DNA of 64,000 bases, taken from Sulfurimonas sp. HSL3-7. Lineage in GTDB: Bacteria; Campylobacterota; Campylobacteria; Campylobacterales; Sulfurimonadaceae. The stretch lies in NCBI RefSeq assembly GCF_039645985.1, contig NZ_CP147919.1, positions 62,001 through 126,000 of the forward strand. Reading direction: 5' to 3'. This document shows positions 1 through 64,000 of this stretch, in pieces. A program made the translations under genes and the position numbers. The notes under the pieces are model-generated. The model saw only the letters and a list, made by a program, of their open reading frames with translations. It had not been told where the DNA came from and made no database searches. Every line of letters begins with the position of its first letter. Position 1 is the first letter of the stretch.

Positions 1-783
1 GGCCTCTTTGACCATATTGAATGCGACCCGCGTACGATACGCCTTGGTCGAACGGAACGAGCCCGACGGCGCGATATCCTGTGCCAATGCTTCGCTGATC
101 TTTTCGTCACTGACATCGCCGCTGTTGAGCAGCTCTTCGACGTGTCTGAGCCGAAGGGCATAAGGGTTAAGGGATGCCCCGCTGATGCAGTAGCCTCCGC
201 TGTTTTTAACCACAGCCAGGCTCACTTTTGCTATATTGAGCCGTTCGCGTGCGCCCGCCTTTCTGTAATACCATTGATGCTCCTGCAGGGGGATTGTAAT
301 GCCCAGTATCATCTCATGGTCCAGTTTCGTACATTTGTAACCGCAAAAGAGCTCGTCGAGCGCTATCTCTCTCCGTCCCTGCTTTGAGCCCAGTGTGAGT
401 GTGGCATTCAGTACCAACAGCACGGCGGTAAGGTCCGCTGCCGGAGAGGCGTTGGCGATATTGCCGCCGAGTGTCGCCAGGTTTCGGATCTGATGCGAAG
501 CAAACACCTCCGACGCGGCGATCAGCAGCGGCAGATGGGTGCGTACCGCGGCACTCTCCATAATCTCCGTAACGGTCGCCAAAGCCCCGATGTGGATACT
601 TTCCGAGCCCATCTCAATGGCGCGGAGCTCGCTCAGACCGCCGATATCGATCAGCCCCTGTACGGTGTTCTGGTCGCTCAACTGTACGGCGACATCGGTA
701 CTGCCGCAAAGCAGGAGAAAGTCGGGGTGCTGATGGATCAGGTTCAACGCATCATCAAGATGTTCGGCTCTGTGATAGATCAT
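1..783 (-). CDS. Molybdenum hydroxylase FAD-binding subunit (XdhB/CoxM type), 3' end beyond window
   Basis: This reading frame is open from an ATG at 783 to the left edge (261 codons, no stop), so the last residues are missing. It begins MIYHRAEHLDDALNLI and carries the FAD-site motifs of the family: GSTDVAV near residue 28, then IRNLATLGGNIANASPAAD near residues 100-118. It would pass electrons from the 2Fe-2S subunit to NAD+ or another acceptor in the cytosol. Its ATG overlaps the stop of the 2Fe-2S gene (ATGA), so the three subunits form a translationally coupled operon. It lacks the Cys-rich 4Fe-4S insertion seen in the second FAD subunit of this window (47311-48321). Substrate is unknown. 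Confidence 0.9.
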   Translation of the reverse strand, partial: MIYHRAEHLDDALNLIHQHPDFLLLCGSTDVAVQLSDQNTVQGLIDIGGLSELRAIEMGSESIHIGALATVTEIMESAAVRTHLPLLIAASEVFASHQIRNLATLGGNIANASPAADLTAVLLVLNATLTLGSKQGRREIALDELFCGYKCTKLDHEMILGITIPLQEHQWYYRKAGARERLNIAKVSLAVVKNSGGYCISGASLNPYALRLRHVEELLNSGDVSDEKISEALAQDIAPSGSFRSTKAYRTRVAFNMVKEA

Positions 784-1223
784 GACATACTCTTTACAAT
801 GGCTTCGACGATTTTCTGGTAGCCTGTGCAGCGGCATATATTGCCGTCCAATGCCTCTTTGACGCGCTTTTCATCTTTGCTGCCCTCATGTATGATGTAG
901 TCATAGGCACGCATGACAAACCCCGGTGTGCAAAAACCGCACTGTACCGCCCCCTCTTTGGCAAAGTTTTCGCGTATCGTTTCCGTCTCCTTCTGCAACC
1001 CTTCCAGGGTGACGATTTCGGCTCCCTGCATCTGGGGCGCAAGAAGCAGGCAGGAGTTGACCAGTTTGCCGTTGAAAAAGAGAGAGCACGTGCCGCACTC
1101 GCCTTCGCCGCACCCCTTTTTCACCGAGAGCATACCCAGCCTCCTGACAACATCAAGGAGCCGCTCCTCCGGTTCGCATTCAAAACGGTAAGGTCTGCTG
1201 TTTATCGTACATCTTATCTGCAT
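780..1223 (-). CDS. Molybdenum hydroxylase 2Fe-2S subunit (CoxS/XdhA small-subunit type)
   Basis: A 147-residue protein with both [2Fe-2S] motifs of xanthine dehydrogenase-family small subunits: plant-ferredoxin type CGEGECGTC plus a downstream Cys (residues about 38-58), then CGFCTPG and CRCTGY (about 97-135). It moves electrons from the Mo cofactor to FAD. There is no signal peptide or Tat motif, so the complex is probably cytosolic, unlike the second molybdenum hydroxylase of the window. Its start overlaps the end of the Mo subunit gene by 10 bp and its stop overlaps the FAD-subunit start. Confidence 0.93.
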   Translation of the reverse strand: MQIRCTINSRPYRFECEPEERLLDVVRRLGMLSVKKGCGEGECGTCSLFFNGKLVNSCLLLAPQMQGAEIVTLEGLQKETETIRENFAKEGAVQCGFCTPGFVMRAYDYIIHEGSKDEKRVKEALDGNICRCTGYQKIVEAIVKSMS

Positions 1224-3349
1224 TTTTGCTCCACGACTTCAGGGGTGATGGTCAGGTTGTCAAAAGCGGTGTCAAGTGCATGGGTTAGAGCATTGCCGAT
1301 CGCGGCGGCAGGGCCGTCCATCGGAAGTTCGCCCAGCCCTTTTGACGGTTCATCCGTATTGAGAAAAGCGATATGCAGTTTTGGCAGATCCGCTGCCAGA
1401 GGCACACTGTAATCACTGAGACGGCTGCTTCTGAGTTTGCCGTCCTGATAGGCGATCCTCTCATAGAGGGCGTAGCCGATCCCCTGGGCCACGCCGCCCT
1501 CCACCTGTCCCTCCGCCATCATGGGATTGACTACTTTTCCGACATCGTTGTAGGCATAAAAGTCGCTGACCCGTACCCTGTAATCGACGGGGTCGACTTC
1601 GACTTCAGCGACATAGCAGCCCAGAGAGTAGCCGTCATACCCGTTGCCGTAAAAATGCTCCTCATCCCATTGAACGGTGTCAGGTTTTTGATAGGCCGCC
1701 TGAAAACGGCTCTGTGCACCGCTTTTGAGATAGGCCCTGACGGCGTCAAGGTACTCGGCCTCGCTGCCGTAGCGACCAAGCGCCTCTTTAAGCGCGTTTG
1801 CCGCCTCCCTTAGAAGCTCTCCGACGATCATCACGGTACGCGAAGCGACGGTAGGCCCGCTGTCGGCGACTTTGGCGGTATTGGGAAGATGATATCGAAT
1901 CATCGTGATCGGAAGTGCCAGCACGTCGGCTACGATCTGCGGCAGTGCCGTCAAGGTTCCCTGTCCCATCTCGACACTGCCGATCCTGATCTCGACCATC
2001 CCGTTATCGTGAAGGTCGAGCCACACTTTTGAAGCCAAAAGCGTCTCTCCCTCCCCCGTAAAACCGCCGCCATGCATAAAAAGTGCCATCCCGATCCCCT
2101 TATACGGCGTGCCGGCAGCCTCTTTTTCATCAAAACCACTCGCTTTCCGCGTGGTTTCAAAGAGGGTCCGCAAGCGTGTGTACTCCCCGATCTTTGCACC
2201 CGTGACACTGACGGAACGGCTGTGGGGCAGATTTCTCTCGCGCACCTCCATCGGCGAAATGCCGAGACAGCGGGCGATATCATCCATATGCCGCTCGATC
2301 CCGAAGATCACCTGGGGTGCTCCGAAACCTCTGAAAGCACCGTTTGGCGGCGTGTTGGTCGCAACGGCCCGTGCATCCACCTTGATATAGCCGCAATCAT
2401 AGAAACCGGCAGCATGCAGTACCGCCCGGGCCAAAACGACAGGGGTAAGCGTCACGTAGGCACCGCCGTCCAGCGTTATCTCAATATCGAGGGCATGCAG
2501 TTTTCCGGTTTCGTCAAAATGGCTTTTGTAGTGCAGTGCCGAGGGGTGGCGCTTGGTGGTAAAGGAAATATCTTCGGCGCGGTCATAGACGAGCTTCACA
2601 TCCTGTTTGGCTTTTTTGCTCAGCAGATAGACATAGGCCGCTATCAGGGAGGGGTAATCCTCTTTGCCGCCAAAACCGCCGCCGGTCGGCGCCTGCTCGA
2701 CCTCGATCTTCTTCCCGGTCAGCGCAAAGAGAGCGGACTCCACATAAAAAGGGCACTGCATCGACCCGACGATCCTGACGGCGCCGTCACAGTAGCGTGC
2801 GATCATGCTCTGCGTCTCCATATAGAGCTGTTCCTGATGCGGGGTGCTGTAGTGTTTTTCCAGGCTTTTCAGAGCTGTATAATCGGGTTCCTCACCTTTT
2901 TCCGTCCGGATGGTCTTGAAGAGGTTGTCGTCACCGTAGAGGAGGGTTTTGCAATCGAGCGATTCCTGCACCGTCAGAACAGGTGTCAAAGGTTCATAGG
3001 TGATATCGATATGTTTGAGTGCCTCTTTGAGCATCCTCTGAGACCGGTGCGCCAGCAGCAGGATCGGTTCCCCGATAAACCTCACCTTTGTTTCGGCTAG
3101 AAAAGGCTGGTCATCGGTCAGCATGACGTTGGCATTTCTGCCTTCGATATCACGATGATCGACGATCACAAAATCCGAGAAATCAAAGGTCTCGTCAAAA
3201 GTGATGGAAAGAATGTTCCCGTGCGCAATGGTTGAACGGACAACCGCACCGTAGAGACCCTCAAAGTCCAGATCGTCGGTATACTCCAAGGTACCGTCGG
3301 ATTTGGACGCGGCATCGACCCGTACAACACTTTGACCGACGAGACTCAT
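1214..3349 (-). CDS. Molybdenum hydroxylase large subunit, molybdopterin-binding
   Basis: A 711-residue catalytic subunit of the xanthine dehydrogenase/aldehyde oxidase family. Visible landmarks are GGGFGGKE (near 225), the GAFRGFGAPQ loop (near 335), EMGQGTLTALPQI (near 460) and KGLGELP followed by AAAIGNA near the C-terminus, which contains the catalytic Glu of the family. Such enzymes hydroxylate a purine, aldehyde or N-heterocycle with water-derived oxygen. The active-site loops do not let me assign the substrate. The gene follows the DUF606 gene with a 4-bp ATGA overlap and precedes the 2Fe-2S gene. No cofactor-maturation gene lies in this operon; MocA and XdhC are with the other hydroxylase at 45-47 kb. 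Confidence 0.92.
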   Translation of the reverse strand: MSLVGQSVVRVDAASKSDGTLEYTDDLDFEGLYGAVVRSTIAHGNILSITFDETFDFSDFVIVDHRDIEGRNANVMLTDDQPFLAETKVRFIGEPILLLAHRSQRMLKEALKHIDITYEPLTPVLTVQESLDCKTLLYGDDNLFKTIRTEKGEEPDYTALKSLEKHYSTPHQEQLYMETQSMIARYCDGAVRIVGSMQCPFYVESALFALTGKKIEVEQAPTGGGFGGKEDYPSLIAAYVYLLSKKAKQDVKLVYDRAEDISFTTKRHPSALHYKSHFDETGKLHALDIEITLDGGAYVTLTPVVLARAVLHAAGFYDCGYIKVDARAVATNTPPNGAFRGFGAPQVIFGIERHMDDIARCLGISPMEVRERNLPHSRSVSVTGAKIGEYTRLRTLFETTRKASGFDEKEAAGTPYKGIGMALFMHGGGFTGEGETLLASKVWLDLHDNGMVEIRIGSVEMGQGTLTALPQIVADVLALPITMIRYHLPNTAKVADSGPTVASRTVMIVGELLREAANALKEALGRYGSEAEYLDAVRAYLKSGAQSRFQAAYQKPDTVQWDEEHFYGNGYDGYSLGCYVAEVEVDPVDYRVRVSDFYAYNDVGKVVNPMMAEGQVEGGVAQGIGYALYERIAYQDGKLRSSRLSDYSVPLAADLPKLHIAFLNTDEPSKGLGELPMDGPAAAIGNALTHALDTAFDNLTITPEVVEQKCR

Positions 3350-3792
3350 GCCGGACTCCTCAGGGCGATATAGCTCCCCAGCAGCACCAGAAGGACACCG
3401 GAAACTTTCTGCAGCGTGATGCTGTTGACAGCGAGGTTCAGGGCACCGAGATGGTCATATAGAAGCGAGGCGATCAGCAGGCCGGAGATGAAGAGCAGCG
3501 ATGTTGCCGTTGCACCGATGGCGGGAAAGGCGATGGCAAACACCATGATGACGAAAAAGCCGCAGAAACCGCCGATGAGAATGGAGGGGTCCATCTTCTC
3601 CAGCGGCACTTTAAAGCCGTTTTCCGTCGTGATGATATAAAAGAGAAATACCGAGGCAAAAACCACCAGCGAATTCACCACCAGGACGGTTTTCAGGTCG
3701 ATGCTCTCTTTCCAGTAGCCGTTATAAAGCCCCTGGGTACTCGAAGCGATCCCGGAGAGAAAGCTCAGGAGCACGATAAACAGTTTAGTCAA
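3346..3792 (-). CDS. DUF606/YdcZ-type small DMT-superfamily membrane protein
   Basis: About 148 residues with five or so hydrophobic segments (for example FIVLLSFLSGIAS, VLVVNSLVVFASVFLFYII and FCGFFVIMVFAIAFPAIGA). This is the profile of the DUF606 (YdcZ) inner-membrane proteins, putative small-molecule exporters. The frame is open up to 3870, but I choose the TTG at 3792 because a GGAG lies 5 nt upstream and the resulting length matches the family. Its end overlaps the start of the Mo subunit by 4 bp, so it is the first gene of that operon and may move the hydroxylase substrate or product (inference). Confidence 0.75.
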   Translation of the reverse strand: MTKLFIVLLSFLSGIASSTQGLYNGYWKESIDLKTVLVVNSLVVFASVFLFYIITTENGFKVPLEKMDPSILIGGFCGFFVIMVFAIAFPAIGATATSLLFISGLLIASLLYDHLGALNLAVNSITLQKVSGVLLVLLGSYIALRSPA

Positions 3793-4123
3793 AACATCTC
3801 CTTCAAACTTCGTATGGAAAGGATATTTTATGCGCATTGGTTGGACGGACAGCAGTCTCATACAGACCAAAACGGATGGTCAACAATAGTAAATACTATA
3901 ACGAACTCTATTAAGGGTACCTTTTGTCTATGATGATGAGGCAATATTCACATAGTTGTATTTCAGAATATCGGATCTATGGAGAATTGAGCAAACAGGT
4001 ATAATCTAGGAAAGGTGAGCACTCTTTTTTCGGACCTGTTTTTGTGATGTGTGAGGGTTAGCGGAGAGGAGAAGTCTCCAGCGTTGCAGGGCCTTCAAAA
4101 GCAGAGGCTCCTACATATCAGTA
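3793..4123. other. Intergenic region, no gene seen
   Basis: I see no coding signal. It should hold the minus-strand promoter of the molybdenum hydroxylase operon. A plus-strand TATAAT lies near 3999, flanked by the inverted pair AACAGGT / ACCTGTT about 40 nt apart. No plus-strand gene follows until 4744, so its meaning is unclear. Confidence 0.5.
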
Positions 4124-4441
4124 CTACTTAGTGCCGCACTTTCCGGCGCCGCACTTCATCGTCTTGTCACCTTTCATCGCTTTACCGCATTTGCCGGCAC
4201 CGCATTTCATCTTGCCCTGCACATCTCTCGGACAGTCACATGGCATGCTCGCATCTTTTTTAGCGGCACAGTCCGGGTTCGGACAGTCGTCGCAGTTGCA
4301 TCCTTTGGCTTTCATCCCTTTGGACATAGAGGCGCCGCATTTACCGGCACCGCACTTCATGTCGTTGGCATTAAGCGAGAGTCCGGTGAGACCCAACAGC
4401 AGCATAGCGGCAAATAGCATCGTAGAGAGGTGTTTGAACAT
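4124..4441 (-). CDS. Secreted Cys-rich peptide with three KCGAGKCG motifs (HvfA/bufferin-like metallophore precursor candidate)
   Basis: A 105-residue protein with a clear Sec signal peptide (charged start, hydrophobic 8-23, likely cleavage after NA at 25). The mature part has 12 cysteines: KCGAGKCG at 29-36, 79-86 and 96-103, plus a central CNCDDC...C / CDC block at 48-70. The remainder is Lys, Met and Gly rich. Repeated (E/A)GKCG motifs are the modification sites of HvfA-type and bufferin-type copper-binding peptides matured by MNIO (DUF692) enzymes. That link is inference, as no DUF692 or DUF2063 gene is in the window. A good ribosome-binding site (AAAGGA) precedes the ATG. A metallothionein-like metal-binding role without modification is the alternative. 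Confidence 0.75.
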   Translation of the reverse strand: MFKHLSTMLFAAMLLLGLTGLSLNANDMKCGAGKCGASMSKGMKAKGCNCDDCPNPDCAAKKDASMPCDCPRDVQGKMKCGAGKCGKAMKGDKTMKCGAGKCGTK

Positions 4442-4743
4442 TGGTTTTCCTTTAGGTTTTGTCGTCTTATTATACTAAATTTTCGTTATTTCACATTTCG
4501 GGTTTTTTTATCCGGCATCATATTTTGGCGGGACTCCATACAAGAGAGATAGGGAGGGTCTGCATTGCCTACGCAGAAGGGCCGAGATCTGTTGATTGCA
4601 AGGAATTGGCCTGTTTTTTAATCATTTAAAGATATTCCTTGTAGGATAATATGATATATTATGAGTGTAAAAGCCCCGATACAGGCATCGGGAATGATTC
4701 ATTACAATATAACAGCAACCCCATAATATAGAAGGAAGATTCT
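4442..4743. promoter_or_regulatory. Divergent intergenic region between the Cys-rich peptide and pgm
   Basis: No gene is seen. An AT-rich stretch at about 4640-4662 with overlapping TAATAT/TATGAT/TATATT elements is the likely promoter of the glycogen/glycolysis run, leaving a leader of roughly 80-90 nt. The leader contains a small hairpin (CCCGAT...ATCGGG, about 4671-4689). A purine-rich ribosome-binding site (GAAGGAAGA) lies just before the pgm ATG. Confidence 0.45.
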
Positions 4744-6378
4744 ATGGCTCATGAGAATGCCGGAAAAACAGCACCTTACAGTTTACTCGAAAATATCCCC
4801 CGTTTAATCGCCTCATATTATATGCAGAGACCTGATGTCAATGAGGCAGCGCAGAAGGTGGCTTTCGGCACTTCCGGTCACCGCGGCAGCTCAGTCAAAA
4901 ACAGTTTTAACGAAGACCATATTCTGGCTATTGCCCAGGCGATGTGTGAATACCGCAAATCGGCGGGCATCACCGGAACGCTTTTTATCGGCAAGGACAC
5001 CCATGCACTTTCGACACCCGCGCAATTGACGGCGCTGCAGGTCTGTATCGCCAACGGCGTGCCCTGCAGGATCGCCAAAGATGACGGTTACACGCCGACA
5101 CCCGTGATCTCTTTTACGATCCTTGAGGCCAACAAAAAGGGCGGTGCCCAGTGCGACGGGGTGGTCATTACCCCTTCGCACAACCCCCCTAGCGACGGCG
5201 GGTTCAAGTACAACCCCCCAAACGGAGGCCCTGCCGATACGGATGTTACCAGTGTCATAGAGGAGCGCGCCAACGCCATCTTGAAAAACGGTCTTACCGA
5301 CGTGAAAAAGGTATCGCTGGAGGAGGCGCTAGCAAGCGAACTGCTGCAGGAATATGACTTTATTACCCCGTATGTCAGCGCGCTGAACGAGATCGTGGAC
5401 ATGGATGCGATCAAGGCCTCCGGCCTCAAGATCGGCGTGGACCCGATGGGCGGTTCCGGGATCGCCGTTTATCAGAAGATCAAAGAGGTCTACGGCCTTG
5501 ATATGGAGATCGTTAACGAGAAGGTTGATCCGACATTCTCTTTTATGACCTGCGACCATGACGGCAAGATCCGTATGGACTGTTCCTCCGCTTATGCGAT
5601 GGCATCGCTGATCGCACTCAAAGAGAAGTATGATATCGCCTTCGGCAATGATCCCGATTTCGACCGTCACGGTATTGTCACGCCGAGCGTCGGTCTGATG
5701 AACCCCAACCACTATCTTTCGGTTGCGATCTGGTACCTCTACTCGCACCGCAAAGCGTGGAGCAGCGAGCTCGGCATCGGCAAGACCCTCGTCTCAAGCT
5801 CCATGATCGACCGGGTTGCAGCATCGTTGGGCAGAAAGGTCGTTGAGGTCCCGGTCGGGTTTAAGTGGTTTGTCGACGGGCTTTTCAGCGGCACGCTGGG
5901 CTTTGGCGGCGAAGAGAGCGCGGGGGCTTCGTTCCTGCGCCGGGACGGTTCGGTGTGGTCCACGGATAAGGACGGCATTATTCTCAACCTTCTTGCCGCA
6001 GAGATCACGGTAAAAATGAAAAAAGACCCGGGGACGATCTATCAGGAGTTTGAAGCAGAGTTCGGCAGATCATATTATGCGCGTATTGACGCCCCGGCAA
6101 CGCCGCAGCAAAAAGCGGTACTGAAAAACCTCTCACCGGAGAACATCACCTCCAAGATTATGGCAGGCGAGGCGATAGAGGGAATCTTTACCGAAGCCAG
6201 CGGCAACGGTGCCAAGATCGGCGGCCTGAAGGTGACAACGCAGAACGGATGGTTCGCGGCGCGCCCGTCAGGAACCGAGGATATCTACAAGATCTATGCG
6301 GAGAGTTTTATCTCGGGCGAGCATCTTGAACAGATTCAGCAGGAGGCAAAAGAGATTGTGCTTGCCGCGATCTCTTAG
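4744..6378 (+). CDS. pgm: Phosphoglucomutase, alpha-D-glucose-phosphate specific
   Basis: A 544-residue protein matching full-length bacterial Pgm. It has the N-terminal AFGTSGHRG motif (39-47), the phosphoserine loop ITPSHNPP (about 142-149), the metal-binding DPDFDRHG (about 303-310), the sugar-binding GGEESAG (near 390) and the phosphate-binding [12 protein letters not shown] near the C-terminus. It interconverts glucose 1-phosphate and glucose 6-phosphate, the branch point between glycolysis/gluconeogenesis and glycogen. It is the first gene of a 13-gene plus-strand run. All catalytic motifs are present, unlike the degenerate phosphomutase domain encoded at 11954-14458. Confidence 0.96.
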
Positions 6379-6465
6379 ACGTGAGAAACATGTCTAAATA
6401 TCGCGCAATAAATGTGACCTAACTGTAACAGAGATGATATATATTATGATTTACAAGGAGATACT

Positions 6466-7461
6466 ATGGCAGTAAAAGCGGCAATTAACGGGACAGGAAG
6501 AATAGGGATGATCGTGGCAAAGATCATCACTTCGCGTGATGATATCGAGCTCGTTGCAATCAATACTACGGCAAAAGCCGATATGCTTGAGTACCTTTTC
6601 AAATATGACAGCGTGCATACGGGCGTGAGCGCCAAAGTGCTGGATGAGAAAACGATCGAGATCAACGGCAAAAAAGTGGCCATGTTCAGCACGCGCGATC
6701 CCGAAGAGCTTGATTTCGGTTCAGCCGGAGCGGAAGTCGTGATCGAGTGTACGGGTGTCTTCCTGACAACCGAAAAAGCGCAGTCGTATCTCAAGAACGG
6801 CGTTAAAAAGGTCGTTATGTCGGCCCCGGCCAAAGATGATACGCCGACCTATGTACTGAATATCAATACCGATGCGTACAAAGGCGAAGACATTATCTCC
6901 AACGCCAGCTGTACCACCAACTGTCTCGCACCGATCTGTAAAGTCCTGGATGACGCATTCGGCATTGACAACGGCCTGATGACGACCATCCACTCCTACA
7001 CGAACGACCAGAATATTCTCGATGTCAAACACAGCAAAGATATGCGTCGTGCCCGTGCTGCAGCGGTGAATATGATCCCGACAACAACGGGAGCCGCCAA
7101 GGCGATCGGAAAGGTGATGCCGCACCTTCAGGGCAAATTGAACGGCTATGCGATGCGTGTTCCGACCCCGGATGTATCGGTCGTCGATCTGACGGTCAAT
7201 CTTAAAAAAGAGGTCACCAAAGAGGAGATCAATGCCGCATTTGACGTTGCAGCAGCAGGGAACTTTGCCGGACTGATCGAGATCGACAACGACAAGCGCG
7301 TATCGAGCGACTTTGTCGGTTCGACCTACAGCGCTACCTATGTACCGGATATGACCAGCGTTGTCGATGGCAAAACGGTAAAAGTTCTTGCCTGGTATGA
7401 CAATGAATGGGGATACAGCAGCCGCCTGGTCGATATGTGTGTTTTTGTCGGACAGAACTAA
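6466..7461 (+). CDS. gap: Glyceraldehyde-3-phosphate dehydrogenase, type I
   Basis: A 331-residue Gap with the Rossmann start INGTGRIGMI, the catalytic motif ASCTTNC with Cys149, the basic partner region VNMIPTTTGAAKAIGKV and the C-terminal WYDNEWGYS. It interconverts glyceraldehyde 3-phosphate and 1,3-bisphosphoglycerate and pairs with pgk three genes downstream. An AAGGAGA ribosome-binding site precedes the ATG. The 87-bp gap after pgm is the longest interval in the run and contains a weak hairpin (TTAGAC/GTCTAA near 6377-6399), so an extra promoter or attenuator here is possible. The stop overlaps the pgi start by one base (TAATG). Confidence 0.97.
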   Translation: MAVKAAINGTGRIGMIVAKIITSRDDIELVAINTTAKADMLEYLFKYDSVHTGVSAKVLDEKTIEINGKKVAMFSTRDPEELDFGSAGAEVVIECTGVFLTTEKAQSYLKNGVKKVVMSAPAKDDTPTYVLNINTDAYKGEDIISNASCTTNCLAPICKVLDDAFGIDNGLMTTIHSYTNDQNILDVKHSKDMRRARAAAVNMIPTTTGAAKAIGKVMPHLQGKLNGYAMRVPTPDVSVVDLTVNLKKEVTKEEINAAFDVAAAGNFAGLIEIDNDKRVSSDFVGSTYSATYVPDMTSVVDGKTVKVLAWYDNEWGYSSRLVDMCVFVGQN

Positions 7462-8702
7462 TGCTCAGCTTTGCAAAACATTTCTCTTTTGAACCTGCAT
7501 CAGAACACAAAGGTGTGATGCAGAGCGCCATGGCTGCAGTTAAAGAAGAGATGCAGAGCGATAAGATAGGGTATTATAAACTGCCGTCGCATTCGCTGTC
7601 GCACCTTGAGGCACTAGATGCGATCGATACCAGCATGTACGAGCAGGTCGTTGTCATCGGTATCGGCGGCTCCTCGCTTGGAAGCAAAGCGATCGACTCT
7701 TTTTTGCGCCCCATCACGCCGGGCGTCAAAGAGGTGCTTTTTTTTGAAAACTCCGACCCCCTTACCATCACGGAGAACCTGGCAAAAGTAGACAAAGAGA
7801 AGGCCGCCTTTTTTGTGATCTCCAAGTCCGGTTCGACGATCGAGACGACATCCATCTTTAAAACGATCATCGCTGCCTGCCGACTCGATCTTGACGGCGC
7901 TGACCGCGACCGTGTCTTTGTGATTACCGATGCTAACTCGCCGCTCTCTGCATTTGCTTCGCATCACCGTCTTAGAGAATTTATTATCCCCGATAATGTC
8001 GGCGGACGCTTTTCGGTGCTCAGTGCAGTCGGCGTTGTGCCGCTTCAGGTAGCGGGTTATGATATGCAGGGCGTACTGGAGGGTGCCGGCAGTTTTATAG
8101 AACGTTTTTTCCAGGGCAGGGAAGACCACCTTCTGGAAAAAGCGTGCTATCTGTATGAAAATGCAGCGCAGCAGAACATCAACGTACTCTTCTCCTATGC
8201 CGACCGCCTTGAGAATTTTACAAAGTGGTATGTCCAGCTTTGGGGTGAATCGCTTGGCAAGATCGACAGCGAAAACAACAGCGTGGGGCTCACCCCAATC
8301 GGGATCATCGGTGCAGTCGATCAGCACTCTTTTTTGCAGCTTGTCATTCAGGGCCCCAAAGACAAGAGTGTGACCTTTGTCAAGATCGGAGATTTTGATA
8401 ACGATCTTATGATCCCCGATCTCTCGCTCTATGGCATTGAAAAGACCGATTTTATCAACGGCAAAAGCTTCAACACCCTTATCAATGCCCAGTGCGATGC
8501 GACCATGCAGAGCGTTATCGCATCCGGCGCTGCCGTAGATGCGATTGCCATCGATAAGGTCTCGGCTGAAAGCATCGGTGCTATTATCGCCTATTACGAG
8601 CTTTTGACCTCCGTGACAGGCTCTATGTTTAAGATCAATACCTATGACCAGCCCGGTGTTGAACTCGGCAAACAGATGCTTTACCAAAACCTATCGAAAT
8701 AA
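7461..8702 (+). CDS. pgi: Glucose-6-phosphate isomerase
   Basis: A 413-residue protein of the shorter bacterial Pgi class. The family signatures GIGGSSLGS (near 65-75), SKSGST (near 114-120) and WGESLGK (near 255-262) are present. It interconverts glucose 6-phosphate and fructose 6-phosphate. The frame is open 18 codons further upstream, inside gap, but the ATG at 7461 overlapping the gap stop (TAATG) gives the natural start MLSFAKHF and implies translational coupling. It lies between gap and the phosphorylase homologue and links hexose phosphates to the glycogen genes. Confidence 0.95.
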   Translation: MLSFAKHFSFEPASEHKGVMQSAMAAVKEEMQSDKIGYYKLPSHSLSHLEALDAIDTSMYEQVVVIGIGGSSLGSKAIDSFLRPITPGVKEVLFFENSDPLTITENLAKVDKEKAAFFVISKSGSTIETTSIFKTIIAACRLDLDGADRDRVFVITDANSPLSAFASHHRLREFIIPDNVGGRFSVLSAVGVVPLQVAGYDMQGVLEGAGSFIERFFQGREDHLLEKACYLYENAAQQNINVLFSYADRLENFTKWYVQLWGESLGKIDSENNSVGLTPIGIIGAVDQHSFLQLVIQGPKDKSVTFVKIGDFDNDLMIPDLSLYGIEKTDFINGKSFNTLINAQCDATMQSVIASGAAVDAIAIDKVSAESIGAIIAYYELLTSVTGSMFKINTYDQPGVELGKQMLYQNLSK

Positions 8703-8711
8703 GGAGAGGTT

Positions 8712-10355
8712 GTGAATCTATTTTCATACGATATCAACAGGAAGTACAGTAAGACGGTCGCTTACTTCTCCATGGAGTTCGCCGTTGACCAGGCGCTGAA
8801 GATCTACGCCGGCGGATTGGGCTTCTTGGCAGGTTCGCACATGCGCAGCGCCTATGACCTCAAACAGAGTGTCATCGGCGTCGGACTGCTGTGGAGTTTC
8901 GGCTATTACGATCAGTCCCGCAATGAAGACCTGACGTTGCGGCCGACGTTCACACGGAAGTTTTACTATTTTCTCGAAGAGCTGCCGGTCAGGGTGACGG
9001 TCAAGGTCCATCATGAGGATGTCGTGGTCAAGGCTTTTTTGCTCCGTCCGGATGTTTTTGGTACGGCGCCGATGATCCTGCTCTCTACCGATACCGATGA
9101 GAATGATTATCTCTCACGAACGATCACGCATAAGCTCTATGACGGCAATGAACGCACCCGTGTCGCCCAGGAGATCATTTTGGGTATCGGCGGGGCCAAA
9201 GTGCTGGCGGCACTGGAGCAAACGGTCGATATCTACCATATGAACGAAGGGCATGCATTGCCTTTGGTCTATGAACTCTATGACCGCTATAAAAATATGG
9301 ATGAGGTCCGAAAACATGTTGTCTTTACCACACACACGCCGGAAGCGGCCGGAAATGAGATCCATAATTTCAATTTCCTGCATGAGATGGGCTTCTTTAA
9401 CGACTTATCACCTGAGACAGCCCGACGGATCAGCGGCTATGAAGAGAATGATGACTTTAGTTTGACGGTGGGTGCGCTTCGCAGTGCAAAGATCGCGAAT
9501 GGTGTCTCCAAAATCCATGGCACGGTTGCCAATGAGATGTGGGTGGATGTCGAAAACCGCTGCGAGATTATCTCGATTACCAATGCGCAGAACAAAAAGT
9601 TCTGGAGGGATAAGACACTGATTCGTGCCCTTGATGAGCATGAAGACTACGAAGTGATCGCCCGTAAAAAACACCTCAAGCGTGTTCTCTTTGATACAGT
9701 TGCCGACCAGACGGGAAAAATGTTTGATCCCGAGGTGCTGACGATCGTATGGGCACGGCGTTTTGCGGAGTACAAGCGTCCGGGTCTGCTTAAATACGAT
9801 TTTGAACGTTTTGTCAGGCTGATCAAGCGTACCGACAGGCCGGTACAGATCATCTGGGCAGGAAAACCCTATCCGACGGACCAGGGAGCGACGGACCTCT
9901 TTAACGAGCTGATCCGTATCAGTCACCACTATAAGAACATGGCGGTTCTGGTGGGGTATGAGCTTGCCCTCTCCCGTCTCTTGAAGCAGGGAAGCGACGT
10001 CTGGCTCAATACGCCGCGGATCACCCGTGAAGCGAGCGGAACGAGCGGTATGACGGCGAGCATGAACGGCTCTATCCACTTCTCTATTGATGACGGGTGG
10101 CATCCGGAGTTCGCACGCGACGGCAAGAACGCTTTTACGATCCCTGCGCTTGACTACGTCCTGTCTGTTGAAGAGCAGGACCGTCTGGACAACCAACATA
10201 TGATGGATATCCTCGAAGAGAGGATCATCCCGACCTATTACGACAGACCCGATGAGTGGGTGAAGATTATGAAAAATGCAATGTCCGATATTGAAGTCGA
10301 TTTTGATTCGGGACGCATGGCGGCGGAGTACTATGACCGCATGTTTACCGTTTAA
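8712..10355 (+). CDS. glgP: Short-form alpha-glucan phosphorylase homologue (GT35) with Thr at the PLP-lysine position
   Basis: A 547-residue protein of the short alpha-glucan phosphorylase family, which normally releases glucose 1-phosphate from alpha-1,4-glucans using PLP. GT35-like landmarks are VAYFSMEFA (16-24), YAGGLGFLAG (32-41), HMNEGHA (near 177), TTHTPEAAGNE (near 207), RRFAEYKRPG (near 353), IWAGKPYP (near 383) and EASGTSGM followed by ASMNG (near 440-453). In characterised phosphorylases the residue after this GTxxM is the lysine that holds PLP; here it is Thr448 (ACG, 10053-10055). So it may be a phosphorylase variant, a non-PLP glucosyltransferase or a glucan-binding pseudoenzyme. 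It has no DUF3417 N-terminal domain. A GGAGAG site precedes a GTG start. Confidence 0.88.
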   Translation: MNLFSYDINRKYSKTVAYFSMEFAVDQALKIYAGGLGFLAGSHMRSAYDLKQSVIGVGLLWSFGYYDQSRNEDLTLRPTFTRKFYYFLEELPVRVTVKVHHEDVVVKAFLLRPDVFGTAPMILLSTDTDENDYLSRTITHKLYDGNERTRVAQEIILGIGGAKVLAALEQTVDIYHMNEGHALPLVYELYDRYKNMDEVRKHVVFTTHTPEAAGNEIHNFNFLHEMGFFNDLSPETARRISGYEENDDFSLTVGALRSAKIANGVSKIHGTVANEMWVDVENRCEIISITNAQNKKFWRDKTLIRALDEHEDYEVIARKKHLKRVLFDTVADQTGKMFDPEVLTIVWARRFAEYKRPGLLKYDFERFVRLIKRTDRPVQIIWAGKPYPTDQGATDLFNELIRISHHYKNMAVLVGYELALSRLLKQGSDVWLNTPRITREASGTSGMTASMNGSIHFSIDDGWHPEFARDGKNAFTIPALDYVLSVEEQDRLDNQHMMDILEERIIPTYYDRPDEWVKIMKNAMSDIEVDFDSGRMAAEYYDRMFTV

Positions 10356-10364
10356 GGAGACGAT

Positions 10365-11588
10365 ATGACCTCAAATCTTGATTATATGCGCGGTGTAAAA
10401 AGTCTCAGGGATATTGATGTGAGCGGCAAGCGTGTCTTGATCCGGGTGGACTTCAATGTCCCGGTCGATGCGCACAATAATATCACGGACGACCGCCGCA
10501 TACGTTCGGCATTGCCGACGATCAACTATTGTATCGACCACAACGCCTGTTCCATCACGCTGGTCTCTCACTTCGGACGCCCGAAAGGGCAGTATGAGGA
10601 GAAGTACAGTCTAAAGCATATCCGCAAACGGCTGGAACGCCTGCTGCAAAAAAAAGTTGAATTCGTCGAAGACTTTGAAGCCTCTAAAGACGAGATTGCC
10701 ACCTGCTCGCTCGAACGGGTCTTTCTGCTTGAAAACATCCGTTTTTACGAGGGCGAAAAACAGAACGACCCCGCACTCTCAAAAAAACTGGCCTCTATCT
10801 GTGATGTTTACGTCAATGACGCTTTCGGCGCTTCGCACCGTCAGCATGCCTCGACCTACGGCGTCACAGAATATGTGGAGACCAAGGTGGCCGGTTTCCT
10901 GATGATGCGTGAGATCGAAGCCTTCTCTAAAGCCCTTCAGGAGCCGGTCCGCCCCATTGCCCTGGTCGTCGGCGGGGCCAAGATCTCCTCAAAGATCACA
11001 CTGCTTAAAGCGGTGCTGCAAAAGATCGACAAACTGATTATCGGCGGTGCGATGAGCAATACGTTTTTAAAAGCACTCGGCTACGATATGCAGGCATCGC
11101 TTTATGAAGAGGCCTATATTGAAACGGCGCGCGATGTCCTGGAGATGGCCCGTCAAAACAGCGTCAAGATCTATCTTCCGGTGGATATTGTCATTACGGA
11201 TTCGATAGAGGCACCGGTCGATGTCAAAGTGGTGCCGGCCCAGGATGTGCTGGCCGGGTTCAAAGCCGTCGATATCGGCCCGGCGACGGTGAAACTCTTC
11301 GGTGAAGCGATCGGCCTTTCCAATACGATTATCTGGAACGGCCCGATGGGGATCTATGAGGTGGACAAGTTTTCAAAAGGGACTTTCAAGATCGCCAATA
11401 TCATCGCTGATTCCTACGCCTACACGATTGTCGGCGGCGGCGATACGGCTGATGCGGTGGACCGGGCCTCGGAAGCGGAGAATTTCAGTTTTATCTCTAC
11501 GGGCGGCGGTGCGAGCCTGGAGCTGCTGGAGGGAAAGATACTCCCCGGTTTTAGCAACCTCGATCGCAATTTAGATACAATAGATTAA
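10365..11588 (+). CDS. pgk: Phosphoglycerate kinase
   Basis: A 407-residue Pgk. Substrate-binding residues are seen in RVDFNVPVD (27-35) and SHFGRPKG (near 68-75), followed by VYVNDAFGASHR (near 147-158), the nucleotide site GGAKISSKI (near 203) and the C-terminal GGGDTADAV and STGGGASLELLEG. It carries out the reversible transfer between 1,3-bisphosphoglycerate and ADP. It starts 9 bp after the phosphorylase homologue with an AAGGAGA ribosome-binding site. The C-terminus extends about 12 residues beyond the usual end (SNLDRNLDTID). Confidence 0.97.
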   Translation: MTSNLDYMRGVKSLRDIDVSGKRVLIRVDFNVPVDAHNNITDDRRIRSALPTINYCIDHNACSITLVSHFGRPKGQYEEKYSLKHIRKRLERLLQKKVEFVEDFEASKDEIATCSLERVFLLENIRFYEGEKQNDPALSKKLASICDVYVNDAFGASHRQHASTYGVTEYVETKVAGFLMMREIEAFSKALQEPVRPIALVVGGAKISSKITLLKAVLQKIDKLIIGGAMSNTFLKALGYDMQASLYEEAYIETARDVLEMARQNSVKIYLPVDIVITDSIEAPVDVKVVPAQDVLAGFKAVDIGPATVKLFGEAIGLSNTIIWNGPMGIYEVDKFSKGTFKIANIIADSYAYTIVGGGDTADAVDRASEAENFSFISTGGGASLELLEGKILPGFSNLDRNLDTID

Positions 11589-11600
11589 AAGGAGAATGTC

Positions 11601-11879
11601 ATGATAAAGATCACACCAAAAGGTAAAAAGGGCTGGGTTACTTTCAGTTTTGTTCCCCAAGAGGGAGATAACGTTTCTATTTGCGGTGAATGGAACGACT
11701 GGCAGGAAGAAGCGATGAAGATGAAAAAAAGCGGAGAGTTTTATATCACAAAGGTTCTTCCTCTTGGCAAGGAGTATCAGTTCGGTTACCGTGTCAACGG
11801 CGAGCAGTGGCACTGCGACAGTGAACTCGGATGTGTCGCTTCGCCGTTCGGTTCCCAAAACTCGCTCTTAAAGCTGTAG
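11601..11879 (+). CDS. Stand-alone CBM48/AMPK-type glycogen-binding protein
   Basis: A 92-residue protein that is essentially one carbohydrate-binding module of family 48 (the isoamylase N-terminal or AMPK-beta fold). The core VTFSFVPQEGDNV is followed by the signature GEWNDW (28-33), then the FYITKVLPLGKEYQFGYRVNG strand-turn-strand block and a conserved W. The two signature Trp residues and the Lys/Asn that stack on glucan are in place. No catalytic domain is attached. Between pgk and the nucleotidyltransferase, it probably tethers enzymes to glycogen or senses it (inference). Confidence 0.85.
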   Translation: MIKITPKGKKGWVTFSFVPQEGDNVSICGEWNDWQEEAMKMKKSGEFYITKVLPLGKEYQFGYRVNGEQWHCDSELGCVASPFGSQNSLLKL

Positions 11880-11953
11880 ATTTCACCCGTAATAGAACGG
11901 GACAGAGATAGAATATTAGACTTATACAATGTTAAACTAAAGGGTATGCCATT

Positions 11954-14458
11954 ATGAAAGCAGTCGTTATGGCGGGGGGATTCGGAACACGGATCCAGCC
12001 GCTTACCAACTCCAGACCAAAGCCAATGTTGCCTGTCATCAACCGTCCGATGATGGAGCATACGATGATGACATTGAAAGATCTCGGTATTACCGAGTTT
12101 ATCGTACTGCTTTATTTCAAGCCGGAGATCATTCAAGATTACTTCAAAGACGGAAGTGATTTCGGTATCAAGATCACCTATGTTATTCCGGATGATGACT
12201 ACGGAACGGCCGGTGCCGTCAAATTGGCACAGGAACATATCGGCGATGATAATTTTATCATCATTAGCGGCGATCTGGTGACCGACTTTGATTTTCAGAA
12301 GATCTTCGATTTTCACAAAAAGAGGAAAGCGCAACTCTCTATCGGTCTGACGTCGGTGGACAACCCGCTGCAGTTCGGTGTCGTTATTGCCAACGAAGAT
12401 AATGTTATTGAGAAGTTCCTCGAAAAGCCGAGTTGGGGCGAGGTCTTCAGTGATACGATCAACACCGGTATTTACATCATCGAACCGGAGATCCTTGACT
12501 ACATTCCCGAAGGAAAAAACTTTGATTTTGCCAAAGACCTTTTCCCGCTGCTGATGCAGCAGGAGATACCGCTGATGGGTTACAGTCTTGAGGGGTATTG
12601 GCGCGACGTGGGTAATCCGGAGAGCTATCGCGAGGTCTTTGAAGACATCTTGGGAAACCGTCTCAACTTTGTTATTCCGGGCAAGGCGGTCTCCTGTCCC
12701 GACGGCACGCTTTACAGTGATGTTGCTTACGATCTGGACAAGAGTATCGAGATCATGGGCAATGTCGTACTTGGCAAGAATGTCACGATAGGGAAGAATG
12801 TCAAGCTCAACAATGTTGTCATCGGCGACAATGTAACGATTGGCGAGGGCAGCCACATTCGAAATACGGTCTTCTGGGAAAACATCACGGTGGGCAAAAA
12901 TGCACGCCTTGACAACAGTGTTATCTGCAATGACAACATTATCGGCAAAAACGTGACGGCCAAAGCAGGTCTGATCCTGGCACAAGGGTGCGATATCGGC
13001 GAACTGGTGACCTTTGAGCAGGATGTCACCATCTGGCCCGATAAAAAAGTCGAAGCGGCTTCGATCGTCAGTCATAACCTGATCCTGGGAAGCCGTTACA
13101 AAAACTCCATCTTTGAAAACGGAAGCGTTACGGGTAAAAGCAATGTCGAACTTTCCTGCGAAATGGCGACGAATTTGGGCGAGGCCTTTGCCGCCCAGCT
13201 GCCTGTCGGCTCCAAAGTAGTCGTCGGACGTGACTATGACAAGAGTTCACGCATGCTGAAGAGGGCATTTTTAGGCGGCCTTCTCTCGGCAGGTGTGAAT
13301 GTTGTGGACCTTAAAGGTACGCCGCCGTCCGTATTGCGCTATACGCTGGCCCATGACAGTACGCTTGTAGGCGGTGCCCATTTTAAACAGGATGTCGCCG
13401 ATCCGACCAGTTCGCAGATTACCCTGTTCAACGAAGAGGCGATCCGTATCGATTCGAATTCGGCCAAAGGGATTGAGAAGGCATTTTTTCTCGAACAGTT
13501 CCGACGTGTCGACTACTCCCAGATCGGCGAGATCCATGAGACACTGTACGAAAAAGAGTGCCATGAGTATAAAGCTGCGGTAGAGCAGACGATCGATCAC
13601 GGTGTTATCAAGTGCGGTAATTTTCGCGTTGCCGTCGATCTGATGCACGGCAGTACCGCCGATATTTTTCCCAACATCCTTAATGACCTGGGTGTCGAAA
13701 ATATTGCGCTTAATGCCTATCATGACCATAAAAAACTTTCTAATATTGCCGCCCTTGAAAAACGTTGCGAGGCGAATATCTCTACGATCGTAAGCAGTTT
13801 AGAGTACGACATGGGTGTGATGATCTACCCCAATTCACAACGCCTCAGTATCGTGACCGACGAAGGTGAAATCCTCGATAAGGTCAAGGGATTGCTGATC
13901 GTGTTGAGCCTGTTGAACATGGATACATCAAAAGCGAAAAAGAAGGTTTTCCTGCCGACCTGGGCGCCGGATATCGTCAATTTTGAAAATCTGGAGATCG
14001 AACGCGGCAAGTACGCCAACTTCAAAGCTGCAAAGCTTAGAGAGTACGCCCTTATCGCTACTGTTGACGGCAACTTTGCCTTTACCGAATTCGGCGTCAC
14101 GCGTGACGCCATGTACGCAAGTCTCAAGATAATGGAGCTGGTAAGCTGTCACGGGGTCAAGCTTTCCGAACTCTCCAGCCGCATTGAAGCTTTCCATTAC
14201 AGCTCTATGAAGATAGAGTGCACCCAGGCCCTTAAAGGCAAGATGATGCGCAAATTTCTTGAAGATGCCAAGGGCAAGCATTCCTCATCTCTTGACGGTG
14301 TTAAGATATGGGAAAACGATACCGATTGGATATTGATGATCCCCGATCAATACAGCGACCATCTCAATATCTATATCCAGGCACAGGACAATACCGCTGG
14401 CAAGGCGCTGTACGAGCGTTACAGCGCTAAAATAGCGCAGTGGTCACAAGAAACATAA
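11954..14458 (+). CDS. Sugar-phosphate nucleotidyltransferase fused to left-handed beta-helix and degenerate phosphomutase domain
   Basis: An 834-residue three-part protein. Residues 1-235 are a nucleotidyltransferase with the activator motif MAGGFGTRIQPLT and GYWRDVGNP. Residues about 250-345 form hexapeptide (left-handed beta-helix) repeats such as GNVVLGKNVTIGKNV. Residues about 370-834 are a phosphohexomutase-like domain. Relatives are annotated mannose-1-phosphate guanylyltransferase/phosphomannomutase. The mutase part looks inactive: the phosphoserine loop (TASHNP in active enzymes) is replaced by AHFKQDVADP near 474, and the metal loop DGDADR by YPNSQR at 625-630. As no glgC is in this cluster, the N-terminal part may supply the nucleotide sugar for the two GlgA proteins (inference); the NTP is unknown. 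Confidence 0.85.
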   Translation: MKAVVMAGGFGTRIQPLTNSRPKPMLPVINRPMMEHTMMTLKDLGITEFIVLLYFKPEIIQDYFKDGSDFGIKITYVIPDDDYGTAGAVKLAQEHIGDDNFIIISGDLVTDFDFQKIFDFHKKRKAQLSIGLTSVDNPLQFGVVIANEDNVIEKFLEKPSWGEVFSDTINTGIYIIEPEILDYIPEGKNFDFAKDLFPLLMQQEIPLMGYSLEGYWRDVGNPESYREVFEDILGNRLNFVIPGKAVSCPDGTLYSDVAYDLDKSIEIMGNVVLGKNVTIGKNVKLNNVVIGDNVTIGEGSHIRNTVFWENITVGKNARLDNSVICNDNIIGKNVTAKAGLILAQGCDIGELVTFEQDVTIWPDKKVEAASIVSHNLILGSRYKNSIFENGSVTGKSNVELSCEMATNLGEAFAAQLPVGSKVVVGRDYDKSSRMLKRAFLGGLLSAGVNVVDLKGTPPSVLRYTLAHDSTLVGGAHFKQDVADPTSSQITLFNEEAIRIDSNSAKGIEKAFFLEQFRRVDYSQIGEIHETLYEKECHEYKAAVEQTIDHGVIKCGNFRVAVDLMHGSTADIFPNILNDLGVENIALNAYHDHKKLSNIAALEKRCEANISTIVSSLEYDMGVMIYPNSQRLSIVTDEGEILDKVKGLLIVLSLLNMDTSKAKKKVFLPTWAPDIVNFENLEIERGKYANFKAAKLREYALIATVDGNFAFTEFGVTRDAMYASLKIMELVSCHGVKLSELSSRIEAFHYSSMKIECTQALKGKMMRKFLEDAKGKHSSSLDGVKIWENDTDWILMIPDQYSDHLNIYIQAQDNTAGKALYERYSAKIAQWSQET

Positions 14459-14465
14459 AGGGGGA

Positions 14466-16505
14466 GTGTTGAATCTGAGTTTTGTCTGGCACATGCACCA
14501 GCCTGATTATCGTGATGCATCGGGTGTTATGCAGATGCCGTGGGTCTTTTTACATGCGATCAAAGACTACTACGATATGCCTTGGATGGTTGCACGCCAT
14601 GAAGGCCACAAGGCGACCTTCAACATTACGCCATCGCTGATAGAACAGATAAAGCTCTACTATGACCGTCCGCAGGAACATGACCGCTTCTTAAGCCTGT
14701 GGCTGCAGGACCCCGCCCTGTTGCACGAGGCTGATTGCAAATGGGTGGTCAAGATCTGCAATAGCACCCCTTTTGAGACGATGGTGGCATCGTTGCCGTC
14801 GTATGCGCAGCTTTACCGTAAAGAGGAGTATGAGAATCACGAGCTTCTGGATCTGGAGGTGCTTTTTCTGCTTGCCTGGTGCGGGACCTATCTGCGCAGG
14901 AACAGCTCTCTCGTCGGCGCGTTGATCAAAAAAGAGCGCCACTACAGCCAGGAGGATAAACAGCTTCTTTTGAATGAACTCTCCCGGTTCACAGCGACTA
15001 TTTTTCCTTACTATACGCGGCTGCACCGTCAGGGACGCATCAGTATCTCAACGACACCGCTTAACCATCCGATTCTACCGCTTTTGATGGACATGAATAA
15101 TGCGACAAAAGCCAATGTTTCGACCCAGATCCCCCGACAGCCGATGTCTCTTGAATATGACGCGCTCCAGCAGGTCGAACGGGCCAAAACACTTTTTACA
15201 GAGACCTTCGGTTTTGTACCTGAAGGTTTTTGGCCGGCGGAGGGGGCCGTCGATGAAAAAAGTGTGGGCCTTTTAAAAGAGTGCGGGGTAAAATGGATCG
15301 CTACGGATGAGGTGATCCTGTTCAAATCGCTGGGCTATACGGACCGGGATGCACTCTACACTCCTTACAATTACAAGGGGATGTGCATCGGCTTTCGCGA
15401 TCACGGCCTAAGCGACCTGATCGGTTTTACCTACCGTTTCTGGAATGCGGACAAAGCGGCAGACCACTTTATCGCATCGCTTCTCCCCATCAACGAAGAG
15501 AACCCCGAGAGCACCGTTTTTGTCATTCTCGACGGCGAGAATGCATGGGAGTTCTTCCCCAACAATGCCTTTGACTTTTTTGAGGCGCTCTATACCAGAT
15601 TGGACCATACAGCCTGGTGCCGAACACTTCATATGGATGAGGTTGCCGCACTTGAGGCCAGGCCTCTAGAAAGAGTTGCACCGGGAAGCTGGATCCACGG
15701 CGAGTTCAATACCTGGGTGGGGCATCACGAGAAGACCCGCGGATGGGAGCTGCTCTATATCACCAAACGCGATTATGAACATCATCAGGTTAATCTGGAC
15801 GATGCGACAAAGAGTGCGATAACGAAACACTTTTTGGCGGCGGAATGCTCGGATTGGTTCTGGTGGTACGGTGACGACCATTACACGGAGTTTGGCGCAG
15901 AGTTCGACACCCTGTTCCGCTCGCATCTCATCAGCGTCTATGACCTGATGCATATTGCGCCGCCGTCGGACCTTTTTAAACCTATCATAGAGAACAGAAG
16001 TACGCAGGATTTTTGGCTGCAGCCGCAATCGCCTATCTCGCCGAATGTCGATGGTACCCATGCCTCCTTTTTTGAATGGGTCGGCTGCGGTGTTGTCGAT
16101 GAGAGCAAGCTCTTCTCCACGATGGAGAGGGTGAGGGGACCTGTTCGTAAAATACTCTACGGTCAGGATGACCGTAATCTCTATTTCGCCTTTGATGCGG
16201 ATATGCCACAGCTCAAACAGTGTGACACGCTCCGCATCATTATCGAACCTGTCAAATTTAACGAGATTCTGGCGATCAACCATTGTAATGACGCTCATTA
16301 TGAAGAGAATTTTGATGGTATCGCCCTCGAGGTGGCGTGCCAACAATGGCTGGAAGTGCGTATCGACAAAAGTGAGATAGAAGCTGATAAGGTGCAGTGC
16401 CGTTTTGAACTCTCCGAAGGGAGCCGTGTTCTGCAGACACTGCCGGGATTCGGTGAACTTGAGATTGATCTGCAGACCGATTACAGTGAGAACTGGTTTG
16501 CCTAG
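14466..16505 (+). CDS. GH57 glycoside hydrolase (alpha-amylase/amylopullulanase-like)
   Basis: A 679-residue GH57 enzyme. The first GH57 motif HMHQPDYR is at 9-16, the nucleophile motif GFWPAEGAVDE contains Glu259, and ILDGENAWE contains Asp356 as likely acid/base. Residues beyond about 530 look like a beta-sandwich accessory domain. No signal peptide, so it should act on intracellular glycogen or maltodextrins (hydrolysis, debranching or glucanotransfer). The start is uncertain: GTG at 14466 lies inside the GGGGGAG ribosome-binding sequence, so TTG at 14469 is an equally good choice. It starts 7 bp after the nucleotidyltransferase gene. Confidence 0.88.
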   Translation: MLNLSFVWHMHQPDYRDASGVMQMPWVFLHAIKDYYDMPWMVARHEGHKATFNITPSLIEQIKLYYDRPQEHDRFLSLWLQDPALLHEADCKWVVKICNSTPFETMVASLPSYAQLYRKEEYENHELLDLEVLFLLAWCGTYLRRNSSLVGALIKKERHYSQEDKQLLLNELSRFTATIFPYYTRLHRQGRISISTTPLNHPILPLLMDMNNATKANVSTQIPRQPMSLEYDALQQVERAKTLFTETFGFVPEGFWPAEGAVDEKSVGLLKECGVKWIATDEVILFKSLGYTDRDALYTPYNYKGMCIGFRDHGLSDLIGFTYRFWNADKAADHFIASLLPINEENPESTVFVILDGENAWEFFPNNAFDFFEALYTRLDHTAWCRTLHMDEVAALEARPLERVAPGSWIHGEFNTWVGHHEKTRGWELLYITKRDYEHHQVNLDDATKSAITKHFLAAECSDWFWWYGDDHYTEFGAEFDTLFRSHLISVYDLMHIAPPSDLFKPIIENRSTQDFWLQPQSPISPNVDGTHASFFEWVGCGVVDESKLFSTMERVRGPVRKILYGQDDRNLYFAFDADMPQLKQCDTLRIIIEPVKFNEILAINHCNDAHYEENFDGIALEVACQQWLEVRIDKSEIEADKVQCRFELSEGSRVLQTLPGFGELEIDLQTDYSENWFA

Positions 16506-16514
16506 GAGTTGGTC

Positions 16515-18554
16515 ATGAAAAAAGTCTCTTTGCTGTTGGGTATCCACATGCATCAGCCCGTAGATAATTTCTCTGAAGCGGTGGATGAGGCGATAGCACT
16601 CAGCTACGGACCTTTTTTTGAGACGATGGCAAAGTACCCCGATTTTAAATTTGCCGTACACTGCAGCGGCTGGCTGCTTGAACAGATAAGGAGCAAGCAC
16701 CCCAGGATCTTTTCCGATATGAAGATGTTGACACAAAGAGGGGCCATCGAGTGGATCACCGCAGGCTACTATGAACCCGTGCTCAGTGCCATACCTTCGC
16801 GTGACCGTCAAGCCCAGATCGGAAAGCTTAACAGGTATATCAAAAAACATCTCGGCACTGTGCCTCAGGGATTGTGGCTGACAGAACGGGTGTGGGAGTC
16901 CTCTCTTGTGCCCGATCTTCATGCTTCAGGTATCCGCTATGCGGTCGTCGACGACTATCACTTTTTAAGCAGCGGTTTCGATGCGGCCAAGATGGACGGC
17001 TATTATGAGACTGAAGAGGGGGGCTATCCGCTAGCACTCTTTCCCATCTCGCAACCGCTGCGCTACGCCATCCCGTTTTTCAGTGTGGAACGTTCCATTG
17101 ACGCGATCCTGCAATACGCCAAAGAAGAGGATTCCGCAGCGATTATCTTTGACGATGCTGAAAAGTTCGGTCTCTGGCCGCAGACGCATGAATGGGTATA
17201 CGAGAAAAAATGGCTGGAGGGTTTTGTCGAAGCTGTTTTGGAGCATGAATCGATCGAGACGCAACACTACAGCACCTACCTCGAACAGCAGCGCTCCAAA
17301 GGGATCGCCTATCTGAACAACACCTCCTATTTTGAGATGGGGGAGTGGAGTCTGCGAAGCGAGCAGACGCTTGCGCTTGAAGCGCTCAAAGAGCAGGTAG
17401 GTACCGACTATTTTGATAGGATGGGGGTTGCTTTTATCAAAGGGGGGACCTGGAAGAACTTTTTTGTCAAATACCATGAGAGCAACTACCTTCACAAGCG
17501 GATGCTTTCATACAGTGTGCAGCAGGAGAACCTCAAAAAAAGCGCCCTGGAGAGTCTCTACAAGCTACAGACCAATGATGTCTTCTGGCACGGTGTATTC
17601 GGCGGCCTTTACCTTCCCAACCTGCGTGACAATGCCTACCGTTATCTGCTTGAGATAGAACGGACACAGGCTAAAAAGAAGATAGCCTACAGGGTAGCCG
17701 ACATCGATATGGATGGCTTCGAAGAGCTTAAAGTGCTCTCGAAATCACTCTCGACTGTCTTTTCATGCCGTTGGGGCGGTCAAATGGTGGAGTTTGGTTC
17801 GCTTGATGCCCTTTTCAATTGGCAAAATACGCTGATGCGCCGCAAAGAGGCCTATCACGAAAAGATACTACACCCCAAGGAAGCGCCGACTGTTCAGAAA
17901 GATGAACCGGATGGCGATGCGATTGCGACCATTCACAGCAGCAGCAACCGGATCGATGAGACACTTAAAGCCGGACTGATCTATGACTGGCATCCCAAGC
18001 ACTCGTTTATAGACCATTTCTCGCCCAATCCTTTCGATATGGAGACCTTTAGAAGTGCCTCCTTTCACGAAGCGGGGGATTTTGCGAACCAGCCCTTCGA
18101 ACTCGATGCGCAAACGCACACCTTTACACGAAGCGGCGGAATCCATTTGGACAGAAAACATGCGACCGATCTGACAAAGCGGTACCTGTTTGAAGATGAT
18201 GGCATTACGCTCGATCTTTCCTGTTATTCGGAGTATGAGGGTGAACTCTATTACGGTATGGAGTTCAACCTTCATCTTGCCCATCCGCATCTGGCTCTTC
18301 TCAACGGCCAAAAGATCGGTGAGGGGCTGTGCAGCTCGGGTCTCGATACGCTCAGTATCATCGACACGTTTACGCAGAAAAGAGTAACGCTGACCTGCAG
18401 CCGAATATGTGATGTCAGTGCCTATACGCTCAAGACGGTTTCGCAAAGCGAAAGCGGTTTTGACACGGTAGCGCAGCAGATCTCACTTCTCTTCTCGTGT
18501 CCTTTTAGATCGAAACTGCAACTGAAAATGAAACTGGAGGTATCTGATGTCTGA
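16515..18554 (+). CDS. GH57 4-alpha-glucanotransferase with DUF1925/DUF1926-type C-terminus
   Basis: A 679-residue GH57 protein that parallels the archaeal 4-alpha-glucanotransferases (about 660 residues). It begins KKVSLLLGIHMHQPVDNF, with the nucleophile at Glu124 in WLTERVWE and the acid/base in FDDAEKFGLWP (Asp213/214). These are almost the positions known for the Thermococcus litoralis enzyme (Glu123/Asp214). The C-terminal half corresponds to the DUF1925 and DUF1926 domains. It would transfer maltodextrin segments during glycogen turnover in the cytosol. An upstream in-frame TTG at 16509 is rejected because GGAG at 16505-16508 sits 6 nt before the ATG at 16515. The 3' end overlaps galT by 8 bp. 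Confidence 0.9.
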   Translation: MKKVSLLLGIHMHQPVDNFSEAVDEAIALSYGPFFETMAKYPDFKFAVHCSGWLLEQIRSKHPRIFSDMKMLTQRGAIEWITAGYYEPVLSAIPSRDRQAQIGKLNRYIKKHLGTVPQGLWLTERVWESSLVPDLHASGIRYAVVDDYHFLSSGFDAAKMDGYYETEEGGYPLALFPISQPLRYAIPFFSVERSIDAILQYAKEEDSAAIIFDDAEKFGLWPQTHEWVYEKKWLEGFVEAVLEHESIETQHYSTYLEQQRSKGIAYLNNTSYFEMGEWSLRSEQTLALEALKEQVGTDYFDRMGVAFIKGGTWKNFFVKYHESNYLHKRMLSYSVQQENLKKSALESLYKLQTNDVFWHGVFGGLYLPNLRDNAYRYLLEIERTQAKKKIAYRVADIDMDGFEELKVLSKSLSTVFSCRWGGQMVEFGSLDALFNWQNTLMRRKEAYHEKILHPKEAPTVQKDEPDGDAIATIHSSSNRIDETLKAGLIYDWHPKHSFIDHFSPNPFDMETFRSASFHEAGDFANQPFELDAQTHTFTRSGGIHLDRKHATDLTKRYLFEDDGITLDLSCYSEYEGELYYGMEFNLHLAHPHLALLNGQKIGEGLCSSGLDTLSIIDTFTQKRVTLTCSRICDVSAYTLKTVSQSESGFDTVAQQISLLFSCPFRSKLQLKMKLEVSDV

Positions 18555-19569
18555 GATCCGACGCGACAGGCTTCACAACCAGTACGTGCTTATAGCACCG
18601 GAACGCCTCCGCAGGCCTGACCTGCATGTGAGCAAAAAAGAGGTGCTTTCGGGGCAGCGGTGCCCTTTCTGCGAGGGCAATGAGACACTGACCCCTCCGG
18701 AAATCTATGCTATGCGTGACAATGAGGCGAACAGAGCGGGGTGGAAAACACGTGTCGTCCCCAACCTTTACAAAGCGGTGCAGGTCGAACTTGAAGACAA
18801 GTCCCGCCGGGAGGGGATATTTGAGTCTATTCCCGGCGTCGGTGCCCATGAGGTGCTGATCGATTCCGTCTGCCACGAGTGCGGCATCGAAGGGCTTGGT
18901 GCAGAAGGCATAGAAAACTGGCTGCGCAGCATGATCATACGGATCAACGATCTAAAGCGCGATATGCGTCTGGTGCACTTGAGTATCTTCAAGAATGTCG
19001 GTGCCAATGCAGGTGCGACCCAGGAACATCCCCATACACAGATCCTGGCGCTGCCTGTCACCCCTCAAAACGAACTGCTTTTCCTTGAGCGGAACATGCA
19101 GTATTACCGCCGTCACGGCCGTGGAAAAGCGGAAGATATTGTAGAAAATGAGACAGCGGATAAAAAACGTATTGTCGAAGAGGTAGGCGACTTTGTCGCT
19201 TTTTGCCCTTTTGCGAGCAGTTTTCCGTTTGAGGTCATGATCGTGCCCAAGCGCAATATTGCCAGCCTTGAAGCGTGTTCACGTGATGATGTCGCCGACC
19301 TTTCACTGCTGATCAGAGATCTTTTTCAAAAACTGAAGCGCCAGCTTGGTGATTTTGACTATAATCTCTTTTTCCGCCTGGCGCCGCTCAACCCAAATTT
19401 TGAAAATGAACCCTATATGGCAAATCTGCATACGAACTACCGGTTCACCATACGCATTACCCCGCGTATCTACCGTCTCGGCGGATTCGAGATCGCAACA
19501 GGCATGGCGATCAATCCTGTTCCTCCCGAAGAGTGTGCCGCACTTCTGAACGCCAAAGAGCCCTTATGA
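18547..19569 (+). CDS. galT: GalT-family hexose-1-phosphate nucleotidylyltransferase
   Basis: A 340-residue member of the galactose-1-phosphate uridylyltransferase branch of the HIT superfamily. It has the zinc-binding CPFCEGNE (near 39-46), a GAHEVLID stretch and the catalytic HxHxQ as EHPHTQI (near 160-166), followed by CPFASSFPFEV and HTNYRFT. No galK or galE is in the window. Placed between a glucanotransferase and glgA, it may act on glucose 1-phosphate or a nucleotide glucose (UDP- or ADP-glucose, as some GalT-like proteins do) rather than on galactose. That role is inference. It overlaps its neighbours by 8 and 4 bp, so it is translationally coupled. Confidence 0.85.
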   Translation: MSEIRRDRLHNQYVLIAPERLRRPDLHVSKKEVLSGQRCPFCEGNETLTPPEIYAMRDNEANRAGWKTRVVPNLYKAVQVELEDKSRREGIFESIPGVGAHEVLIDSVCHECGIEGLGAEGIENWLRSMIIRINDLKRDMRLVHLSIFKNVGANAGATQEHPHTQILALPVTPQNELLFLERNMQYYRRHGRGKAEDIVENETADKKRIVEEVGDFVAFCPFASSFPFEVMIVPKRNIASLEACSRDDVADLSLLIRDLFQKLKRQLGDFDYNLFFRLAPLNPNFENEPYMANLHTNYRFTIRITPRIYRLGGFEIATGMAINPVPPEECAALLNAKEPL

Positions 19570-20993
19570 AGGCACTCTTTGCTGCAAGCGAGATCTTTCC
19601 TTTCGCAAAGACAGGCGGCCTGGCCGATGTTGCCCATGCCCTGCCCAGAGCATTGAGCAAACAGCTGGAGATTATCTCGGTCATGCCTCTGTACGGCTTT
19701 ATGCAGAGTGCTTCGCTCTCGAGAGATGAACTGAGTTTTAGCGTCACTCTGGGTTCCATTGAGTACGACATAGCGCTATACACGGCGGAGAATCAGGGGG
19801 TGAAGACTTACTTTATCCAAGCCCCGCTGTTAAGTGCGACGCAGGGACTTTATGGTGATGAAAACGGGGAGTATGCCAACAACGATCTGCGTTTTGGGAT
19901 CTTTTGCGCGGCCATCGTCGAACTGGCGGCAGCGCTGCAGATCGATATCGTGCATCTGAATGACTGGCATACGGCCCTGGCGGCACTCTTTATCAAAGAG
20001 CGCTCTCTTGATATCAAAAGCCTTTTTACGATCCACAATCTTGCCTATCAGGGGATTTTTGAAGCCTCTTCGCTGCAGCGTCTCGGTATTGACAGCCGGT
20101 ATTTTCATATGGACGGCATCGAGTTTTACGGCGCGTTGAACTGCATGAAGGCGGGCATCGCCTACAGCGACCGGGTCACGACGGTCAGCCCCCGGTACGC
20201 CGAAGAGATTTTGACGGCAGAGTTCGGCTGCGGTCTTGAGGGCTTTTTACAGCACCACGCTGCCAAGCTTTCGGGTGTCCTCAACGGTATCGATACCGAA
20301 TATTTTGACCCGAGCAGCGACACGGCACTTGCTTCAGGTTTCGATGCGCATAATCTGGATCTGAAATATTGCAATAAAAAAGCACTGCTCAAGGAGGCGG
20401 GACTCAAAGATCCGAGAGTGCCTCTTTTTGTCATGATCAGCCGGCTGGCGCATCAGAAGGGGTTTGATCTGCTTTTGGAGGCACTAAAACCGATGCTGAA
20501 AAAGCGGCTCAACATACTGATCCTGGTTGAGGGCGTAAACCATTACCGGACAGCACTGGAGAAGATCGCGGAAAAACATGGAAATCTTTGCCTCTTTTTT
20601 GGCTACAATGAAGCACTTTCTCACCGTATCTATGCCGGGGGCGATTTTTTGCTGATGCCCTCGCTTTTTGAGCCTTGCGGGCTCAATCAGATGATCGCAA
20701 TGCGTTACGGAACAGTTCCTGTCGTCCACAGTGTCGGCGGTCTCTTTGATACGGTGCACGAAGATAGCGAAACGTGTGGTACGGGGATCGTTTTTTTAAG
20801 ACCGACCAAAAAAGCACTGCTTAACGCTGTTGAACGTGCGTTGAGCCTCAAAAGCGACGTGCAAAAAATGGAGAAAACCATCCGTTTTAATATGGCATGC
20901 GACTTCTCGTTTGAGAAGAGCGCCAAAGCCTATATAGGGCTCTATAGAGAGCTTCAGCAAGGTTCACTCACAATAAAGGATTATAATGGTTAA
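19566..20993 (+). CDS. glgA: Glycogen synthase, first copy
   Basis: A 475-residue GT5 starch/glycogen synthase. It has the nucleotide-sugar motif FAKTGGLADV (12-21), a DWHTALAALF segment, the GT-B C-terminal domain start FVMISRLAHQKG and the LMPSLFEPCGLNQM motif with the catalytic Glu. It adds glucose from a nucleotide sugar to glycogen. The frame is open upstream, but the ATG at 19566 overlaps the galT stop (ATGA) and gives the canonical MKALFAASEIFPF. Compared with the second copy, the usual LGTG(D/E) segment reads LVEGVNHY, so the two may differ in donor or acceptor preference. Confidence 0.93.
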   Translation: MKALFAASEIFPFAKTGGLADVAHALPRALSKQLEIISVMPLYGFMQSASLSRDELSFSVTLGSIEYDIALYTAENQGVKTYFIQAPLLSATQGLYGDENGEYANNDLRFGIFCAAIVELAAALQIDIVHLNDWHTALAALFIKERSLDIKSLFTIHNLAYQGIFEASSLQRLGIDSRYFHMDGIEFYGALNCMKAGIAYSDRVTTVSPRYAEEILTAEFGCGLEGFLQHHAAKLSGVLNGIDTEYFDPSSDTALASGFDAHNLDLKYCNKKALLKEAGLKDPRVPLFVMISRLAHQKGFDLLLEALKPMLKKRLNILILVEGVNHYRTALEKIAEKHGNLCLFFGYNEALSHRIYAGGDFLLMPSLFEPCGLNQMIAMRYGTVPVVHSVGGLFDTVHEDSETCGTGIVFLRPTKKALLNAVERALSLKSDVQKMEKTIRFNMACDFSFEKSAKAYIGLYRELQQGSLTIKDYNG

Positions 20994-22467
20994 GAAACAA
21001 CTCAATATTTTATTTGTTGCCTCCGAAGTGGTGCCTTTCGCCAAGACAGGCGGTCTGGCCGATGTTTCAGGTGCACTGCCCAAAGCGTTGAAAGAGAGGG
21101 GGCATAATGTCATCGTCGTCATGCCGCGCTACTATCAGATCGACAAAGGTACACTTACCCACGTAGAGGGTTCTTTGGGGGTTCCTATGGGGCCGATGGG
21201 TGAACTTTGGGCAGGCGTCTACACGACGACCCTTCCTGAAAGTGATGCAAGCATCTATTTTATCGATCATGAGCAGTTTTTCGGACGCAGAGGGCTTTAC
21301 GATGACAACGGCGAATCCTACAGCGATAATGATAACCGTTTTATTTTTCTCTCCAAAGCGGCATTCCAGCTTAGCAAAATGCTCGGCTTTTCGCCTGATA
21401 TCATTCATGCAAACGACTGGCATACAGCGGCAATGCCGCTGTTGGCCAGGACCCGTTTCGTACATGATTTCGCCAATGCGGCGACCGTACTGACCATTCA
21501 CAACCTTCAGCATCAGGGGAACTTCTTCAAAGGGGGGATCGATGTGATGGAGGTCGGCTGGGAACACTTCAACCCTATGGAGTTCGAGAGCTTTGACCGT
21601 CTCAATCTGCTCAAGGGAGGGATCGCCCACGCGGACGCGGTCACGACGGTCTCGAAGCGCTATGCCCAAGAGATCCAGACGCCGGAGTTCGGGTTCGGGC
21701 TGCAGGACCATATCCGCGCGCACGCTTCGAAACTCTTCGGTATCCTGAACGGCGTGGACTATGACGAATGGAACCCGTCTGTCGATTCACACATCGCCAA
21801 GAGCTTTGATGTGGGCGATATGGAGGGCAAGCTTGCCTGCAAACGTGCCCTGCAGAACCATTTTGGCCTGGCAGTGCGCGATGATGTGCCGCTTATCGGG
21901 TTTGTCGGACGTTTTGCCGAGCAGAAGGGGATAGGACTGATCGCCGGTGTGCTTGACGGCCTTATGCAGCAGGACCTTCAGATCATCATGCTCGGTACCG
22001 GAGAGAAGTGGGCAGAGCACTACTTCAGCGAAGCGGCGGGCCGTTACAGCGGAAAGTTCGGTATTCATGTCGGCTACTCCGATGCGCTGGCACACCAGAT
22101 CGAAGCGGGGTGCGATCTCTTTTTGATGCCTTCGCTCTTTGAGCCCTGCGGCCTGAACCAGATCTACAGCCTGCGTTACGGTACGCTGCCTATTGTCCGT
22201 GCAACCGGCGGACTCGACGATACGATCGAGAACTTCAACGAAGCGCATCGCAACGGCAACGGTTTCAAGTTCGAGATTCCGACGCAGGAAGCGCTCTACT
22301 ATACAGTGCTCTGGGCGGTCAGTATCTATTATAACGACAAAAACGCCTTTGCTGCCATGCAGGAAAAGGCGATGCAGATGCATTTCGGCTGGGACGATGC
22401 CGCGGCAGAGTATGAAAAGGTCTACCGCTACGCTATCGCCAAACGGCACGTAGAACAGTTACAATAA
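20986..22467 (+). CDS. glgA: Glycogen synthase, second copy
   Basis: A 493-residue GT5 glycogen synthase with FAKTGGLADVSGALP near the start, HANDWHTAAMPL, the C-terminal domain start IGFVGRFAEQKG, LGTGEKWAEHYF and LMPSLFEPCGLNQIYSLRYGT. This copy keeps the canonical LGTG segment and is the more typical of the two. It overlaps the upstream glgA by 8 bp. Tandem but clearly diverged copies point to specialised roles (for example priming and elongation) or to different nucleotide donors, rather than a recent duplication. Confidence 0.95.
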   Translation: MVKKQLNILFVASEVVPFAKTGGLADVSGALPKALKERGHNVIVVMPRYYQIDKGTLTHVEGSLGVPMGPMGELWAGVYTTTLPESDASIYFIDHEQFFGRRGLYDDNGESYSDNDNRFIFLSKAAFQLSKMLGFSPDIIHANDWHTAAMPLLARTRFVHDFANAATVLTIHNLQHQGNFFKGGIDVMEVGWEHFNPMEFESFDRLNLLKGGIAHADAVTTVSKRYAQEIQTPEFGFGLQDHIRAHASKLFGILNGVDYDEWNPSVDSHIAKSFDVGDMEGKLACKRALQNHFGLAVRDDVPLIGFVGRFAEQKGIGLIAGVLDGLMQQDLQIIMLGTGEKWAEHYFSEAAGRYSGKFGIHVGYSDALAHQIEAGCDLFLMPSLFEPCGLNQIYSLRYGTLPIVRATGGLDDTIENFNEAHRNGNGFKFEIPTQEALYYTVLWAVSIYYNDKNAFAAMQEKAMQMHFGWDDAAAEYEKVYRYAIAKRHVEQLQ

Positions 22468-22475
22468 AGGAACTT

Positions 22476-24401
22476 ATGATGACCTACCCTATCTATCATG
22501 ATGTCAGCCGTTTCAGCGAGCTGGATATCTACCTTTTCAAAGAGGGAACGCACGTCAAGCTGTATGATCGTCTTGGAGCCCATCAGATGCAACGCAACGG
22601 ACAAAGCGGTACCTACTTTGCCCTCTGGGCACCCAATGCCCGGGGTGTCTCCGTACGGGCCGACTTCAACCACTACGATGCGCACGCGCACCCGCTGCGG
22701 CTTCGTGATGATGGATCGGGCATCTGGGAAGGCTTTGTCGAAGGGGTGACGCCGGGCATGACCTACAAGTACCATATCTCGACGGACGGCGATAACCCCA
22801 ATGCGGACAAGGCTGATCCGTACGCCTTTTGCGCCGAAGTCGCACCCAACTCGGCATCGCGTGTCTGGGATATCGAGGATTTTGCGTGGAGCGACAGCAA
22901 ATGGATGACGACCCGCCATGCAAAAAACTCGCATAAAGCACCCGTTTCGATCTATGAGGTGCATCTTGGGTCATGGCGGCGGAAACCCGAAGAGGGGAAC
23001 CGTTATCTTACCTACAGGGAAGCTGCCGTTGAGTTGGCCGAATACCTCTGTGAGATGAACTTTACCCATGTCGAGCTGCTCCCTATAACTGAGTTCCCTT
23101 TTGAGGGCTCCTGGGGCTATCAGACGACCGGCTACTTTGCCCCGACCTCACGTTACGGCACCCCGCAGGATTTCATGTACTTTGTGGATATCATGCATGC
23201 CCACGGCATCGGTGTGATCCTCGACTGGGTACCTTCGCACTTTGTCACTGACGGCCACGGCCTGATGAATTTTGACGGCACCTGTCTTTATGAGCATAAG
23301 GACCCGCGACAGGGTTACCATCCCGAATGGGGAAGCGCTATCTTTAATTACGAGCGCAATGAAGTGCGTGCTTTTCTGATCAGCTCGGCAATGTTCTGGC
23401 TTGAAAAATACCACATCGACGGCATCCGTGTCGATGCGGTGGCTTCCATGCTCTATCTCAATTATGCAAGGGAAGAGGGGGAGTGGATTCCCAATGAGGA
23501 GGGCGGTAACGAGAACCTCGGTGCGATTAAGTTCCTGAAACAGCTCAACACCAGCGTCTACGGCGCTTTCGGCGACATCATGATGTTCGCGGAAGAGTCC
23601 ACCGCCTTTCCGATGGTGAGCCGCCCTGTCGACAAAGGTGGGCTTGGATTCGGATACAAGTGGAACATGGGGTGGATGCACGATACGCTCAAGTACTTTA
23701 AAAACGATCCTATCTACAGGCAGCACCACCACAACACGCTGACCTTCAGTTTTGTCTATATGTACAATGAAAACTATATTTTGCCGCTAAGTCATGACGA
23801 AGTAGTGCACATGAAGGGCTCCCTGATCAACAAGATGCCCGGAGACAACAACCAGAAATTTGCCAACCTGCGGGCGCTCTTCGCTTTCATGATCGCCCAT
23901 CCCGGGAAAAAGCTGCTCTTTATGGGCGGCGAATTCGCCCAGTTTGCGGAGTGGAATTACAAGCAGAGCCTTGACTGGCACCTGCTCGAACAGCCGCAGC
24001 ACCGGGGCATGCAAACACTGCTGAAAAGTCTCAACAGGCTCTATCAGGATGAGCCTGCCCTGCACCAAAACGATGCCGAGGTCAAAGGGTTTGAATGGAT
24101 CGACGAGAACGACTATCAGGCCAATGTCATCAGCTTTATACGCAAAGGGGACAAAAAAGAGAAGTCTATTATCGTGGTCTGCAACTTTTCGGACAAGACG
24201 CATGTGGACTATCCGCTTGGCGTACCGGGGAGAGGGACCTATGAAGAGATATTCAACTCCCAGTCTGCAGAATATGAGGGGTGGGACATCACCAATGATG
24301 CACCTATAAAATCGAAGGCGAAAATGCAGCATGGACGAAAGAATATGATCAACGTCACGCTGCCGCCGCTGGGTGTCATCTATCTGAAAAAGATCGGGTA
24401 G
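22476..24401 (+). CDS. glgB: 1,4-alpha-glucan branching enzyme
   Basis: A 641-residue GH13 branching enzyme with an N-terminal CBM48-like module (about 20-120), the LGSWRRKPE and WGYQTTGYFAPTSRYG signatures, DWVPSHF, the nucleophile region GIRVDAVASMLYL, the acid/base region FAEESTAFP and LSHDEVVHMKGS, followed by an all-beta C-terminal domain. It creates alpha-1,6 branches. At 641 residues it lacks the extra N-terminal module of the roughly 730-residue enterobacterial form. The start is ATG 22476 or 22479 (M-M), preceded by AAAGGAA. It is the last gene of the glycogen run. Confidence 0.96.
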   Translation: MMTYPIYHDVSRFSELDIYLFKEGTHVKLYDRLGAHQMQRNGQSGTYFALWAPNARGVSVRADFNHYDAHAHPLRLRDDGSGIWEGFVEGVTPGMTYKYHISTDGDNPNADKADPYAFCAEVAPNSASRVWDIEDFAWSDSKWMTTRHAKNSHKAPVSIYEVHLGSWRRKPEEGNRYLTYREAAVELAEYLCEMNFTHVELLPITEFPFEGSWGYQTTGYFAPTSRYGTPQDFMYFVDIMHAHGIGVILDWVPSHFVTDGHGLMNFDGTCLYEHKDPRQGYHPEWGSAIFNYERNEVRAFLISSAMFWLEKYHIDGIRVDAVASMLYLNYAREEGEWIPNEEGGNENLGAIKFLKQLNTSVYGAFGDIMMFAEESTAFPMVSRPVDKGGLGFGYKWNMGWMHDTLKYFKNDPIYRQHHHNTLTFSFVYMYNENYILPLSHDEVVHMKGSLINKMPGDNNQKFANLRALFAFMIAHPGKKLLFMGGEFAQFAEWNYKQSLDWHLLEQPQHRGMQTLLKSLNRLYQDEPALHQNDAEVKGFEWIDENDYQANVISFIRKGDKKEKSIIVVCNFSDKTHVDYPLGVPGRGTYEEIFNSQSAEYEGWDITNDAPIKSKAKMQHGRKNMINVTLPPLGVIYLKKIG

Positions 24402-24493
24402 AAGCGGGGATCAGAAAAGTTTTCTGGTTCTAAAAAATTACATTGACAAAAAATATAAAAATGCTTTTAAAAAAAGGGATTATAGAAAAAGGA

Positions 24494-24569
24494 TGGTGGA
24501 GCATAGCGGGATCGAACCGCTGACCTCTTCGCTGCCAGCGAAGCGCTCTCCCAGCTGAGCTAATGCCCC
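24494..24569 (-). tRNA. tRNA-Ala (anticodon GGC)
   Basis: Read on the minus strand this folds as a full cloverleaf: acceptor GGGGCAT/ATGCTCC, D arm GCTC/GAGC, anticodon stem CTTCG/CGAAG with loop CTGGCAG (anticodon GGC), T arm AGCGG-TTCGATC-CCGCT. The 3' CCA is encoded (24494-24496). It sits alone between the end of glgB and the repeat array and is transcribed opposite to the glycogen genes. Confidence 0.96.
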
Positions 24570-24663
24570 ACAGTTGAGAGAAGAAATTATACTTCAAGAG
24601 TCGTTGAAATACTCTTAAATATTTTTGAATTTAGCATATTTTTTCAGCCCCGGCGATTAGACT

Positions 24664-24711
24664 GGACAAAAAGGCAGTTTAACGGGACACAAAACCGTTG
24701 CTTAGGGGACA
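24664..24711. repeat. Three phased GGACA motifs
   Basis: GGACA, GGGACA and GGGGACA begin at about 24664, 24684 and 24706, about 20-22 bp apart and all on the plus strand. Such spacing suits protein binding on one face of the helix and resembles the terminal repeats of some transposons. No transposase gene is nearby, so this could be a relic end or a regulator site. The rest of 24570-24783 shows nothing recognisable. Confidence 0.35.
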
Positions 24712-24783
24712 AAGAGTCATAGTAAGTACAGGATTATTTCCGATGAGGTAAATGGTACTAAAGTGTAACATAGGTCGTTTTAG

Positions 24784-25074
24784 AAAGCGCGGTTTGCTGC
24801 GCGTGAGCTTAATGCCGAAGCTGACCAAAGGAAATCCCTTTAGGGGAAACCCAGTGTTAACGCAGCCAGCGGGATTACTCCCGATGGCGTGTGAATAATA
24901 AAAGCGCGGTTTACTGCGCGTGAGCTTGATGCTGAATCAAACCCAGTGTTAACGCAGCCAGCGGGATTACTCCCGATGGCGTGTGAATAAAAAAAGCGCG
25001 GTTTACTGCGCGTGAGCTTGATGCTGAATCAAACCCAGTGTTAACGCAGCCAGCGGGATTACTCCCGATGGCGT
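24784..25074 (-). repeat. Array of three structured tandem repeats (units of 82-117 bp)
   Basis: Three head-to-tail copies at 24784-24900 (117 bp), 24901-24992 (92 bp) and 24993-25074 (82 bp), nearly identical except that the first has about 25 extra bases forming its own AAAGG/CCTTT hairpin. On the minus strand each unit opens with a compound hairpin (GCCA-x-CGGGA-loop-TCCCG-x-TGGC type) and closes with GCGC...GCGC followed by a T run in two of three copies. That is the layout of a small RNA with an intrinsic terminator. The array starts 6 bp after the stop of the minus-strand PP-loop gene, so it could also be a structured 3' UTR or a dispersed palindromic repeat. It is not a CRISPR: there are no spacers. 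Confidence 0.7.
24989..25011 (-). terminator. Terminator-like hairpin ending the repeat unit nearest the PP-loop gene
   Basis: On the minus strand GCGC-AGTAAACC-GCGC is followed directly by seven T. The same hairpin recurs at 24904-24919 (four T, then ATT) and at 24787-24802 (one base change, short T run). Position and polarity fit termination of minus-strand transcripts coming from the PP-loop gene or from within the array. Confidence 0.5.
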
Positions 25075-25080
25075 ATAAAA

Positions 25081-26070
25081 CTATAGTATGCTGTATTTCG
25101 CCGCTTCGCTGCGGGAAGCCAAAGGGTGGACCTGGATAGTTTCACCTTCGAAGTCGAGCTTGTACTCCTGCTCTGGATCGGTCTTGCAGTAGGTGAGGAT
25201 GGCCCGGGCTGCAAAGGCTTTGTCGGCTTCGCTGGCATTCTTGGAGAGAAGGCAGTGCGGTCCAGGGATGCCTTCTGTTTTGATATGGATGAACTTGTCG
25301 TTCGTTATCTCCTGGAGTTTGACATTCTCATCCTGCTGACGGCCGATGATCAGTTTTGCCCCCTCTTCAAGGCGAAGGTGACGGCCCCATTTCAGGATCG
25401 GGATATCCTGAACGTCAAAGTTGTCGTCGTACTTGATGTAGTCGTTCATCTTGATGGCGAAGTTGGCGTCGGTCAGCAGACAGCCGCCGCCCGGGCTCTC
25501 GTAGTCGGTAATGCCGAACTGTTCGACAAGCTCCATCTGGCGGTCTCTGCTTCGACCCTGGATCCCTTCGAGCTTCTCTCTGTCGACCCACCCCTCTTTT
25601 TCCGCTATAGTCGGTTCAAGGCGTTTGGCCGACATCGGACGCAAGAGAAGACCGTCGACGTTGGCTTCGTTGAGGACGGTTCTGAGCGCGTCGCCGTTCT
25701 GGCTCATCGGACGCTGACCGAGGACCTCACCGCTGATCAGGAAGTCGGCCCCTTCGGCCTCCATAATGCGTTTGGCCACCTCGAACATCTTGGCGTGGCA
25801 GTCGATACAGGGGTTGAAGTGTTTGCCGTAGCCGTGTTTCGGCGAGAAGAGCACGCTCTGGAGATATTCGCTCTGGATATCGATGATGCGGAGTTCGGCA
25901 CCGACCTGGTCGCACATGTTCTGCATATGTTCACGGCGGTCTTTTGTGGCACCGAAACCGGTGTTGATGTTACAGGCGATGACGTCGATGCCTTGATTGA
26001 TAATGAGTTTCATGGCGAGCGTTGAGTCCAAACCGCCGCTGAAGAGGGCAATTGCCTTGCGTTTTTGCAT
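25081..26070 (-). CDS. PP-loop ATPase, tRNA thiolation (MnmA/ThiI-like) family protein with NFACT-R-type C-terminus
   Basis: A 329-residue protein starting MQKRKAIALFSGGLDSTLAMK, with the PP-loop motif SGGLDST that adenylates a substrate carbonyl. A CxxC pair sits in NPCIDCHAKMF (near 83-93) and a further Cys in SPGGGCLLTD (near 198). This is the layout of tRNA-uridine thiolation enzymes; the C-terminal third resembles the NFACT-R-like domain found with them. RNA substrate unproven. The frame is open to 26163, but the ATG at 26070 follows an AAGGA site and begins at the family N-terminus. Its 3' end abuts the structured repeat array. Confidence 0.75.
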   Translation of the reverse strand: MQKRKAIALFSGGLDSTLAMKLIINQGIDVIACNINTGFGATKDRREHMQNMCDQVGAELRIIDIQSEYLQSVLFSPKHGYGKHFNPCIDCHAKMFEVAKRIMEAEGADFLISGEVLGQRPMSQNGDALRTVLNEANVDGLLLRPMSAKRLEPTIAEKEGWVDREKLEGIQGRSRDRQMELVEQFGITDYESPGGGCLLTDANFAIKMNDYIKYDDNFDVQDIPILKWGRHLRLEEGAKLIIGRQQDENVKLQEITNDKFIHIKTEGIPGPHCLLSKNASEADKAFAARAILTYCKTDPEQEYKLDFEGETIQVHPLASRSEAAKYSIL

Positions 26071-26357
26071 AAAAAATCCTTGTAGAAGCACCGGAGCTTG
26101 TTCATTAAGCCGGGTTACCTCAAAAATATATGGAATTTTACCAGATATGGCGTTTTTTGACAACCAAGCAGAGTGTAAAACTCCGGATTATTTCGTCAAT
26201 AAGAAGGTTGTTGTTCGAATTTTTAGTGCGTTGAGGATCAAAGAGGTGGTTCTCAAGTCAGTATGAACCATGTTTGCCTGTTAGTTTTTTGTTAGTGCCC
26301 CCGGATGCCGGGGCTTATTACGTTAGTGGCACGGCGAAGAGACAGCCCCTGCAGGTG

Positions 26358-29300
26358 TTATTTCCGCTCTAGAATACACTGATCCAGATAGATGAAACGA
26401 TACTCTTTGGGGTACTTGATACCGAAGATGATGGAGTAGAAGATCGGGACGATGCCCAGTGTCAGGATCGTCGCAAATCCGAGGCCGAAGATGATAGCGA
26501 TGGCCATCGGCTCCCATAGCGGTCCTCCGAAGAACCAGAGCGGAAGCAGGCCGCCGATGGTGGTCAGCGTCGTGAGCATAATAGGGCGCATACGGCGTTG
26601 AGCGGCTTCGATAATGGCATCTTTGGGGTCGAGCTTCGTCACGGTAAGTTCATACTCGATCCGTTCGATCAGGATGATGGCGTTATTGATGACGATACCG
26701 GTCAGCGAGATCACACCGAGATAAGTCATAAAGCCGAAATAGGACTGGGTGATGAAAAGTCCGAAGACAACCCCGATGATCGCAAGCGGAATAGTGATGA
26801 GAATGAGTCCGGTGCGGCGCAGCGAGTTGAACTGGGTCATCAGCAGGACCAGGATGATCATCGCAGCGATCGGGAGTTTGTCCATAACCGCTTTTTGTGC
26901 CATGTCGGAGCTCTCGATTTCGCCGCCGTAGGCATAGCTGTAACCCTGGGGCCATGTTTGCGCGTCAAGCCAGCTGTCGAGCTTCTCCTTGACATCAAAG
27001 GCCGTAACACCTTCGATGAGATCGGCGCTGACCGTGATGGTGTGCAGGCCGTCGCGGCGGATGATCTTCGGCGGTTTCCAGAGGATGTCGATGTCGGCGA
27101 CCTGCGTCAGCGGTACTGATTTCCCGGTGCGCGGTACGAAGATGAGGGTACTCTCCAGCATCGCAAGATCGGAGTTGAGGTCGTGATTGGAACGCAGGAC
27201 GATAGGAATGACCTTGTTGTCGGTGCGGTACTGTGTGATCTCGCGTCCAGTCAGAGCCGTCTGCAGCGAGTTGGCGATATCGCTGTAGCTGACACCGGCA
27301 TGGTGTGCAAGGGAGGGGTTGATGTTGACGACCAGCTTTTCAGCCCATTTATCCCAGTCATCGCTGATCGACTTGGTGCCGTAGATCTCGGAGAGCTCCA
27401 TTTTGATGGCATTTGCTTTTGCGCGTAAGCCTGTCATGTCGTTGCCGCTGATGCGGATCTGTACCGGTGTTTTGACCGGCGGGCCGTTGTCGAGTTTTTT
27501 GACACTCACCTCGGCAGTAGAGAAGTGGTTGAACCCGAACTCTTCGATCTGCGGCTGCAGTGCCTCGTAGGCATCCAGAGAGGTGGCATTGATCAGGATC
27601 TCGGCATATTCTGGTGCATCGCCGACCGGGGTATTGTTGATCCAGAAACGGGGGGTTCCGGTACCGATGAAAGAGGTGTAGCTTTTGACCAGTTCAGGCA
27701 TCTTTTCATGGAGATAACGCTCCATCTCTGTAACGGTCTTGCGCGTCTCCTCGATATCGCTGCCCAAAGGAAGTGCGATGCGTACCAGCATGGAGGGCTG
27801 ATCAGAAGGAGGGAAGAAGATCTTCGGTATTGAGCCGAACAGAATCAGAGAGAGGACAAAAATCCCAGATATGACGCTGATCGAGAATGCCCGATACTTC
27901 AGCGAGAGCGTCAACAGCCCCTTGAAACTGTTGCAAAACGGGTTGTTGTAGGTAAATTTCGGTGTACTGTCGCGCTGCAGAAAGAGGTAGGTCATCATCG
28001 GGGTAAGCGTTAGCGAGAGTATCCAGGAGCTGACCAGTGTGATGGTGACAACCTCGAAAAGGGCGCTGATGTACTCGCCGGCAGCGGATTCCGCGAGATA
28101 GATCGGCAGAAAGGCGGCGGAGGTGGTCAGTGAAGAGGTCAAAAGGGAGACCTTGAGTTCGGTAACGGCCCCTATCGAAGCATCGAGAGGGGAGAACCCT
28201 TCATCCATCTTGACGAGTACCGACTCGCTGATAACGATAGCGTTATCGACCAGCAGACCGAGGGAGATGATCAGCGCCGCCAATGAGACCTGGTTGAGAC
28301 CGATGTTAAACTGCCACATAAAGAAAAACGAGGTGGCGATCGCCGTCGGGATCAAGGTGGCGACGATAAGCCCGGTACGCCATCCGAGGGTGACAAACAT
28401 AACGGCGATAACGATAATGATCGACATGATGAGCGAGTCCATAAAGTTCCCGATGATCGTGTCGACCAGTTTCGGTTCGTCAAATGCCAGTTTAAACTCA
28501 ACACCGATCGGATACTGGGTCTCGAGGTAGGCGATCTTAGCCTTGACCGCTTTGCCCAGTTCGATAATATTGCTGCCTTCGCTCAGCGAGATGGCCAGCA
28601 CAAGCGACTGTTCCCCGTTGAAACGGGTCAGTGGGTCAGACGGTTCAGAGTAGCCGGAACGGATGGTCACGATATCTTCGAGGTAGAGAACGCTCTCTTT
28701 TCCCTGGATCGGGACAATGGTCTTGCCCAGCTCTTCAAGCGAGTTGAGGTTTCCCGTCGGTTCAAGGATAAGCCGCTGCGGCCCGATCGTGACAGAACCC
28801 CCCGGGGTGATGATGTTGCGTTTGCGGATGACCTCGCCGAGCTCATCGGGCGAGATACCCACTTCGGCAAGTTTGGCGTTGGAGAACTCGACATAAATAT
28901 ATTCTTTTTGCTGCCCCAGAATATCGACTTTTCCGATGGATTTGATATTGAGCAGCTCCTCTTTGACATCATTGGCGATACTTTCAAGTTCGGCATAACT
29001 GTAGCCCTCGCCGACCAGGGTGACCAGGGTGCCGAAGACTTCGTTGTAGCTGTCATTTAAAAAGGGTCTGGCCGCTTCCTGGGGCAGCTGCACTTCGTCG
29101 ATCTTTTTACGAATCTCGTCCCAGACAGGGGCCATCTCTTTATAGCGTTCCTGGATATAGACATAGATGGTCGAGACACCGTTCTTTGAGACCGATTTGA
29201 TGTGGTCGATCTCCTCGATCTGGCGGATCTTCCGCTCGAGAGGGATGGTGACAAGCGATTCGATGCGTTCCGGCGTCGCACCCGGAAACTGGGTGACGAC

Positions 29301-29441
29301 AACGGCCGTTCGGATGACAAACGAGGGGTCTTTTGCCCTTGGCATCTCGAAGTAGGAGAGAACCCCGCCGATGAGGAAAAAGAGGATGATGGCGACACTA
29401 ATGCGATTTTTTTCAATCGCGATCTGCGTAATGCTTTTCAC
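26358..29441 (-). CDS. RND efflux transporter, inner-membrane permease (HAE1/AcrB family)
   Basis: A 1027-residue permease with the RND layout: a first membrane helix (about 11-30), a large periplasmic domain, a block of helices at about 335-530, a second periplasmic loop, and a final helix block from about 850. The family segments PGATPERIESLVTIPLE and GLLVDNAIVISESVLVKMDEG are visible. It exports drugs, metals or organic compounds using the proton gradient. The gene is joined to the adaptor by a 1-bp overlap, completing a three-gene efflux operon. Substrate unknown. A GC-rich hairpin at 26297-26314 follows but has no T run. Confidence 0.93.
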   Translation of the reverse strand: MKSITQIAIEKNRISVAIILFFLIGGVLSYFEMPRAKDPSFVIRTAVVVTQFPGATPERIESLVTIPLERKIRQIEEIDHIKSVSKNGVSTIYVYIQERYKEMAPVWDEIRKKIDEVQLPQEAARPFLNDSYNEVFGTLVTLVGEGYSYAELESIANDVKEELLNIKSIGKVDILGQQKEYIYVEFSNAKLAEVGISPDELGEVIRKRNIITPGGSVTIGPQRLILEPTGNLNSLEELGKTIVPIQGKESVLYLEDIVTIRSGYSEPSDPLTRFNGEQSLVLAISLSEGSNIIELGKAVKAKIAYLETQYPIGVEFKLAFDEPKLVDTIIGNFMDSLIMSIIIVIAVMFVTLGWRTGLIVATLIPTAIATSFFFMWQFNIGLNQVSLAALIISLGLLVDNAIVISESVLVKMDEGFSPLDASIGAVTELKVSLLTSSLTTSAAFLPIYLAESAAGEYISALFEVVTITLVSSWILSLTLTPMMTYLFLQRDSTPKFTYNNPFCNSFKGLLTLSLKYRAFSISVISGIFVLSLILFGSIPKIFFPPSDQPSMLVRIALPLGSDIEETRKTVTEMERYLHEKMPELVKSYTSFIGTGTPRFWINNTPVGDAPEYAEILINATSLDAYEALQPQIEEFGFNHFSTAEVSVKKLDNGPPVKTPVQIRISGNDMTGLRAKANAIKMELSEIYGTKSISDDWDKWAEKLVVNINPSLAHHAGVSYSDIANSLQTALTGREITQYRTDNKVIPIVLRSNHDLNSDLAMLESTLIFVPRTGKSVPLTQVADIDILWKPPKIIRRDGLHTITVSADLIEGVTAFDVKEKLDSWLDAQTWPQGYSYAYGGEIESSDMAQKAVMDKLPIAAMIILVLLMTQFNSLRRTGLILITIPLAIIGVVFGLFITQSYFGFMTYLGVISLTGIVINNAIILIERIEYELTVTKLDPKDAIIEAAQRRMRPIMLTTLTTIGGLLPLWFFGGPLWEPMAIAIIFGLGFATILTLGIVPIFYSIIFGIKYPKEYRFIYLDQCILERK

Positions 29442-30538
29442 TACCGGACTCTGACGTGCTGATCTTGATGGACGCGGCTCATGCCTGCGGTCAGGATCTG
29501 CATTCCCTCGCTGACGCCGCCGGTGAGGATAATACCGTTTCCTGTTAAAGGGCCTCTGGAAACATTGTGGCGCTGTATCTGACCGATGCTGTCCTGTATG
29601 TTCTCAACCGTATAGATATAAAAGCCCTCTTCATCTTCCATCAGTGCATGGACCGGAACGACAAAACTTTTGGAAGCACTCTCTTTTCCGATAGAGAAGG
29701 TGACCGATGCTGCCATTCCGGGATGGATCTTCTTGGAGGGCTGGATAACACGCACCGTAACGGGAAAGGTCGTGGTCCGCATACTTGAGGCGTGGCTAAC
29801 CTCGGTGACACGGGCATTGAAACGCTGCTCTTTTATCGCATCGAAGGTCACGCTGGTCAACTGGCCTACCTTGATCGCGTCGATCATCGATCCCGGCACC
29901 GAAATCGGCACTTCGATGCTTTTGGTCGAACTGATGGTGGCGATATTGGTTGCCGCTGTGATGTTCTCGCCTTTTCGGATGTTGATCTCCGAAACGGAGC
30001 CGTCTATCGGCGCTTTGAGCTTGGTATAGCTGAGTTCAAGCTGGGCCTGTTCGAGTCGTGTCTCCATGGCGCGGCGGTTGGCTTTGGCCGAGTCATAGGC
30101 GGTGCGGGCACTGTCAAGATCGCTCAGGGAGGAGCTGCGGTTGACATAAAGCTTTTGAACACGTTGATAGCGGGCGTTCGCCAGTTCGAGTTCGGAGGCG
30201 GTCTGTTTAAGCGAAGCGCGCACTTCGGCGACTTTGAGCTTGAAATAGGAGTCGTCGAGTTCCGCGATCAGCGCCCCCTTCTTGACAAACTGGCCGGCTT
30301 TGACATTGACCGACTTGAGGCGTCCGGAGACGTTGAAACTGAGCCGTGCGGCAACATCGGAACGGGCGATCCCGTTAAAGGTGTGCGAAGAGATTGCATT
30401 GGCCGCTTTAAGGCTCATGGTGCGGACAGGACGTAGCTGGGGCTCTCTCTCTTCCTGTGTGCAGGCGGTAAAGCTGAGCGCGACAGCGGCACTCAAAGCA
30501 AGGCTGAAGACCGATTTTAATGACAGGGACCGTTTCAC
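29441..30538 (-). CDS. RND efflux periplasmic adaptor (membrane fusion protein)
   Basis: A 365-residue adaptor of the HlyD/AcrA family. The N-terminus has a hydrophobic segment ending in LSFTAC, a possible lipobox (Cys26) although Phe at -3 is atypical. Lipoyl-type halves appear at VSGRLKSVNVKAGQFVKKGALIAELD (about 70-95) and KLKAPIDGSVSEINIRKGENI (about 170-190), flanking an alpha-helical hairpin (about 100-165) that would contact TolC. It bridges the permease and the outer-membrane channel. It overlaps the permease by 1 bp and the TolC-like gene by 4 bp. Confidence 0.92.
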   Translation of the reverse strand: MKRSLSLKSVFSLALSAAVALSFTACTQEEREPQLRPVRTMSLKAANAISSHTFNGIARSDVAARLSFNVSGRLKSVNVKAGQFVKKGALIAELDDSYFKLKVAEVRASLKQTASELELANARYQRVQKLYVNRSSSLSDLDSARTAYDSAKANRRAMETRLEQAQLELSYTKLKAPIDGSVSEINIRKGENITAATNIATISSTKSIEVPISVPGSMIDAIKVGQLTSVTFDAIKEQRFNARVTEVSHASSMRTTTFPVTVRVIQPSKKIHPGMAASVTFSIGKESASKSFVVPVHALMEDEEGFYIYTVENIQDSIGQIQRHNVSRGPLTGNGIILTGGVSEGMQILTAGMSRVHQDQHVRVR

Positions 30539-32901
30539 TCTTTTTCTCCGTTTTCAAACTCTTGGATTTTTTTTGACCACTCTTCGCGTTCATCGTCATC
30601 GATATTGAAGTTGACCTGGCCGATATTGCGCTGCAGGCGCAGCAGGTCGGCCATGAAGCCGTAGCGGGTATTATTTTCCACCAGCGCCGCTTTGAGTGTG
30701 GAGTTTTGGGCATCGAGCAGGTGAAGGATATCCCCGTTGCCCTGAAGGTAGATGGCGGTCATGTGCTCGAGGTTTTTGTTGGCCGCAATGTAGGCGTCAT
30801 GCGAAAGATCAATAGAAAGATAGGATGCTTTTGCCTGGTAGAGAGCATTGCGAATATCGCGTTCGACATTGTTCTCGACATCGCGCTGCTGTGACTGGGC
30901 GGTCAGAAGCGCAGCTTTTGCGGACTCTTTCTCCGCCGTTTGATAGCCGCCGGTATAGAGAGGCAGGGTGGCGAGGATGCCGACTTCGTATTCGCTCGGT
31001 CCGAAATCTTCAAGACCCTGGACGACCTCTATCTGGGTCTGGTTCGGGTTGGGAAAGTAGGGGTCTTCATCCAGGAACTTATAGCGGTAACCTGCCTGGA
31101 AAATGACATCCGGGGTGTACAGTGCGGCATCGCTCGCCTCGTACATAAGCTTTTTTGCTCTGGCTAATGCATCGAACTGACGAAGTTCCGGCGAGTTGTC
31201 ATGGCCTGTCTTCACCAGGAACCCTTCGAAGATGGAAAAGTCGGCAGGATTTTCGAAATAGTCCCGGATTTTTTTATCATGGGTCAAAAAGACCGGATCC
31301 TCCATCGTCACCTTCTCAAAGTTCAGCGGCAGCTTCTGCGGCAGGTTCAGCAGCGCGTTGAGGGTGAACTGTGTCTGCTGGATCAGGGCATGGGTGAAGA
31401 GGACATCTTTCTTGTCGTTGGCGATCTTGCTCTCCCAGCGGTAGATATCACTCTGGTTGCCGATACCGATGTCCTGTTTGGTGATTGCGGAACGTAGGTT
31501 GTTTTTGGAGAGCTCAAGATTGCTTTTCTGGAGCTCAAGACGGTTTTTGTACTGCAGTATTTTCAGGTAGAGCAGCGAAGATTGAAGGGCAATCTCGAGT
31601 TTGGCCTGATCGACCTCGTGTCTCGTAGCGGAAAGAAAATCTTTGTTGATGCTGATATTGGCATACTGGGACTGGTTGTAGAGGTTCTGCTGCAGGGATA
31701 CGGAACCGTTCAGCTGAGACTCCTGCAGTATGCCGAAACTCTTGACGGCACGCCCCTCGTCGATCTGTTTGCCTTCCAGGCTGACGTTGATCTGCGGCAT
31801 AAAGAGGGCATCGGCCATCTCGACATTTTTTTTGGAAACTTCGACCTGCTGTTCGGCCTGGAGTATGCTCAGGTTGTACCCCACCGCGCGGTCCATGATC
31901 TCTTCGATGGAGAAGTAGTGGCTGTCCGAGTCGTCGGCTTCGAGAATCGTCGAGCGGGAGATGAGATCCCAGCTCGGTGTAAAACCCACATCCTTGGCCG
32001 TCTGGGAGTTAAGCGAAAGCGCCGGATAGGGTTTGAAGCTGACAGCCAGTCGGGAAGGGTTGAACCCGAGCGAGATCTGTTGGACCTGCAGGGCGATCTG
32101 GCGGATCAGACGCTTGTTGTCCGATGCCGGTATATTTCCGAAAAGCGCACCCAGTTCGACATCATCGCGGCCCAGTGCCGAGAAAGAGGGCAGCTCTTTG
32201 AGGCGAAGCGCGCTGTAAAGCTCCCGGCGCACTTCATCGTTCTTTTGAAAAAGCGGCGTTACATAGATAAAATCAACATCGTCGCTTATCGTGTCAATGA
32301 TCTTGTTGAGCTCTTTTTCGGCAGGGATGACCTGTGTGGCAATGCCCTCTTTTTTGAATGATTTTTTGATGTATTTGACGATATGCGGCGCGTGTCTGTA
32401 GAGGTTGGAATTGATCAGTACCCCTACTTTTTCTGCCCCTATGATCGATTTGATGACCTCAATGTCGTCTTTAATATCAAAATAGCCGTTGATGTAGGTG
32501 AGGTTTCGGGTGTTCGAGGTGCCGTTTCTAAATGGGATACCCTGCATGTTCGGGTTAATGACAGTTGAAGCGATGAGAGGTTTTTTGTACTTTTTTTTGG
32601 TCGCTGCGATCTGCGAAGAGAGCATACCCAGTGTGATCACCAAATCGCTTTGACGCGCGCCGAGAGCCTTGTCGACATCTTGGGAGATCTTGGTGTAATC
32701 CCATGCGCCGTCAAAACGGAGCTCATCAGGGAACCGGACGTCAAAGTCACGCCCGAGAAGCTGGTCGATCTCGTCTTTCATCTGCTCTTCAAAGTCTTCA
32801 TTGAAATCGGTGGGTCCGTCGGTGACGATAGCGATCGTATAAGCGGGCTTTGCCCAGAGAGAAAGTACCGTTAAAAACAGCACAAAAATTGTACGTATCA
32901 T
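30535..32901 (-). CDS. TolC-type outer-membrane channel with N-terminal ABC-type substrate-binding domain
   Basis: A 788-residue protein with a signal peptide (1-17, LWA cleavage). Residues about 20-290 resemble a periplasmic ABC-type substrate-binding domain of the ABC_sub_bind class (YTIAIVTDGP, DLVITLGMLSSQIA, KVGVLINSNLYRHAP, VDFIYVTPLFQKNDE). Residues about 330-770 are a TolC-type efflux channel with the usual repeated helical halves. TolC proteins are normally 420-490 residues, so this is a fusion. It is first in the operon with the adaptor and permease; a TTTGGAGA site precedes the ATG. The extra domain might sense or gate substrate in the periplasm (inference). Confidence 0.87.
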   Translation of the reverse strand: MIRTIFVLFLTVLSLWAKPAYTIAIVTDGPTDFNEDFEEQMKDEIDQLLGRDFDVRFPDELRFDGAWDYTKISQDVDKALGARQSDLVITLGMLSSQIAATKKKYKKPLIASTVINPNMQGIPFRNGTSNTRNLTYINGYFDIKDDIEVIKSIIGAEKVGVLINSNLYRHAPHIVKYIKKSFKKEGIATQVIPAEKELNKIIDTISDDVDFIYVTPLFQKNDEVRRELYSALRLKELPSFSALGRDDVELGALFGNIPASDNKRLIRQIALQVQQISLGFNPSRLAVSFKPYPALSLNSQTAKDVGFTPSWDLISRSTILEADDSDSHYFSIEEIMDRAVGYNLSILQAEQQVEVSKKNVEMADALFMPQINVSLEGKQIDEGRAVKSFGILQESQLNGSVSLQQNLYNQSQYANISINKDFLSATRHEVDQAKLEIALQSSLLYLKILQYKNRLELQKSNLELSKNNLRSAITKQDIGIGNQSDIYRWESKIANDKKDVLFTHALIQQTQFTLNALLNLPQKLPLNFEKVTMEDPVFLTHDKKIRDYFENPADFSIFEGFLVKTGHDNSPELRQFDALARAKKLMYEASDAALYTPDVIFQAGYRYKFLDEDPYFPNPNQTQIEVVQGLEDFGPSEYEVGILATLPLYTGGYQTAEKESAKAALLTAQSQQRDVENNVERDIRNALYQAKASYLSIDLSHDAYIAANKNLEHMTAIYLQGNGDILHLLDAQNSTLKAALVENNTRYGFMADLLRLQRNIGQVNFNIDDDEREEWSKKIQEFENGEKE

Positions 32902-33099
32902 AAGATCTCCAAATAATCATATAAATTATATTTATAATAGCCAAGATGCCTGGAAATAGGCACAATAGAGGATGATTTGGATGATTTTTTTACCAATATG
33001 GGAAAAACGAAACACCCTGTTTTCCCTAAGATTTCACGCTATTTCCCGGTGTGATAATAAATATTTTTTCACACTATGTTACGGGTTGGCTCAATCCGC

Positions 33100-34641
33100 T
33101 CAAAAACGGTAGTTGATCCCCATGGAGAGGGTCATCTGTTCCATTTTTGTCGAGTATTCGTAGTTCATATCAACAGGCGATGTTGGTATCAGGCCATCGG
33201 TAAGGGCATTGGTCGCACCAGGTACAAGAGAACCGGATCGGCTCACCTCTGTTTCAGGCGAATACATAAAGGCACCGTCGATCGTGAGGTTCTCTGAAAA
33301 GTCGTAACCGGCCCCCAGCGTGAAGTGGGTTGTCGCGATTGCAGGAAAACCGACCATGTTTAACATGGAGACAGCCTGGTCAAAAACATAGGTGCCCTGC
33401 ATATCTGTCAGAAGCGAGCCCATTTCGCCGGAGACATTTTTGAGAGGGGAGTCGGCATAGTTGTAGCCGCCTCGGAAACGGAACTGCTTGTTGGGGCGGA
33501 ACTCAAAACCGAGGGCATAAACACTCTGGTTCTCCCAGCCGAAATCTTTGTACCCTTCCGCAAGCCCCCAGGCGATATAGCGGTAATCACCCGTCACGGT
33601 CACCTTGTCGGTCAGTTCATAGCCGAAACCGATTGCTACTTCCCAGGGCTGTTCCAGCACAAGGTCATCAAGGTTTTTTGGATTGGTCGCTTTCAGTGAA
33701 TCGGAGATCAGACCTACCGGCATCAGCTGGCCGACCGTATTGGCGGCATCGGTACTCATACCGCTGTCGATCAGGGCCTGGATCATCGCGTCGGTGTTCT
33801 CTGTTGAACTTTCGGTGAAGCCCGTTGCACCCTGCGCTTTAAGATAGTCGTTGGCCATCAACACCATGCCGTGCGGTCCGAACTGTTTAAAGTTGGCGAC
33901 ATCTTTGTATGTGTATTTCATTGCGGATTGGTAGGTGGTGCCGATACGGAGCTTCTCGCTTACTTTGATGTCCATGCCCGCCTGCCAGCCGAGCGCCGGT
34001 ACCAGGTCGGACCCGCCGATATTGGTGCCGAATAGCCCTTCTCGGGTCGATTGAAGCGGTTTGCCGTCTGCGCCGACGTTGGATTGGTCTTCATCATAGT
34101 TGATCGACATGGAACCCAGTCCGAGAACCGGGGCGAAACCGAAGGTGGTGTTGCCGGTGCGGTAGGAGATCCCCGGGATGATCTTCATCAGCATCATCCC
34201 TGTCTTCATCTGGCGTTGGGCCAATTCGTCTTTATAGTCAACACCCAGTCCGGCGACACCGAACATCGAAGCGCCCCATGACCACGTATCGTCGATCTTG
34301 CTGACATAAGAGACGGCCGGGATGAAATTGGTGTCAAGATGGTTTTGGCTTGTTGCCGTGACGGGCCCGTCATAGCTTGGTGTGGTGTTGAGCACCATCT
34401 GGTCATAGACAGTCGAGGTGACAGTTGCATTGAAGTAGGTGACATCAAGGTGCAGTTCGCTCTCCTTGACATCGGCGATCAGGGCGACGTTTTTGTTCAT
34501 AGCATCGGAACCGCTGGAGAAAAAGGCGACACCGGTGCCGCCCATGGAACGTGATACCGTTCCGGTACCGATCATGTTGACCCCGTTGGTCGCGAGAAGA
34601 GAAGATGCCGCACAGCTGATGAGGAGCAGTTGTTTTATCAT
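33100..34641 (-). CDS. FadL/OmpP1/TodX-family outer-membrane transport protein
   Basis: A 513-residue protein with a signal peptide (MIKQLLLISCAASSLLA) and the FadL N-terminal plug signature TNGVNMIGTGTVSRSMGGTG directly after it. It is followed by alternating beta-strand segments and an aromatic C-terminal residue (YRF) typical of outer-membrane barrels. FadL proteins let hydrophobic molecules (long-chain fatty acids, hydrocarbons, aromatics) cross the outer membrane. No fatty-acid degradation gene is nearby. The large lipoprotein gene lies 112 bp upstream on the same strand and may be a partner. Confidence 0.92.
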   Translation of the reverse strand: MIKQLLLISCAASSLLATNGVNMIGTGTVSRSMGGTGVAFFSSGSDAMNKNVALIADVKESELHLDVTYFNATVTSTVYDQMVLNTTPSYDGPVTATSQNHLDTNFIPAVSYVSKIDDTWSWGASMFGVAGLGVDYKDELAQRQMKTGMMLMKIIPGISYRTGNTTFGFAPVLGLGSMSINYDEDQSNVGADGKPLQSTREGLFGTNIGGSDLVPALGWQAGMDIKVSEKLRIGTTYQSAMKYTYKDVANFKQFGPHGMVLMANDYLKAQGATGFTESSTENTDAMIQALIDSGMSTDAANTVGQLMPVGLISDSLKATNPKNLDDLVLEQPWEVAIGFGYELTDKVTVTGDYRYIAWGLAEGYKDFGWENQSVYALGFEFRPNKQFRFRGGYNYADSPLKNVSGEMGSLLTDMQGTYVFDQAVSMLNMVGFPAIATTHFTLGAGYDFSENLTIDGAFMYSPETEVSRSGSLVPGATNALTDGLIPTSPVDMNYEYSTKMEQMTLSMGINYRF

Positions 34642-34753
34642 GTATATAACCTAGTATTAAAATTATTGATTTAGTACTTCTAAAAGTAGTAAAACAAGGA
34701 TTCTGTCCGGCTGGTTACAGGGGGTTAACACCCGAAAGGGGCGTTAAGGGTAA

Positions 34754-37096
34754 CTACTCAGCTGCGACCGTTAAGGCCGCATTTGTCGAGTCGATACCGA
34801 TCGCGTTAAGGGCGTTTTCACCCAGTGTGCTTAGGTAGGCAAGTACCGCCGCCGTATCTTCCGGTGTGACCACGCGGATCTTGTAGACGAAGAGGCCTTC
34901 AAGTGTCATTCCGGTTGCATCAACGGCAATGATAGAGTCGGAACTCATCTCGATTTGCGATGCCTCGATGTTATCTTTGATCGGTGCAAGCGCAAGATTG
35001 AACTCGACATCGTTGAGAAGGTCACCATTGCTCGAGACCATGTAGATGTCCATATAGCCGCTATCAAAGTTGATCGTATAATCGGCATAATCTGTCGTGT
35101 TATAGTTATCCGGCAGTGTCAGCCAGTCGATAGCGAGCATCCAGCTAGGGATATAGAGGTTATCCGCACTCGGATAGAAGTAGTTTCGGATAAGCTCATT
35201 GTCGCTCAGATCGGCCAGCCAGCCTGCATTGACGAAACTGTTGTAGTAGGCGACGGCACCATCGGTTGCTGCCGTATAAACAAAATTCCAGGTCAGATCA
35301 GCAAATTGCGGCAATACAAAATCCTCTTCCGCATCTGTCATCGTGTAGCTTGTATTGCCCTCACTGCTCTGGACATTGACGAGGTCTTCACGGATCGCAA
35401 GTTCGACCAGCCCATGGAAACCGTAGACAATATCATTGTCAACCCCTATAGGATTGGTGATCTCAGTCTGATATGTAAGTGTGCCGTTGCTGTCACGGCC
35501 GTCAAGTACCGTATGATAAGCGACATCAGCCTGCACTCCGAGTTCATCAAACACGGAACTTTCCGAATCCATAAGTGCCGCAGCAATGTCGGAAATACTA
35601 AAGTTACTGTAGCCTTGAATAAAGAGATCTAAAATGTCGTCAAACCAGTCCGATCCTATCAGACCCAGACCGGCAGAGCGTGCAGGTGCCTGGCTGGTGC
35701 CACTCGTTGTCGATGTACCGGTTGCACCGTCCCAGTAGGCCCGTGCGCCTTCGAGCGCGGAGTCCCATACATTGATGCCGTAAAATGCAGCATATTCAAA
35801 ACCGGCATCGACAAAGGCTTTTGCGTAAGTGAAGTATCGGTCAGATGGAATCAGACCTGCAAAACCGACCAGAGACGTTGTATAAGAACCAAATCCGTAG
35901 GCTCTTGACGTTTCGCTGCCGAAGATCCCTTCATACATGGCCCCGCCTATAGAGATGATGTTGAGATAGCCTTGATAGGTATCGGCTTCCCCTTCGGCTT
36001 TGGCCCCCAGAAAGATGTTGTCCATAAACATGGTACGGGTCTCGACGGAGAGCTGATCCATCGCATCGACGAAAGATTCTGTGGATGTCGGCGTTTTGAA
36101 CATCGCGTAGAAGAGCTGCTCGTTGATCAATTCGTTCCCGTCACCATGATGTTCAAATGTTTTTGCCGTGCTGTTGTAGTCGACGTTCTCGCCTGTGCTG
36201 AGCATTAGTGAAGCAAAGGCGTTGGTGTTGCCGTATTTTGTAGCGACACCGTCGGCGGGATTGATAAAGAAGTCAACGGCGTAACGATCCATCAGTTCAC
36301 CCATATATCCTGTAGTCGAGTGAATTACCGGTTTCTCGTAGCTGCCGATGTTGTCTTCATCGTTTGATAGAAGCATCGCGTCCGTCAGACAGCCGTACAA
36401 ATTGGCATCGACATTGGCAAAAAAGAAGCGACCCATATCCGGTCTGCCGTCAATACCGTCTTTCTCATAGGCAAGCGCTGCAAACTTTTCACCGAACTCT
36501 TTATTGGTCTGAAGCATCGGGCACATTTTTTTGGTCAGATCCCAGTTGGCACCGATGGCATCGATCATGATCTGGGACATGGTATCTGAGTTACGGGCCA
36601 TGTCAATCATAAAGATGGTAACGCCTTCGGAATTCAGGACGACATCAAAGGCTGCGCCGGAGATGGCATTGCCGACGCTCGTGTCCATAAGGTTGACCAA
36701 CCCGTCTTTGACGCTGTCAAGAACAGGCCCCCGGCCGGGTGCACCACTGGCAGTATTGTCACTGCTTTGCGTCATTGTTTGTGCCAGTGCGGTATAAGCA
36801 TCCTTTCTGGTATTGAAGCCATTATCTGTGATCAGCTTGTCGATATATTCTTTTACACCCTCATCGTTTGCGTCCAACGCTGCAACTTTCATAGATAGTT
36901 GGACTTCAATATCGGTTTGATCTGCATCTCCGCTGGCAATGGCACCTGTAAAGAAACTTGAAGAAGCGTTGTATAGCTCCAGGCTTGATGTTTTTTCCGG
37001 ACTGGTCTCTACCGGTGTTTCTTCCGTGGTGCCACATCCCTGAAGCAGCAGACCTGCTAAAAGAATCGATCCTGCGTACTGTTTCCAATTGTTCAT
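34754..37096 (-). CDS. Large lipoprotein of unknown function next to FadL
   Basis: A 780-residue protein with a lipoprotein signal: MNNWKQYAGSILLAGLLLQGC, lipobox LLQGC with Cys21. The mature part is acidic, rich in Asp, Ala, Ser and Tyr, and has only a few cysteines, with no catalytic motif I recognise. It opens with a low-complexity Thr/Glu/Ser linker (22-40), as often seen in surface or periplasmic lipoproteins. I do not recognise the family. It is the upstream neighbour of the FadL porin with the same orientation, so a joint role in handling a hydrophobic substrate is possible but unproven. Confidence 0.8.
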   Translation of the reverse strand: MNNWKQYAGSILLAGLLLQGCGTTEETPVETSPEKTSSLELYNASSSFFTGAIASGDADQTDIEVQLSMKVAALDANDEGVKEYIDKLITDNGFNTRKDAYTALAQTMTQSSDNTASGAPGRGPVLDSVKDGLVNLMDTSVGNAISGAAFDVVLNSEGVTIFMIDMARNSDTMSQIMIDAIGANWDLTKKMCPMLQTNKEFGEKFAALAYEKDGIDGRPDMGRFFFANVDANLYGCLTDAMLLSNDEDNIGSYEKPVIHSTTGYMGELMDRYAVDFFINPADGVATKYGNTNAFASLMLSTGENVDYNSTAKTFEHHGDGNELINEQLFYAMFKTPTSTESFVDAMDQLSVETRTMFMDNIFLGAKAEGEADTYQGYLNIISIGGAMYEGIFGSETSRAYGFGSYTTSLVGFAGLIPSDRYFTYAKAFVDAGFEYAAFYGINVWDSALEGARAYWDGATGTSTTSGTSQAPARSAGLGLIGSDWFDDILDLFIQGYSNFSISDIAAALMDSESSVFDELGVQADVAYHTVLDGRDSNGTLTYQTEITNPIGVDNDIVYGFHGLVELAIREDLVNVQSSEGNTSYTMTDAEEDFVLPQFADLTWNFVYTAATDGAVAYYNSFVNAGWLADLSDNELIRNYFYPSADNLYIPSWMLAIDWLTLPDNYNTTDYADYTINFDSGYMDIYMVSSNGDLLNDVEFNLALAPIKDNIEASQIEMSSDSIIAVDATGMTLEGLFVYKIRVVTPEDTAAVLAYLSTLGENALNAIGIDSTNAALTVAAE

Positions 37097-37446
37097 CTGT
37101 ATCCTTGGCTCTTCAAAGCAAAATAATCCCCTGTTATGACTTGCATAAAGTTGTAGAATTATTTGTTTTTGTGATTTTTAAAACTGCTCAAACTATAAAA
37201 TTTATTTATTTTATGCGAGCTGAAAAAGTGTGATGTAGTTGTGATTTTTTTCAAGATTTTTTCATTTTCATATATAAAAAAAGTTAATAAAGCCCATCTT
37301 CAGGGGGCTACGGCAATTTAAACGAAAAGTCATATATAAAACCAAAATGTGTAGTAATGTAACAAGAATGTGATAAATTGGTTTAAATCATGTTACGGGG
37401 AGTATAAAAAGGTCTCTTTAGCTTAAGCGGATTTGGTCGGATGATC
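37097..37446. other. AT-rich intergenic region upstream of the lipoprotein
   Basis: No gene is seen. It should hold the minus-strand promoter of the lipoprotein/FadL pair near the lipoprotein start and the dnaG terminator at 37276-37309. The stretch at 37140-37290 is strongly AT-rich. Confidence 0.5.
37276..37309 (-). terminator. Likely intrinsic terminator of dnaG
   Basis: On the minus strand a hairpin AGCCC-(9 nt)-GGGCT (37291-37309) is followed by TTATTAAC and then seven T. It lies about 140 bp past the dnaG stop. Confidence 0.5.
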
Positions 37447-39090
37447 TTAGGAGGTGACGAGTTGACCCCGTTTCAGCATGGTGATCTTACCTCTGATCTC
37501 ACGTATCAGGAAGGATTTTTTTTCAAAAGAGTCGTGTTGTTGGGTCAGGACTTTTTTGAGTTTTCGGTTGTAGTGCTGGGTCAAAAAGGTAACGAGTTCA
37601 TTGTGCAGAGACTGCTCATCCGAATAGCTTGGAATCGACTCGTTAAGCGAGATTGCCATCAGCTGCGGGTCGTCAAACTTCCGTTGAAGAACAAGGGAGA
37701 ACTCATGGCCATGGAACTGGAGCATATCGGCCGAGATGTAGTCGAGTATCTGGTCGCCGAGTGCCGGATGCTCCATCATGCTCTTGATGAGGCTGAGTTC
37801 CCAGACATCATAGGCTGTCGGCATCAGGGGCGCTCTCTGCGGTGTGTTGTGTTGTTGCGTCAGGCGGATAAGCGAGGGGCTGATAGCGAGTTTGGCCGCG
37901 AGAAAACCTTTGTACTCCTCCTGCAGCAGCGGTGACAGTGTTTTAAGATAGCCGATACTTTCATGCAGGGCCTGCTCTTTAGCTTTAGGGTTGCGAAGAT
38001 CAAAGCCTGCGAGGGTCTCTTCGAGTACGAATTCGATGAAAGGTTTAGGGGCGTGAAAGATCGCATTTAGCGTATCGATCTGTCCGGCATGGACCATGTC
38101 GGCAGGATCCTGACCCCCTTCAAAAATAACCACACCCCCGTCAAAACCGCCTGCACTGAGAAGTTTTGAGGCTTTTAAAGCAGCGGCACGGCCGGCACTG
38201 TCGCCATCATAGGCCATAATGATACGGGGGTCGCCTTTCCGCAAAAGCGGCAGGTGCTCAGGGGTAAGGGCTGTTCCCAATGTTGCGACGGCCTGGTTGA
38301 AACCGGCCTGGTGCAGCATCACGACATCGAGGTATCCTTCGGTGATGATAATCTCGCGCTTCTTGTATATCGCCTGCTTGGCAAGATCGTAGGCGTAGAG
38401 CAGGCGCGATTTGTTAAAAAGAGCCGTCTGCGGCGAGTTGACATATTTGGCCTGATGCCCGGTGATCGTACGCCCGCCGAAACCGACGATGGCACCGTTG
38501 GGTACATGAATGGGAAAGATGATACGTTCGATGAACCGGGCATATTCGCGGCCGCCTTCGCTGCCTGCCACGCCGAGATCGACCGCTTCGCGCATACTGA
38601 ACTGATTGGTTTTGATGAACTGGATGGTCTTGAACGAGTCGGGTGCGTAACCGATGCCAAATTTTTCGATCGAAGCCATAGAGACCCCGCGTTCGTTCAG
38701 ATAGGCCTGTGCCGTAGGCATGGTGTTCAAAAGGCTCTGATACCACTGACTGAGTTTCTCCATCAGCTGGGACCGCGGTTTTTGTGCCTGTTTATTGTCA
38801 GTGTAGTGCAGGGTGTAGTTGTTCTGCTCTGCCAGCTTTTCGATCGCTTCGGGGTAGTTTAGTTTTTCATATTCCATCACAAATTTGATGGCATCACCGC
38901 CGGCGCCGCAGCCGAAACAGTGATAGATCTGTTTTTGCGGGGAGATGACAAAGCTCGGACTTTTCTCATCATGGAAAGGGCAGATCGCCTTGAAATTGGT
39001 ACCGGCTTTTTTGACCTCGATGTAGTTGCTGATAACGTCGAGGATGTCGAGGCGGCTTTTCAGCCCTTCGATGGAGTCTTGGGAAATCAT
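37447..39090 (-). CDS. dnaG: DNA primase
   Basis: A 547-residue primase. The N-terminal zinc-binding domain has CPFHDEKSPSF (Cys and His ligands near 37-40) and HCFGCGAGGD (near 57-66). The TOPRIM region carries the conserved ITEGYLDVVMLHQAGF (with the metal-binding Glu) and MAYDGDSAGRAAA (DGD). A C-terminal helicase-binding region follows. It makes RNA primers for replication. The length is normal for Campylobacterota primases. The Fur-family gene lies 25 bp upstream in the same direction. Confidence 0.96.
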   Translation of the reverse strand: MISQDSIEGLKSRLDILDVISNYIEVKKAGTNFKAICPFHDEKSPSFVISPQKQIYHCFGCGAGGDAIKFVMEYEKLNYPEAIEKLAEQNNYTLHYTDNKQAQKPRSQLMEKLSQWYQSLLNTMPTAQAYLNERGVSMASIEKFGIGYAPDSFKTIQFIKTNQFSMREAVDLGVAGSEGGREYARFIERIIFPIHVPNGAIVGFGGRTITGHQAKYVNSPQTALFNKSRLLYAYDLAKQAIYKKREIIITEGYLDVVMLHQAGFNQAVATLGTALTPEHLPLLRKGDPRIIMAYDGDSAGRAAALKASKLLSAGGFDGGVVIFEGGQDPADMVHAGQIDTLNAIFHAPKPFIEFVLEETLAGFDLRNPKAKEQALHESIGYLKTLSPLLQEEYKGFLAAKLAISPSLIRLTQQHNTPQRAPLMPTAYDVWELSLIKSMMEHPALGDQILDYISADMLQFHGHEFSLVLQRKFDDPQLMAISLNESIPSYSDEQSLHNELVTFLTQHYNRKLKKVLTQQHDSFEKKSFLIREIRGKITMLKRGQLVTS

Positions 39091-39115
39091 AAACGTATTT
39101 TAACGCAGATCGTCT

Positions 39116-39565
39116 TTAGAAGAGGGGACTGCAGGGAATCTTTTTAGCTACTGCGGAAGGATCTTTCTGACAGGCCTCGCAGAGCCCGTAAAAGCTGACG
39201 GCCTTGCAGTTAATCTTATAATGGTTTTCCTCTTCGAGCCGGGTGATCACATCATCAAGGTTGATCGTTTTGTCTTCGATCTTGCCGCACTGTTCACAGA
39301 TTAGGTGAACATGCGGTGCCTTGCGTATCTCGTACTTATGTTTTTGGCCGGGAAGCGTTACCTCTGTCAGGATACCTTTTTGGCTCAGCTCGTTCAGGTT
39401 GCGATAGAGGGTGCCGAGTGCTAGTGTCGGAAAGTGCTTTTGTAAAGAAGCAAACAGCATCTCAACGTCGATATGACCATGTTTATGAATCTCTTCGAGG
39501 ATCGCCAAACGTTGCAGCGTTGCTTTTAAGCCATGTTCCTGAAGCAGTGTTTTAAAAGACGTCAG
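39116..39565 (-). CDS. Fur/PerR-family metalloregulator with apparent CTG start
   Basis: A 149-residue regulator if started at CTG 39565. The winged-helix DNA-binding domain contains GLKATLQRLAILEEI and TLALGTLYRNLNEL. The metal-binding dimerisation domain has the regulatory histidines HVHLICEQCG and two CxxC pairs (CEQC, CEAC) for structural zinc. The first conventional start in frame is TTG at 39508, which would delete the conserved first helix. The CTG has a strong AGGAGAGG site 2-8 nt upstream and restores the normal length (about 150). Next to a ferritin-like gene, it probably controls peroxide or iron stress. PerR versus Fur cannot be decided by eye. Confidence 0.85.
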   Translation of the reverse strand: MTSFKTLLQEHGLKATLQRLAILEEIHKHGHIDVEMLFASLQKHFPTLALGTLYRNLNELSQKGILTEVTLPGQKHKYEIRKAPHVHLICEQCGKIEDKTINLDDVITRLEEENHYKINCKAVSFYGLCEACQKDPSAVAKKIPCSPLF

Positions 39566-39787
39566 AACCTCTCCTTTCCTTTTTTCGATGGTGTTTCCAA
39601 GTGTGCAAATGCTGTTCTATGCTCTAAAATTTAGGCATACGACAAAAACTTGATAACTCTACAATCAAATTTTAGCGCAGGTGAGTTAAATCATAAAATC
39701 TAATTTTACAGGTAAAGCTTCACACAATGATTCCAGGCAGGGAGATATTAATAGATAAGTGTCATTCTTGTTTAAGATTGAAAGGCC

Positions 39788-39793
39788 TATAAT
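39788..39793 (+). promoter_or_regulatory. -10 box of the ferritin-like gene
   Basis: TATAAT at 39788-39793 would place transcription start near 39800, with a 34-nt leader before the ATG at 39834 and an AAAGGGG ribosome-binding site. Confidence 0.6.
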
Positions 39794-39833
39794 GAATAAA
39801 TGATAAAAATTCTTAAGTAGAAAAGGGGCGATT

Positions 39834-40337
39834 ATGGCACGTAAAGGTATTTCTATATTAAAAGGAATTGAAGCAACGAAGGTTATTGAGCTGCTGAACA
39901 GGGCTTACTGCGATGAGTGGCTGGCCTATTATCAGTACTACATCGAGGCGAAAGTGATCAAAGGGATCATGAAAGATGCCGCGATCGTTGAGTTGAACCA
40001 ACATGCTGCTGATGAGCTTCGTCATGCCGGCCTGCTTGCGAACCGGATCCTGCAGCTTGGCGGAACACCGGTGTTGGACCCCAAAGCGTGGTATGAACAC
40101 GCTAATTGCGGCTACGAAGCACCGGAAAACTTTGACGTGCAGAACATTCTTGAGCAGGCAATAAGAGGAGAACAGTGTGCTATCAAGGTCTACTCGGAGC
40201 TAACGGAGATAACGGAGGGCAAAGATATCGTGACCTATGACATCATCTCCGGCATCCTGGCCGACGAGGTGGAGCATGAGGAGGACCTTCAGGCACTGTA
40301 TGACGATATCCATGACTTTATCGGACAGTTTAAATAA
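39834..40337 (+). CDS. Ferritin-like di-iron protein (bacterioferritin/DPS-like)
   Basis: A 167-residue four-helix ferritin-like protein. Iron ligands are suggested by E28 in DEWLAYYQYYIEA, ExxH as ELRHAG (near 61-66), E in GEQCAI (near 111) and ExxH as EVEHEEDL (near 146-153). It probably stores iron or removes peroxide. The GEQCAIKVY segment, with its cysteine after helix C, resembles the DPS-like (DpsL) subgroup, which is only a suggestion. It is transcribed divergently from the Fur/PerR-type regulator, the usual arrangement for a target gene. Confidence 0.85.
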   Translation: MARKGISILKGIEATKVIELLNRAYCDEWLAYYQYYIEAKVIKGIMKDAAIVELNQHAADELRHAGLLANRILQLGGTPVLDPKAWYEHANCGYEAPENFDVQNILEQAIRGEQCAIKVYSELTEITEGKDIVTYDIISGILADEVEHEEDLQALYDDIHDFIGQFK

Positions 40338-40560
40338 AATAAAGAATAAGGGAGAAAACCCAATTATCGGCATTGAGGGACTGGTCCGACAAAGCGAAAG
40401 CGTGAAACGCATTTTCACTATGTAATGAAAGTACCCGGTCCCGCGCTCTTCGACCAATATAGTTCTGGAAGGCTCTTTTTTATTACAACTTAGTGAAAAC
40501 ACGCATGTCCATTCCTATTGCACGGTGAAAACAAAGAAAAAAATTTGCTTGCAAACTAAT

Positions 40561-40581
40561 AAATAAGAATTATTCTTATTT
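40561..40581. promoter_or_regulatory. Perfect 10-1-10 palindrome, Fur/PerR-box-like operator
   Basis: The arms AAATAAGAAT and ATTCTTATTT are perfect inverted repeats around a single T. The core TAAGAAT-T-ATTCTTA has the 7-1-7 geometry of Fur/PerR boxes. It ends 14 bp before a TACAAT -10 candidate, a position where binding would cover the -35 region. A Fur/PerR-type regulator is encoded 1 kb away. Confidence 0.6.
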
Positions 40582-40695
40582 AAGAACAAAGAACATACAA
40601 TGCTGGAGAAGAATAGTTGCTATCTGTTGAGAGAAAAATCCACTTCATTGATCAAGTGAAGGATGCAGGGTATACACGACCCGGAAAACTGTGAC

Positions 40696-40701
40696 TATAA
40701 T
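40696..40701 (+). promoter_or_regulatory. -10 box of the rhodanese gene
   Basis: TATAAT at 40696-40701 lies 25 bp before the ATG at 40727, with AAAGGAAAG as ribosome-binding site. It is about 115 bp downstream of the palindrome, so direct repression from there would need a second promoter or looping. Confidence 0.6.
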
Positions 40702-40726
40702 TCTAGCATGACGAAAAAGGAAAGAT

Positions 40727-41599
40727 ATGAGAAAAGTTTTATTATTGATGGTAACGGCACTGTCACTTTTTGCGGTGGAACCAGTGGTAACGGGAGCGTG
40801 GCTGAAGGGACATCTTAATGACAAGGATGTGGTTGTTGTGGATGTAACGAAAAAAGAGAGTTACGACAGCGGTCATATTCCGACAGCAATGCAGTCGGGC
40901 ATTGAGCTGTGGCGTCAGGGTGTCGACAAGCATGCCGAGGTGCGGAGTATCGAAGCACTGCAGGCAGAGATGCGCCGATTGGGGATCAACAATGACACCA
41001 GAGTCGTCGTCTATTCCCATCATCTCAACAATAAAGATATGTTGAGAGCTACCTACGTCATCTGGGCGATGGCTTACGCCGGTCATCCGAACACGGCACT
41101 GCTGGATGGCGGTATATACGCTTATAAAGCAGCCGGAGGAGCGCTTACAACAAAAACAGAAGCCAACCGCAAAGGCAATTTCACTGCGGACAAGAACGCC
41201 AAGATGATCGCAACGATGGCGGAGGTGAAGGCATCTCTGCATAAGGTGCCGATGGTGGATTCTCGCCCGGCGGTCTTCTATTTCGGTGCCCAGAAACAGC
41301 CGGTGCTGAAACGTCCTGGGCACATTAGCGGGGCAAAAAGCTTTTTCTGGCGTTACAATGTGACGAACGAGAACCGCATCAAGCCGACAGCGGAACTTTC
41401 TGAAATGATCGAAAAAGGGTTGGGACTTAAAAAGAACGATCCGCTTATTATCTACTGCACCGGCGGTCTGGAAGCCTCGATGAACTATTTTGTCTACCAC
41501 CGGTTGCTCGGGTTTGAAAAGGCGAAGCTTTATGACGGTTCAATGAAAGAGTGGGGCAACCGTGACGACACGCCGATGACGCGCTACCGTTGGGAGTAA
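40727..41599 (+). CDS. Exported two-domain rhodanese (thiosulfate sulfurtransferase type)
   Basis: A 290-residue protein with a signal peptide (MRKVLLLMVTALSLFA) and two rhodanese domains. The first (about 18-140, VVVVDVTKKESYDSGHIPTA) lacks the catalytic Cys, as usual for the tandem class. The second (about 160-288) has PMVDSRPAVFYFG and the active-site loop with Cys in IYCTGGLEAS. It would transfer sulfane sulfur between thiosulfate or polysulfide and thiol acceptors in the periplasm, in keeping with sulfur metabolism. The CTGGLE loop differs from the CRxG(V/T) of typical rhodaneses, so the acceptor may differ too. It is monocistronic. Confidence 0.9.
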   Translation: MRKVLLLMVTALSLFAVEPVVTGAWLKGHLNDKDVVVVDVTKKESYDSGHIPTAMQSGIELWRQGVDKHAEVRSIEALQAEMRRLGINNDTRVVVYSHHLNNKDMLRATYVIWAMAYAGHPNTALLDGGIYAYKAAGGALTTKTEANRKGNFTADKNAKMIATMAEVKASLHKVPMVDSRPAVFYFGAQKQPVLKRPGHISGAKSFFWRYNVTNENRIKPTAELSEMIEKGLGLKKNDPLIIYCTGGLEASMNYFVYHRLLGFEKAKLYDGSMKEWGNRDDTPMTRYRWE

Positions 41600-41642
41600 T
41601 GCGTTATACAGGCGGTATGATATGCAGCTGCTCCGCCTCGTA

Positions 41643-41929
41643 GGAGGACGCAGAGTCATCGTAGCGAAGGGGAACTGGGTCTGCCCCCTCGGGTATGTTC
41701 GCCGCAGTGTCTTTCCATAATAAAAAGAGCGGTAGAACTGCTCGCGGGCACTCCGCCGAGGAGGACGCAGAGTCATCGCAACGGAGGGGAACTGGGTCTG
41801 CCCCCTCGGGTATGTTCGCCGCAGTGTCTTTCCATAATAAAAAGAGCGGTAGAACTGCTCGCGGGCACTCCGCCGAGGAGGACGCAGAGTCATCGCAACG
41901 GAGGGGAACTTGTTCGCCGCAGTGTCTTT
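41643..41929 (-). repeat. 117-bp tandem repeat array (two full copies and a truncated third)
   Basis: Units start at 41643, 41760 and 41877, exactly 117 bp apart. The first two are nearly identical; the third has an internal deletion of about 20 bp and stops at about 41929, just before the rpsU -10 box. On the minus strand each full unit contains GAGC-A-GT-TCT-AC-C-GCTC followed by TTTTTATT, a terminator-like hairpin, and a second hairpin GGGG...CCCC. The layout fits short minus-strand RNAs diverging from rpsU, or a mobile palindromic repeat. The multiple of three explains the periodic open frames here, which I do not call as genes. Confidence 0.7.
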
Positions 41930-41939
41930 TAATAAATAG

Positions 41940-41945
41940 TATGAT
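41940..41945 (+). promoter_or_regulatory. -10 box of rpsU
   Basis: TATGAT at 41940-41945 puts the start of transcription near 41952 and gives a leader of about 35 nt before the rpsU ATG. The truncated third copy of the 117-bp repeat ends about 10 bp upstream, so the repeat replaces the usual -35 side. Confidence 0.5.
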
Positions 41946-41986
41946 ATACTTCCCGTCCAAATTTTAAAAGAAAGTAGGTGATGTGA

Positions 41987-42199
41987 ATGCCTGGTATTAC
42001 ACTACGCTCAGACGATAACTTTGACGCAGCATACCGCCGTTTCAAAAAGCAAACTGACCGTAACTTGGTTGTTACCGAAGCGCGCGCTCGCCGTTTCCAC
42101 GAAACAGCGACTGAGAAACGTAAAAAGGATAAGATCAGTGCTCGTAAAAAGATGCTTAAACGTCTTTTCATGATGCGCCGATACGAATCACGCCTCTAA
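41987..42199 (+). CDS. rpsU: 30S ribosomal protein S21
   Basis: A 70-residue, highly basic protein starting [20 protein letters not shown], with the C-terminal run of Lys/Arg ([17 protein letters not shown]...). This is the length and sequence of Campylobacterota S21. It binds the 30S platform near the anti-Shine-Dalgarno end and helps initiation. It is monocistronic, with its own promoter and a hairpin just after the stop. The 117-bp repeat array lies directly upstream. Confidence 0.97.
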
Positions 42200-42222
42200 G
42201 AGAATGCCTTCGGGCTTCTCTT
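42198..42222 (+). terminator. Hairpin after rpsU
   Basis: AAGAGAA(T)GCC-TTCG-GGCTTCTCTT starts inside the rpsU stop codon: a 10-bp stem with one bulged T and a stable TTCG loop. No T run follows, so it may act as an mRNA end stabiliser or a weak terminator. Confidence 0.45.
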
Positions 42223-42242
42223 GACCTCATAAAGTCTCTCTT

Positions 42243-42641
42243 ATGATACTTCCAAAAAAAATACTTTTTATTGATGATGACAATCTTCAAACCGAAACCC
42301 GTGCGCAATTACTGATGGATACCCGTCATCATGTGGTCGTAGTGGTCGATTCGTTTGATGAGGTGAAAATACTCTATCAGGAAGATAAATTCGATATCGT
42401 CATCATCGATTTTGCCCGTGACTTCGGTATGAAAAGCCTGGAGTATATAGACAGTATCGACCCTATGCAAAAAATGATCACGATCTCGGAAAATGAAGAG
42501 TACAGCGAATCTAAAGGGTGTGATTACTGTGTAAAATACCATCAACGCCGCCGTTTGAAGCCTCCCTTTCCCTTTCCTGAACTTGTGCGTCTGATCGAGA
42601 ATTTCGAGATCACTAGCTGCAAGTATAGAAACAGTTTGTAA
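42243..42641 (+). CDS. Stand-alone response-regulator receiver domain
   Basis: A 132-residue single-domain receiver. It has the acidic pair in ILFIDDDN (10-12), the probable phospho-acceptor Asp58 in VIIDFARD, a Thr/Ser in MITISE and the conserved Lys-Pro as LKPPFPFPELVRLIENF. No output domain is attached and no histidine kinase is nearby, so it probably acts through protein contacts, like CheY-type proteins. An extra SKGCDYC stretch before the conserved Lys is unusual. It lies 43 bp downstream of rpsU. Confidence 0.75.
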   Translation: MILPKKILFIDDDNLQTETRAQLLMDTRHHVVVVVDSFDEVKILYQEDKFDIVIIDFARDFGMKSLEYIDSIDPMQKMITISENEEYSESKGCDYCVKYHQRRRLKPPFPFPELVRLIENFEITSCKYRNSL

Positions 42642-42725
42642 GCGCAATACCGGTACTAATCCGAAAACACCTTCCAATACTTTTTTCTACGCTTTTATAT
42701 CCATCCCCTGTAAGTGATACTTTGC

Positions 42726-42731
42726 TAAAAT
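42726..42731 (+). promoter_or_regulatory. Extended -10 promoter of purT
   Basis: TGC-TAAAAT (extended -10, hexamer at 42726-42731) lies 34 bp before the purT ATG. The same TGnTAnAAT form recurs at 60393, 61124 and 62817. Confidence 0.6.
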
Positions 42732-42765
42732 AGCGCTACTACAATAAAAAGCGAGGGAAGTCGGG

Positions 42766-43932
42766 ATGTTATTTTCAGCACCACTCAAAAGTAATTCAAA
42801 ACGTGTCATGTTATTAGGTTCAGGTGAGCTTGGAAAAGAGGTCGCTATAGAAGCGCAGCGTCTTGGACTTGAGGTGATCGCAGTCGATCGTTATGAAGGC
42901 GCTCCCGCCCACTCTGTCGCGCACCGTGCCCATGTGGTGAACATGCAGGATGAAGAGGCGATCCTGGAGATCATTCGCCATGAGAAACCCGACTACATCC
43001 TGCCGGAGATCGAAGCGATCAGCATTGATGCTTTATTTAAAGCAGAGGCCGAAGGGTTCAACGTCATCCCTAATGCCAATGCCGTCTCAAAAACGATGAA
43101 CCGCAAAAACATCCGTACTTTCGCTGCTGAAGAGCTGGGCCTTAAAACAGGGCCGTACCGTTTTGTGACGACTCTGGAGGGGATGCGTCAGGCGGGTGAA
43201 GAGCTGGGCTATCCCTGTGTGGTCAAACCGGTGATGAGCTCATCGGGACACGGGCAGTCTGTCATGCGATCGGCGGATGATCTTGAAAACTCATGGGAGA
43301 TGGCAAAAGAGGCGCGCGGCGATGCCAGTGAACTGATCGTCGAGGCCTTTGTCAATTTTGACTATGAGATCACGATGCTGACGGCACGCAACGGCAAAGA
43401 GACGGTCTTCTGCGAACCGATCGGCCATGAACAGCGCGACGGCGACTATGTCTTCTCCTGGCAGCCGATGCGTATGAGCGAGGTGGCAAAACGCAAAGCT
43501 CAGGAGATCGCAAAAAATATTACCGACGGTCTTGGCGGACAGGGGCTTTTCGGTGTTGAACTCTTTGTAGAAGGCGATGAGGTCTACTTTTCGGAAGTAA
43601 GCCCGCGTCCGCACGATACCGGGATGGTCACCCTCATCACACAGTCACAGAGCGAATTTGCCCTTCATCTTCGGGCGGTACTCGGTCTGCCGCTCGGCTT
43701 TACCTTCTACGGGGAAGGGGCATCGGCTGCATTCAAATCGGAGAACCATTCGTATGCACCTGTCATAGAAGTGGATGACGCCCTCTTTACTAACAACTCG
43801 TTTGTTCGTGTTTTCGGCAAACCGGAAGCGCATAAAGGGCGTCGTCTGGCGGTGGCTTTAGTCCTGGACAAAGTCGAAGATGCATTGGATCAGTCGCGTA
43901 AACTGATTACTAAAATCAGTGATATAAAGTAG
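42766..43932 (+). CDS. purT: Formate-dependent phosphoribosylglycinamide formyltransferase
   Basis: A 388-residue ATP-grasp enzyme with the N-terminal [37 protein letters not shown] and EIEAIS segments, the ATP-grasp loop [13 protein letters not shown] (near 155-167) and the metal-binding region [14 protein letters not shown] (near 281). It formylates GAR using formate and ATP in purine synthesis, independent of tetrahydrofolate. The length matches E. coli PurT (392). The downstream dehydrogenase starts 4 bp after its stop. Confidence 0.96.
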
Positions 43933-43936
43933 TCGG

Positions 43937-44860
43937 ATGAAGATAGTCATTTTAGATGCAGCTACTTTCGGTGAGACAGACCTTAGCGGATTTGATGATC
44001 TTGGTGAGGTCGTAATCTACCAAACGACCACAGCGGATGAGACGCTTGAACGTGCCAAAGATGCGGATGTCATAGTGACTAACAAAGTTGTTATCGACGC
44101 TGCGATCATGGAAGCATCGACTCATCTGAAGTTGATTTGTATCGCTGCTACCGGGATGAACAATGTCGATCTTGAGTATGCTGAAAAAAACGAGATTGCA
44201 GTTAAAAATGTAGCGGGCTACTCGACCGACTCGGTGGTTCAGCACACCTTCTCGATGCTTTTCTACCTGATGGGGCATTCGCGCTATTACGATGAGTATG
44301 TCAAGTCGGGCGAGTGGCAGAAAAGCCCGGTCTTTACCCATGTTGCAAAACCTTTTGCTGAAGTAAAAGGTAAAAAATGGGGGATTATCGGACTCGGCGA
44401 GATCGGGCGCGGTGTCGCGGATATCGCGAAGGCGTTCGGCGCCGAGGTCTACTACTACTCCACCTCTGGCAAGAATACAAACAGCGCCTATGAGCAGATC
44501 AGTTTTACCAAACTGCTTGAGACCTGCGACATTGTGACTATCCATGCCCCGTTGAACGCGCAGACAAAAGACTTGATCGGCCACTCGGAACTCTTGATGC
44601 TCAAAGACGGGGCGATCCTGCTCAACCTCGGTCGCGGCGGCATTGTGAGTGAAAGGGCGTTGAGTGCGATCATCGACGTCAAAGAGATCTATGTCGGGCT
44701 GGATGTGCTTGAAAAAGAGCCGATGACGATACCGCATCCGTTGATGGACATCGAGCATAAGGAGCGTCTCTACATCACCCCGCATATTGCCTGGACCTCC
44801 GCGGAAGCACGTAAAAAGCTCATCGCTTCCGTCATCGAGAACATCCGCTCGGTTTTTTAA
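43937..44860 (+). CDS. D-2-hydroxyacid dehydrogenase (hydroxypyruvate reductase/glycerate dehydrogenase-like)
   Basis: A 307-residue NAD(P)-dependent D-2-hydroxyacid dehydrogenase. It has the NAD-binding WGIIGLGEIGRGVADIAKAFG (residues about 149-169), the catalytic Arg in LNLGRGGIVSE (near 236), the Glu in LDVLEKEPM (near 260) and the His in TPHIAWTS (near 283). It reduces a 2-keto acid such as hydroxypyruvate or glyoxylate; the exact substrate is not readable from sequence. The stop overlaps the start of the next gene by one base (TAATG). Confidence 0.9.
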   Translation: MKIVILDAATFGETDLSGFDDLGEVVIYQTTTADETLERAKDADVIVTNKVVIDAAIMEASTHLKLICIAATGMNNVDLEYAEKNEIAVKNVAGYSTDSVVQHTFSMLFYLMGHSRYYDEYVKSGEWQKSPVFTHVAKPFAEVKGKKWGIIGLGEIGRGVADIAKAFGAEVYYYSTSGKNTNSAYEQISFTKLLETCDIVTIHAPLNAQTKDLIGHSELLMLKDGAILLNLGRGGIVSERALSAIIDVKEIYVGLDVLEKEPMTIPHPLMDIEHKERLYITPHIAWTSAEARKKLIASVIENIRSVF

Positions 44861-45276
44861 TGCCCGAGATCTACGGCCCGTTAGGGCTTTTTCTTGCCTC
44901 TTTCTTCGCGGCAACAATCCTCCCTTTCAGTTCCGAAGTCACTTTTGCCCTCGCTTTGAACGACGGTATGGCCGTGAGTGCGGCCATGCTTGCCGCCTCC
45001 TCGGGAAATGTATTGGCCATCGTACTCAATTACGGTCTTGGCAGATGGCTGCGCGAGGCGACAAGTGCCCGTCTGCAGCGTTCAAAAAGCGGCGCGAAAG
45101 CGCTTGCATTCGGGGAACGTTACGGTGCGTGGGCACTGCTGTTGACTCCCTTCCCCATTATCGGTGACCCTGTTACGCTGGCAGCGGGTCTGCTGCGTAT
45201 CCATTGGCTACTTTTTCTGCTGATCGCCGGGTCGCTTCGCATTCTGCGTTATTGGATGATAGTACAGGCATTTTAA
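44860..45276 (+). CDS. YqaA-type small DedA/VTT-superfamily membrane protein
   Basis: A 138-residue inner-membrane protein with four hydrophobic segments (PLGLFLASFFAATILPFSSEV, AAMLAASSGNVLAIVLNYGLGRW, WALLLTPFPIIGDPVTLAAGLL, WLLFLLIAGSLRILRYWMIVQAF). The re-entrant-like motif LPFSSE with a later acidic residue in GDP matches YqaA/SNARE-associated proteins, thought to be related to lipid scramblases. It overlaps the dehydrogenase gene by 1 bp and is the last gene of the purT group. Function in the cell is unproven. Confidence 0.8.
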   Translation: MPEIYGPLGLFLASFFAATILPFSSEVTFALALNDGMAVSAAMLAASSGNVLAIVLNYGLGRWLREATSARLQRSKSGAKALAFGERYGAWALLLTPFPIIGDPVTLAAGLLRIHWLLFLLIAGSLRILRYWMIVQAF

Positions 45277-45374
45277 AGATAGCAAGCAGTATTTTCCTCG
45301 GCCCGATACAGAGACAAAAAGCTGCGGGAAGGCGGCGGCAAGAATGAGATCTTGGCCCTGGTTTTGCTTTCGGG

Positions 45375-45983
45375 TTAAGATTTGTTCTCAAAGGGGGGAA
45401 GCGTTTGCAGACGTTCGAAATCCGCCTGTGTATCAATGTCGAATGCCCCTTCGGGAAAGGGGATACGCTTTAGATCCGCACTGTGGCGTTTCAAAAGCAG
45501 CTTGGCGCCGCGGTCCGCAGGCAGATTTTCCAGCGCTTCGAAATAAGCAGCGGCGAAGAGTGCGGGAACCCCGACAGAATCGGCATATGCACTGGCGACA
45601 AGATTCTTTCCCTCTTTAAATGTACCGATAATGGTGTTGAGCAAGGCGGTCGTAACGGCTGGCTGATCAATCAGCAGGAAAAGAGCGGCATCATAGGTAT
45701 GCGGATCAGTTTTAAGGGCCTGTATCCCGGATCGGATGGAACTTCCCATCCCTGCGTGCCAAAAGGGGTTAGCAACAATCGTGACATCAAGCCCATCAAG
45801 CTCTGTCCTGACCGCATCTTCCTGTGCACCGGTAACGACGAAAACATGACTGCACTGCGATGCAAGGGCTGTTTCGGCCGTTTTTCTGACAAAACTCACG
45901 CCATTAATTCTGAGTAACTGTTTGGAACGCCCCATACGGCTTGAGCTGCCGGCTGCAAGGATGATGGCTGCAATCTTCTTCAT
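45375..45983 (-). CDS. mocA: Molybdenum cofactor cytidylyltransferase-type protein
   Basis: A 202-residue MobA-like nucleotidyltransferase with AAIILAAGSSSRMGRSKQLL (4-23), the MGSSIRSGI segment and LFLLIDQPAVT with the metal-binding Asp, followed by DRGAKLLL and DIDTQADF. MocA converts molybdopterin to the cytosine dinucleotide form used by xanthine-dehydrogenase-family enzymes, which fits a place at the end of a molybdenum hydroxylase operon. Its start overlaps the XdhC gene end by 4 bp. It is convergent with the YqaA-like gene. Confidence 0.9.
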   Translation of the reverse strand: MKKIAAIILAAGSSSRMGRSKQLLRINGVSFVRKTAETALASQCSHVFVVTGAQEDAVRTELDGLDVTIVANPFWHAGMGSSIRSGIQALKTDPHTYDAALFLLIDQPAVTTALLNTIIGTFKEGKNLVASAYADSVGVPALFAAAYFEALENLPADRGAKLLLKRHSADLKRIPFPEGAFDIDTQADFERLQTLPPFENKS

Positions 45984-47083
45984 AGTGCATGCTCATGTAT
46001 CGGTCTGTCTTGCTTCCTAAGGGATTTGCCACTGCGACCGTTCAATACGGCTTGGACCTCGCAGATGAAAGAGAGGGCGATCTCTTCGGGACTTTCCGCG
46101 CCGACATCGAATCCGGCCGGTCCGTAGAGACGGCTGAGCGCATTTGTTGAGGGCGTGTACCCATTGTTATGAACTTCTTCCAAAAGCTTGTCCAGACGGC
46201 GTTTGGGACCTATAACACCTATGTAACGGGCTGCGGACGGGAGTAAAAACTGCAACAGTTCGCAATCGTGATTAAAGTTGTGCGTCATCAGAAGAACCGC
46301 TGTCGTCTCATCGGGTACTACTTCTTTGGCGGCCTGTTCGGGGATCCATTCTTCGATACTGCTTGCTTCATGAAAGTGGTCTGTCAGACTACAGCCCGCT
46401 CCGATGATCTCGACAGACCAGCCGAGTTCCGACGCAATGCGGACGACGGGAACCGCATCAGTACCTGCGCCGAAGATGACGAGGCGTATGGGCGGTGTGA
46501 TGCACTCCAGAAGAATCTCTGTTGAATTCATGCAAAGCATGCGGCTTTTTCCATCAGCCAGTATGCGGTCGCTCTCTGCGTGCAGAGATGCAGGCGGTGC
46601 CCACCTTTTTGTCATCTCGGCCGATCCTCCGGCGCATCGCATCCACCGCGCGCCCAAAAAAGAGACATCGTTTTGTGCCGTTCGGACAACAGTCGCTAAC
46701 ACGCCGCGGCAGCGTTGCTCTATGCAGGCGGCAATGAACTGCAGAGGACCAGGATTACTGCTGCCGACACGTTCCAGCAGTACATCAACGGTACCGGCAC
46801 TGCCCGCTCCGAGGCTCCAGATCAAGTCAGTCTCAGAGCACTTTTCGTAATGAAGTCGTTGTGGTATGCCGGATACGCGGACGTTGTGCGCTTCTTCAAG
46901 GAGCGCAGACTCCAAGCACCCGCCGATAAGACCTACTATAGTGTTGTCGGGCAAAATCAGGGCCCTTGCTCCCGGACGGCGGTAGGTGGAACCCGAGGTC
47001 TGAACGACAGAGGCAAGCACCCCGTATTCTCCTGAACGTACAAGTTGATCAAAGGCGACAAGTATGTTACGTATCTCTTTCAT
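45980..47083 (-). CDS. XdhC/CoxI-family molybdenum cofactor insertion protein
   Basis: A 367-residue XdhC-family protein. The N-terminal XdhC_CoxI domain has VVQTSGSTYRRPGARALI and IGGCLESAL (residues about 25-60). The C-terminal Rossmann domain has LVIFGAGTDAVPVVRIA (about 198) and AVLLMTHNFNHDCELLQFLL and YIGVIGPKRR. PaoD/XdhC proteins bind and protect the (sulfurated) Mo cofactor and insert it into the hydroxylase before Tat export. The ribosome-binding site is weak and only 6 bp separate it from the 76-residue gene upstream, suggesting translational coupling. Confidence 0.9.
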   Translation of the reverse strand: MKEIRNILVAFDQLVRSGEYGVLASVVQTSGSTYRRPGARALILPDNTIVGLIGGCLESALLEEAHNVRVSGIPQRLHYEKCSETDLIWSLGAGSAGTVDVLLERVGSSNPGPLQFIAACIEQRCRGVLATVVRTAQNDVSFLGARWMRCAGGSAEMTKRWAPPASLHAESDRILADGKSRMLCMNSTEILLECITPPIRLVIFGAGTDAVPVVRIASELGWSVEIIGAGCSLTDHFHEASSIEEWIPEQAAKEVVPDETTAVLLMTHNFNHDCELLQFLLPSAARYIGVIGPKRRLDKLLEEVHNNGYTPSTNALSRLYGPAGFDVGAESPEEIALSFICEVQAVLNGRSGKSLRKQDRPIHEHAL

Positions 47084-47089
47084 CGTTTC

Positions 47090-47320
47090 TCATTTCGCCT
47101 GTTTGGGGGCCGTGGCAGACCCTGCTCGTCTGCATAATGACGGGTCAACCAGCCCGTTATCGGGACCGGCGTCTTCGGTTGATTTTATGCACCTGTAGAC
47201 CGAGTCGGCGTCACCGATCAGATGCCACCGGCTTCGGCCGCCCTCCAACGGCCCGTAGGGGCCTTTTGCACTCAAAAACCGGCACAGTCCTGTATCGCTA
47301 TTATCCATGATCAAAGACAT
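47090..47320 (-). CDS. Unrecognised 76-residue protein inside the molybdenum hydroxylase operon
   Basis: A small frame that overlaps the FAD-subunit stop by 10 bp and ends 6 bp before xdhC, exactly filling an otherwise empty 227-bp operon slot. The predicted protein is soluble, with two Cys, several Trp/Tyr/Arg residues and the segment GDADSVYRCIKSTEDAGPDN. I cannot name a family. Position, overlap and length favour a real gene; there is only a weak GGG before the ATG at 47320, and a second ATG at 47308 is possible. It may be a hydroxylase-specific maturation or accessory protein (inference). Confidence 0.55.
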   Translation of the reverse strand: MSLIMDNSDTGLCRFLSAKGPYGPLEGGRSRWHLIGDADSVYRCIKSTEDAGPDNGLVDPSLCRRAGSATAPKQAK

Positions 47321-48321
47321 CCCAAAACGGCGCGTTTGACAATGGCTTTAAAGATAGGGATTTTGTACGCATTTTTTGACAAGGCCATGGCGCCTTGCAT
47401 AGAGGCTTCACCCGCTGCGACAGCTGTCTCTTCATTGATCAGCCGTCCGGTCAGTGCATGCGAAGCGGCTTCGGCTTTCAGGGGTATGGGGGCGGCAGCG
47501 CCCAATACTACCGTGGCATTTTTACAGCTGGTTCCGGAGAGCTCTAGAACGACGGCTACATCCGCTAATGGCCAGTCATGAGACTCCCTGGCACCCTGAT
47601 AGATGTAGCAGCTTCGTGTATTGGCGGTGACGGGCGGAATGATCACTGCGGTGATCAGCTCGTCGGCTTTAAGAATAGATTCCCTGCTGACATCATCCTC
47701 CGGTAACACGAAAAATTTATCCATCGGTACCTCTTTTTTACGGCCTTTGGCGCCGGTGATTTCGATCCGTGCATCAAAGGCCATTAATGCAGTCGCCACC
47801 GATGAAGCGTGCACGCTGACGCAGAGCCCGTTTTCCATAATCGCGTGGTATTCATTTTCGCCGTGCCTGGCAAAGCAGCTGTTTCCGCCTTTTCTCAGGC
47901 ATTGGTGATCAATGGATCGAAAATACCAGCAACGGGTTCTTTGGGCCAGGTTACCGCCCAGGCTTGCCATATTTCTTATCTGGGGCGTAGCTGCATGAGC
48001 AACAGCTTGCTTAAAGGCGAGATAATTCTCTTTGACAACAGGTTCTGACGCTATTTGCGACAGTGTGGCATTGGCGCCTATTCTCAGTCCTGTTTTTCTG
48101 TCATAGGAGATACGGTCAAGTCCCGAAATAGTTCTGATGTTGACAATCTTCTGAGGTGTTAGCAACCCCTCTTTCATCAAGTCAAGCAGATCGGTCCCCC
48201 CGCATTTGAAAATAGCAGTATTTTCGGAAGACCCGGGTTGGAGGGCTTCCGATGCAGTAGTGTTAACCTGTTTCAACGCGTCTTCGACGGTTTTGGCATC
48301 GTACCAGCTAAATTTGTTCAT
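47311..48321 (-). CDS. Molybdenum hydroxylase FAD subunit with 4Fe-4S insertion (PaoB/YagS-like)
   Basis: A 336-residue FAD-binding subunit. It has FKCGGTDLLDLMKEG (about 38), ATPQIRNMASLGGNLAQR (about 109-126) and a Cys-rich insertion directly after it (CWYFRSIDHQC ... NSCFARHGENEYHAI) that matches the 4Fe-4S site of E. coli PaoB/YagS and 4-hydroxybenzoyl-CoA reductase. It carries electrons in the PaoABC-type heterotrimer. No signal peptide: it would be exported by the Tat pathway together with the 2Fe-2S subunit. It lies 24 bp downstream of the Mo subunit gene. Confidence 0.9.
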   Translation of the reverse strand: MNKFSWYDAKTVEDALKQVNTTASEALQPGSSENTAIFKCGGTDLLDLMKEGLLTPQKIVNIRTISGLDRISYDRKTGLRIGANATLSQIASEPVVKENYLAFKQAVAHAATPQIRNMASLGGNLAQRTRCWYFRSIDHQCLRKGGNSCFARHGENEYHAIMENGLCVSVHASSVATALMAFDARIEITGAKGRKKEVPMDKFFVLPEDDVSRESILKADELITAVIIPPVTANTRSCYIYQGARESHDWPLADVAVVLELSGTSCKNATVVLGAAAPIPLKAEAASHALTGRLINEETAVAAGEASMQGAMALSKNAYKIPIFKAIVKRAVLGCL

Positions 48322-48345
48322 GTTGATCGACTCCCTGTCCTGTGC

Positions 48346-50691
48346 TTATATTTTGTTCAAGGCTTTCAGCACTTTGTCCGGTGTTATAGGTAACTCGTAG
48401 ATGCGTACGCCGATGGCATTATAGACCGCATTGGCAATGGCCGGTGCCGTTGCGATGATCGGAGGCTCCCCGATCCCCACGGCATCGGTAGAGGTGGCTG
48501 CATCGTAGCTTTCGATGAGGATGATTTCTATTTCGGGAATCTCCATTGAAAAGGGGAGTTGATACTGGTGCAGGTTGGTGTTCATCTGGTGGCCTGTTGC
48601 GGCGTCCATGACCCGGTTCTCGTAGAGTGCGTAGGAGACCCCCTGAATCACGGCGCCTTCAATCTGGCTTTCGATCTGGGCAATGTTGATCGGCCTTCCG
48701 CAGCTGTTTGCCGTGACGATCCTCTCAACGTTGACGATCCCCGTTTCGGTGTCCACGCTCACTTCGGCAAACTGAACGGAACCGAGATCTTCGCTGACGG
48801 GTTTTCCCTCGTAATTCTCTGAACGGGTTGCTGTCGCACCAATCTGGGTGTTTTTCATCATTCTGAGCGCTTCTTGAAAAGCGATTTTCTTCGAAGGTTC
48901 TTTTTTGGAGAAGATACGGCCCTCCGCCGCTGCGAGCTCAGAGGCCTCCGTACCCAGGGTGTTGGCGACCTGCTCGAAGAGTTGGCGTTTCACTTTATAG
49001 GCCGCGTTCCTCGCCGCCGGGGTGATGGAACCGGTGACCTTGCTCCCCTCGGAAGTCGGGCCGTCTGGGAAGAGGGTGTCGCCGATGCGCACGGTGATCT
49101 CTTCAGGCTGCAGCCCCAGCTCTTCAGCCACGACCTGGGCGAGGACCGTCTTGGTGCCGGTACCGATGTCCTGGACGCCCGAGCGGACTTCGATCCCGCC
49201 ATCTTTGAAAAGCAGCACTTCGACGGTCGAATCCAAGTTGAGCATTTTCGGCCATGTCGCCTGGGCCATACCGAGCCCTTTTTTTACTGTCCCGGAACTG
49301 GCACCGGCCACTTTTCTTCTTGACCAGCCGAACTTCTCGGCGCCGCGAAGGCGTTCGAGGCGTCTGATCTCGCTCCTGTCGCACCGGTCTCGTAGCACGA
49401 GAGGGTCGAGTCCCAGTCTTTCGGCCAGTTCGTCCATCAGCTGCTCTACGGGAAAAGCCCCCTGTACATTGCCGGGGGCCCTGAAGGGCTTGGCGGGGCC
49501 GGCATTGGTCAAAACTGTGTAGTGTTCGGAGTAGAAATTGGCGCAGGGGTAGAGGCTTCTGGCGACGTTTCCCACCCCGGCGCTGCGACCGACCCCGGCG
49601 GTACCGCGCGAATGGAGTTCGACGGCGGTCAGGGTTCCGTCTTTTCTTGCCCCGATCTTCAAGCGCTGAATGGAGTTCGAGCGGTTGCCGGCAGAGAGGA
49701 ACTCCTCTTTGCGGTCGAGCATCAGAGAGACCGGCCGACCCGATTTTTTGGAAAGATACCCGGCCATCACGGCAGTACGTCCCAGCTGCTGTTTTGAGCC
49801 GAACCCGCCGCCCATGAATTCGCAGATGACCCGCACCCTGTTAGCGGGGAGGCCGAACGTTCGTGCGAAGCCGTCGCGGACGTTTTTTGTGCTCTGGGTC
49901 GAGGCGTAGACCGTGACGCCGTCGTCTCGGTAGTCGACGACGACGCCGTGGGTCTCGAGACAGCAGTGGTGCTGTACCTGCGTTTTGTAGGTCCGCTCGA
50001 CGACGAGATCCGCATCGGCAAATCCTCTTTTTACGTCGCCTTTTTGTTTGCCGTACCAGGGACCGTAGCGGTTGCCGTTGATTTTCACCCCTCTGTCACT
50101 AAATTTCTCTTCGACGTTGATATGAAAGGCGACGGGGGCGCTCTTTTTCTGTGCTTCCTCAAGATCGACGACAAAGGGAAGCTTCTGATACTCTACCCTG
50201 ATCAGTTTCACGGCTTCCTCGGCGATCTGCAGGCTCTGTGCTGCCACGCCTGCGATCGGCTGGCCGGCGAATGTGATCTCCGGGAACTCTCCCTGCCCCC
50301 TATCGTCCTTGGAATCGGTCATGCCGAAGAGATGGACGGCAGCGACGCCGGGATGGCGTGCCGCGGCAGTCGTGTCGACGGATATAACCTTTGCATGCGG
50401 ATGGTGAGAGCAGAGCATCTTGCCAAAAAGCATCCCCGGCAGACGGATATCGGAGGTGTATTTGGCACTACCGGTCACCTTGGCATGGGCATCGAGCCGT
50501 TTCACGCTTTTTCCGACGACACTGAGCTCGTCGTTGATCGGCCATGCCGGCGGCTCTTCCTGAGGTGCCTCCCGCTCTACCTGCGTCAGGCTGTGACCGG
50601 GTATGCCGTGAGGCATCGTGATGCGCTTCATCCCGATTCCGACTGCTCTCTTGAGTTTTTCCAGGGCCCTTTCGACACGTTGCATATCCAT
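48346..50691 (-). CDS. Molybdenum hydroxylase large subunit, molybdopterin-binding (PaoC/YagR-like)
   Basis: A 781-residue catalytic subunit. It has the domain start VVGKSVKRLDAHAKVTGSAKYTSD (about 60-83), FMGGGFGSKQQLGR (about 295), the AKPFRAPGNVQGAFP substrate loop (about 405-420) and, near the C-terminus, GIGEPPIIATAPAIANAV with the catalytic Glu. Related enzymes oxidise aldehydes or N-heterocycles in the periplasm. About 55 extra N-terminal residues precede the usual domain. I prefer ATG at 50691 (GGAAG 5 nt upstream) over GTG at 50697, which would overlap the upstream stop. Confidence 0.9.
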   Translation of the reverse strand: MDMQRVERALEKLKRAVGIGMKRITMPHGIPGHSLTQVEREAPQEEPPAWPINDELSVVGKSVKRLDAHAKVTGSAKYTSDIRLPGMLFGKMLCSHHPHAKVISVDTTAAARHPGVAAVHLFGMTDSKDDRGQGEFPEITFAGQPIAGVAAQSLQIAEEAVKLIRVEYQKLPFVVDLEEAQKKSAPVAFHINVEEKFSDRGVKINGNRYGPWYGKQKGDVKRGFADADLVVERTYKTQVQHHCCLETHGVVVDYRDDGVTVYASTQSTKNVRDGFARTFGLPANRVRVICEFMGGGFGSKQQLGRTAVMAGYLSKKSGRPVSLMLDRKEEFLSAGNRSNSIQRLKIGARKDGTLTAVELHSRGTAGVGRSAGVGNVARSLYPCANFYSEHYTVLTNAGPAKPFRAPGNVQGAFPVEQLMDELAERLGLDPLVLRDRCDRSEIRRLERLRGAEKFGWSRRKVAGASSGTVKKGLGMAQATWPKMLNLDSTVEVLLFKDGGIEVRSGVQDIGTGTKTVLAQVVAEELGLQPEEITVRIGDTLFPDGPTSEGSKVTGSITPAARNAAYKVKRQLFEQVANTLGTEASELAAAEGRIFSKKEPSKKIAFQEALRMMKNTQIGATATRSENYEGKPVSEDLGSVQFAEVSVDTETGIVNVERIVTANSCGRPINIAQIESQIEGAVIQGVSYALYENRVMDAATGHQMNTNLHQYQLPFSMEIPEIEIILIESYDAATSTDAVGIGEPPIIATAPAIANAVYNAIGVRIYELPITPDKVLKALNKI

Positions 50692-50693
50692 TT

Positions 50694-51368
50694 TCACTTC
50701 CTTTTCTGCTTGTCGGCCACTTCCAGAACAGCCTTGAAGATATGGGGGTGGGTACCGCAGCGGCAGAGGTTTCCGCTGATGGCTCTTTTAACCTCTTCGA
50801 AGGTAGGATGCGGATTCGTCTGTAACAGATGCGCACAGCTCATCAGCATCCCGGGCGTGCAGAAGCCGCACTGGGACGCATCATGGTCGATAAAGGCCTG
50901 CTGCAGGGGATGCAATTCACCGTTACTGGCAAGGCTTTCGATGGTGCTTACATCTCTGCCAACGGCGTCAAGGGCCGATATCATGCAGGAATTTACCGGC
51001 ACTCCGTCAAGCAGTACGGTGCAGGACGAACAGGACCCGCGGTTGCAGGCGACTTTGGTCCCGGTAAGGTGGAGGTGGTCTCTGAGGGTATCTGCGAGGG
51101 TTTCACGAGGTTCAACGGAGACCTCTTTGAGAACGCCGTTTATTGTTAGTTGTATGGGGACTGCTTCGGGTCCGATGGCATTATCTTTTTCACTTGCCGA
51201 AGAGGCTTCGGAGCCAAATGCATTGACGCCTGCCATCACGGTACCCGCGGTCATTAAGCCGGCACCCTTGAGGCTTTTTAAAAAACTGCGCCGGCTAATT
51301 TTTCTTTGCTCCTTATATTCGAATTCTTTAGGTGGTCGTTTTTGCGGGTTCGGATTGTCTTTTTTCAT
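50694..51368 (-). CDS. Molybdenum hydroxylase 2Fe-2S subunit with Tat signal (PaoA/YagT-like)
   Basis: A 224-residue small subunit whose N-terminus carries a twin-arginine signal (ISRRSFLKSLKGAG at about 24-37, then a hydrophobic stretch to about 52). It is followed by both [2Fe-2S] motifs: CNRGSCSSC ... C (about 107-130) and CGFCTPG/CRCG (about 165-205). The Tat signal shows that the complex works in the periplasm, carrying its partners along, as in PaoABC. It is the first gene of the operon and has a very strong AGGAGGT ribosome-binding site 9 nt before the ATG. Confidence 0.92.
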   Translation of the reverse strand: MKKDNPNPQKRPPKEFEYKEQRKISRRSFLKSLKGAGLMTAGTVMAGVNAFGSEASSASEKDNAIGPEAVPIQLTINGVLKEVSVEPRETLADTLRDHLHLTGTKVACNRGSCSSCTVLLDGVPVNSCMISALDAVGRDVSTIESLASNGELHPLQQAFIDHDASQCGFCTPGMLMSCAHLLQTNPHPTFEEVKRAISGNLCRCGTHPHIFKAVLEVADKQKRK

Positions 51369-51623
51369 TTTTGAATACCTCCTCTCTAAGCAATCACTAG
51401 AATAACCTATCCGTTCGCTTTTGTTCGGTCTTTGGGATCACTTTTTGGATGGTTGTGAAAGACTGAGAGTGTAGAGACTCATTCCTTCATAATTATTAAG
51501 TTTACTCCAAAGTGAAGGTACTGTCAAGCGAAATGGCATTGACGTTATAGAAAAAAAGGACCATGCGAAGAGGAAAAAGTACCGTAAAATAGGGAAGTGA
51601 TAAAGTTGAGTGAAAACATTGTA

Positions 51624-51980
51624 TCAGTTTCCGAAAAGTCGGGAGAAGAACCCTTTTCCCTGCGCCTTTTTGATCATCCTGATGTAGCGGTCGACTGAGG
51701 CTGAGCCAAGTTCATAATCCTTGACCATCTTGTCTTTGGCGCCGATACTTACACAAAACGGCACGCTCTGGATCTGGTACTTTTGCGCCAGCTTCGGATT
51801 CTGCGTCACATCGACCTTGGCGATGACGGCCTCTTCATTGAAATAGTTGTCCAGGTGGGGCAGATTGGCAAGTACCTCCTGGCAAGGCCCGCACATCGGC
51901 GAGTAAAAATCGATAAAGATTGCTTTATCGCTGTTTTCGACCAGCGCGCTGTAGCTCTCATCATGCAATTCGATAACCAT
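51624..51980 (-). CDS. Thioredoxin-fold protein with CGPC active site
   Basis: A 118-residue thioredoxin. The active site is FIDFYSPMCGPCQEVL, with Cys31 and Cys34, followed by VDVTQNPKLAQKYQIQSVPF with the cis-Pro. No signal peptide, so it is a cytosolic disulfide reductase or a specialised thioredoxin. Met replaces the Trp usually found before CGPC, and there is a 15-residue basic C-terminal tail (MIKKAQGKGFFSRLFGN), so it is not the standard TrxA. It is followed at 26 bp upstream by the AEC transporter on the same strand. Confidence 0.88.
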   Translation of the reverse strand: MVIELHDESYSALVENSDKAIFIDFYSPMCGPCQEVLANLPHLDNYFNEEAVIAKVDVTQNPKLAQKYQIQSVPFCVSIGAKDKMVKDYELGSASVDRYIRMIKKAQGKGFFSRLFGN

Positions 51981-52006
51981 ACTGCTCCTTTTTTCTTTCC
52001 TGTTTC

Positions 52007-52915
52007 TTAGATGTAGTCCAGAACTTTAACAAAAACAAAGACAATACCCAAAAAAAGGAGGGAGGTGATAAAGACCTGCACCGTCGTATCGCGCGGGCGG
52101 CAGTTGTAGAGTGATGCCAGGTTGACGTTGGCAACGGCCAGCGGCATGATCAGCTCCATAAAGAGAACCCCCTCGATCATCTCGTCAAGCTCCACAAAAC
52201 GGAGCACGCCGTAGGTGATCACCGGCAGCAGCAGAAACTTGATAAGGTTGATCCAGCCGGTAAGCATCAAATTGATCTCGCGGATCTTCACTCCGTAAAG
52301 GTAGATACCGAAGAGGACCAGCTGCATCGTCATAGAGGCATAGGCACCCATCATCAGGGTGTTTGAGACGACGGCACCGGGGGTGTAACCGGCAAGGTTG
52401 AGCGCAATGGCGGCCATGGCCGCCCAGAGGATAGGGAGCTTGACGATGTTAAGCAGCGACTTTCTGACATCGAAGGTTCCCCTTGAGTAGAAGTAGACCC
52501 CGACGGTGTAGACAAAGAAGACATTGACAAGGTTGATCACCGTCGTATAGGGGATGGACTCCTCTCCGAAGATAGCGATACCGAGAGGGATACCGAGGTT
52601 GCCCGTGTTGCCGATAAGCGCGGCGACGGTGGCGATGGAACGCTCTTTTGGGTCCTTGAAAAGGGACCGCACCAAGGGCAGCATCAGCATCAGGACAACG
52701 GCAATAATGAACAGGTAGAGCAGCGGTGCATAAAGAAAGGTGGTATCGATGGGACGCTTCAGAAGACCCCAGAGGGTGAGGAAGATCTGTAAAAAATAGA
52801 CGGAGAGCAGCGTAAGCGTCCGTTCATCTATCTTCTCTTTGAAGCTTCTCTTCGCGACAAAGCCGACGGCGATAAAAAGGTAGATGCCGAGAACGGAAAA
52901 AAATACAGATGTCAT
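52007..52915 (-). CDS. AEC-family (auxin efflux carrier) transporter
   Basis: A 302-residue membrane protein with about ten hydrophobic helices arranged as two five-helix halves. The family feature GNTGNLGIPLGIAIFGEESI (about 96-115) and the later MELIMPLAVANVNLASLY (about 250) mark it as AEC. Bacterial members move dicarboxylates, malonate or amino-acid-like anions; substrate is not evident. It lies close upstream of the thioredoxin gene and is divergent from the SdhAB-like genes. Confidence 0.88.
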   Translation of the reverse strand: MTSVFFSVLGIYLFIAVGFVAKRSFKEKIDERTLTLLSVYFLQIFLTLWGLLKRPIDTTFLYAPLLYLFIIAVVLMLMLPLVRSLFKDPKERSIATVAALIGNTGNLGIPLGIAIFGEESIPYTTVINLVNVFFVYTVGVYFYSRGTFDVRKSLLNIVKLPILWAAMAAIALNLAGYTPGAVVSNTLMMGAYASMTMQLVLFGIYLYGVKIREINLMLTGWINLIKFLLLPVITYGVLRFVELDEMIEGVLFMELIMPLAVANVNLASLYNCRPRDTTVQVFITSLLFLGIVFVFVKVLDYI

Positions 52916-53025
52916 AATCGTATTATAGCCTACTGCCGTCGAATTGGAACGGTGAATGCATAACTAAAAATCTTAGAGAAGGCTTTGTTCTGAGGGCGAG
53001 TGTCATTGCCTAACAACGAATTCGC

Positions 53026-53031
53026 TAAAAT
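53026..53031 (+). promoter_or_regulatory. -10 box of the sdhA-like gene
   Basis: TAAAAT at 53026-53031 (GCTAAAAT context) predicts transcription start near 53038, about 20 nt before the ATG at 53057. This makes the upstream GTG at 53000 impossible as translation start for this transcript. Confidence 0.6.
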
Positions 53032-53056
53032 ACACGCAACACAATTGGAAGGGCAG

Positions 53057-54676
53057 ATGATGGTTGATGTTTTAGTAATCGGCAGCGGCGGTGCCGGTAT
53101 GGTCGCAGCGCTTAGTGCGAAAGAGGCAGGGGCCACGGTTGCCATTTTGGGCAAGAGTTATCCGACCCGCTCACAGACCTCGATGGCACAGGGCGGTATC
53201 AATGCCGCGATCGGTGAAGAGGACAGTATTGAACAGCATATCGCCGATACGCTCAAATCTTCCCAGGGGCTTGCCTCCGAAGCGGCCGTGGAGAAGCTTT
53301 GCCGTGACGGCGTCGAGGCGGTAAGATGGCTGGACAGTATCGGTGTGCCTTTTTCGCGTACAGAGGAGAAAAAGATTGCGCAGCGCCGTTTAGGCGGTGC
53401 CTCGGCAGTGCGTGCCTGTTATGCCCAGGACTACACCGGATTGAAGGTACTGCATTCGCTCTATGATACCTGTGTCAAAGAGGGCATTACCTTCTACAAC
53501 GAGTACTTTTTGCTCAACCTTATCCGTCAGACGGACGAGAAGGGCAAGGTAACCGTGGGCGGGGCAACGGCGCTGAACATCAAAACGGGCGAGGTCGAAG
53601 CGTTCAAAGCGAAGACGGTCATTATGGCGACAGGCGGGTACAGCCGTATCTACCAAAAACACTCGACCAACGCCACGGGCTCTACCGGCGACGGGTTGGC
53701 GGCAGCGATCCGGGCGGGTGCCAAACTCAGCGACATGGAGTTTGTCCAGTTCCACCCGACCGGCCTTAAAAACTCATCGATACTGATCTCGGAATCGGCC
53801 CGCGGTGCAGGCGGCTATCTGCTCAATGCGAAGGGTGAGCGTTTTACCGACGAACTGCAGCCCCGTGATGCCCTCTCGCGTGCTATTGCCGAAGAGATCG
53901 AAAAGAGCGGGGAGGTCTTTTTGGACATTCGCCACCTGGGCGAAGCCTTCATCGACCATGAGCTGCCGCAGGAGCGCAAACTGGCCAAACTCTACGAGAA
54001 TGTCGACCCGGTGCATGAACTGGTCCCGATCAAACCGGTTGCCCACTACACAATGGGCGGCATCGCAGTGGATGCCGACTCACAAACAGCGGTTAGCGGT
54101 CTGTTTGCTGCCGGCGAATGTGCCAACCACAACGTCCACGGGGCAAACCGTCTGGGCGGCAACTCGCTTCTTGAGCTGATCGTCTTCGGCCGTCAGGCGG
54201 GAGAGAATGCGGCGAAGACGGCAGCCGCTATAGAAGCAGTTATCGAGGATCCCGAGCAGCTGAAAAAAGATCAGAACTTTGTTCAGGGAGTAAAATACTT
54301 CACCAACCAGATCGATTTCTATGAGAAACGCTACTTCATCGGCAATATCTTCTATAACAATGCCGGTATCAAACGTAACGACATGGGGTTGAAAGCCGTT
54401 CTCGGAGCGATTCGTCAGATACAGAAAGAGCTTCCGTTCATGGGGCCTAAAGACAAGTCTAAAAGCTATAACACCAACCTGGTCGAGTTTATCGAGTTCG
54501 GCAATATGGTCGAGCTGGCCGAGATCATGGTCGTCGGCGCGATTAGCCGCAATGAGAGCCGCGGGGCGCACTACCGTGAAGATATTCCCGATCGTAACGA
54601 CACCGTTTACGGTGCCCACACCATCTCATGGCGTGAAGACGGCGTTCTCTGCGTCGATTTTCTAAATAAGTTTTAA
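53057..54676 (+). CDS. sdhA: Succinate dehydrogenase/fumarate reductase-type flavoprotein subunit
   Basis: A 539-residue FAD subunit. It has the dinucleotide-binding GSGGAGMVAAL (9-19), then RSQTSMAQGGINAA, LSDMEFVQFHPTG, LQPRDALSRAI with the catalytic Arg, AHYTMGGI and GANRLGGNSLLELIVFG. Substrate residues of the Sdh/Frd family are present, but the His that carries covalent FAD in SdhA/FrdA (RSHT) is Gln40 here, so FAD is probably bound non-covalently. Relatives are the thiol- or methylmenaquinol-linked fumarate reductases (TfrA/MfrA) and L-aspartate oxidase; the GANRLGGNS motif favours the first. The start at 53057 (or ATG 53060) follows GGAAGGG and the -10 box at 53026. Confidence 0.9.
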   Translation: MMVDVLVIGSGGAGMVAALSAKEAGATVAILGKSYPTRSQTSMAQGGINAAIGEEDSIEQHIADTLKSSQGLASEAAVEKLCRDGVEAVRWLDSIGVPFSRTEEKKIAQRRLGGASAVRACYAQDYTGLKVLHSLYDTCVKEGITFYNEYFLLNLIRQTDEKGKVTVGGATALNIKTGEVEAFKAKTVIMATGGYSRIYQKHSTNATGSTGDGLAAAIRAGAKLSDMEFVQFHPTGLKNSSILISESARGAGGYLLNAKGERFTDELQPRDALSRAIAEEIEKSGEVFLDIRHLGEAFIDHELPQERKLAKLYENVDPVHELVPIKPVAHYTMGGIAVDADSQTAVSGLFAAGECANHNVHGANRLGGNSLLELIVFGRQAGENAAKTAAAIEAVIEDPEQLKKDQNFVQGVKYFTNQIDFYEKRYFIGNIFYNNAGIKRNDMGLKAVLGAIRQIQKELPFMGPKDKSKSYNTNLVEFIEFGNMVELAEIMVVGAISRNESRGAHYREDIPDRNDTVYGAHTISWREDGVLCVDFLNKF

Positions 54677-54693
54677 CAGGGCAAGGATACGAG

Positions 54694-55419
54694 ATGAAAA
54701 TAGAGATTAAACGCTATATTGACGAGGGCGAGGTTCACGAAGAGAGGCTCGGTTATGAGGTGGATCTGGAGGGGGCGACGCTTCTGGAGATGCTGACGGA
54801 GATCAAGACGAAGCAGGATGCGACATTGAGCTTTGCCTCGGGATGCCGTTCCTCGGTCTGCGGTTCGTGCGCGATGCGCGTGAACGGCAAAGAGGTGTTG
54901 GCCTGCGCCTACAAACCGCAGGAGGGCGACGTCGTCGAACCGCTTAAAAACATGCCTGTTATCCGTGACCTTGTCGTGGACATGCAGAAGGCGCTTGACT
55001 TTACGAAAGTCGCCAAGGCCTGGGCGGGCGAGAGTGACGCGGCAGTCGCCTTGTCAGAAGAGGACGCCGCAGTCAACGAACTGCAGAGCGACTGTATCCT
55101 GTGCGGATCCTGCTACAGCGCCTGCCCGGTCTACGAGGTCAACGGCGAGTTCATCGGCCCCTTCGCCCTGACAAGAAGCTGGCGCTATGTGAGCGACAAA
55201 CGCGAGAGCGATGTCGCAGGCAAGATCGAAGCGGTACAGACCAACGGCATCTGGGACTGCACCCTTTGCGGTGAGTGCGTGCCGGTCTGCCCGCAGGGGA
55301 TCGCGCCGAAATCCGACATCGACATGCTTCGCAACAAGAGCGGCATTTTGGGGTACATGGATCCTAAGTTTGTCGGCGGCTTCGGCGGCGGGCTTGATTT
55401 CGGAGCACCGAGTTTTTAA
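54694..55419 (+). CDS. sdhB: Succinate dehydrogenase/fumarate reductase-type iron-sulfur subunit
   Basis: A 241-residue Fe-S subunit. An N-terminal [2Fe-2S] domain has CRSSVCGSC and a downstream Cys (about 50-71). The C-terminal domain has two complete ferredoxin motifs: CILCGSCYSACP (Cys134/137/140/144) and CTLCGECVPVCP (Cys189/192/195/199). In ordinary SdhB/FrdB the second motif lacks the residue-192 cysteine and holds a [3Fe-4S] centre next to the quinone, so a [4Fe-4S] centre is expected here. No membrane anchor or CCG-domain (SdhE/TfrB C-terminal) gene follows; the next 780 bp are non-coding. The electron partner is unknown. Confidence 0.92.
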   Translation: MKIEIKRYIDEGEVHEERLGYEVDLEGATLLEMLTEIKTKQDATLSFASGCRSSVCGSCAMRVNGKEVLACAYKPQEGDVVEPLKNMPVIRDLVVDMQKALDFTKVAKAWAGESDAAVALSEEDAAVNELQSDCILCGSCYSACPVYEVNGEFIGPFALTRSWRYVSDKRESDVAGKIEAVQTNGIWDCTLCGECVPVCPQGIAPKSDIDMLRNKSGILGYMDPKFVGGFGGGLDFGAPSF

Positions 55420-55473
55420 GATCTGAAACTGTTGTTATTGTTGGCGGAACTGATAACTTTTGTCGCATACACT

Positions 55474-55503
55474 CTTACTTTTTTACGCCGCAAAAAAAGT
55501 AAG
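55474..55503. terminator. Inverted repeat after the sdhAB-like genes
   Basis: An 11-bp perfect stem (CTTACTTTTTT/AAAAAAGTAAG) around an 8-nt loop. The stem itself has the T run, and no T run follows it on either strand, so it is only a possible terminator. Confidence 0.35.
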
Positions 55504-56160
55504 CAAAAAAGCTCTCTCAACGGCTTCGAGGTCGGCTGGCTGCCGACTACCTTCCTTTCATTATACTGCCGCGCTGATGCTAACGCATAACAGCTTGGCG
55601 CGTCGGCTAAAAAATGCAAAGCAGTTTGCCTTTTTCTTTACGCCTTTGGCTCTAAAAATCCCTAACTCGCTGACGCTCAGACAGAGTGATTTTCTTAACG
55701 AGAAAAAGAGAGTTCCAGTCAGCTCTGCAGATGTTTCGAAAAGAGCCAAGCGGTGACGCATCTTTTTGAGTCTAAAAGCTTTCGCATTTCAATTCGGCTA
55801 TGCCTCTTTGTATTAAGCAACAGACTGACATCCAATTACTATATTTTCAATAAAGTTTGTGCTCCTTTTTTGTCATGACATTAATTCCGGCAGAAGTGAC
55901 GGAACGCCAACTGTTGAAAATTGAAAGTTCGAGTAGTAACGGTAGCCGTCAGGTTCTTGCTCTTCTTCTTTTTCGTTAGTTTTTCTTCTTGAGCTAGCAA
56001 GAAGAAAAAGTGACATCACTACTATCAAATTCAATTTAAAACAGCTTACATTATCATTCAATGTCAAAATTCCTTCACACTATCAGCCCAAACAAATCAT
56101 AAAACCCGCTGTTGCTTCATCCTTAAGCAACCCAATCAAAAAAACTCAGTTTGCTTTTGT

Positions 56161-56166
56161 TATACT
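56161..56166 (+). promoter_or_regulatory. Extended -10 promoter of yajQ
   Basis: TG-T-TATACT (hexamer 56161-56166) lies 33 bp upstream of the yajQ ATG, in the same TGn-hexamer form as other promoters in the window. Confidence 0.55.
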
Positions 56167-56199
56167 CGGTTAGTATATTCATTTTATAAGCGAGAAACA

Positions 56200-56697
56200 A
56201 TGGCAAAAGAACATTCAGTAGATATTTCCGCCAAGATCGACATGCAGGATTTTAAAGATGCGATCCTTCAGGCAACGCGCGAAGTGGGGAACCGTTTTGA
56301 CTTTAAAGGGATCACCTGCGAGATCGACTACAATGAAAAAGCGAAAACCCTGACCTTAACAACGTCGAGTGATAACAAACTCGAAGCGCTCCAGGATATC
56401 GTGATAGGCCGTCTGCTCAAACACAACCTCAGTTCCAAGGTCCTTGATGAGGCGAAAGTCGAAGACAGCAGCGGAGGAAACCGCCGTATCGTCTACAAGA
56501 TCGTTGATTACATCGAGTCCAAAGAGGCGAAAAAGATCGTCGCCGAGATCAAAAAGATGAAGATCAAGGGGAGCGCTGTTTTGGAGGGGGACCATATCCG
56601 TGTTAAATCAAAACAGATCGATGAGCTTCAAAAAGTGATCAGAGAGATACGCGCGATGGAGTGGGACGCGCCGTTAGTCTTTGAAAACATGCGATAA
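56200..56697 (+). CDS. yajQ: YajQ-family nucleotide (cyclic di-GMP)-binding protein
   Basis: A 165-residue protein beginning MAKEHSVDISAKIDMQDFKDAI, followed by EVGNRFDFKGITCEIDY, KVEDSSGGNRRIVYKI and VKSKQIDELQKVIREI near the end. This is the full YajQ family with two RNA-recognition-like folds. Members bind cyclic di-GMP or nucleic acid; the role in this lineage is not established. It is followed at 56 bp by the HTH/coiled-coil gene. Confidence 0.95.
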   Translation: MAKEHSVDISAKIDMQDFKDAILQATREVGNRFDFKGITCEIDYNEKAKTLTLTTSSDNKLEALQDIVIGRLLKHNLSSKVLDEAKVEDSSGGNRRIVYKIVDYIESKEAKKIVAEIKKMKIKGSAVLEGDHIRVKSKQIDELQKVIREIRAMEWDAPLVFENMR

Positions 56698-56753
56698 ACA
56701 ATCATAAAAGTCGATGTGTCCGGACGCATCACTGTTAAAACCCAGGAGTGAAG

Positions 56754-57398
56754 ATGAGCAAAATGACCGTAGCCGAAGCTGCCGAACACTACAAGGTCTC
56801 AAAAGAGGCGATCCACAACCGCATCCGCCGCGGGACGCTTGACTGCGTTATTGAACACGGTATCAAGTATGTAGTCATGGACGATGCAAAAAATCCCCCG
56901 GCGCAAAACAGTGCCGGAAATGACAAATATTACAGCTATATCGAGCAGGAGAACAGCGCGCTAAAAGCAAAGATCGCAGAGTTGGAGGGTGAAACACGCT
57001 CCCTGCGTGAGCAGCGTGAGCAGATGCTGATCGCGGAAAAAGAGAAGATCGAGCAGATCTATAAAGAGCGCGATGCCCAGCTGAAAAATGTATTGCAGGT
57101 GGTGGCTTCGAAATTCCTGACCCATCAAAACATGGATACGGTGATCGAAGAGGCGGTCGCGTCGGATGAAGTTCTGTATGATGATCCTGCTGAGGATGTC
57201 ATCGATGTCCTCGATGAAGAGCACGATCTTGTCTCTTTGAAACAGTTCCTGAAACTGAAGATGTTCTCCAAGAAAAAACGCGAGAAAATAGCGGCACGTT
57301 TTGAAAAACATGCCGAAGGCGACGCCCGTATTATCGTCTCTGACAATAAGTTCTATCTCAAACCGAACCACTTCGACTACAGTGATCTGATCCGATAA
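56754..57398 (+). CDS. HTH DNA-binding protein with coiled coil
   Basis: A 214-residue protein. Residues about 2-45 look like an excisionase/MerR-type helix-turn-helix (MTVAEAAEHYKVSKEAIHNRIRRGTL). Residues about 62-115 form a charged coiled coil (ENSALKAKIAELEGETRSLREQ...). A C-terminal domain ends with DNKFYLKPNHFDYSDLIR. I do not know the family's job; a regulator or nucleoid-associated protein is plausible. I choose ATG 56754 over GTG 56748 because GGAG at 56745-56748 is then 5 nt upstream. Confidence 0.7.
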   Translation: MSKMTVAEAAEHYKVSKEAIHNRIRRGTLDCVIEHGIKYVVMDDAKNPPAQNSAGNDKYYSYIEQENSALKAKIAELEGETRSLREQREQMLIAEKEKIEQIYKERDAQLKNVLQVVASKFLTHQNMDTVIEEAVASDEVLYDDPAEDVIDVLDEEHDLVSLKQFLKLKMFSKKKREKIAARFEKHAEGDARIIVSDNKFYLKPNHFDYSDLIR

Positions 57399-57410
57399 AT
57401 AGTATTGGAA

Positions 57411-57439
57411 GTTATTGGCAACAGATAGTTGCCGATAAC
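57411..57439. terminator. Bidirectional hairpin between convergent genes
   Basis: GTTATTGGCAAC-AGATA-GTTGCCGATAAC forms a 12-bp stem with one T-G pair and a 5-nt loop, placed between the convergent HTH-protein and helicase genes. It has no long T run on either side, so efficiency is uncertain. Confidence 0.5.
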
Positions 57440-57471
57440 ATAGACAAACGCTACAACGTCAGACCCGGAGG

Positions 57472-60288
57472 TCATCGTCTTCTTTTCGGTCTTACATCGC
57501 CGCTGTTCTGTCTATCAGCTTTTCTCTTTTCCATGTTCATTTTTTTAAAACAGCTTTGACAGATCTGGAACTTCGACTCCAGCGGCAGGGCTTTGGTGCA
57601 TTGGCGGCATCGCGGGACAAAATGGCTCTGTTTTAGCGAGTTTTCGATGAAGTTGTTGAGTGTGATACGGTTCTCTCTCGCTTTTTGCGCATCGATAAAA
57701 TAGTCATCAAAACGGTAGCTCAGCCAGAGGTAGAGCGAGATCTCTTTGACATAATCCTCTGCTTCGAGAAGTTCATCCATGCTCAGCGCATAGCTTCCCA
57801 GGTTGCTCGGCGGAATATAGGGGATAAACTCGTCGTTTTCAAGCAGGTGCAGGTAGCGTTCAAAGGCCGCTACAATAAAGGGTGAACGCAGTGTCAGCGG
57901 GGCACAGGCAAGATGGAACTTGGTCGGGAGGTCGAGATGATACTGGTCGACTATCTGGGCAGCTTCGAGCATGTCCTCCAGGTTGGCAGCGCGGAAAGGG
58001 CCGTTGAACTTCATGTTCTTGACGAAGAACTGAAGGATCTCTTCGAGCGAGTTCTCTTCCAAAATACCGCCGACGAGTTTGATGTGCTCCAGGTTTGCCA
58101 TTACGTTGAAAGGGATCTTGATCGCAGGCGCCTCTTCATGAAACGTGTTTTTAAGATGGATGAGCACATCCGGCCGCAGGGCCCCGACATAGCCTTTTTC
58201 ATGCAGGCCGTACCGCCCCGCACGTCCGGCTATCTGATGGATCTCGGATGGGATGAGCGGACGCTGACTGACGCCGTCAAATTTGTCGCCGCGTGAGAAG
58301 AGAACGGTCTTGATGGGTAGGTTGAGCCCCATGGCGATAGCATCGGTCGCAACCAAGACGTCGGTCTCTCCTTCCCGAAAGCGCCGGGCCTCTTCACGGC
58401 GAACCTCGGGAGAGAGATTGCCATAGACGACACTTACACGGTAGTTTTTGGAGAGCTGCTGTTTAAGCCGAAGCACGTTCGCACGTGAAAAAGCGATAAC
58501 GGCGGTGGCCGGGTGGATCTCATTGATCGGGGTGGCATGTGAGAGCAGCTCCAAAGGGTTTTTGCGTTCAAAGTCTATGATCTCAAGGGGTTCGTTCAGG
58601 TATTCTGCCAAGGCGATGACAGCCTCTTTGACGTTGGGCGAACCGGTCATGATGACGGTCTTGGCGGGGGCACCGATGATGGCATTGGCCCAGGCCCAAC
58701 CGCGGTCACGGTCGTCGATCATCTGCACTTCATCGATGACACAGACATCCACGTCCGTTTCGAAATTGAGCATCTCTATCGTGGATGAGATATGGGTGGC
58801 CTCTTCGTTGATAAGCTGCTCCTCCCCCGTGATCAGGGAACTGGCAATCCCCTCTTTTTTCAGGGTCTCATAACCCTCCAGAGCCAGAAGCCGCAACGGG
58901 GCAAGGTAGTAGCCGGTATCCGCTTTTTCCAGCGCTTTCACCGCCTGGTAGGTCTTACCGCTGTTGGTCGGACCGATATGCAATACGAGTTTACGACGCA
59001 GTTCCCGGGCCAGGGGAAAAAGGTTTTTAAAGTCGCGGATAGTGCGGGCAAGAAGTTGCTGGCGCTGGTGTTTTAGCAGGGCATCGTGTATGGAGTCGTT
59101 GAATCGGCCTAAGACGCGTTTAGCCGCTTTTCTTGAGATAAGAAGATCCTCATGAAGCTGCGGGAGCAGAAATTCGAGGATTTTTTCGCTGATCTCCTCG
59201 TCGCCGAGCTGGAGCGCGGCCGCCGCCTCTTTGGCACTGTTTAGCAGTGCTTCATACTCCTGAAGAAAATGGGCCTCATGCTCTTTTTGTTCGCAACGGA
59301 GCTTTTCAGAGAGGTCAAGAGACTCTCCCGACCATATTGTCCGCAGGGTCTCATCTTTGGGCAGGATAAGATGAAGTTCATAAGCGATGGAATGCTCTGT
59401 TTGAGGCGGCTTAAAGTCGGTATTGATGACGATGATGATCTCAGTGAGGGTCTGTGCAAGAGAGTGCAGCGGAATGCTCTGTGCGATGATCCTTGTGAGG
59501 ATCTCGTCATTTAAGGCGAACCGTGTCACATTGCTGTCAGGCTGGGCTCTTTTGATCGCAGATACCATCTCCTCATCCGACAGGTAAGGGTGCGGTTTGG
59601 CAATACCCTGCAAGAAGGCAGAGAGCTCATTCTGTTTTAGAGTGGTTAGTGCTGTTTTTGTCTCGGTTAGCTCGCTGATGATCTGTTCCGCAGGTGCCTC
59701 CTGTAAAAAAGAAAAAGGAAAAGCTTTTGTTTTCAACGGCTGGATCTTTCGAAACGTCTCGCCATGGATATTGTATTGGAGAGAGGCGTTGAACTCCAGC
59801 CTGTCTTCGATGTCGAAGTGCCCTTGCACCGCTCTTTCTATCTCTGCTTTTTTCTGCTCAAAACGGATCAGCTCCAGTTTGCTTTGAAGTTTGAAGAGGT
59901 TGATCTTTCGGGTGCGCACGTCGCTAAAGGCTTTATGCAGTTCGATGCGCTCCTCATCGGTGACATCAAGCTCTTCGAGCAGTTCATCGATCCTGTCGCT
60001 GCGTTCATGCTGACTGGCCTTGGGCGTTGTCGGCAGATAGACTTTGCCCTCGGCCTTAAAAAAATCGACAATATGACGTCGCAGTTCTATGTCGGCTTCC
60101 GACCAGAGGGTGCGATAGATGCGCAGCAGGGATTTCTTGGAATAGCTTTCCGGTACAAGACCGAGCGTATGGGCAAGTTCGATCAGCGTTTTTTCGTCAA
60201 CGCGTTCGATACCGGCATCAAAACCCTCTTCGCCGAAATAGTGGCGGATGGTCTGATTGAGTTTAATGAATTTTTTCTTTTTAGACAT
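57472..60288 (-). CDS. Suv3-like superfamily 2 RNA helicase
   Basis: A 938-residue helicase. The N-terminal 430 residues are helical and not recognised. Motif I is HIGPTNSGKTYQAV, motif II is the unusual DEVQM seen in Suv3, motif III TGSPN, and the second RecA domain has VATDAIAMGLNLPIKTVLF and QIAGRAGRYG. A Suv3-type C-terminal domain follows, and the tail has a CxxC...CxxC zinc ribbon (CRQC...CQSC) and a basic end. Suv3 is best known from mitochondria and alphaproteobacteria as an RNA-degradosome helicase, so a role in RNA turnover is likely. It is convergent with the HTH gene and monocistronic. Confidence 0.88.
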   Translation of the reverse strand: MSKKKKFIKLNQTIRHYFGEEGFDAGIERVDEKTLIELAHTLGLVPESYSKKSLLRIYRTLWSEADIELRRHIVDFFKAEGKVYLPTTPKASQHERSDRIDELLEELDVTDEERIELHKAFSDVRTRKINLFKLQSKLELIRFEQKKAEIERAVQGHFDIEDRLEFNASLQYNIHGETFRKIQPLKTKAFPFSFLQEAPAEQIISELTETKTALTTLKQNELSAFLQGIAKPHPYLSDEEMVSAIKRAQPDSNVTRFALNDEILTRIIAQSIPLHSLAQTLTEIIIVINTDFKPPQTEHSIAYELHLILPKDETLRTIWSGESLDLSEKLRCEQKEHEAHFLQEYEALLNSAKEAAAALQLGDEEISEKILEFLLPQLHEDLLISRKAAKRVLGRFNDSIHDALLKHQRQQLLARTIRDFKNLFPLARELRRKLVLHIGPTNSGKTYQAVKALEKADTGYYLAPLRLLALEGYETLKKEGIASSLITGEEQLINEEATHISSTIEMLNFETDVDVCVIDEVQMIDDRDRGWAWANAIIGAPAKTVIMTGSPNVKEAVIALAEYLNEPLEIIDFERKNPLELLSHATPINEIHPATAVIAFSRANVLRLKQQLSKNYRVSVVYGNLSPEVRREEARRFREGETDVLVATDAIAMGLNLPIKTVLFSRGDKFDGVSQRPLIPSEIHQIAGRAGRYGLHEKGYVGALRPDVLIHLKNTFHEEAPAIKIPFNVMANLEHIKLVGGILEENSLEEILQFFVKNMKFNGPFRAANLEDMLEAAQIVDQYHLDLPTKFHLACAPLTLRSPFIVAAFERYLHLLENDEFIPYIPPSNLGSYALSMDELLEAEDYVKEISLYLWLSYRFDDYFIDAQKARENRITLNNFIENSLKQSHFVPRCRQCTKALPLESKFQICQSCFKKMNMEKRKADRQNSGDVRPKRRR

Positions 60289-60392
60289 AAGAAAGTGTAG
60301 TTAGTTTTGGGTTAGTTTCGGGTTAGTTTCGGGTGATTGCTGAAGTTTTAGCGCTAGTCTTAAAACAAAGTACAAAATGGCGGAAGCTTTGT

Positions 60393-60398
60393 TAGAAT
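60393..60398 (+). promoter_or_regulatory. Extended -10 promoter of the rhodanese-like gene
   Basis: TG-T-TAGAAT (hexamer 60393-60398) predicts transcription from about 60405. The in-frame TTG at 60400 therefore lies upstream of the transcript start, which supports ATG 60424 as translation start. Confidence 0.55.
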
Positions 60399-60423
60399 TT
60401 TGAAAAACAATGGGCTGAATACG

Positions 60424-60762
60424 ATGAATGAACAATTTCCGGATGAGTGGACGCAGGAGCAGTTTCTGCGTGAAAAAGAGCGTTTGGCAAAAGAGGGTGT
60501 AAAAGTTTTGTTGATCGATACGATTCTTTCGCCGATAGAGAAGGCCGATACGGTGGTTTACAACCCTTTTGAGCTGCAAAACGAGCCTGAGGGTTCGGTG
60601 TTTGTCTTTTACTGCGATACGGGAAAAGGAACGAAAGAGCGTTTGGAAGAGTTTCGGGCAAGGTTTCCCAAGCAGCACTGTATCTCGCTGCGGGGAGGAC
60701 GCGGCTATTGGCGTAAAAATATGCAGCTTCTGCCCGATAGGCCTGAGGGCAAGAATGAGTAG
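60424..60762 (+). CDS. Small single-domain rhodanese-like protein
   Basis: A 112-residue protein resembling one rhodanese fold: VKVLLIDTILSPIEKADTVVYNPFEL in the first half, then VFVFYCDTGKGTKERLEEFRARF with a Cys in the active-site-loop position (near 69) and ISLRGGRGYW. The match is to the fold rather than to a named subgroup, so the sulfur-transfer role is tentative. The ATG at 60424 has no clear ribosome-binding site. The 3' end overlaps the DUF309 gene by 8 bp. Confidence 0.65.
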   Translation: MNEQFPDEWTQEQFLREKERLAKEGVKVLLIDTILSPIEKADTVVYNPFELQNEPEGSVFVFYCDTGKGTKERLEEFRARFPKQHCISLRGGRGYWRKNMQLLPDRPEGKNE

Positions 60763-61093
60763 GGATTACACGGAACATCTGGACCTGTTTGTCTGTTGCC
60801 TCGATGAAGAGCGGTTTTATGATGCGCATGAGGCCCTGGAGGAGATCTGGTTTCCGCGGCGGTTTGAAGATGATATGGAGATGAAACTTCTGAAAGGGTT
60901 TATCAATGCGGCGGTCTCCTTTGAACTGACTAAACGGGGACGGCCCGATCCGGCAACAAAGGCATGGGGAAATTATGAGAAATACCGTCCTCTGCTTGAG
61001 GCGTTTAGATCGTCAAACACGCCCTATTATCAGCGTTTGGCGCTTCGGGTGGAGGAGATGCGCCAAGCGCGTAGGGTATTGCCAACAGTGTAA
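60755..61093 (+). CDS. DUF309-family protein
   Basis: A 112-residue protein with the DUF309 signature: a helix with YDAHEALEEIWF (near 22-33), then LKGFINAAVSFELTKRG (near 46-62) and a helical end. The fold is an all-helical bundle of unknown function with conserved His/Glu that may bind metal. The frame is open upstream inside the previous gene; ATG 60755, overlapping its neighbour by 8 bp, gives the expected family start (MSRDYTEHLDLFV). Confidence 0.85.
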   Translation: MSRDYTEHLDLFVCCLDEERFYDAHEALEEIWFPRRFEDDMEMKLLKGFINAAVSFELTKRGRPDPATKAWGNYEKYRPLLEAFRSSNTPYYQRLALRVEEMRQARRVLPTV

Positions 61094-61123
61094 TTATGTA
61101 ATGGATACGAAGAGAAATTTTGC

Positions 61124-61129
61124 TAGAAT
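61124..61129 (+). promoter_or_regulatory. Extended -10 promoter of the mscS gene
   Basis: TGC-TAGAAT (hexamer 61124-61129) lies 32 bp before the ATG at 61162, with an ATAAGGAT ribosome-binding site between. Confidence 0.6.
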
Positions 61130-61161
61130 AGATGCATAACTCCGAAATATAAGGATCTGAA

Positions 61162-62028
61162 ATGGCCGATATGACCGATATTAATCAAGTGGGTGAACAG
61201 CTGGGCATCAATCTGGATGTCAATAAATATTGGGATCTGGCGATTCAGTACGGTGCGGAATACGGCCTGAAGATCGTCGGTGCCTTGATCATATTCTACG
61301 TGGGTAAAGCTGTGGCCAAAGGGCTTCGCGACCTGACTGAAAAAGCGCTGACCCTCCAAAAGGTAGAAGCGACCCTGATCCATTTCGCAAGAAGCACGGT
61401 CTATTATGCGCTTATGGCGGTTGTCCTGCTTGCAGCAATCGGCAACCTGGGTATTCAGACAACATCTTTTATGGCCATTCTCGGTGCTGCCGGTCTTGCC
61501 GTCGGTCTGGCCCTTAAAGACACGCTCGCCAACATCGGTTCAGCGGTTATTATTTTGGTCTTCCGTCCCTTCAAGGTGGGTGATTATGTCAATGCCGGCG
61601 GGGCAGAAGGTACCGTCGACAAGATCAGTCTCTTCACCACGACGATCAGCCCGGTGGACAACCGGCTGATCATCGTGCCGAACTCCGCCATCACCGCGGG
61701 AAACATCACGAACTTCTCTACGAAGGCCGTTCGCCGGGTAGACCACACCGTAGGCATCGGTTATGATGAAGATATCAAAAAAGCAAAAGAGATCATGTAC
61801 GGGGTTATTGCCAACAGCAGCCTCACACTGAGTGATCCGGAACCGCTGGTGGCGGTCAAAGAGCTCGCTGACAGCAGTGTCAATTTTACGGTCCGCGCCT
61901 GGGTCAATTCGGCTGATTACTGGCCGGCATACTTTGAGATCATTGAAGAGATCAAATATGCGCTCGATGAGGCCGGCATCACTATTCCATTCCCGCAAAT
62001 GGATGTCCATATGGATAAAGGAGAATAA
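61162..62028 (+). CDS. Small-conductance mechanosensitive channel, MscS family
   Basis: A 288-residue MscS protein with three membrane helices (about 35-55, 75-100, 105-125). The pore-lining helix reads AILGAAGLAVGLALKDTLANIGSAVIIL, with the Ala/Gly packing pattern of MscS. The beta domain follows, with FRPFKVGDYVNAGGAEGTV and the IVPNSAITAGNITNFS segment. It opens under membrane tension to relieve osmotic shock. The DUF481 barrel gene starts 3 bp downstream and shares the transcript. Confidence 0.95.
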   Translation: MADMTDINQVGEQLGINLDVNKYWDLAIQYGAEYGLKIVGALIIFYVGKAVAKGLRDLTEKALTLQKVEATLIHFARSTVYYALMAVVLLAAIGNLGIQTTSFMAILGAAGLAVGLALKDTLANIGSAVIILVFRPFKVGDYVNAGGAEGTVDKISLFTTTISPVDNRLIIVPNSAITAGNITNFSTKAVRRVDHTVGIGYDEDIKKAKEIMYGVIANSSLTLSDPEPLVAVKELADSSVNFTVRAWVNSADYWPAYFEIIEEIKYALDEAGITIPFPQMDVHMDKGE

Positions 62029-62031
62029 TTA

Positions 62032-62781
62032 ATGAAAAGAATAGTAAGTTTAATGGCTATAGCCGGCCTTGTTACAGGAGTGTCGGCAGCCGACGAAAAC
62101 GTTCTGAAAACACATGCCGAACTGGGGTATACCAATACGGCGGGAAATACGCAGTCACAGGACCTTGCCGGTAATCTGAAAATGGATTACACGCTCTTTA
62201 GCAACGGGCTCCGTTTTGTCGGCAACGTGCTTTATTCTACCAATAAAGATTTTGAGACAGACAAGACGGCTGCAACAAAAAACCGTTGGGACGCCGAGCT
62301 GAACTATGACTACAACTTTAATAAGAACTGGGCCTTCAACTACCTTGCCGGAGGAAAGGGCGACAAGTTCTCAACCTACGTCTATCAGGCCTATACCGGG
62401 CCGGGTGCGATCTGGAAAGCACTTAAGAGTGATACAAACAAGCTGAAATTCCAGGCCAATATTCTCTGGTCGTGGGACGAATACCGCGATGAGACCCTGA
62501 CGGACGAGAACCCCGACCAGTACGCTTCATGGCAGGCTTCTTTGGATTATACGCTGCAAATGACAGAGACATCCAGGTTCATTCAGTATCTGATGTATCG
62601 TAGTCAATTCTCAGACAGCTCAAACTATTTTGCAAAATCCAAAACAGCGGTCGAGAGCAAAATCAACAGTTCACTCTCGCTCGGTGTAAGCTATACGGTC
62701 GATTACACCAATAACATAGCGGCTGATGTCCGCTCGCACACGGACCGTGTCTTCCTGGCAGCATTGATCGTCGACTTTTAA
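62032..62781 (+). CDS. DUF481-type outer-membrane barrel protein
   Basis: A 249-residue protein with a signal peptide (MKRIVSLMAIAGLVTGVSA, cleavage near 19-20) and the DUF481 pattern: HAELGYTNTAGNTQSQDLAGNLK, then paired strands such as NRWDAELNYDYNFNKNWAFNYLAGG, ending in the aromatic FLAALIVDF typical of outer-membrane insertion. Function is unknown (salt-stress-induced YdiY is the family name-giver). It sits directly behind mscS, which suggests a shared response to osmotic change (inference). Confidence 0.88.
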   Translation: MKRIVSLMAIAGLVTGVSAADENVLKTHAELGYTNTAGNTQSQDLAGNLKMDYTLFSNGLRFVGNVLYSTNKDFETDKTAATKNRWDAELNYDYNFNKNWAFNYLAGGKGDKFSTYVYQAYTGPGAIWKALKSDTNKLKFQANILWSWDEYRDETLTDENPDQYASWQASLDYTLQMTETSRFIQYLMYRSQFSDSSNYFAKSKTAVESKINSSLSLGVSYTVDYTNNIAADVRSHTDRVFLAALIVDF

Positions 62782-62788
62782 TACCAAA

Positions 62789-62814
62789 AACCCAAGCTCA
62801 AAAAAGCTTGGGTT
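62789..62814. terminator. Strong hairpin terminator after the DUF481 gene
   Basis: AACCCAAGCT-(6-nt loop)-AGCTTGGGTT is a perfect 10-bp stem 8 bp after the stop. On the plus strand it runs straight into the next gene's extended -10 box. Confidence 0.65.
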
Positions 62815-62816
62815 GC

Positions 62817-62822
62817 TATAAT
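62817..62822 (+). promoter_or_regulatory. Extended -10 promoter abutting the terminator
   Basis: TGC-TATAAT (hexamer 62817-62822) starts 2 bp after the terminator stem and lies 28 bp before the next ATG, so the stem takes up the -35 region. Confidence 0.6.
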
Positions 62823-62850
62823 TTGCTCAATTTTTAACTGGGCAGAATCT

Positions 62851-63621
62851 ATGTATAAACACTTTCTTTTTCTTACGCTTTTTCTTACCATACCTCTTTT
62901 TGGTGTTGTTCAGATCGCACCGAATGAAGTGGGGCTTCGTCCGGGCATCGCAGGCCAGTTCTCGGCATCGAACAATACACAACGCGGCAATACCGACAAA
63001 GACGAGTTCGACCTAAGCGCGTCTGTCAGCTACGACAACAACAGAAGCTATGTGACCTGGCTTGACCTCTCTTACGCCTATGGGCAGGTTGCCGGTACAA
63101 AAAATGAGAACAAGGCTTATGCCCACTACCGTTTTCTCCATACGCTGCGGAGGCCGGAGTGGAACTGGGAGGTTTTTGCCCAGAACGAAGGGGATGACTT
63201 TCGCAGCATTCAGCGCAGACTTCTTGGCGGTGGCGGATTGCGGTGGCGCTTTTACGAAGCCGGCACTTTCGGACGCATCTACATCGGCCTCGGCGCTTAT
63301 TATGAGCACCTGAGCTACACAACGCAGAGCGACCCCGTCGAACGTAACACAAGGGTCAACAGCTATCTCTCCTATACCAAGAAGTTCGGAACGGACGCCC
63401 GTCTTTCACTGGGCATATATTATCAGCCCAAGACGGACGACTGGAACGACTACTACTTCAATCAGGCCGCCTCATTGAGTGTTTCCGTCTACAGAGAGCT
63501 TTTCGTAAAAATCGAGCTTACACACGCACACGACAGCCGGCCGGGGATCGGTGTCAACAAGACCGATTTTCAGCAGATCACCTCAATCGGCTGGAAATTT
63601 GGCGCCAAACCGGATCGATAG
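62851..63621 (+). CDS. Outer-membrane barrel protein, DUF481-like
   Basis: A 256-residue protein with a signal peptide (hydrophobic FLFLTLFLTIPLFG, likely end near 18). It is followed by alternating strands rich in Tyr, Trp, Arg and Asn (YVTWLDLSYAYGQ, WEVFAQNEGDDFRSIQRRLLGGGGLRWRFY, GIYYQPKTDDWNDYY) and a final strand ending near WKFGAKPDR. The general pattern is that of the upstream DUF481 protein, though the similarity is weak. It has its own promoter. Its last 39 bp overlap the convergent MFS gene. Confidence 0.75.
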   Translation: MYKHFLFLTLFLTIPLFGVVQIAPNEVGLRPGIAGQFSASNNTQRGNTDKDEFDLSASVSYDNNRSYVTWLDLSYAYGQVAGTKNENKAYAHYRFLHTLRRPEWNWEVFAQNEGDDFRSIQRRLLGGGGLRWRFYEAGTFGRIYIGLGAYYEHLSYTTQSDPVERNTRVNSYLSYTKKFGTDARLSLGIYYQPKTDDWNDYYFNQAASLSVSVYRELFVKIELTHAHDSRPGIGVNKTDFQQITSIGWKFGAKPDR

Positions 63622-64000
63622 GAGTGCCGCAGCTGCGACAGCCGCGGCATAAAGAAAGAGTGCCGTAGGCCACAGCTCATAGATATACCCGGCTGTAACC
63701 GCCCCGATAAAGCCTCCCATCCCATAGCTGATCCCGAAAAAGAACTGCTGGGCAAGTTTGCGTTCGCTGTAGAGTTCGTAAAGATAGCTGATCGCTGCGG
63801 TATGAAAGAGGGCAAAACTGAAGGCATGCAGGCTCTGTGCAAAGAAAAGGAGGATGAGGTTGTCGGGAAAGAACGCCGTCAGCAGCCATCGGATGATAGT
63901 GATAAGCAATGCGAACTCGAGGAGTTTAAGCAGGTTTCGGCGCAGCAGCGGCCCTTGAAAGTAGAAGAGGATGATCTCGGCGATGACGCCAAAGCTCCAG
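63583..64000 (-). CDS. MFS transporter, LacY/nucleoside-symporter-like (5' end beyond window)
   Basis: The C-terminal 138 or so residues of a membrane transporter, open to the right edge. They hold four hydrophobic helices: SFGVIAEIILFYF, LLEFALLITIIRWLLTAFF, LLFFAQSLHAFSFALFHTAAISYLYEL and FFFGISYGMGGFIGAVTAGYIYEL, then a final helix with ALFLYAAAVAAAALLSI. The helix-loop pattern, especially QSLHAFSFALFHTA, matches the MFS_1-like group that includes LacY and 3-phenylpropionate transporters. Substrate unknown. It overlaps the convergent barrel gene by 39 bp. Confidence 0.8.
   Translation of the reverse strand, partial: WSFGVIAEIILFYFQGPLLRRNLLKLLEFALLITIIRWLLTAFFPDNLILLFFAQSLHAFSFALFHTAAISYLYELYSERKLAQQFFFGISYGMGGFIGAVTAGYIYELWPTALFLYAAAVAAAALLSIRFGAKFPAD

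Follow-up and report, generated by a model that had tools for sequence, protein, structure and literature searches.

Phosphorylases use PLP through its 5'-phosphate, and borohydride-reduced enzyme stays active, the imine itself being dispensable. In E. coli MalP, the PLP lysine is K646 and the PLP phosphate is coordinated by K534, K540 and K554 (PMC11046441). The closest described relatives of the protein considered here are the TIGR02094 phosphorylases, represented by that of Segatella copri (PDB 9l6i), followed by the TIGR02093 enzymes of family GT35, that is, E. coli MalP and GlgP and muscle glycogen phosphorylase. The window, the whole 64,000-nucleotide stretch of Sulfurimonas sp. HSL3-7 DNA analysed, encodes a protein that is like the TIGR02094 phosphorylases in its whole fold, its glucose- and phosphate-binding residues and its EASGTSG motif, but it is without the PLP lysine, is shorter (547 aa against ~570–870) and belongs to a clade that differs in concert at positions 42, 292–294, 346–347, 386–387, 417, 421, 425 and 475. 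With the TIGR02093 enzymes it has the GT-B fold in common, and MalP residues H346, N450, R535, Y539, K540, E638 and T642 are kept; it is ~250 residues shorter than they are, Thr or Ser stands in place of Lys646 in the clade, and K534 is replaced by Arg, a difference found also in the other TIGR02094 proteins compared. The GlgA glycogen/starch synthase (GT5, 2qzs with ADP) is also alike in its GT-B fold, in having counterparts of E377, R300 and K305 and in a Gly-Tyr pair at 415–416, but the similarity in sequence is weak (35.6 bits against TIGR02095, below the cut-off of 328.45).

The open reading frame has a GTG start codon at 8712 and a stop codon ending at 10355 (Table 1). Its product matches TIGR02094, 'alpha-glucan family phosphorylase', at 441.6 bits, where the cut-off is 191.7, and Pfam Phosphorylase at 45.7 bits, where it is 27; all 22 clade members scanned match TIGR02094. 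The PLP-binding lysine of the GT35 motif E-A-S-G-T-x-x-M-K is absent, and Thr448 aligns with the PLP lysine of MalP (EASGTGNMK), GlgP (EASGTSNMK) and the Segatella copri phosphorylase (EASGTSGEK). A sequence-only reading of the window had already placed Thr448 (ACG) at the lysine position of EASGTSGM-T-ASMNG, and both re-reading and alignment give the same result.

Table 1 Features of the lysine-less phosphorylase gene, its product and its neighbours in the window
Feature	Position	Strand	Detail	Basis
phosphoglucomutase (pgm)	4744..6378	+		
glyceraldehyde-3-phosphate dehydrogenase (gap)	6466..7461	+		
glucose-6-phosphate isomerase (pgi)	7461..8702	+	likely ATG at 7461; mechanical ORF from 7407	
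Shine-Dalgarno-like AAGGAGAGG	8701..8709	+	5' of GTG start	sequence
Lysine-less GT35/TIGR02094 glucan phosphorylase homologue	8712..10355	+	547 aa	TIGR02094 match, AF2 model
NAQN	9582..9593	+	residues 291–294; clade-specific, replaces NGVH after conserved active-site Asn	alignment
Lys319	9666..9668	+	131/131 in clade, His/Arg in Lys types	
RRFAEYK	9756..9776	+	residues 349–355; phosphate-binding R349/R350/K355 = MalP K534/R535/K540, kept	alignment
Lys425	9984..9986	+	131/131 in clade, mostly Val/Ile in Lys types; candidate relocated lysine	
Motif EASGTSGMTASMNG	10029..10070	+	cofactor site, residues 440–453; E440 = MalP E638	alignment
Thr448	10053..10055	+	codon ACG; PLP-lysine position (MalP K646)	sequence, alignment
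phosphoglycerate kinase (pgk)	10365..11588	+		
sugar nucleotidyltransferase / phosphohexomutase fusion	11954..14458	+		
GH57 enzyme	14466..16505	+		
GH57 alpha-amylase/4-alpha-glucanotransferase	16509..18554	+		
GalT-like hexose-1-phosphate uridylyltransferase homologue	18547..19569	+		
glycogen synthase GlgA, first copy	19566..20993	+		
glycogen synthase GlgA, second copy	20986..22467	+		
glycogen branching enzyme GlgB	22476..24401	+		

The alignment that the sequence-only reading had called for finds a residue other than lysine throughout the clade. Among 131 distinct close homologues (~49–100% identical, from Campylobacterota, Bacteroidota and one MAG labelled Halopseudomonas) position 448 is Thr in 99, Ser in 31, Ala in 1 and Lys in none, and the same column is Lys in 43 of 43 more distant bacterial relatives, which include Campylobacterota, Bacteroidota, Pseudomonadota, Actinomycetota, Deinococcota, Chlamydiota and Cyanobacteriota. 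A one-off mutation or a sequencing error at 10053–10055, the latter allowed for in that reading, is therefore ruled out, there being more than 130 homologues without lysine at this site.

In a tree of 108 representatives rooted on E. coli MalP and GlgP, the 73 lysine-less tips group into a single clade (support 0.93) on a long stem of ~0.99 substitutions per site, and the clade is nested among Lys-type proteins, from which it follows that the lysine was lost; a single loss in the ancestry of the clade is the simplest reading. The sister (support 1.0) is a short Lys-type protein, L191, from a Bacteroidota genome (G475), which is like the clade in its short architecture but, unlike it, keeps the lysine. 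Neither the position of the clade within the Lys types nor the lysine of its nearest sister supports an ancestral, pre-PLP enzyme. By parsimony, site 448 changed 17 times afterwards (13 T to S, 3 S to T and 1 T to A), 16 of these changes staying within Thr/Ser, and each of the four Thr codons and six Ser codons is used there. Selection appears to hold a hydroxyl at this position.

Carriers in the Campylobacterota include Sulfurimonas, Sulfurovum, Sulfuricurvum and Sulfurospirillum MAGs, among others, and those in the Bacteroidota include Hymenobacter, Runella and Pontibacter. In 200 Campylobacterota genomes, 16 have only the lysine-less type, 9 have both types, 2 have only the Lys type and 1 has a broken copy. 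This last (G100; loci L126 and L251) is a TIGR02094 gene with in-frame stops, ~31% identical to the window protein. The lysine-less type is present in 26 of 247 Bacteroidota genomes, none of which has a Lys-type TIGR02094 protein, and the Lys type is found in 141 of the other 221, a mutual exclusion that is confounded by shared ancestry. Two genomes, G343 and G434, each have two lysine-less copies and no Lys-type copy. On plasmids (L213, L216, L217 and L214) we also observed a short Lys-type glgP, with open frames of ~570–640 aa, beside DUF1622, BrkB, MgtA or metal-efflux genes, a neighbourhood that resembles a mobile stress island.

The rest of the active site is retained. Invariant in the complete clade sequences, and common with the Lys types, are G34, G35, L36, G37, H208, N291, R350, Y354, K355, E440, G443 and T444, equivalent to MalP G114, G115, L116, G117, H346, N450, R535, Y539, K540, E638, G641 and T642, respectively. 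The GT35 residues for glucose and the substrate phosphate (H208, N291, R350, Y354, K355 and E440) are present in 131/131, and R349 (MalP K534) and Y416 (MalP Y614) in 130/131 each. The residues for glucose, the substrate phosphate and the PLP phosphate are thus 99–100% kept in the clade, in line with the observation in the sequence-only reading that the other phosphorylase motifs are well kept. The K554 column is conserved in neither the lysine-less nor the Lys-type group. About a dozen further positions have changed as a set with 448, among them D42S, G292A, V293Q, H294N, G346V, F347W, A386P, H387Y, A421S and W475F, and in L191 almost every one of them still carries the residue of the Lys types. 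Judged from the alignment, this switch looks like concerted remodelling, not decay. Lysines 319 and 425 are each found throughout the clade, and the Lys-type relatives have them rarely or not at all.

An AlphaFold2 model built with 79 sequences (pLDDT 94, pTM 0.93) has the predicted GT-B fold of glycogen phosphorylase. Its best solved match is the S. copri glycogen phosphorylase 9l6i (Z 35.8, rmsd 2.0 over 535 residues), and it also matches the glucose 1-phosphate complex of E. coli MalP, 1l5v (Z 33.1), and E. coli GlgA with ADP, 2qzs (Z 32.6 over 440 residues). Since these Z values are tied, the fold alone cannot separate a phosphorylase from a synthase, and the choice between the two is decided by sequence. 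The clade shows no greater similarity to GlgA than the Lys types do (hhalign scores of 79.5 and 101.4, respectively), and on this comparison we dropped the idea that it is the more GlgA-like of the two.

A second, normal phosphorylase was not found in a search of the organism's whole 2.87-Mb genome, a single contig, which has no GT35 match besides the window protein. In 40 clade genomes searched with Pfam Phosphorylase, GT35 proteins outside the clade were found only in G242; the lysine-less protein is thus the sole GT35 in 39 of the 40, which makes it the likeliest agent of glucan breakdown. Genomes with the clade vary in their synthesis routes, in a survey where completeness is unstated for many genomes and ancestry is shared among them: some have GlgC, GlgA and GlgB (e.g. 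G252, G335, G339 and G382), others have GlgE and GlgB with no full-length GlgA (G294, G390, G430, G434 and G362, the last also with GlgC), and in G239, G240, G243, G245, G410, G320, G355 and G438 we found no GlgC, full-length GlgA, GlgB over the cut-off or GlgE. All the genomes named in these last two groups have an ORF of ~270–316 aa corresponding only to the N-terminal half of GT5 GlgA (profile positions ~2–220). Hymenobacter is among the carriers in which neither glycogen synthesis route was found. The presence of the clade whatever the synthesis route points to alpha-glucan breakdown as the common need, and on this the case for a phosphorylase-like role chiefly rests. It also leaves unsupported the earlier suggestion that the GH57 enzymes would account for the release of glycogen.

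That reading had put the gene in the middle of a glycogen operon. Its position can be refined: it has pgi on one side and pgk on the other, in a series gap-pgi-gene-pgk that leads into the glycogen genes (Table 1). A second nucleotidyltransferase match, in an 835-aa open frame resembling the fusion protein, occurs outside the window (G000:C1:986701-987699). In 28 of 32 Campylobacterota loci read, the lysine-less gene is within ~8 kb of the glycogen genes seen in the window, in many cases next to pgi or pgk. A Lys-type phosphorylase and the lysine-less gene share one cluster in L243–L245, and in L253, from a genome with the Lys type only, the Lys type adjoins the nucleotidyltransferase, the slot of the lysine-less gene elsewhere. 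In many Bacteroidota the gene is apart from glycogen genes. In Hymenobacter it is near an MFS transporter and two opposite-strand GH13-like genes (neighbours identified by eye), and in other Bacteroidota it has no widely recurring neighbour. A pyridoxamine 5'-phosphate oxidase-family gene follows it by 30 bp in Runella rosea (L211:11642-12082), a possible B6 link, though the family is broad, and a type II glyceraldehyde-3-phosphate dehydrogenase lies near it in Pontibacter actiniarum (L212:8305-9342), echoing the gap neighbour in Campylobacterota.

Our preferred explanation, which we hold tentatively and rate somewhat below an even chance, is that the protein is an active alpha-1,4-glucan phosphorylase without covalent PLP, which works instead with a non-covalently held phosphate ligand that touches Thr/Ser448, PLP being the likeliest candidate. 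Glucose and Pi would be bound as in a classical phosphorylase through H208, N291, Y354, R350, K355 and E440. The PLP pocket would keep its phosphate-binding end (R349, G443 and T444) and be occupied by the ligand, most likely PLP itself, whose phosphate would act as general acid/base, with the hydroxyl of Thr/Ser448 touching it in place of the imine. Glycogen or maltodextrin would be shortened and glucose 1-phosphate passed to the products of the adjacent pgm and pgi. Catalysis, its direction, the identity of the ligand and the role of the hydroxyl are here what we infer. Because phosphorylase uses the phosphate of PLP and can dispense with the imine, loss of the lysine is compatible with catalysis, as long as the pocket retains a phosphate ligand. 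In view of the nine Campylobacterota genomes with both types, the lysine-less protein cannot be taken as a mere equivalent of the classical enzyme, and the clade-specific residues A292, Q293, V346, W347, P386, Y387 and E417 could point to a different ligand. The subfamily with a different chemistry proposed in the sequence-only reading gains a single clade, a site held as Thr/Ser and a set of co-changed positions, although this support reaches only as far as the sequence goes.

The different ligand might be a nucleotide. The protein would then be a PLP-free, nucleotide-dependent GT35 enzyme, in which the pocket binds ADP-, UDP- or another NDP-glucose by its nucleoside end, NDP replaces Pi, and alpha-1,4-glucan is made or degraded. 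Thr/Ser448 is eight residues after E440, where other retaining GT-B enzymes have the second Glu of their EX7E motif. The lysine is lost but neither phosphate subsite is, the GlgA–ADP complex is also close in fold, and in profile comparison E440, R350 and K355 align with GlgA E377, R300 and K305. G415-Y416 of the clade corresponds to the invariant G354-Y355 of GlgA, where the Lys types mostly have D/N before Tyr, and the operon contains sugar nucleotidyltransferase and GalT-like genes. PLP has, moreover, been proposed to stand in for the NMP of a nucleotide-sugar-dependent GT35 ancestor (Chem Rev 2024; PMC11046441). We nevertheless consider this enzyme unlikely: the clade profile is not the more GlgA-like, its nesting among Lys types means that it is not the ancestral form, two GlgA are already present in the window operon, and the protein is also found where neither GlgC nor full-length GlgA was. 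The broader proposition that a GT35 lineage gave up PLP altogether, with NDP, NDP-glucose or another phosphate ligand in its pocket, we regard as rather doubtful. AcbS of acarbose synthesis was rejected as a precedent for a PLP-less GT35 enzyme, as it belongs to GT5 (PMC9200736).

The invariant K319 and K425, where Lys types have His/Arg and Val/Ile, raise a more conventional explanation, an ordinary PLP-dependent phosphorylase whose Schiff-base lysine has moved to one of them; K425 is predicted to lie in the helix after Y416, the counterpart of MalP Y614. Neither, however, is known to reach the PLP aldehyde, and a moved lysine does not by itself explain the constancy of Thr/Ser at 448, which makes this reading improbable. 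The glucan-binding or regulatory pseudoenzyme of the glycogen operon considered in the sequence-only reading, here taken as catalytically dead, has in its favour the loss of the cofactor lysine and the Lys-type enzyme alongside it in the nine Campylobacterota genomes. It is disfavoured by catalytic and phosphate-binding residues that are invariant across ~50% divergence, by the protein often being the only GT35 present and by its location away from glycogen genes in many Bacteroidota, and we give it equally little weight.

Our search of the open-access literature for PLP-independent or lysine-less GT35 proteins, with most subscription papers outside its reach, found no paper describing the clade. 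On Bacteroidota plasmids, at least two named copies of the lysine-less gene are annotated simply as glgP, alpha-glucan family phosphorylase, with the result that ordinary phosphorolysis with PLP is taken for granted in metabolic reconstructions. Why glycogen phosphorylase uses PLP, and solely via its phosphate, is a long-standing question. The alignments suggest that many sulfur-oxidising Campylobacterota and some Bacteroidota have an altered cofactor arrangement in their phosphorylase, and a natural clade without the PLP lysine, with the rest of the site kept and as the sole GT35 in many genomes, would allow a direct test of the role of the cofactor. If the clade proved to be PLP-free and nucleotide-using, it would be a reversal of the nucleotide-to-PLP step proposed in the ancestry of phosphorylase.
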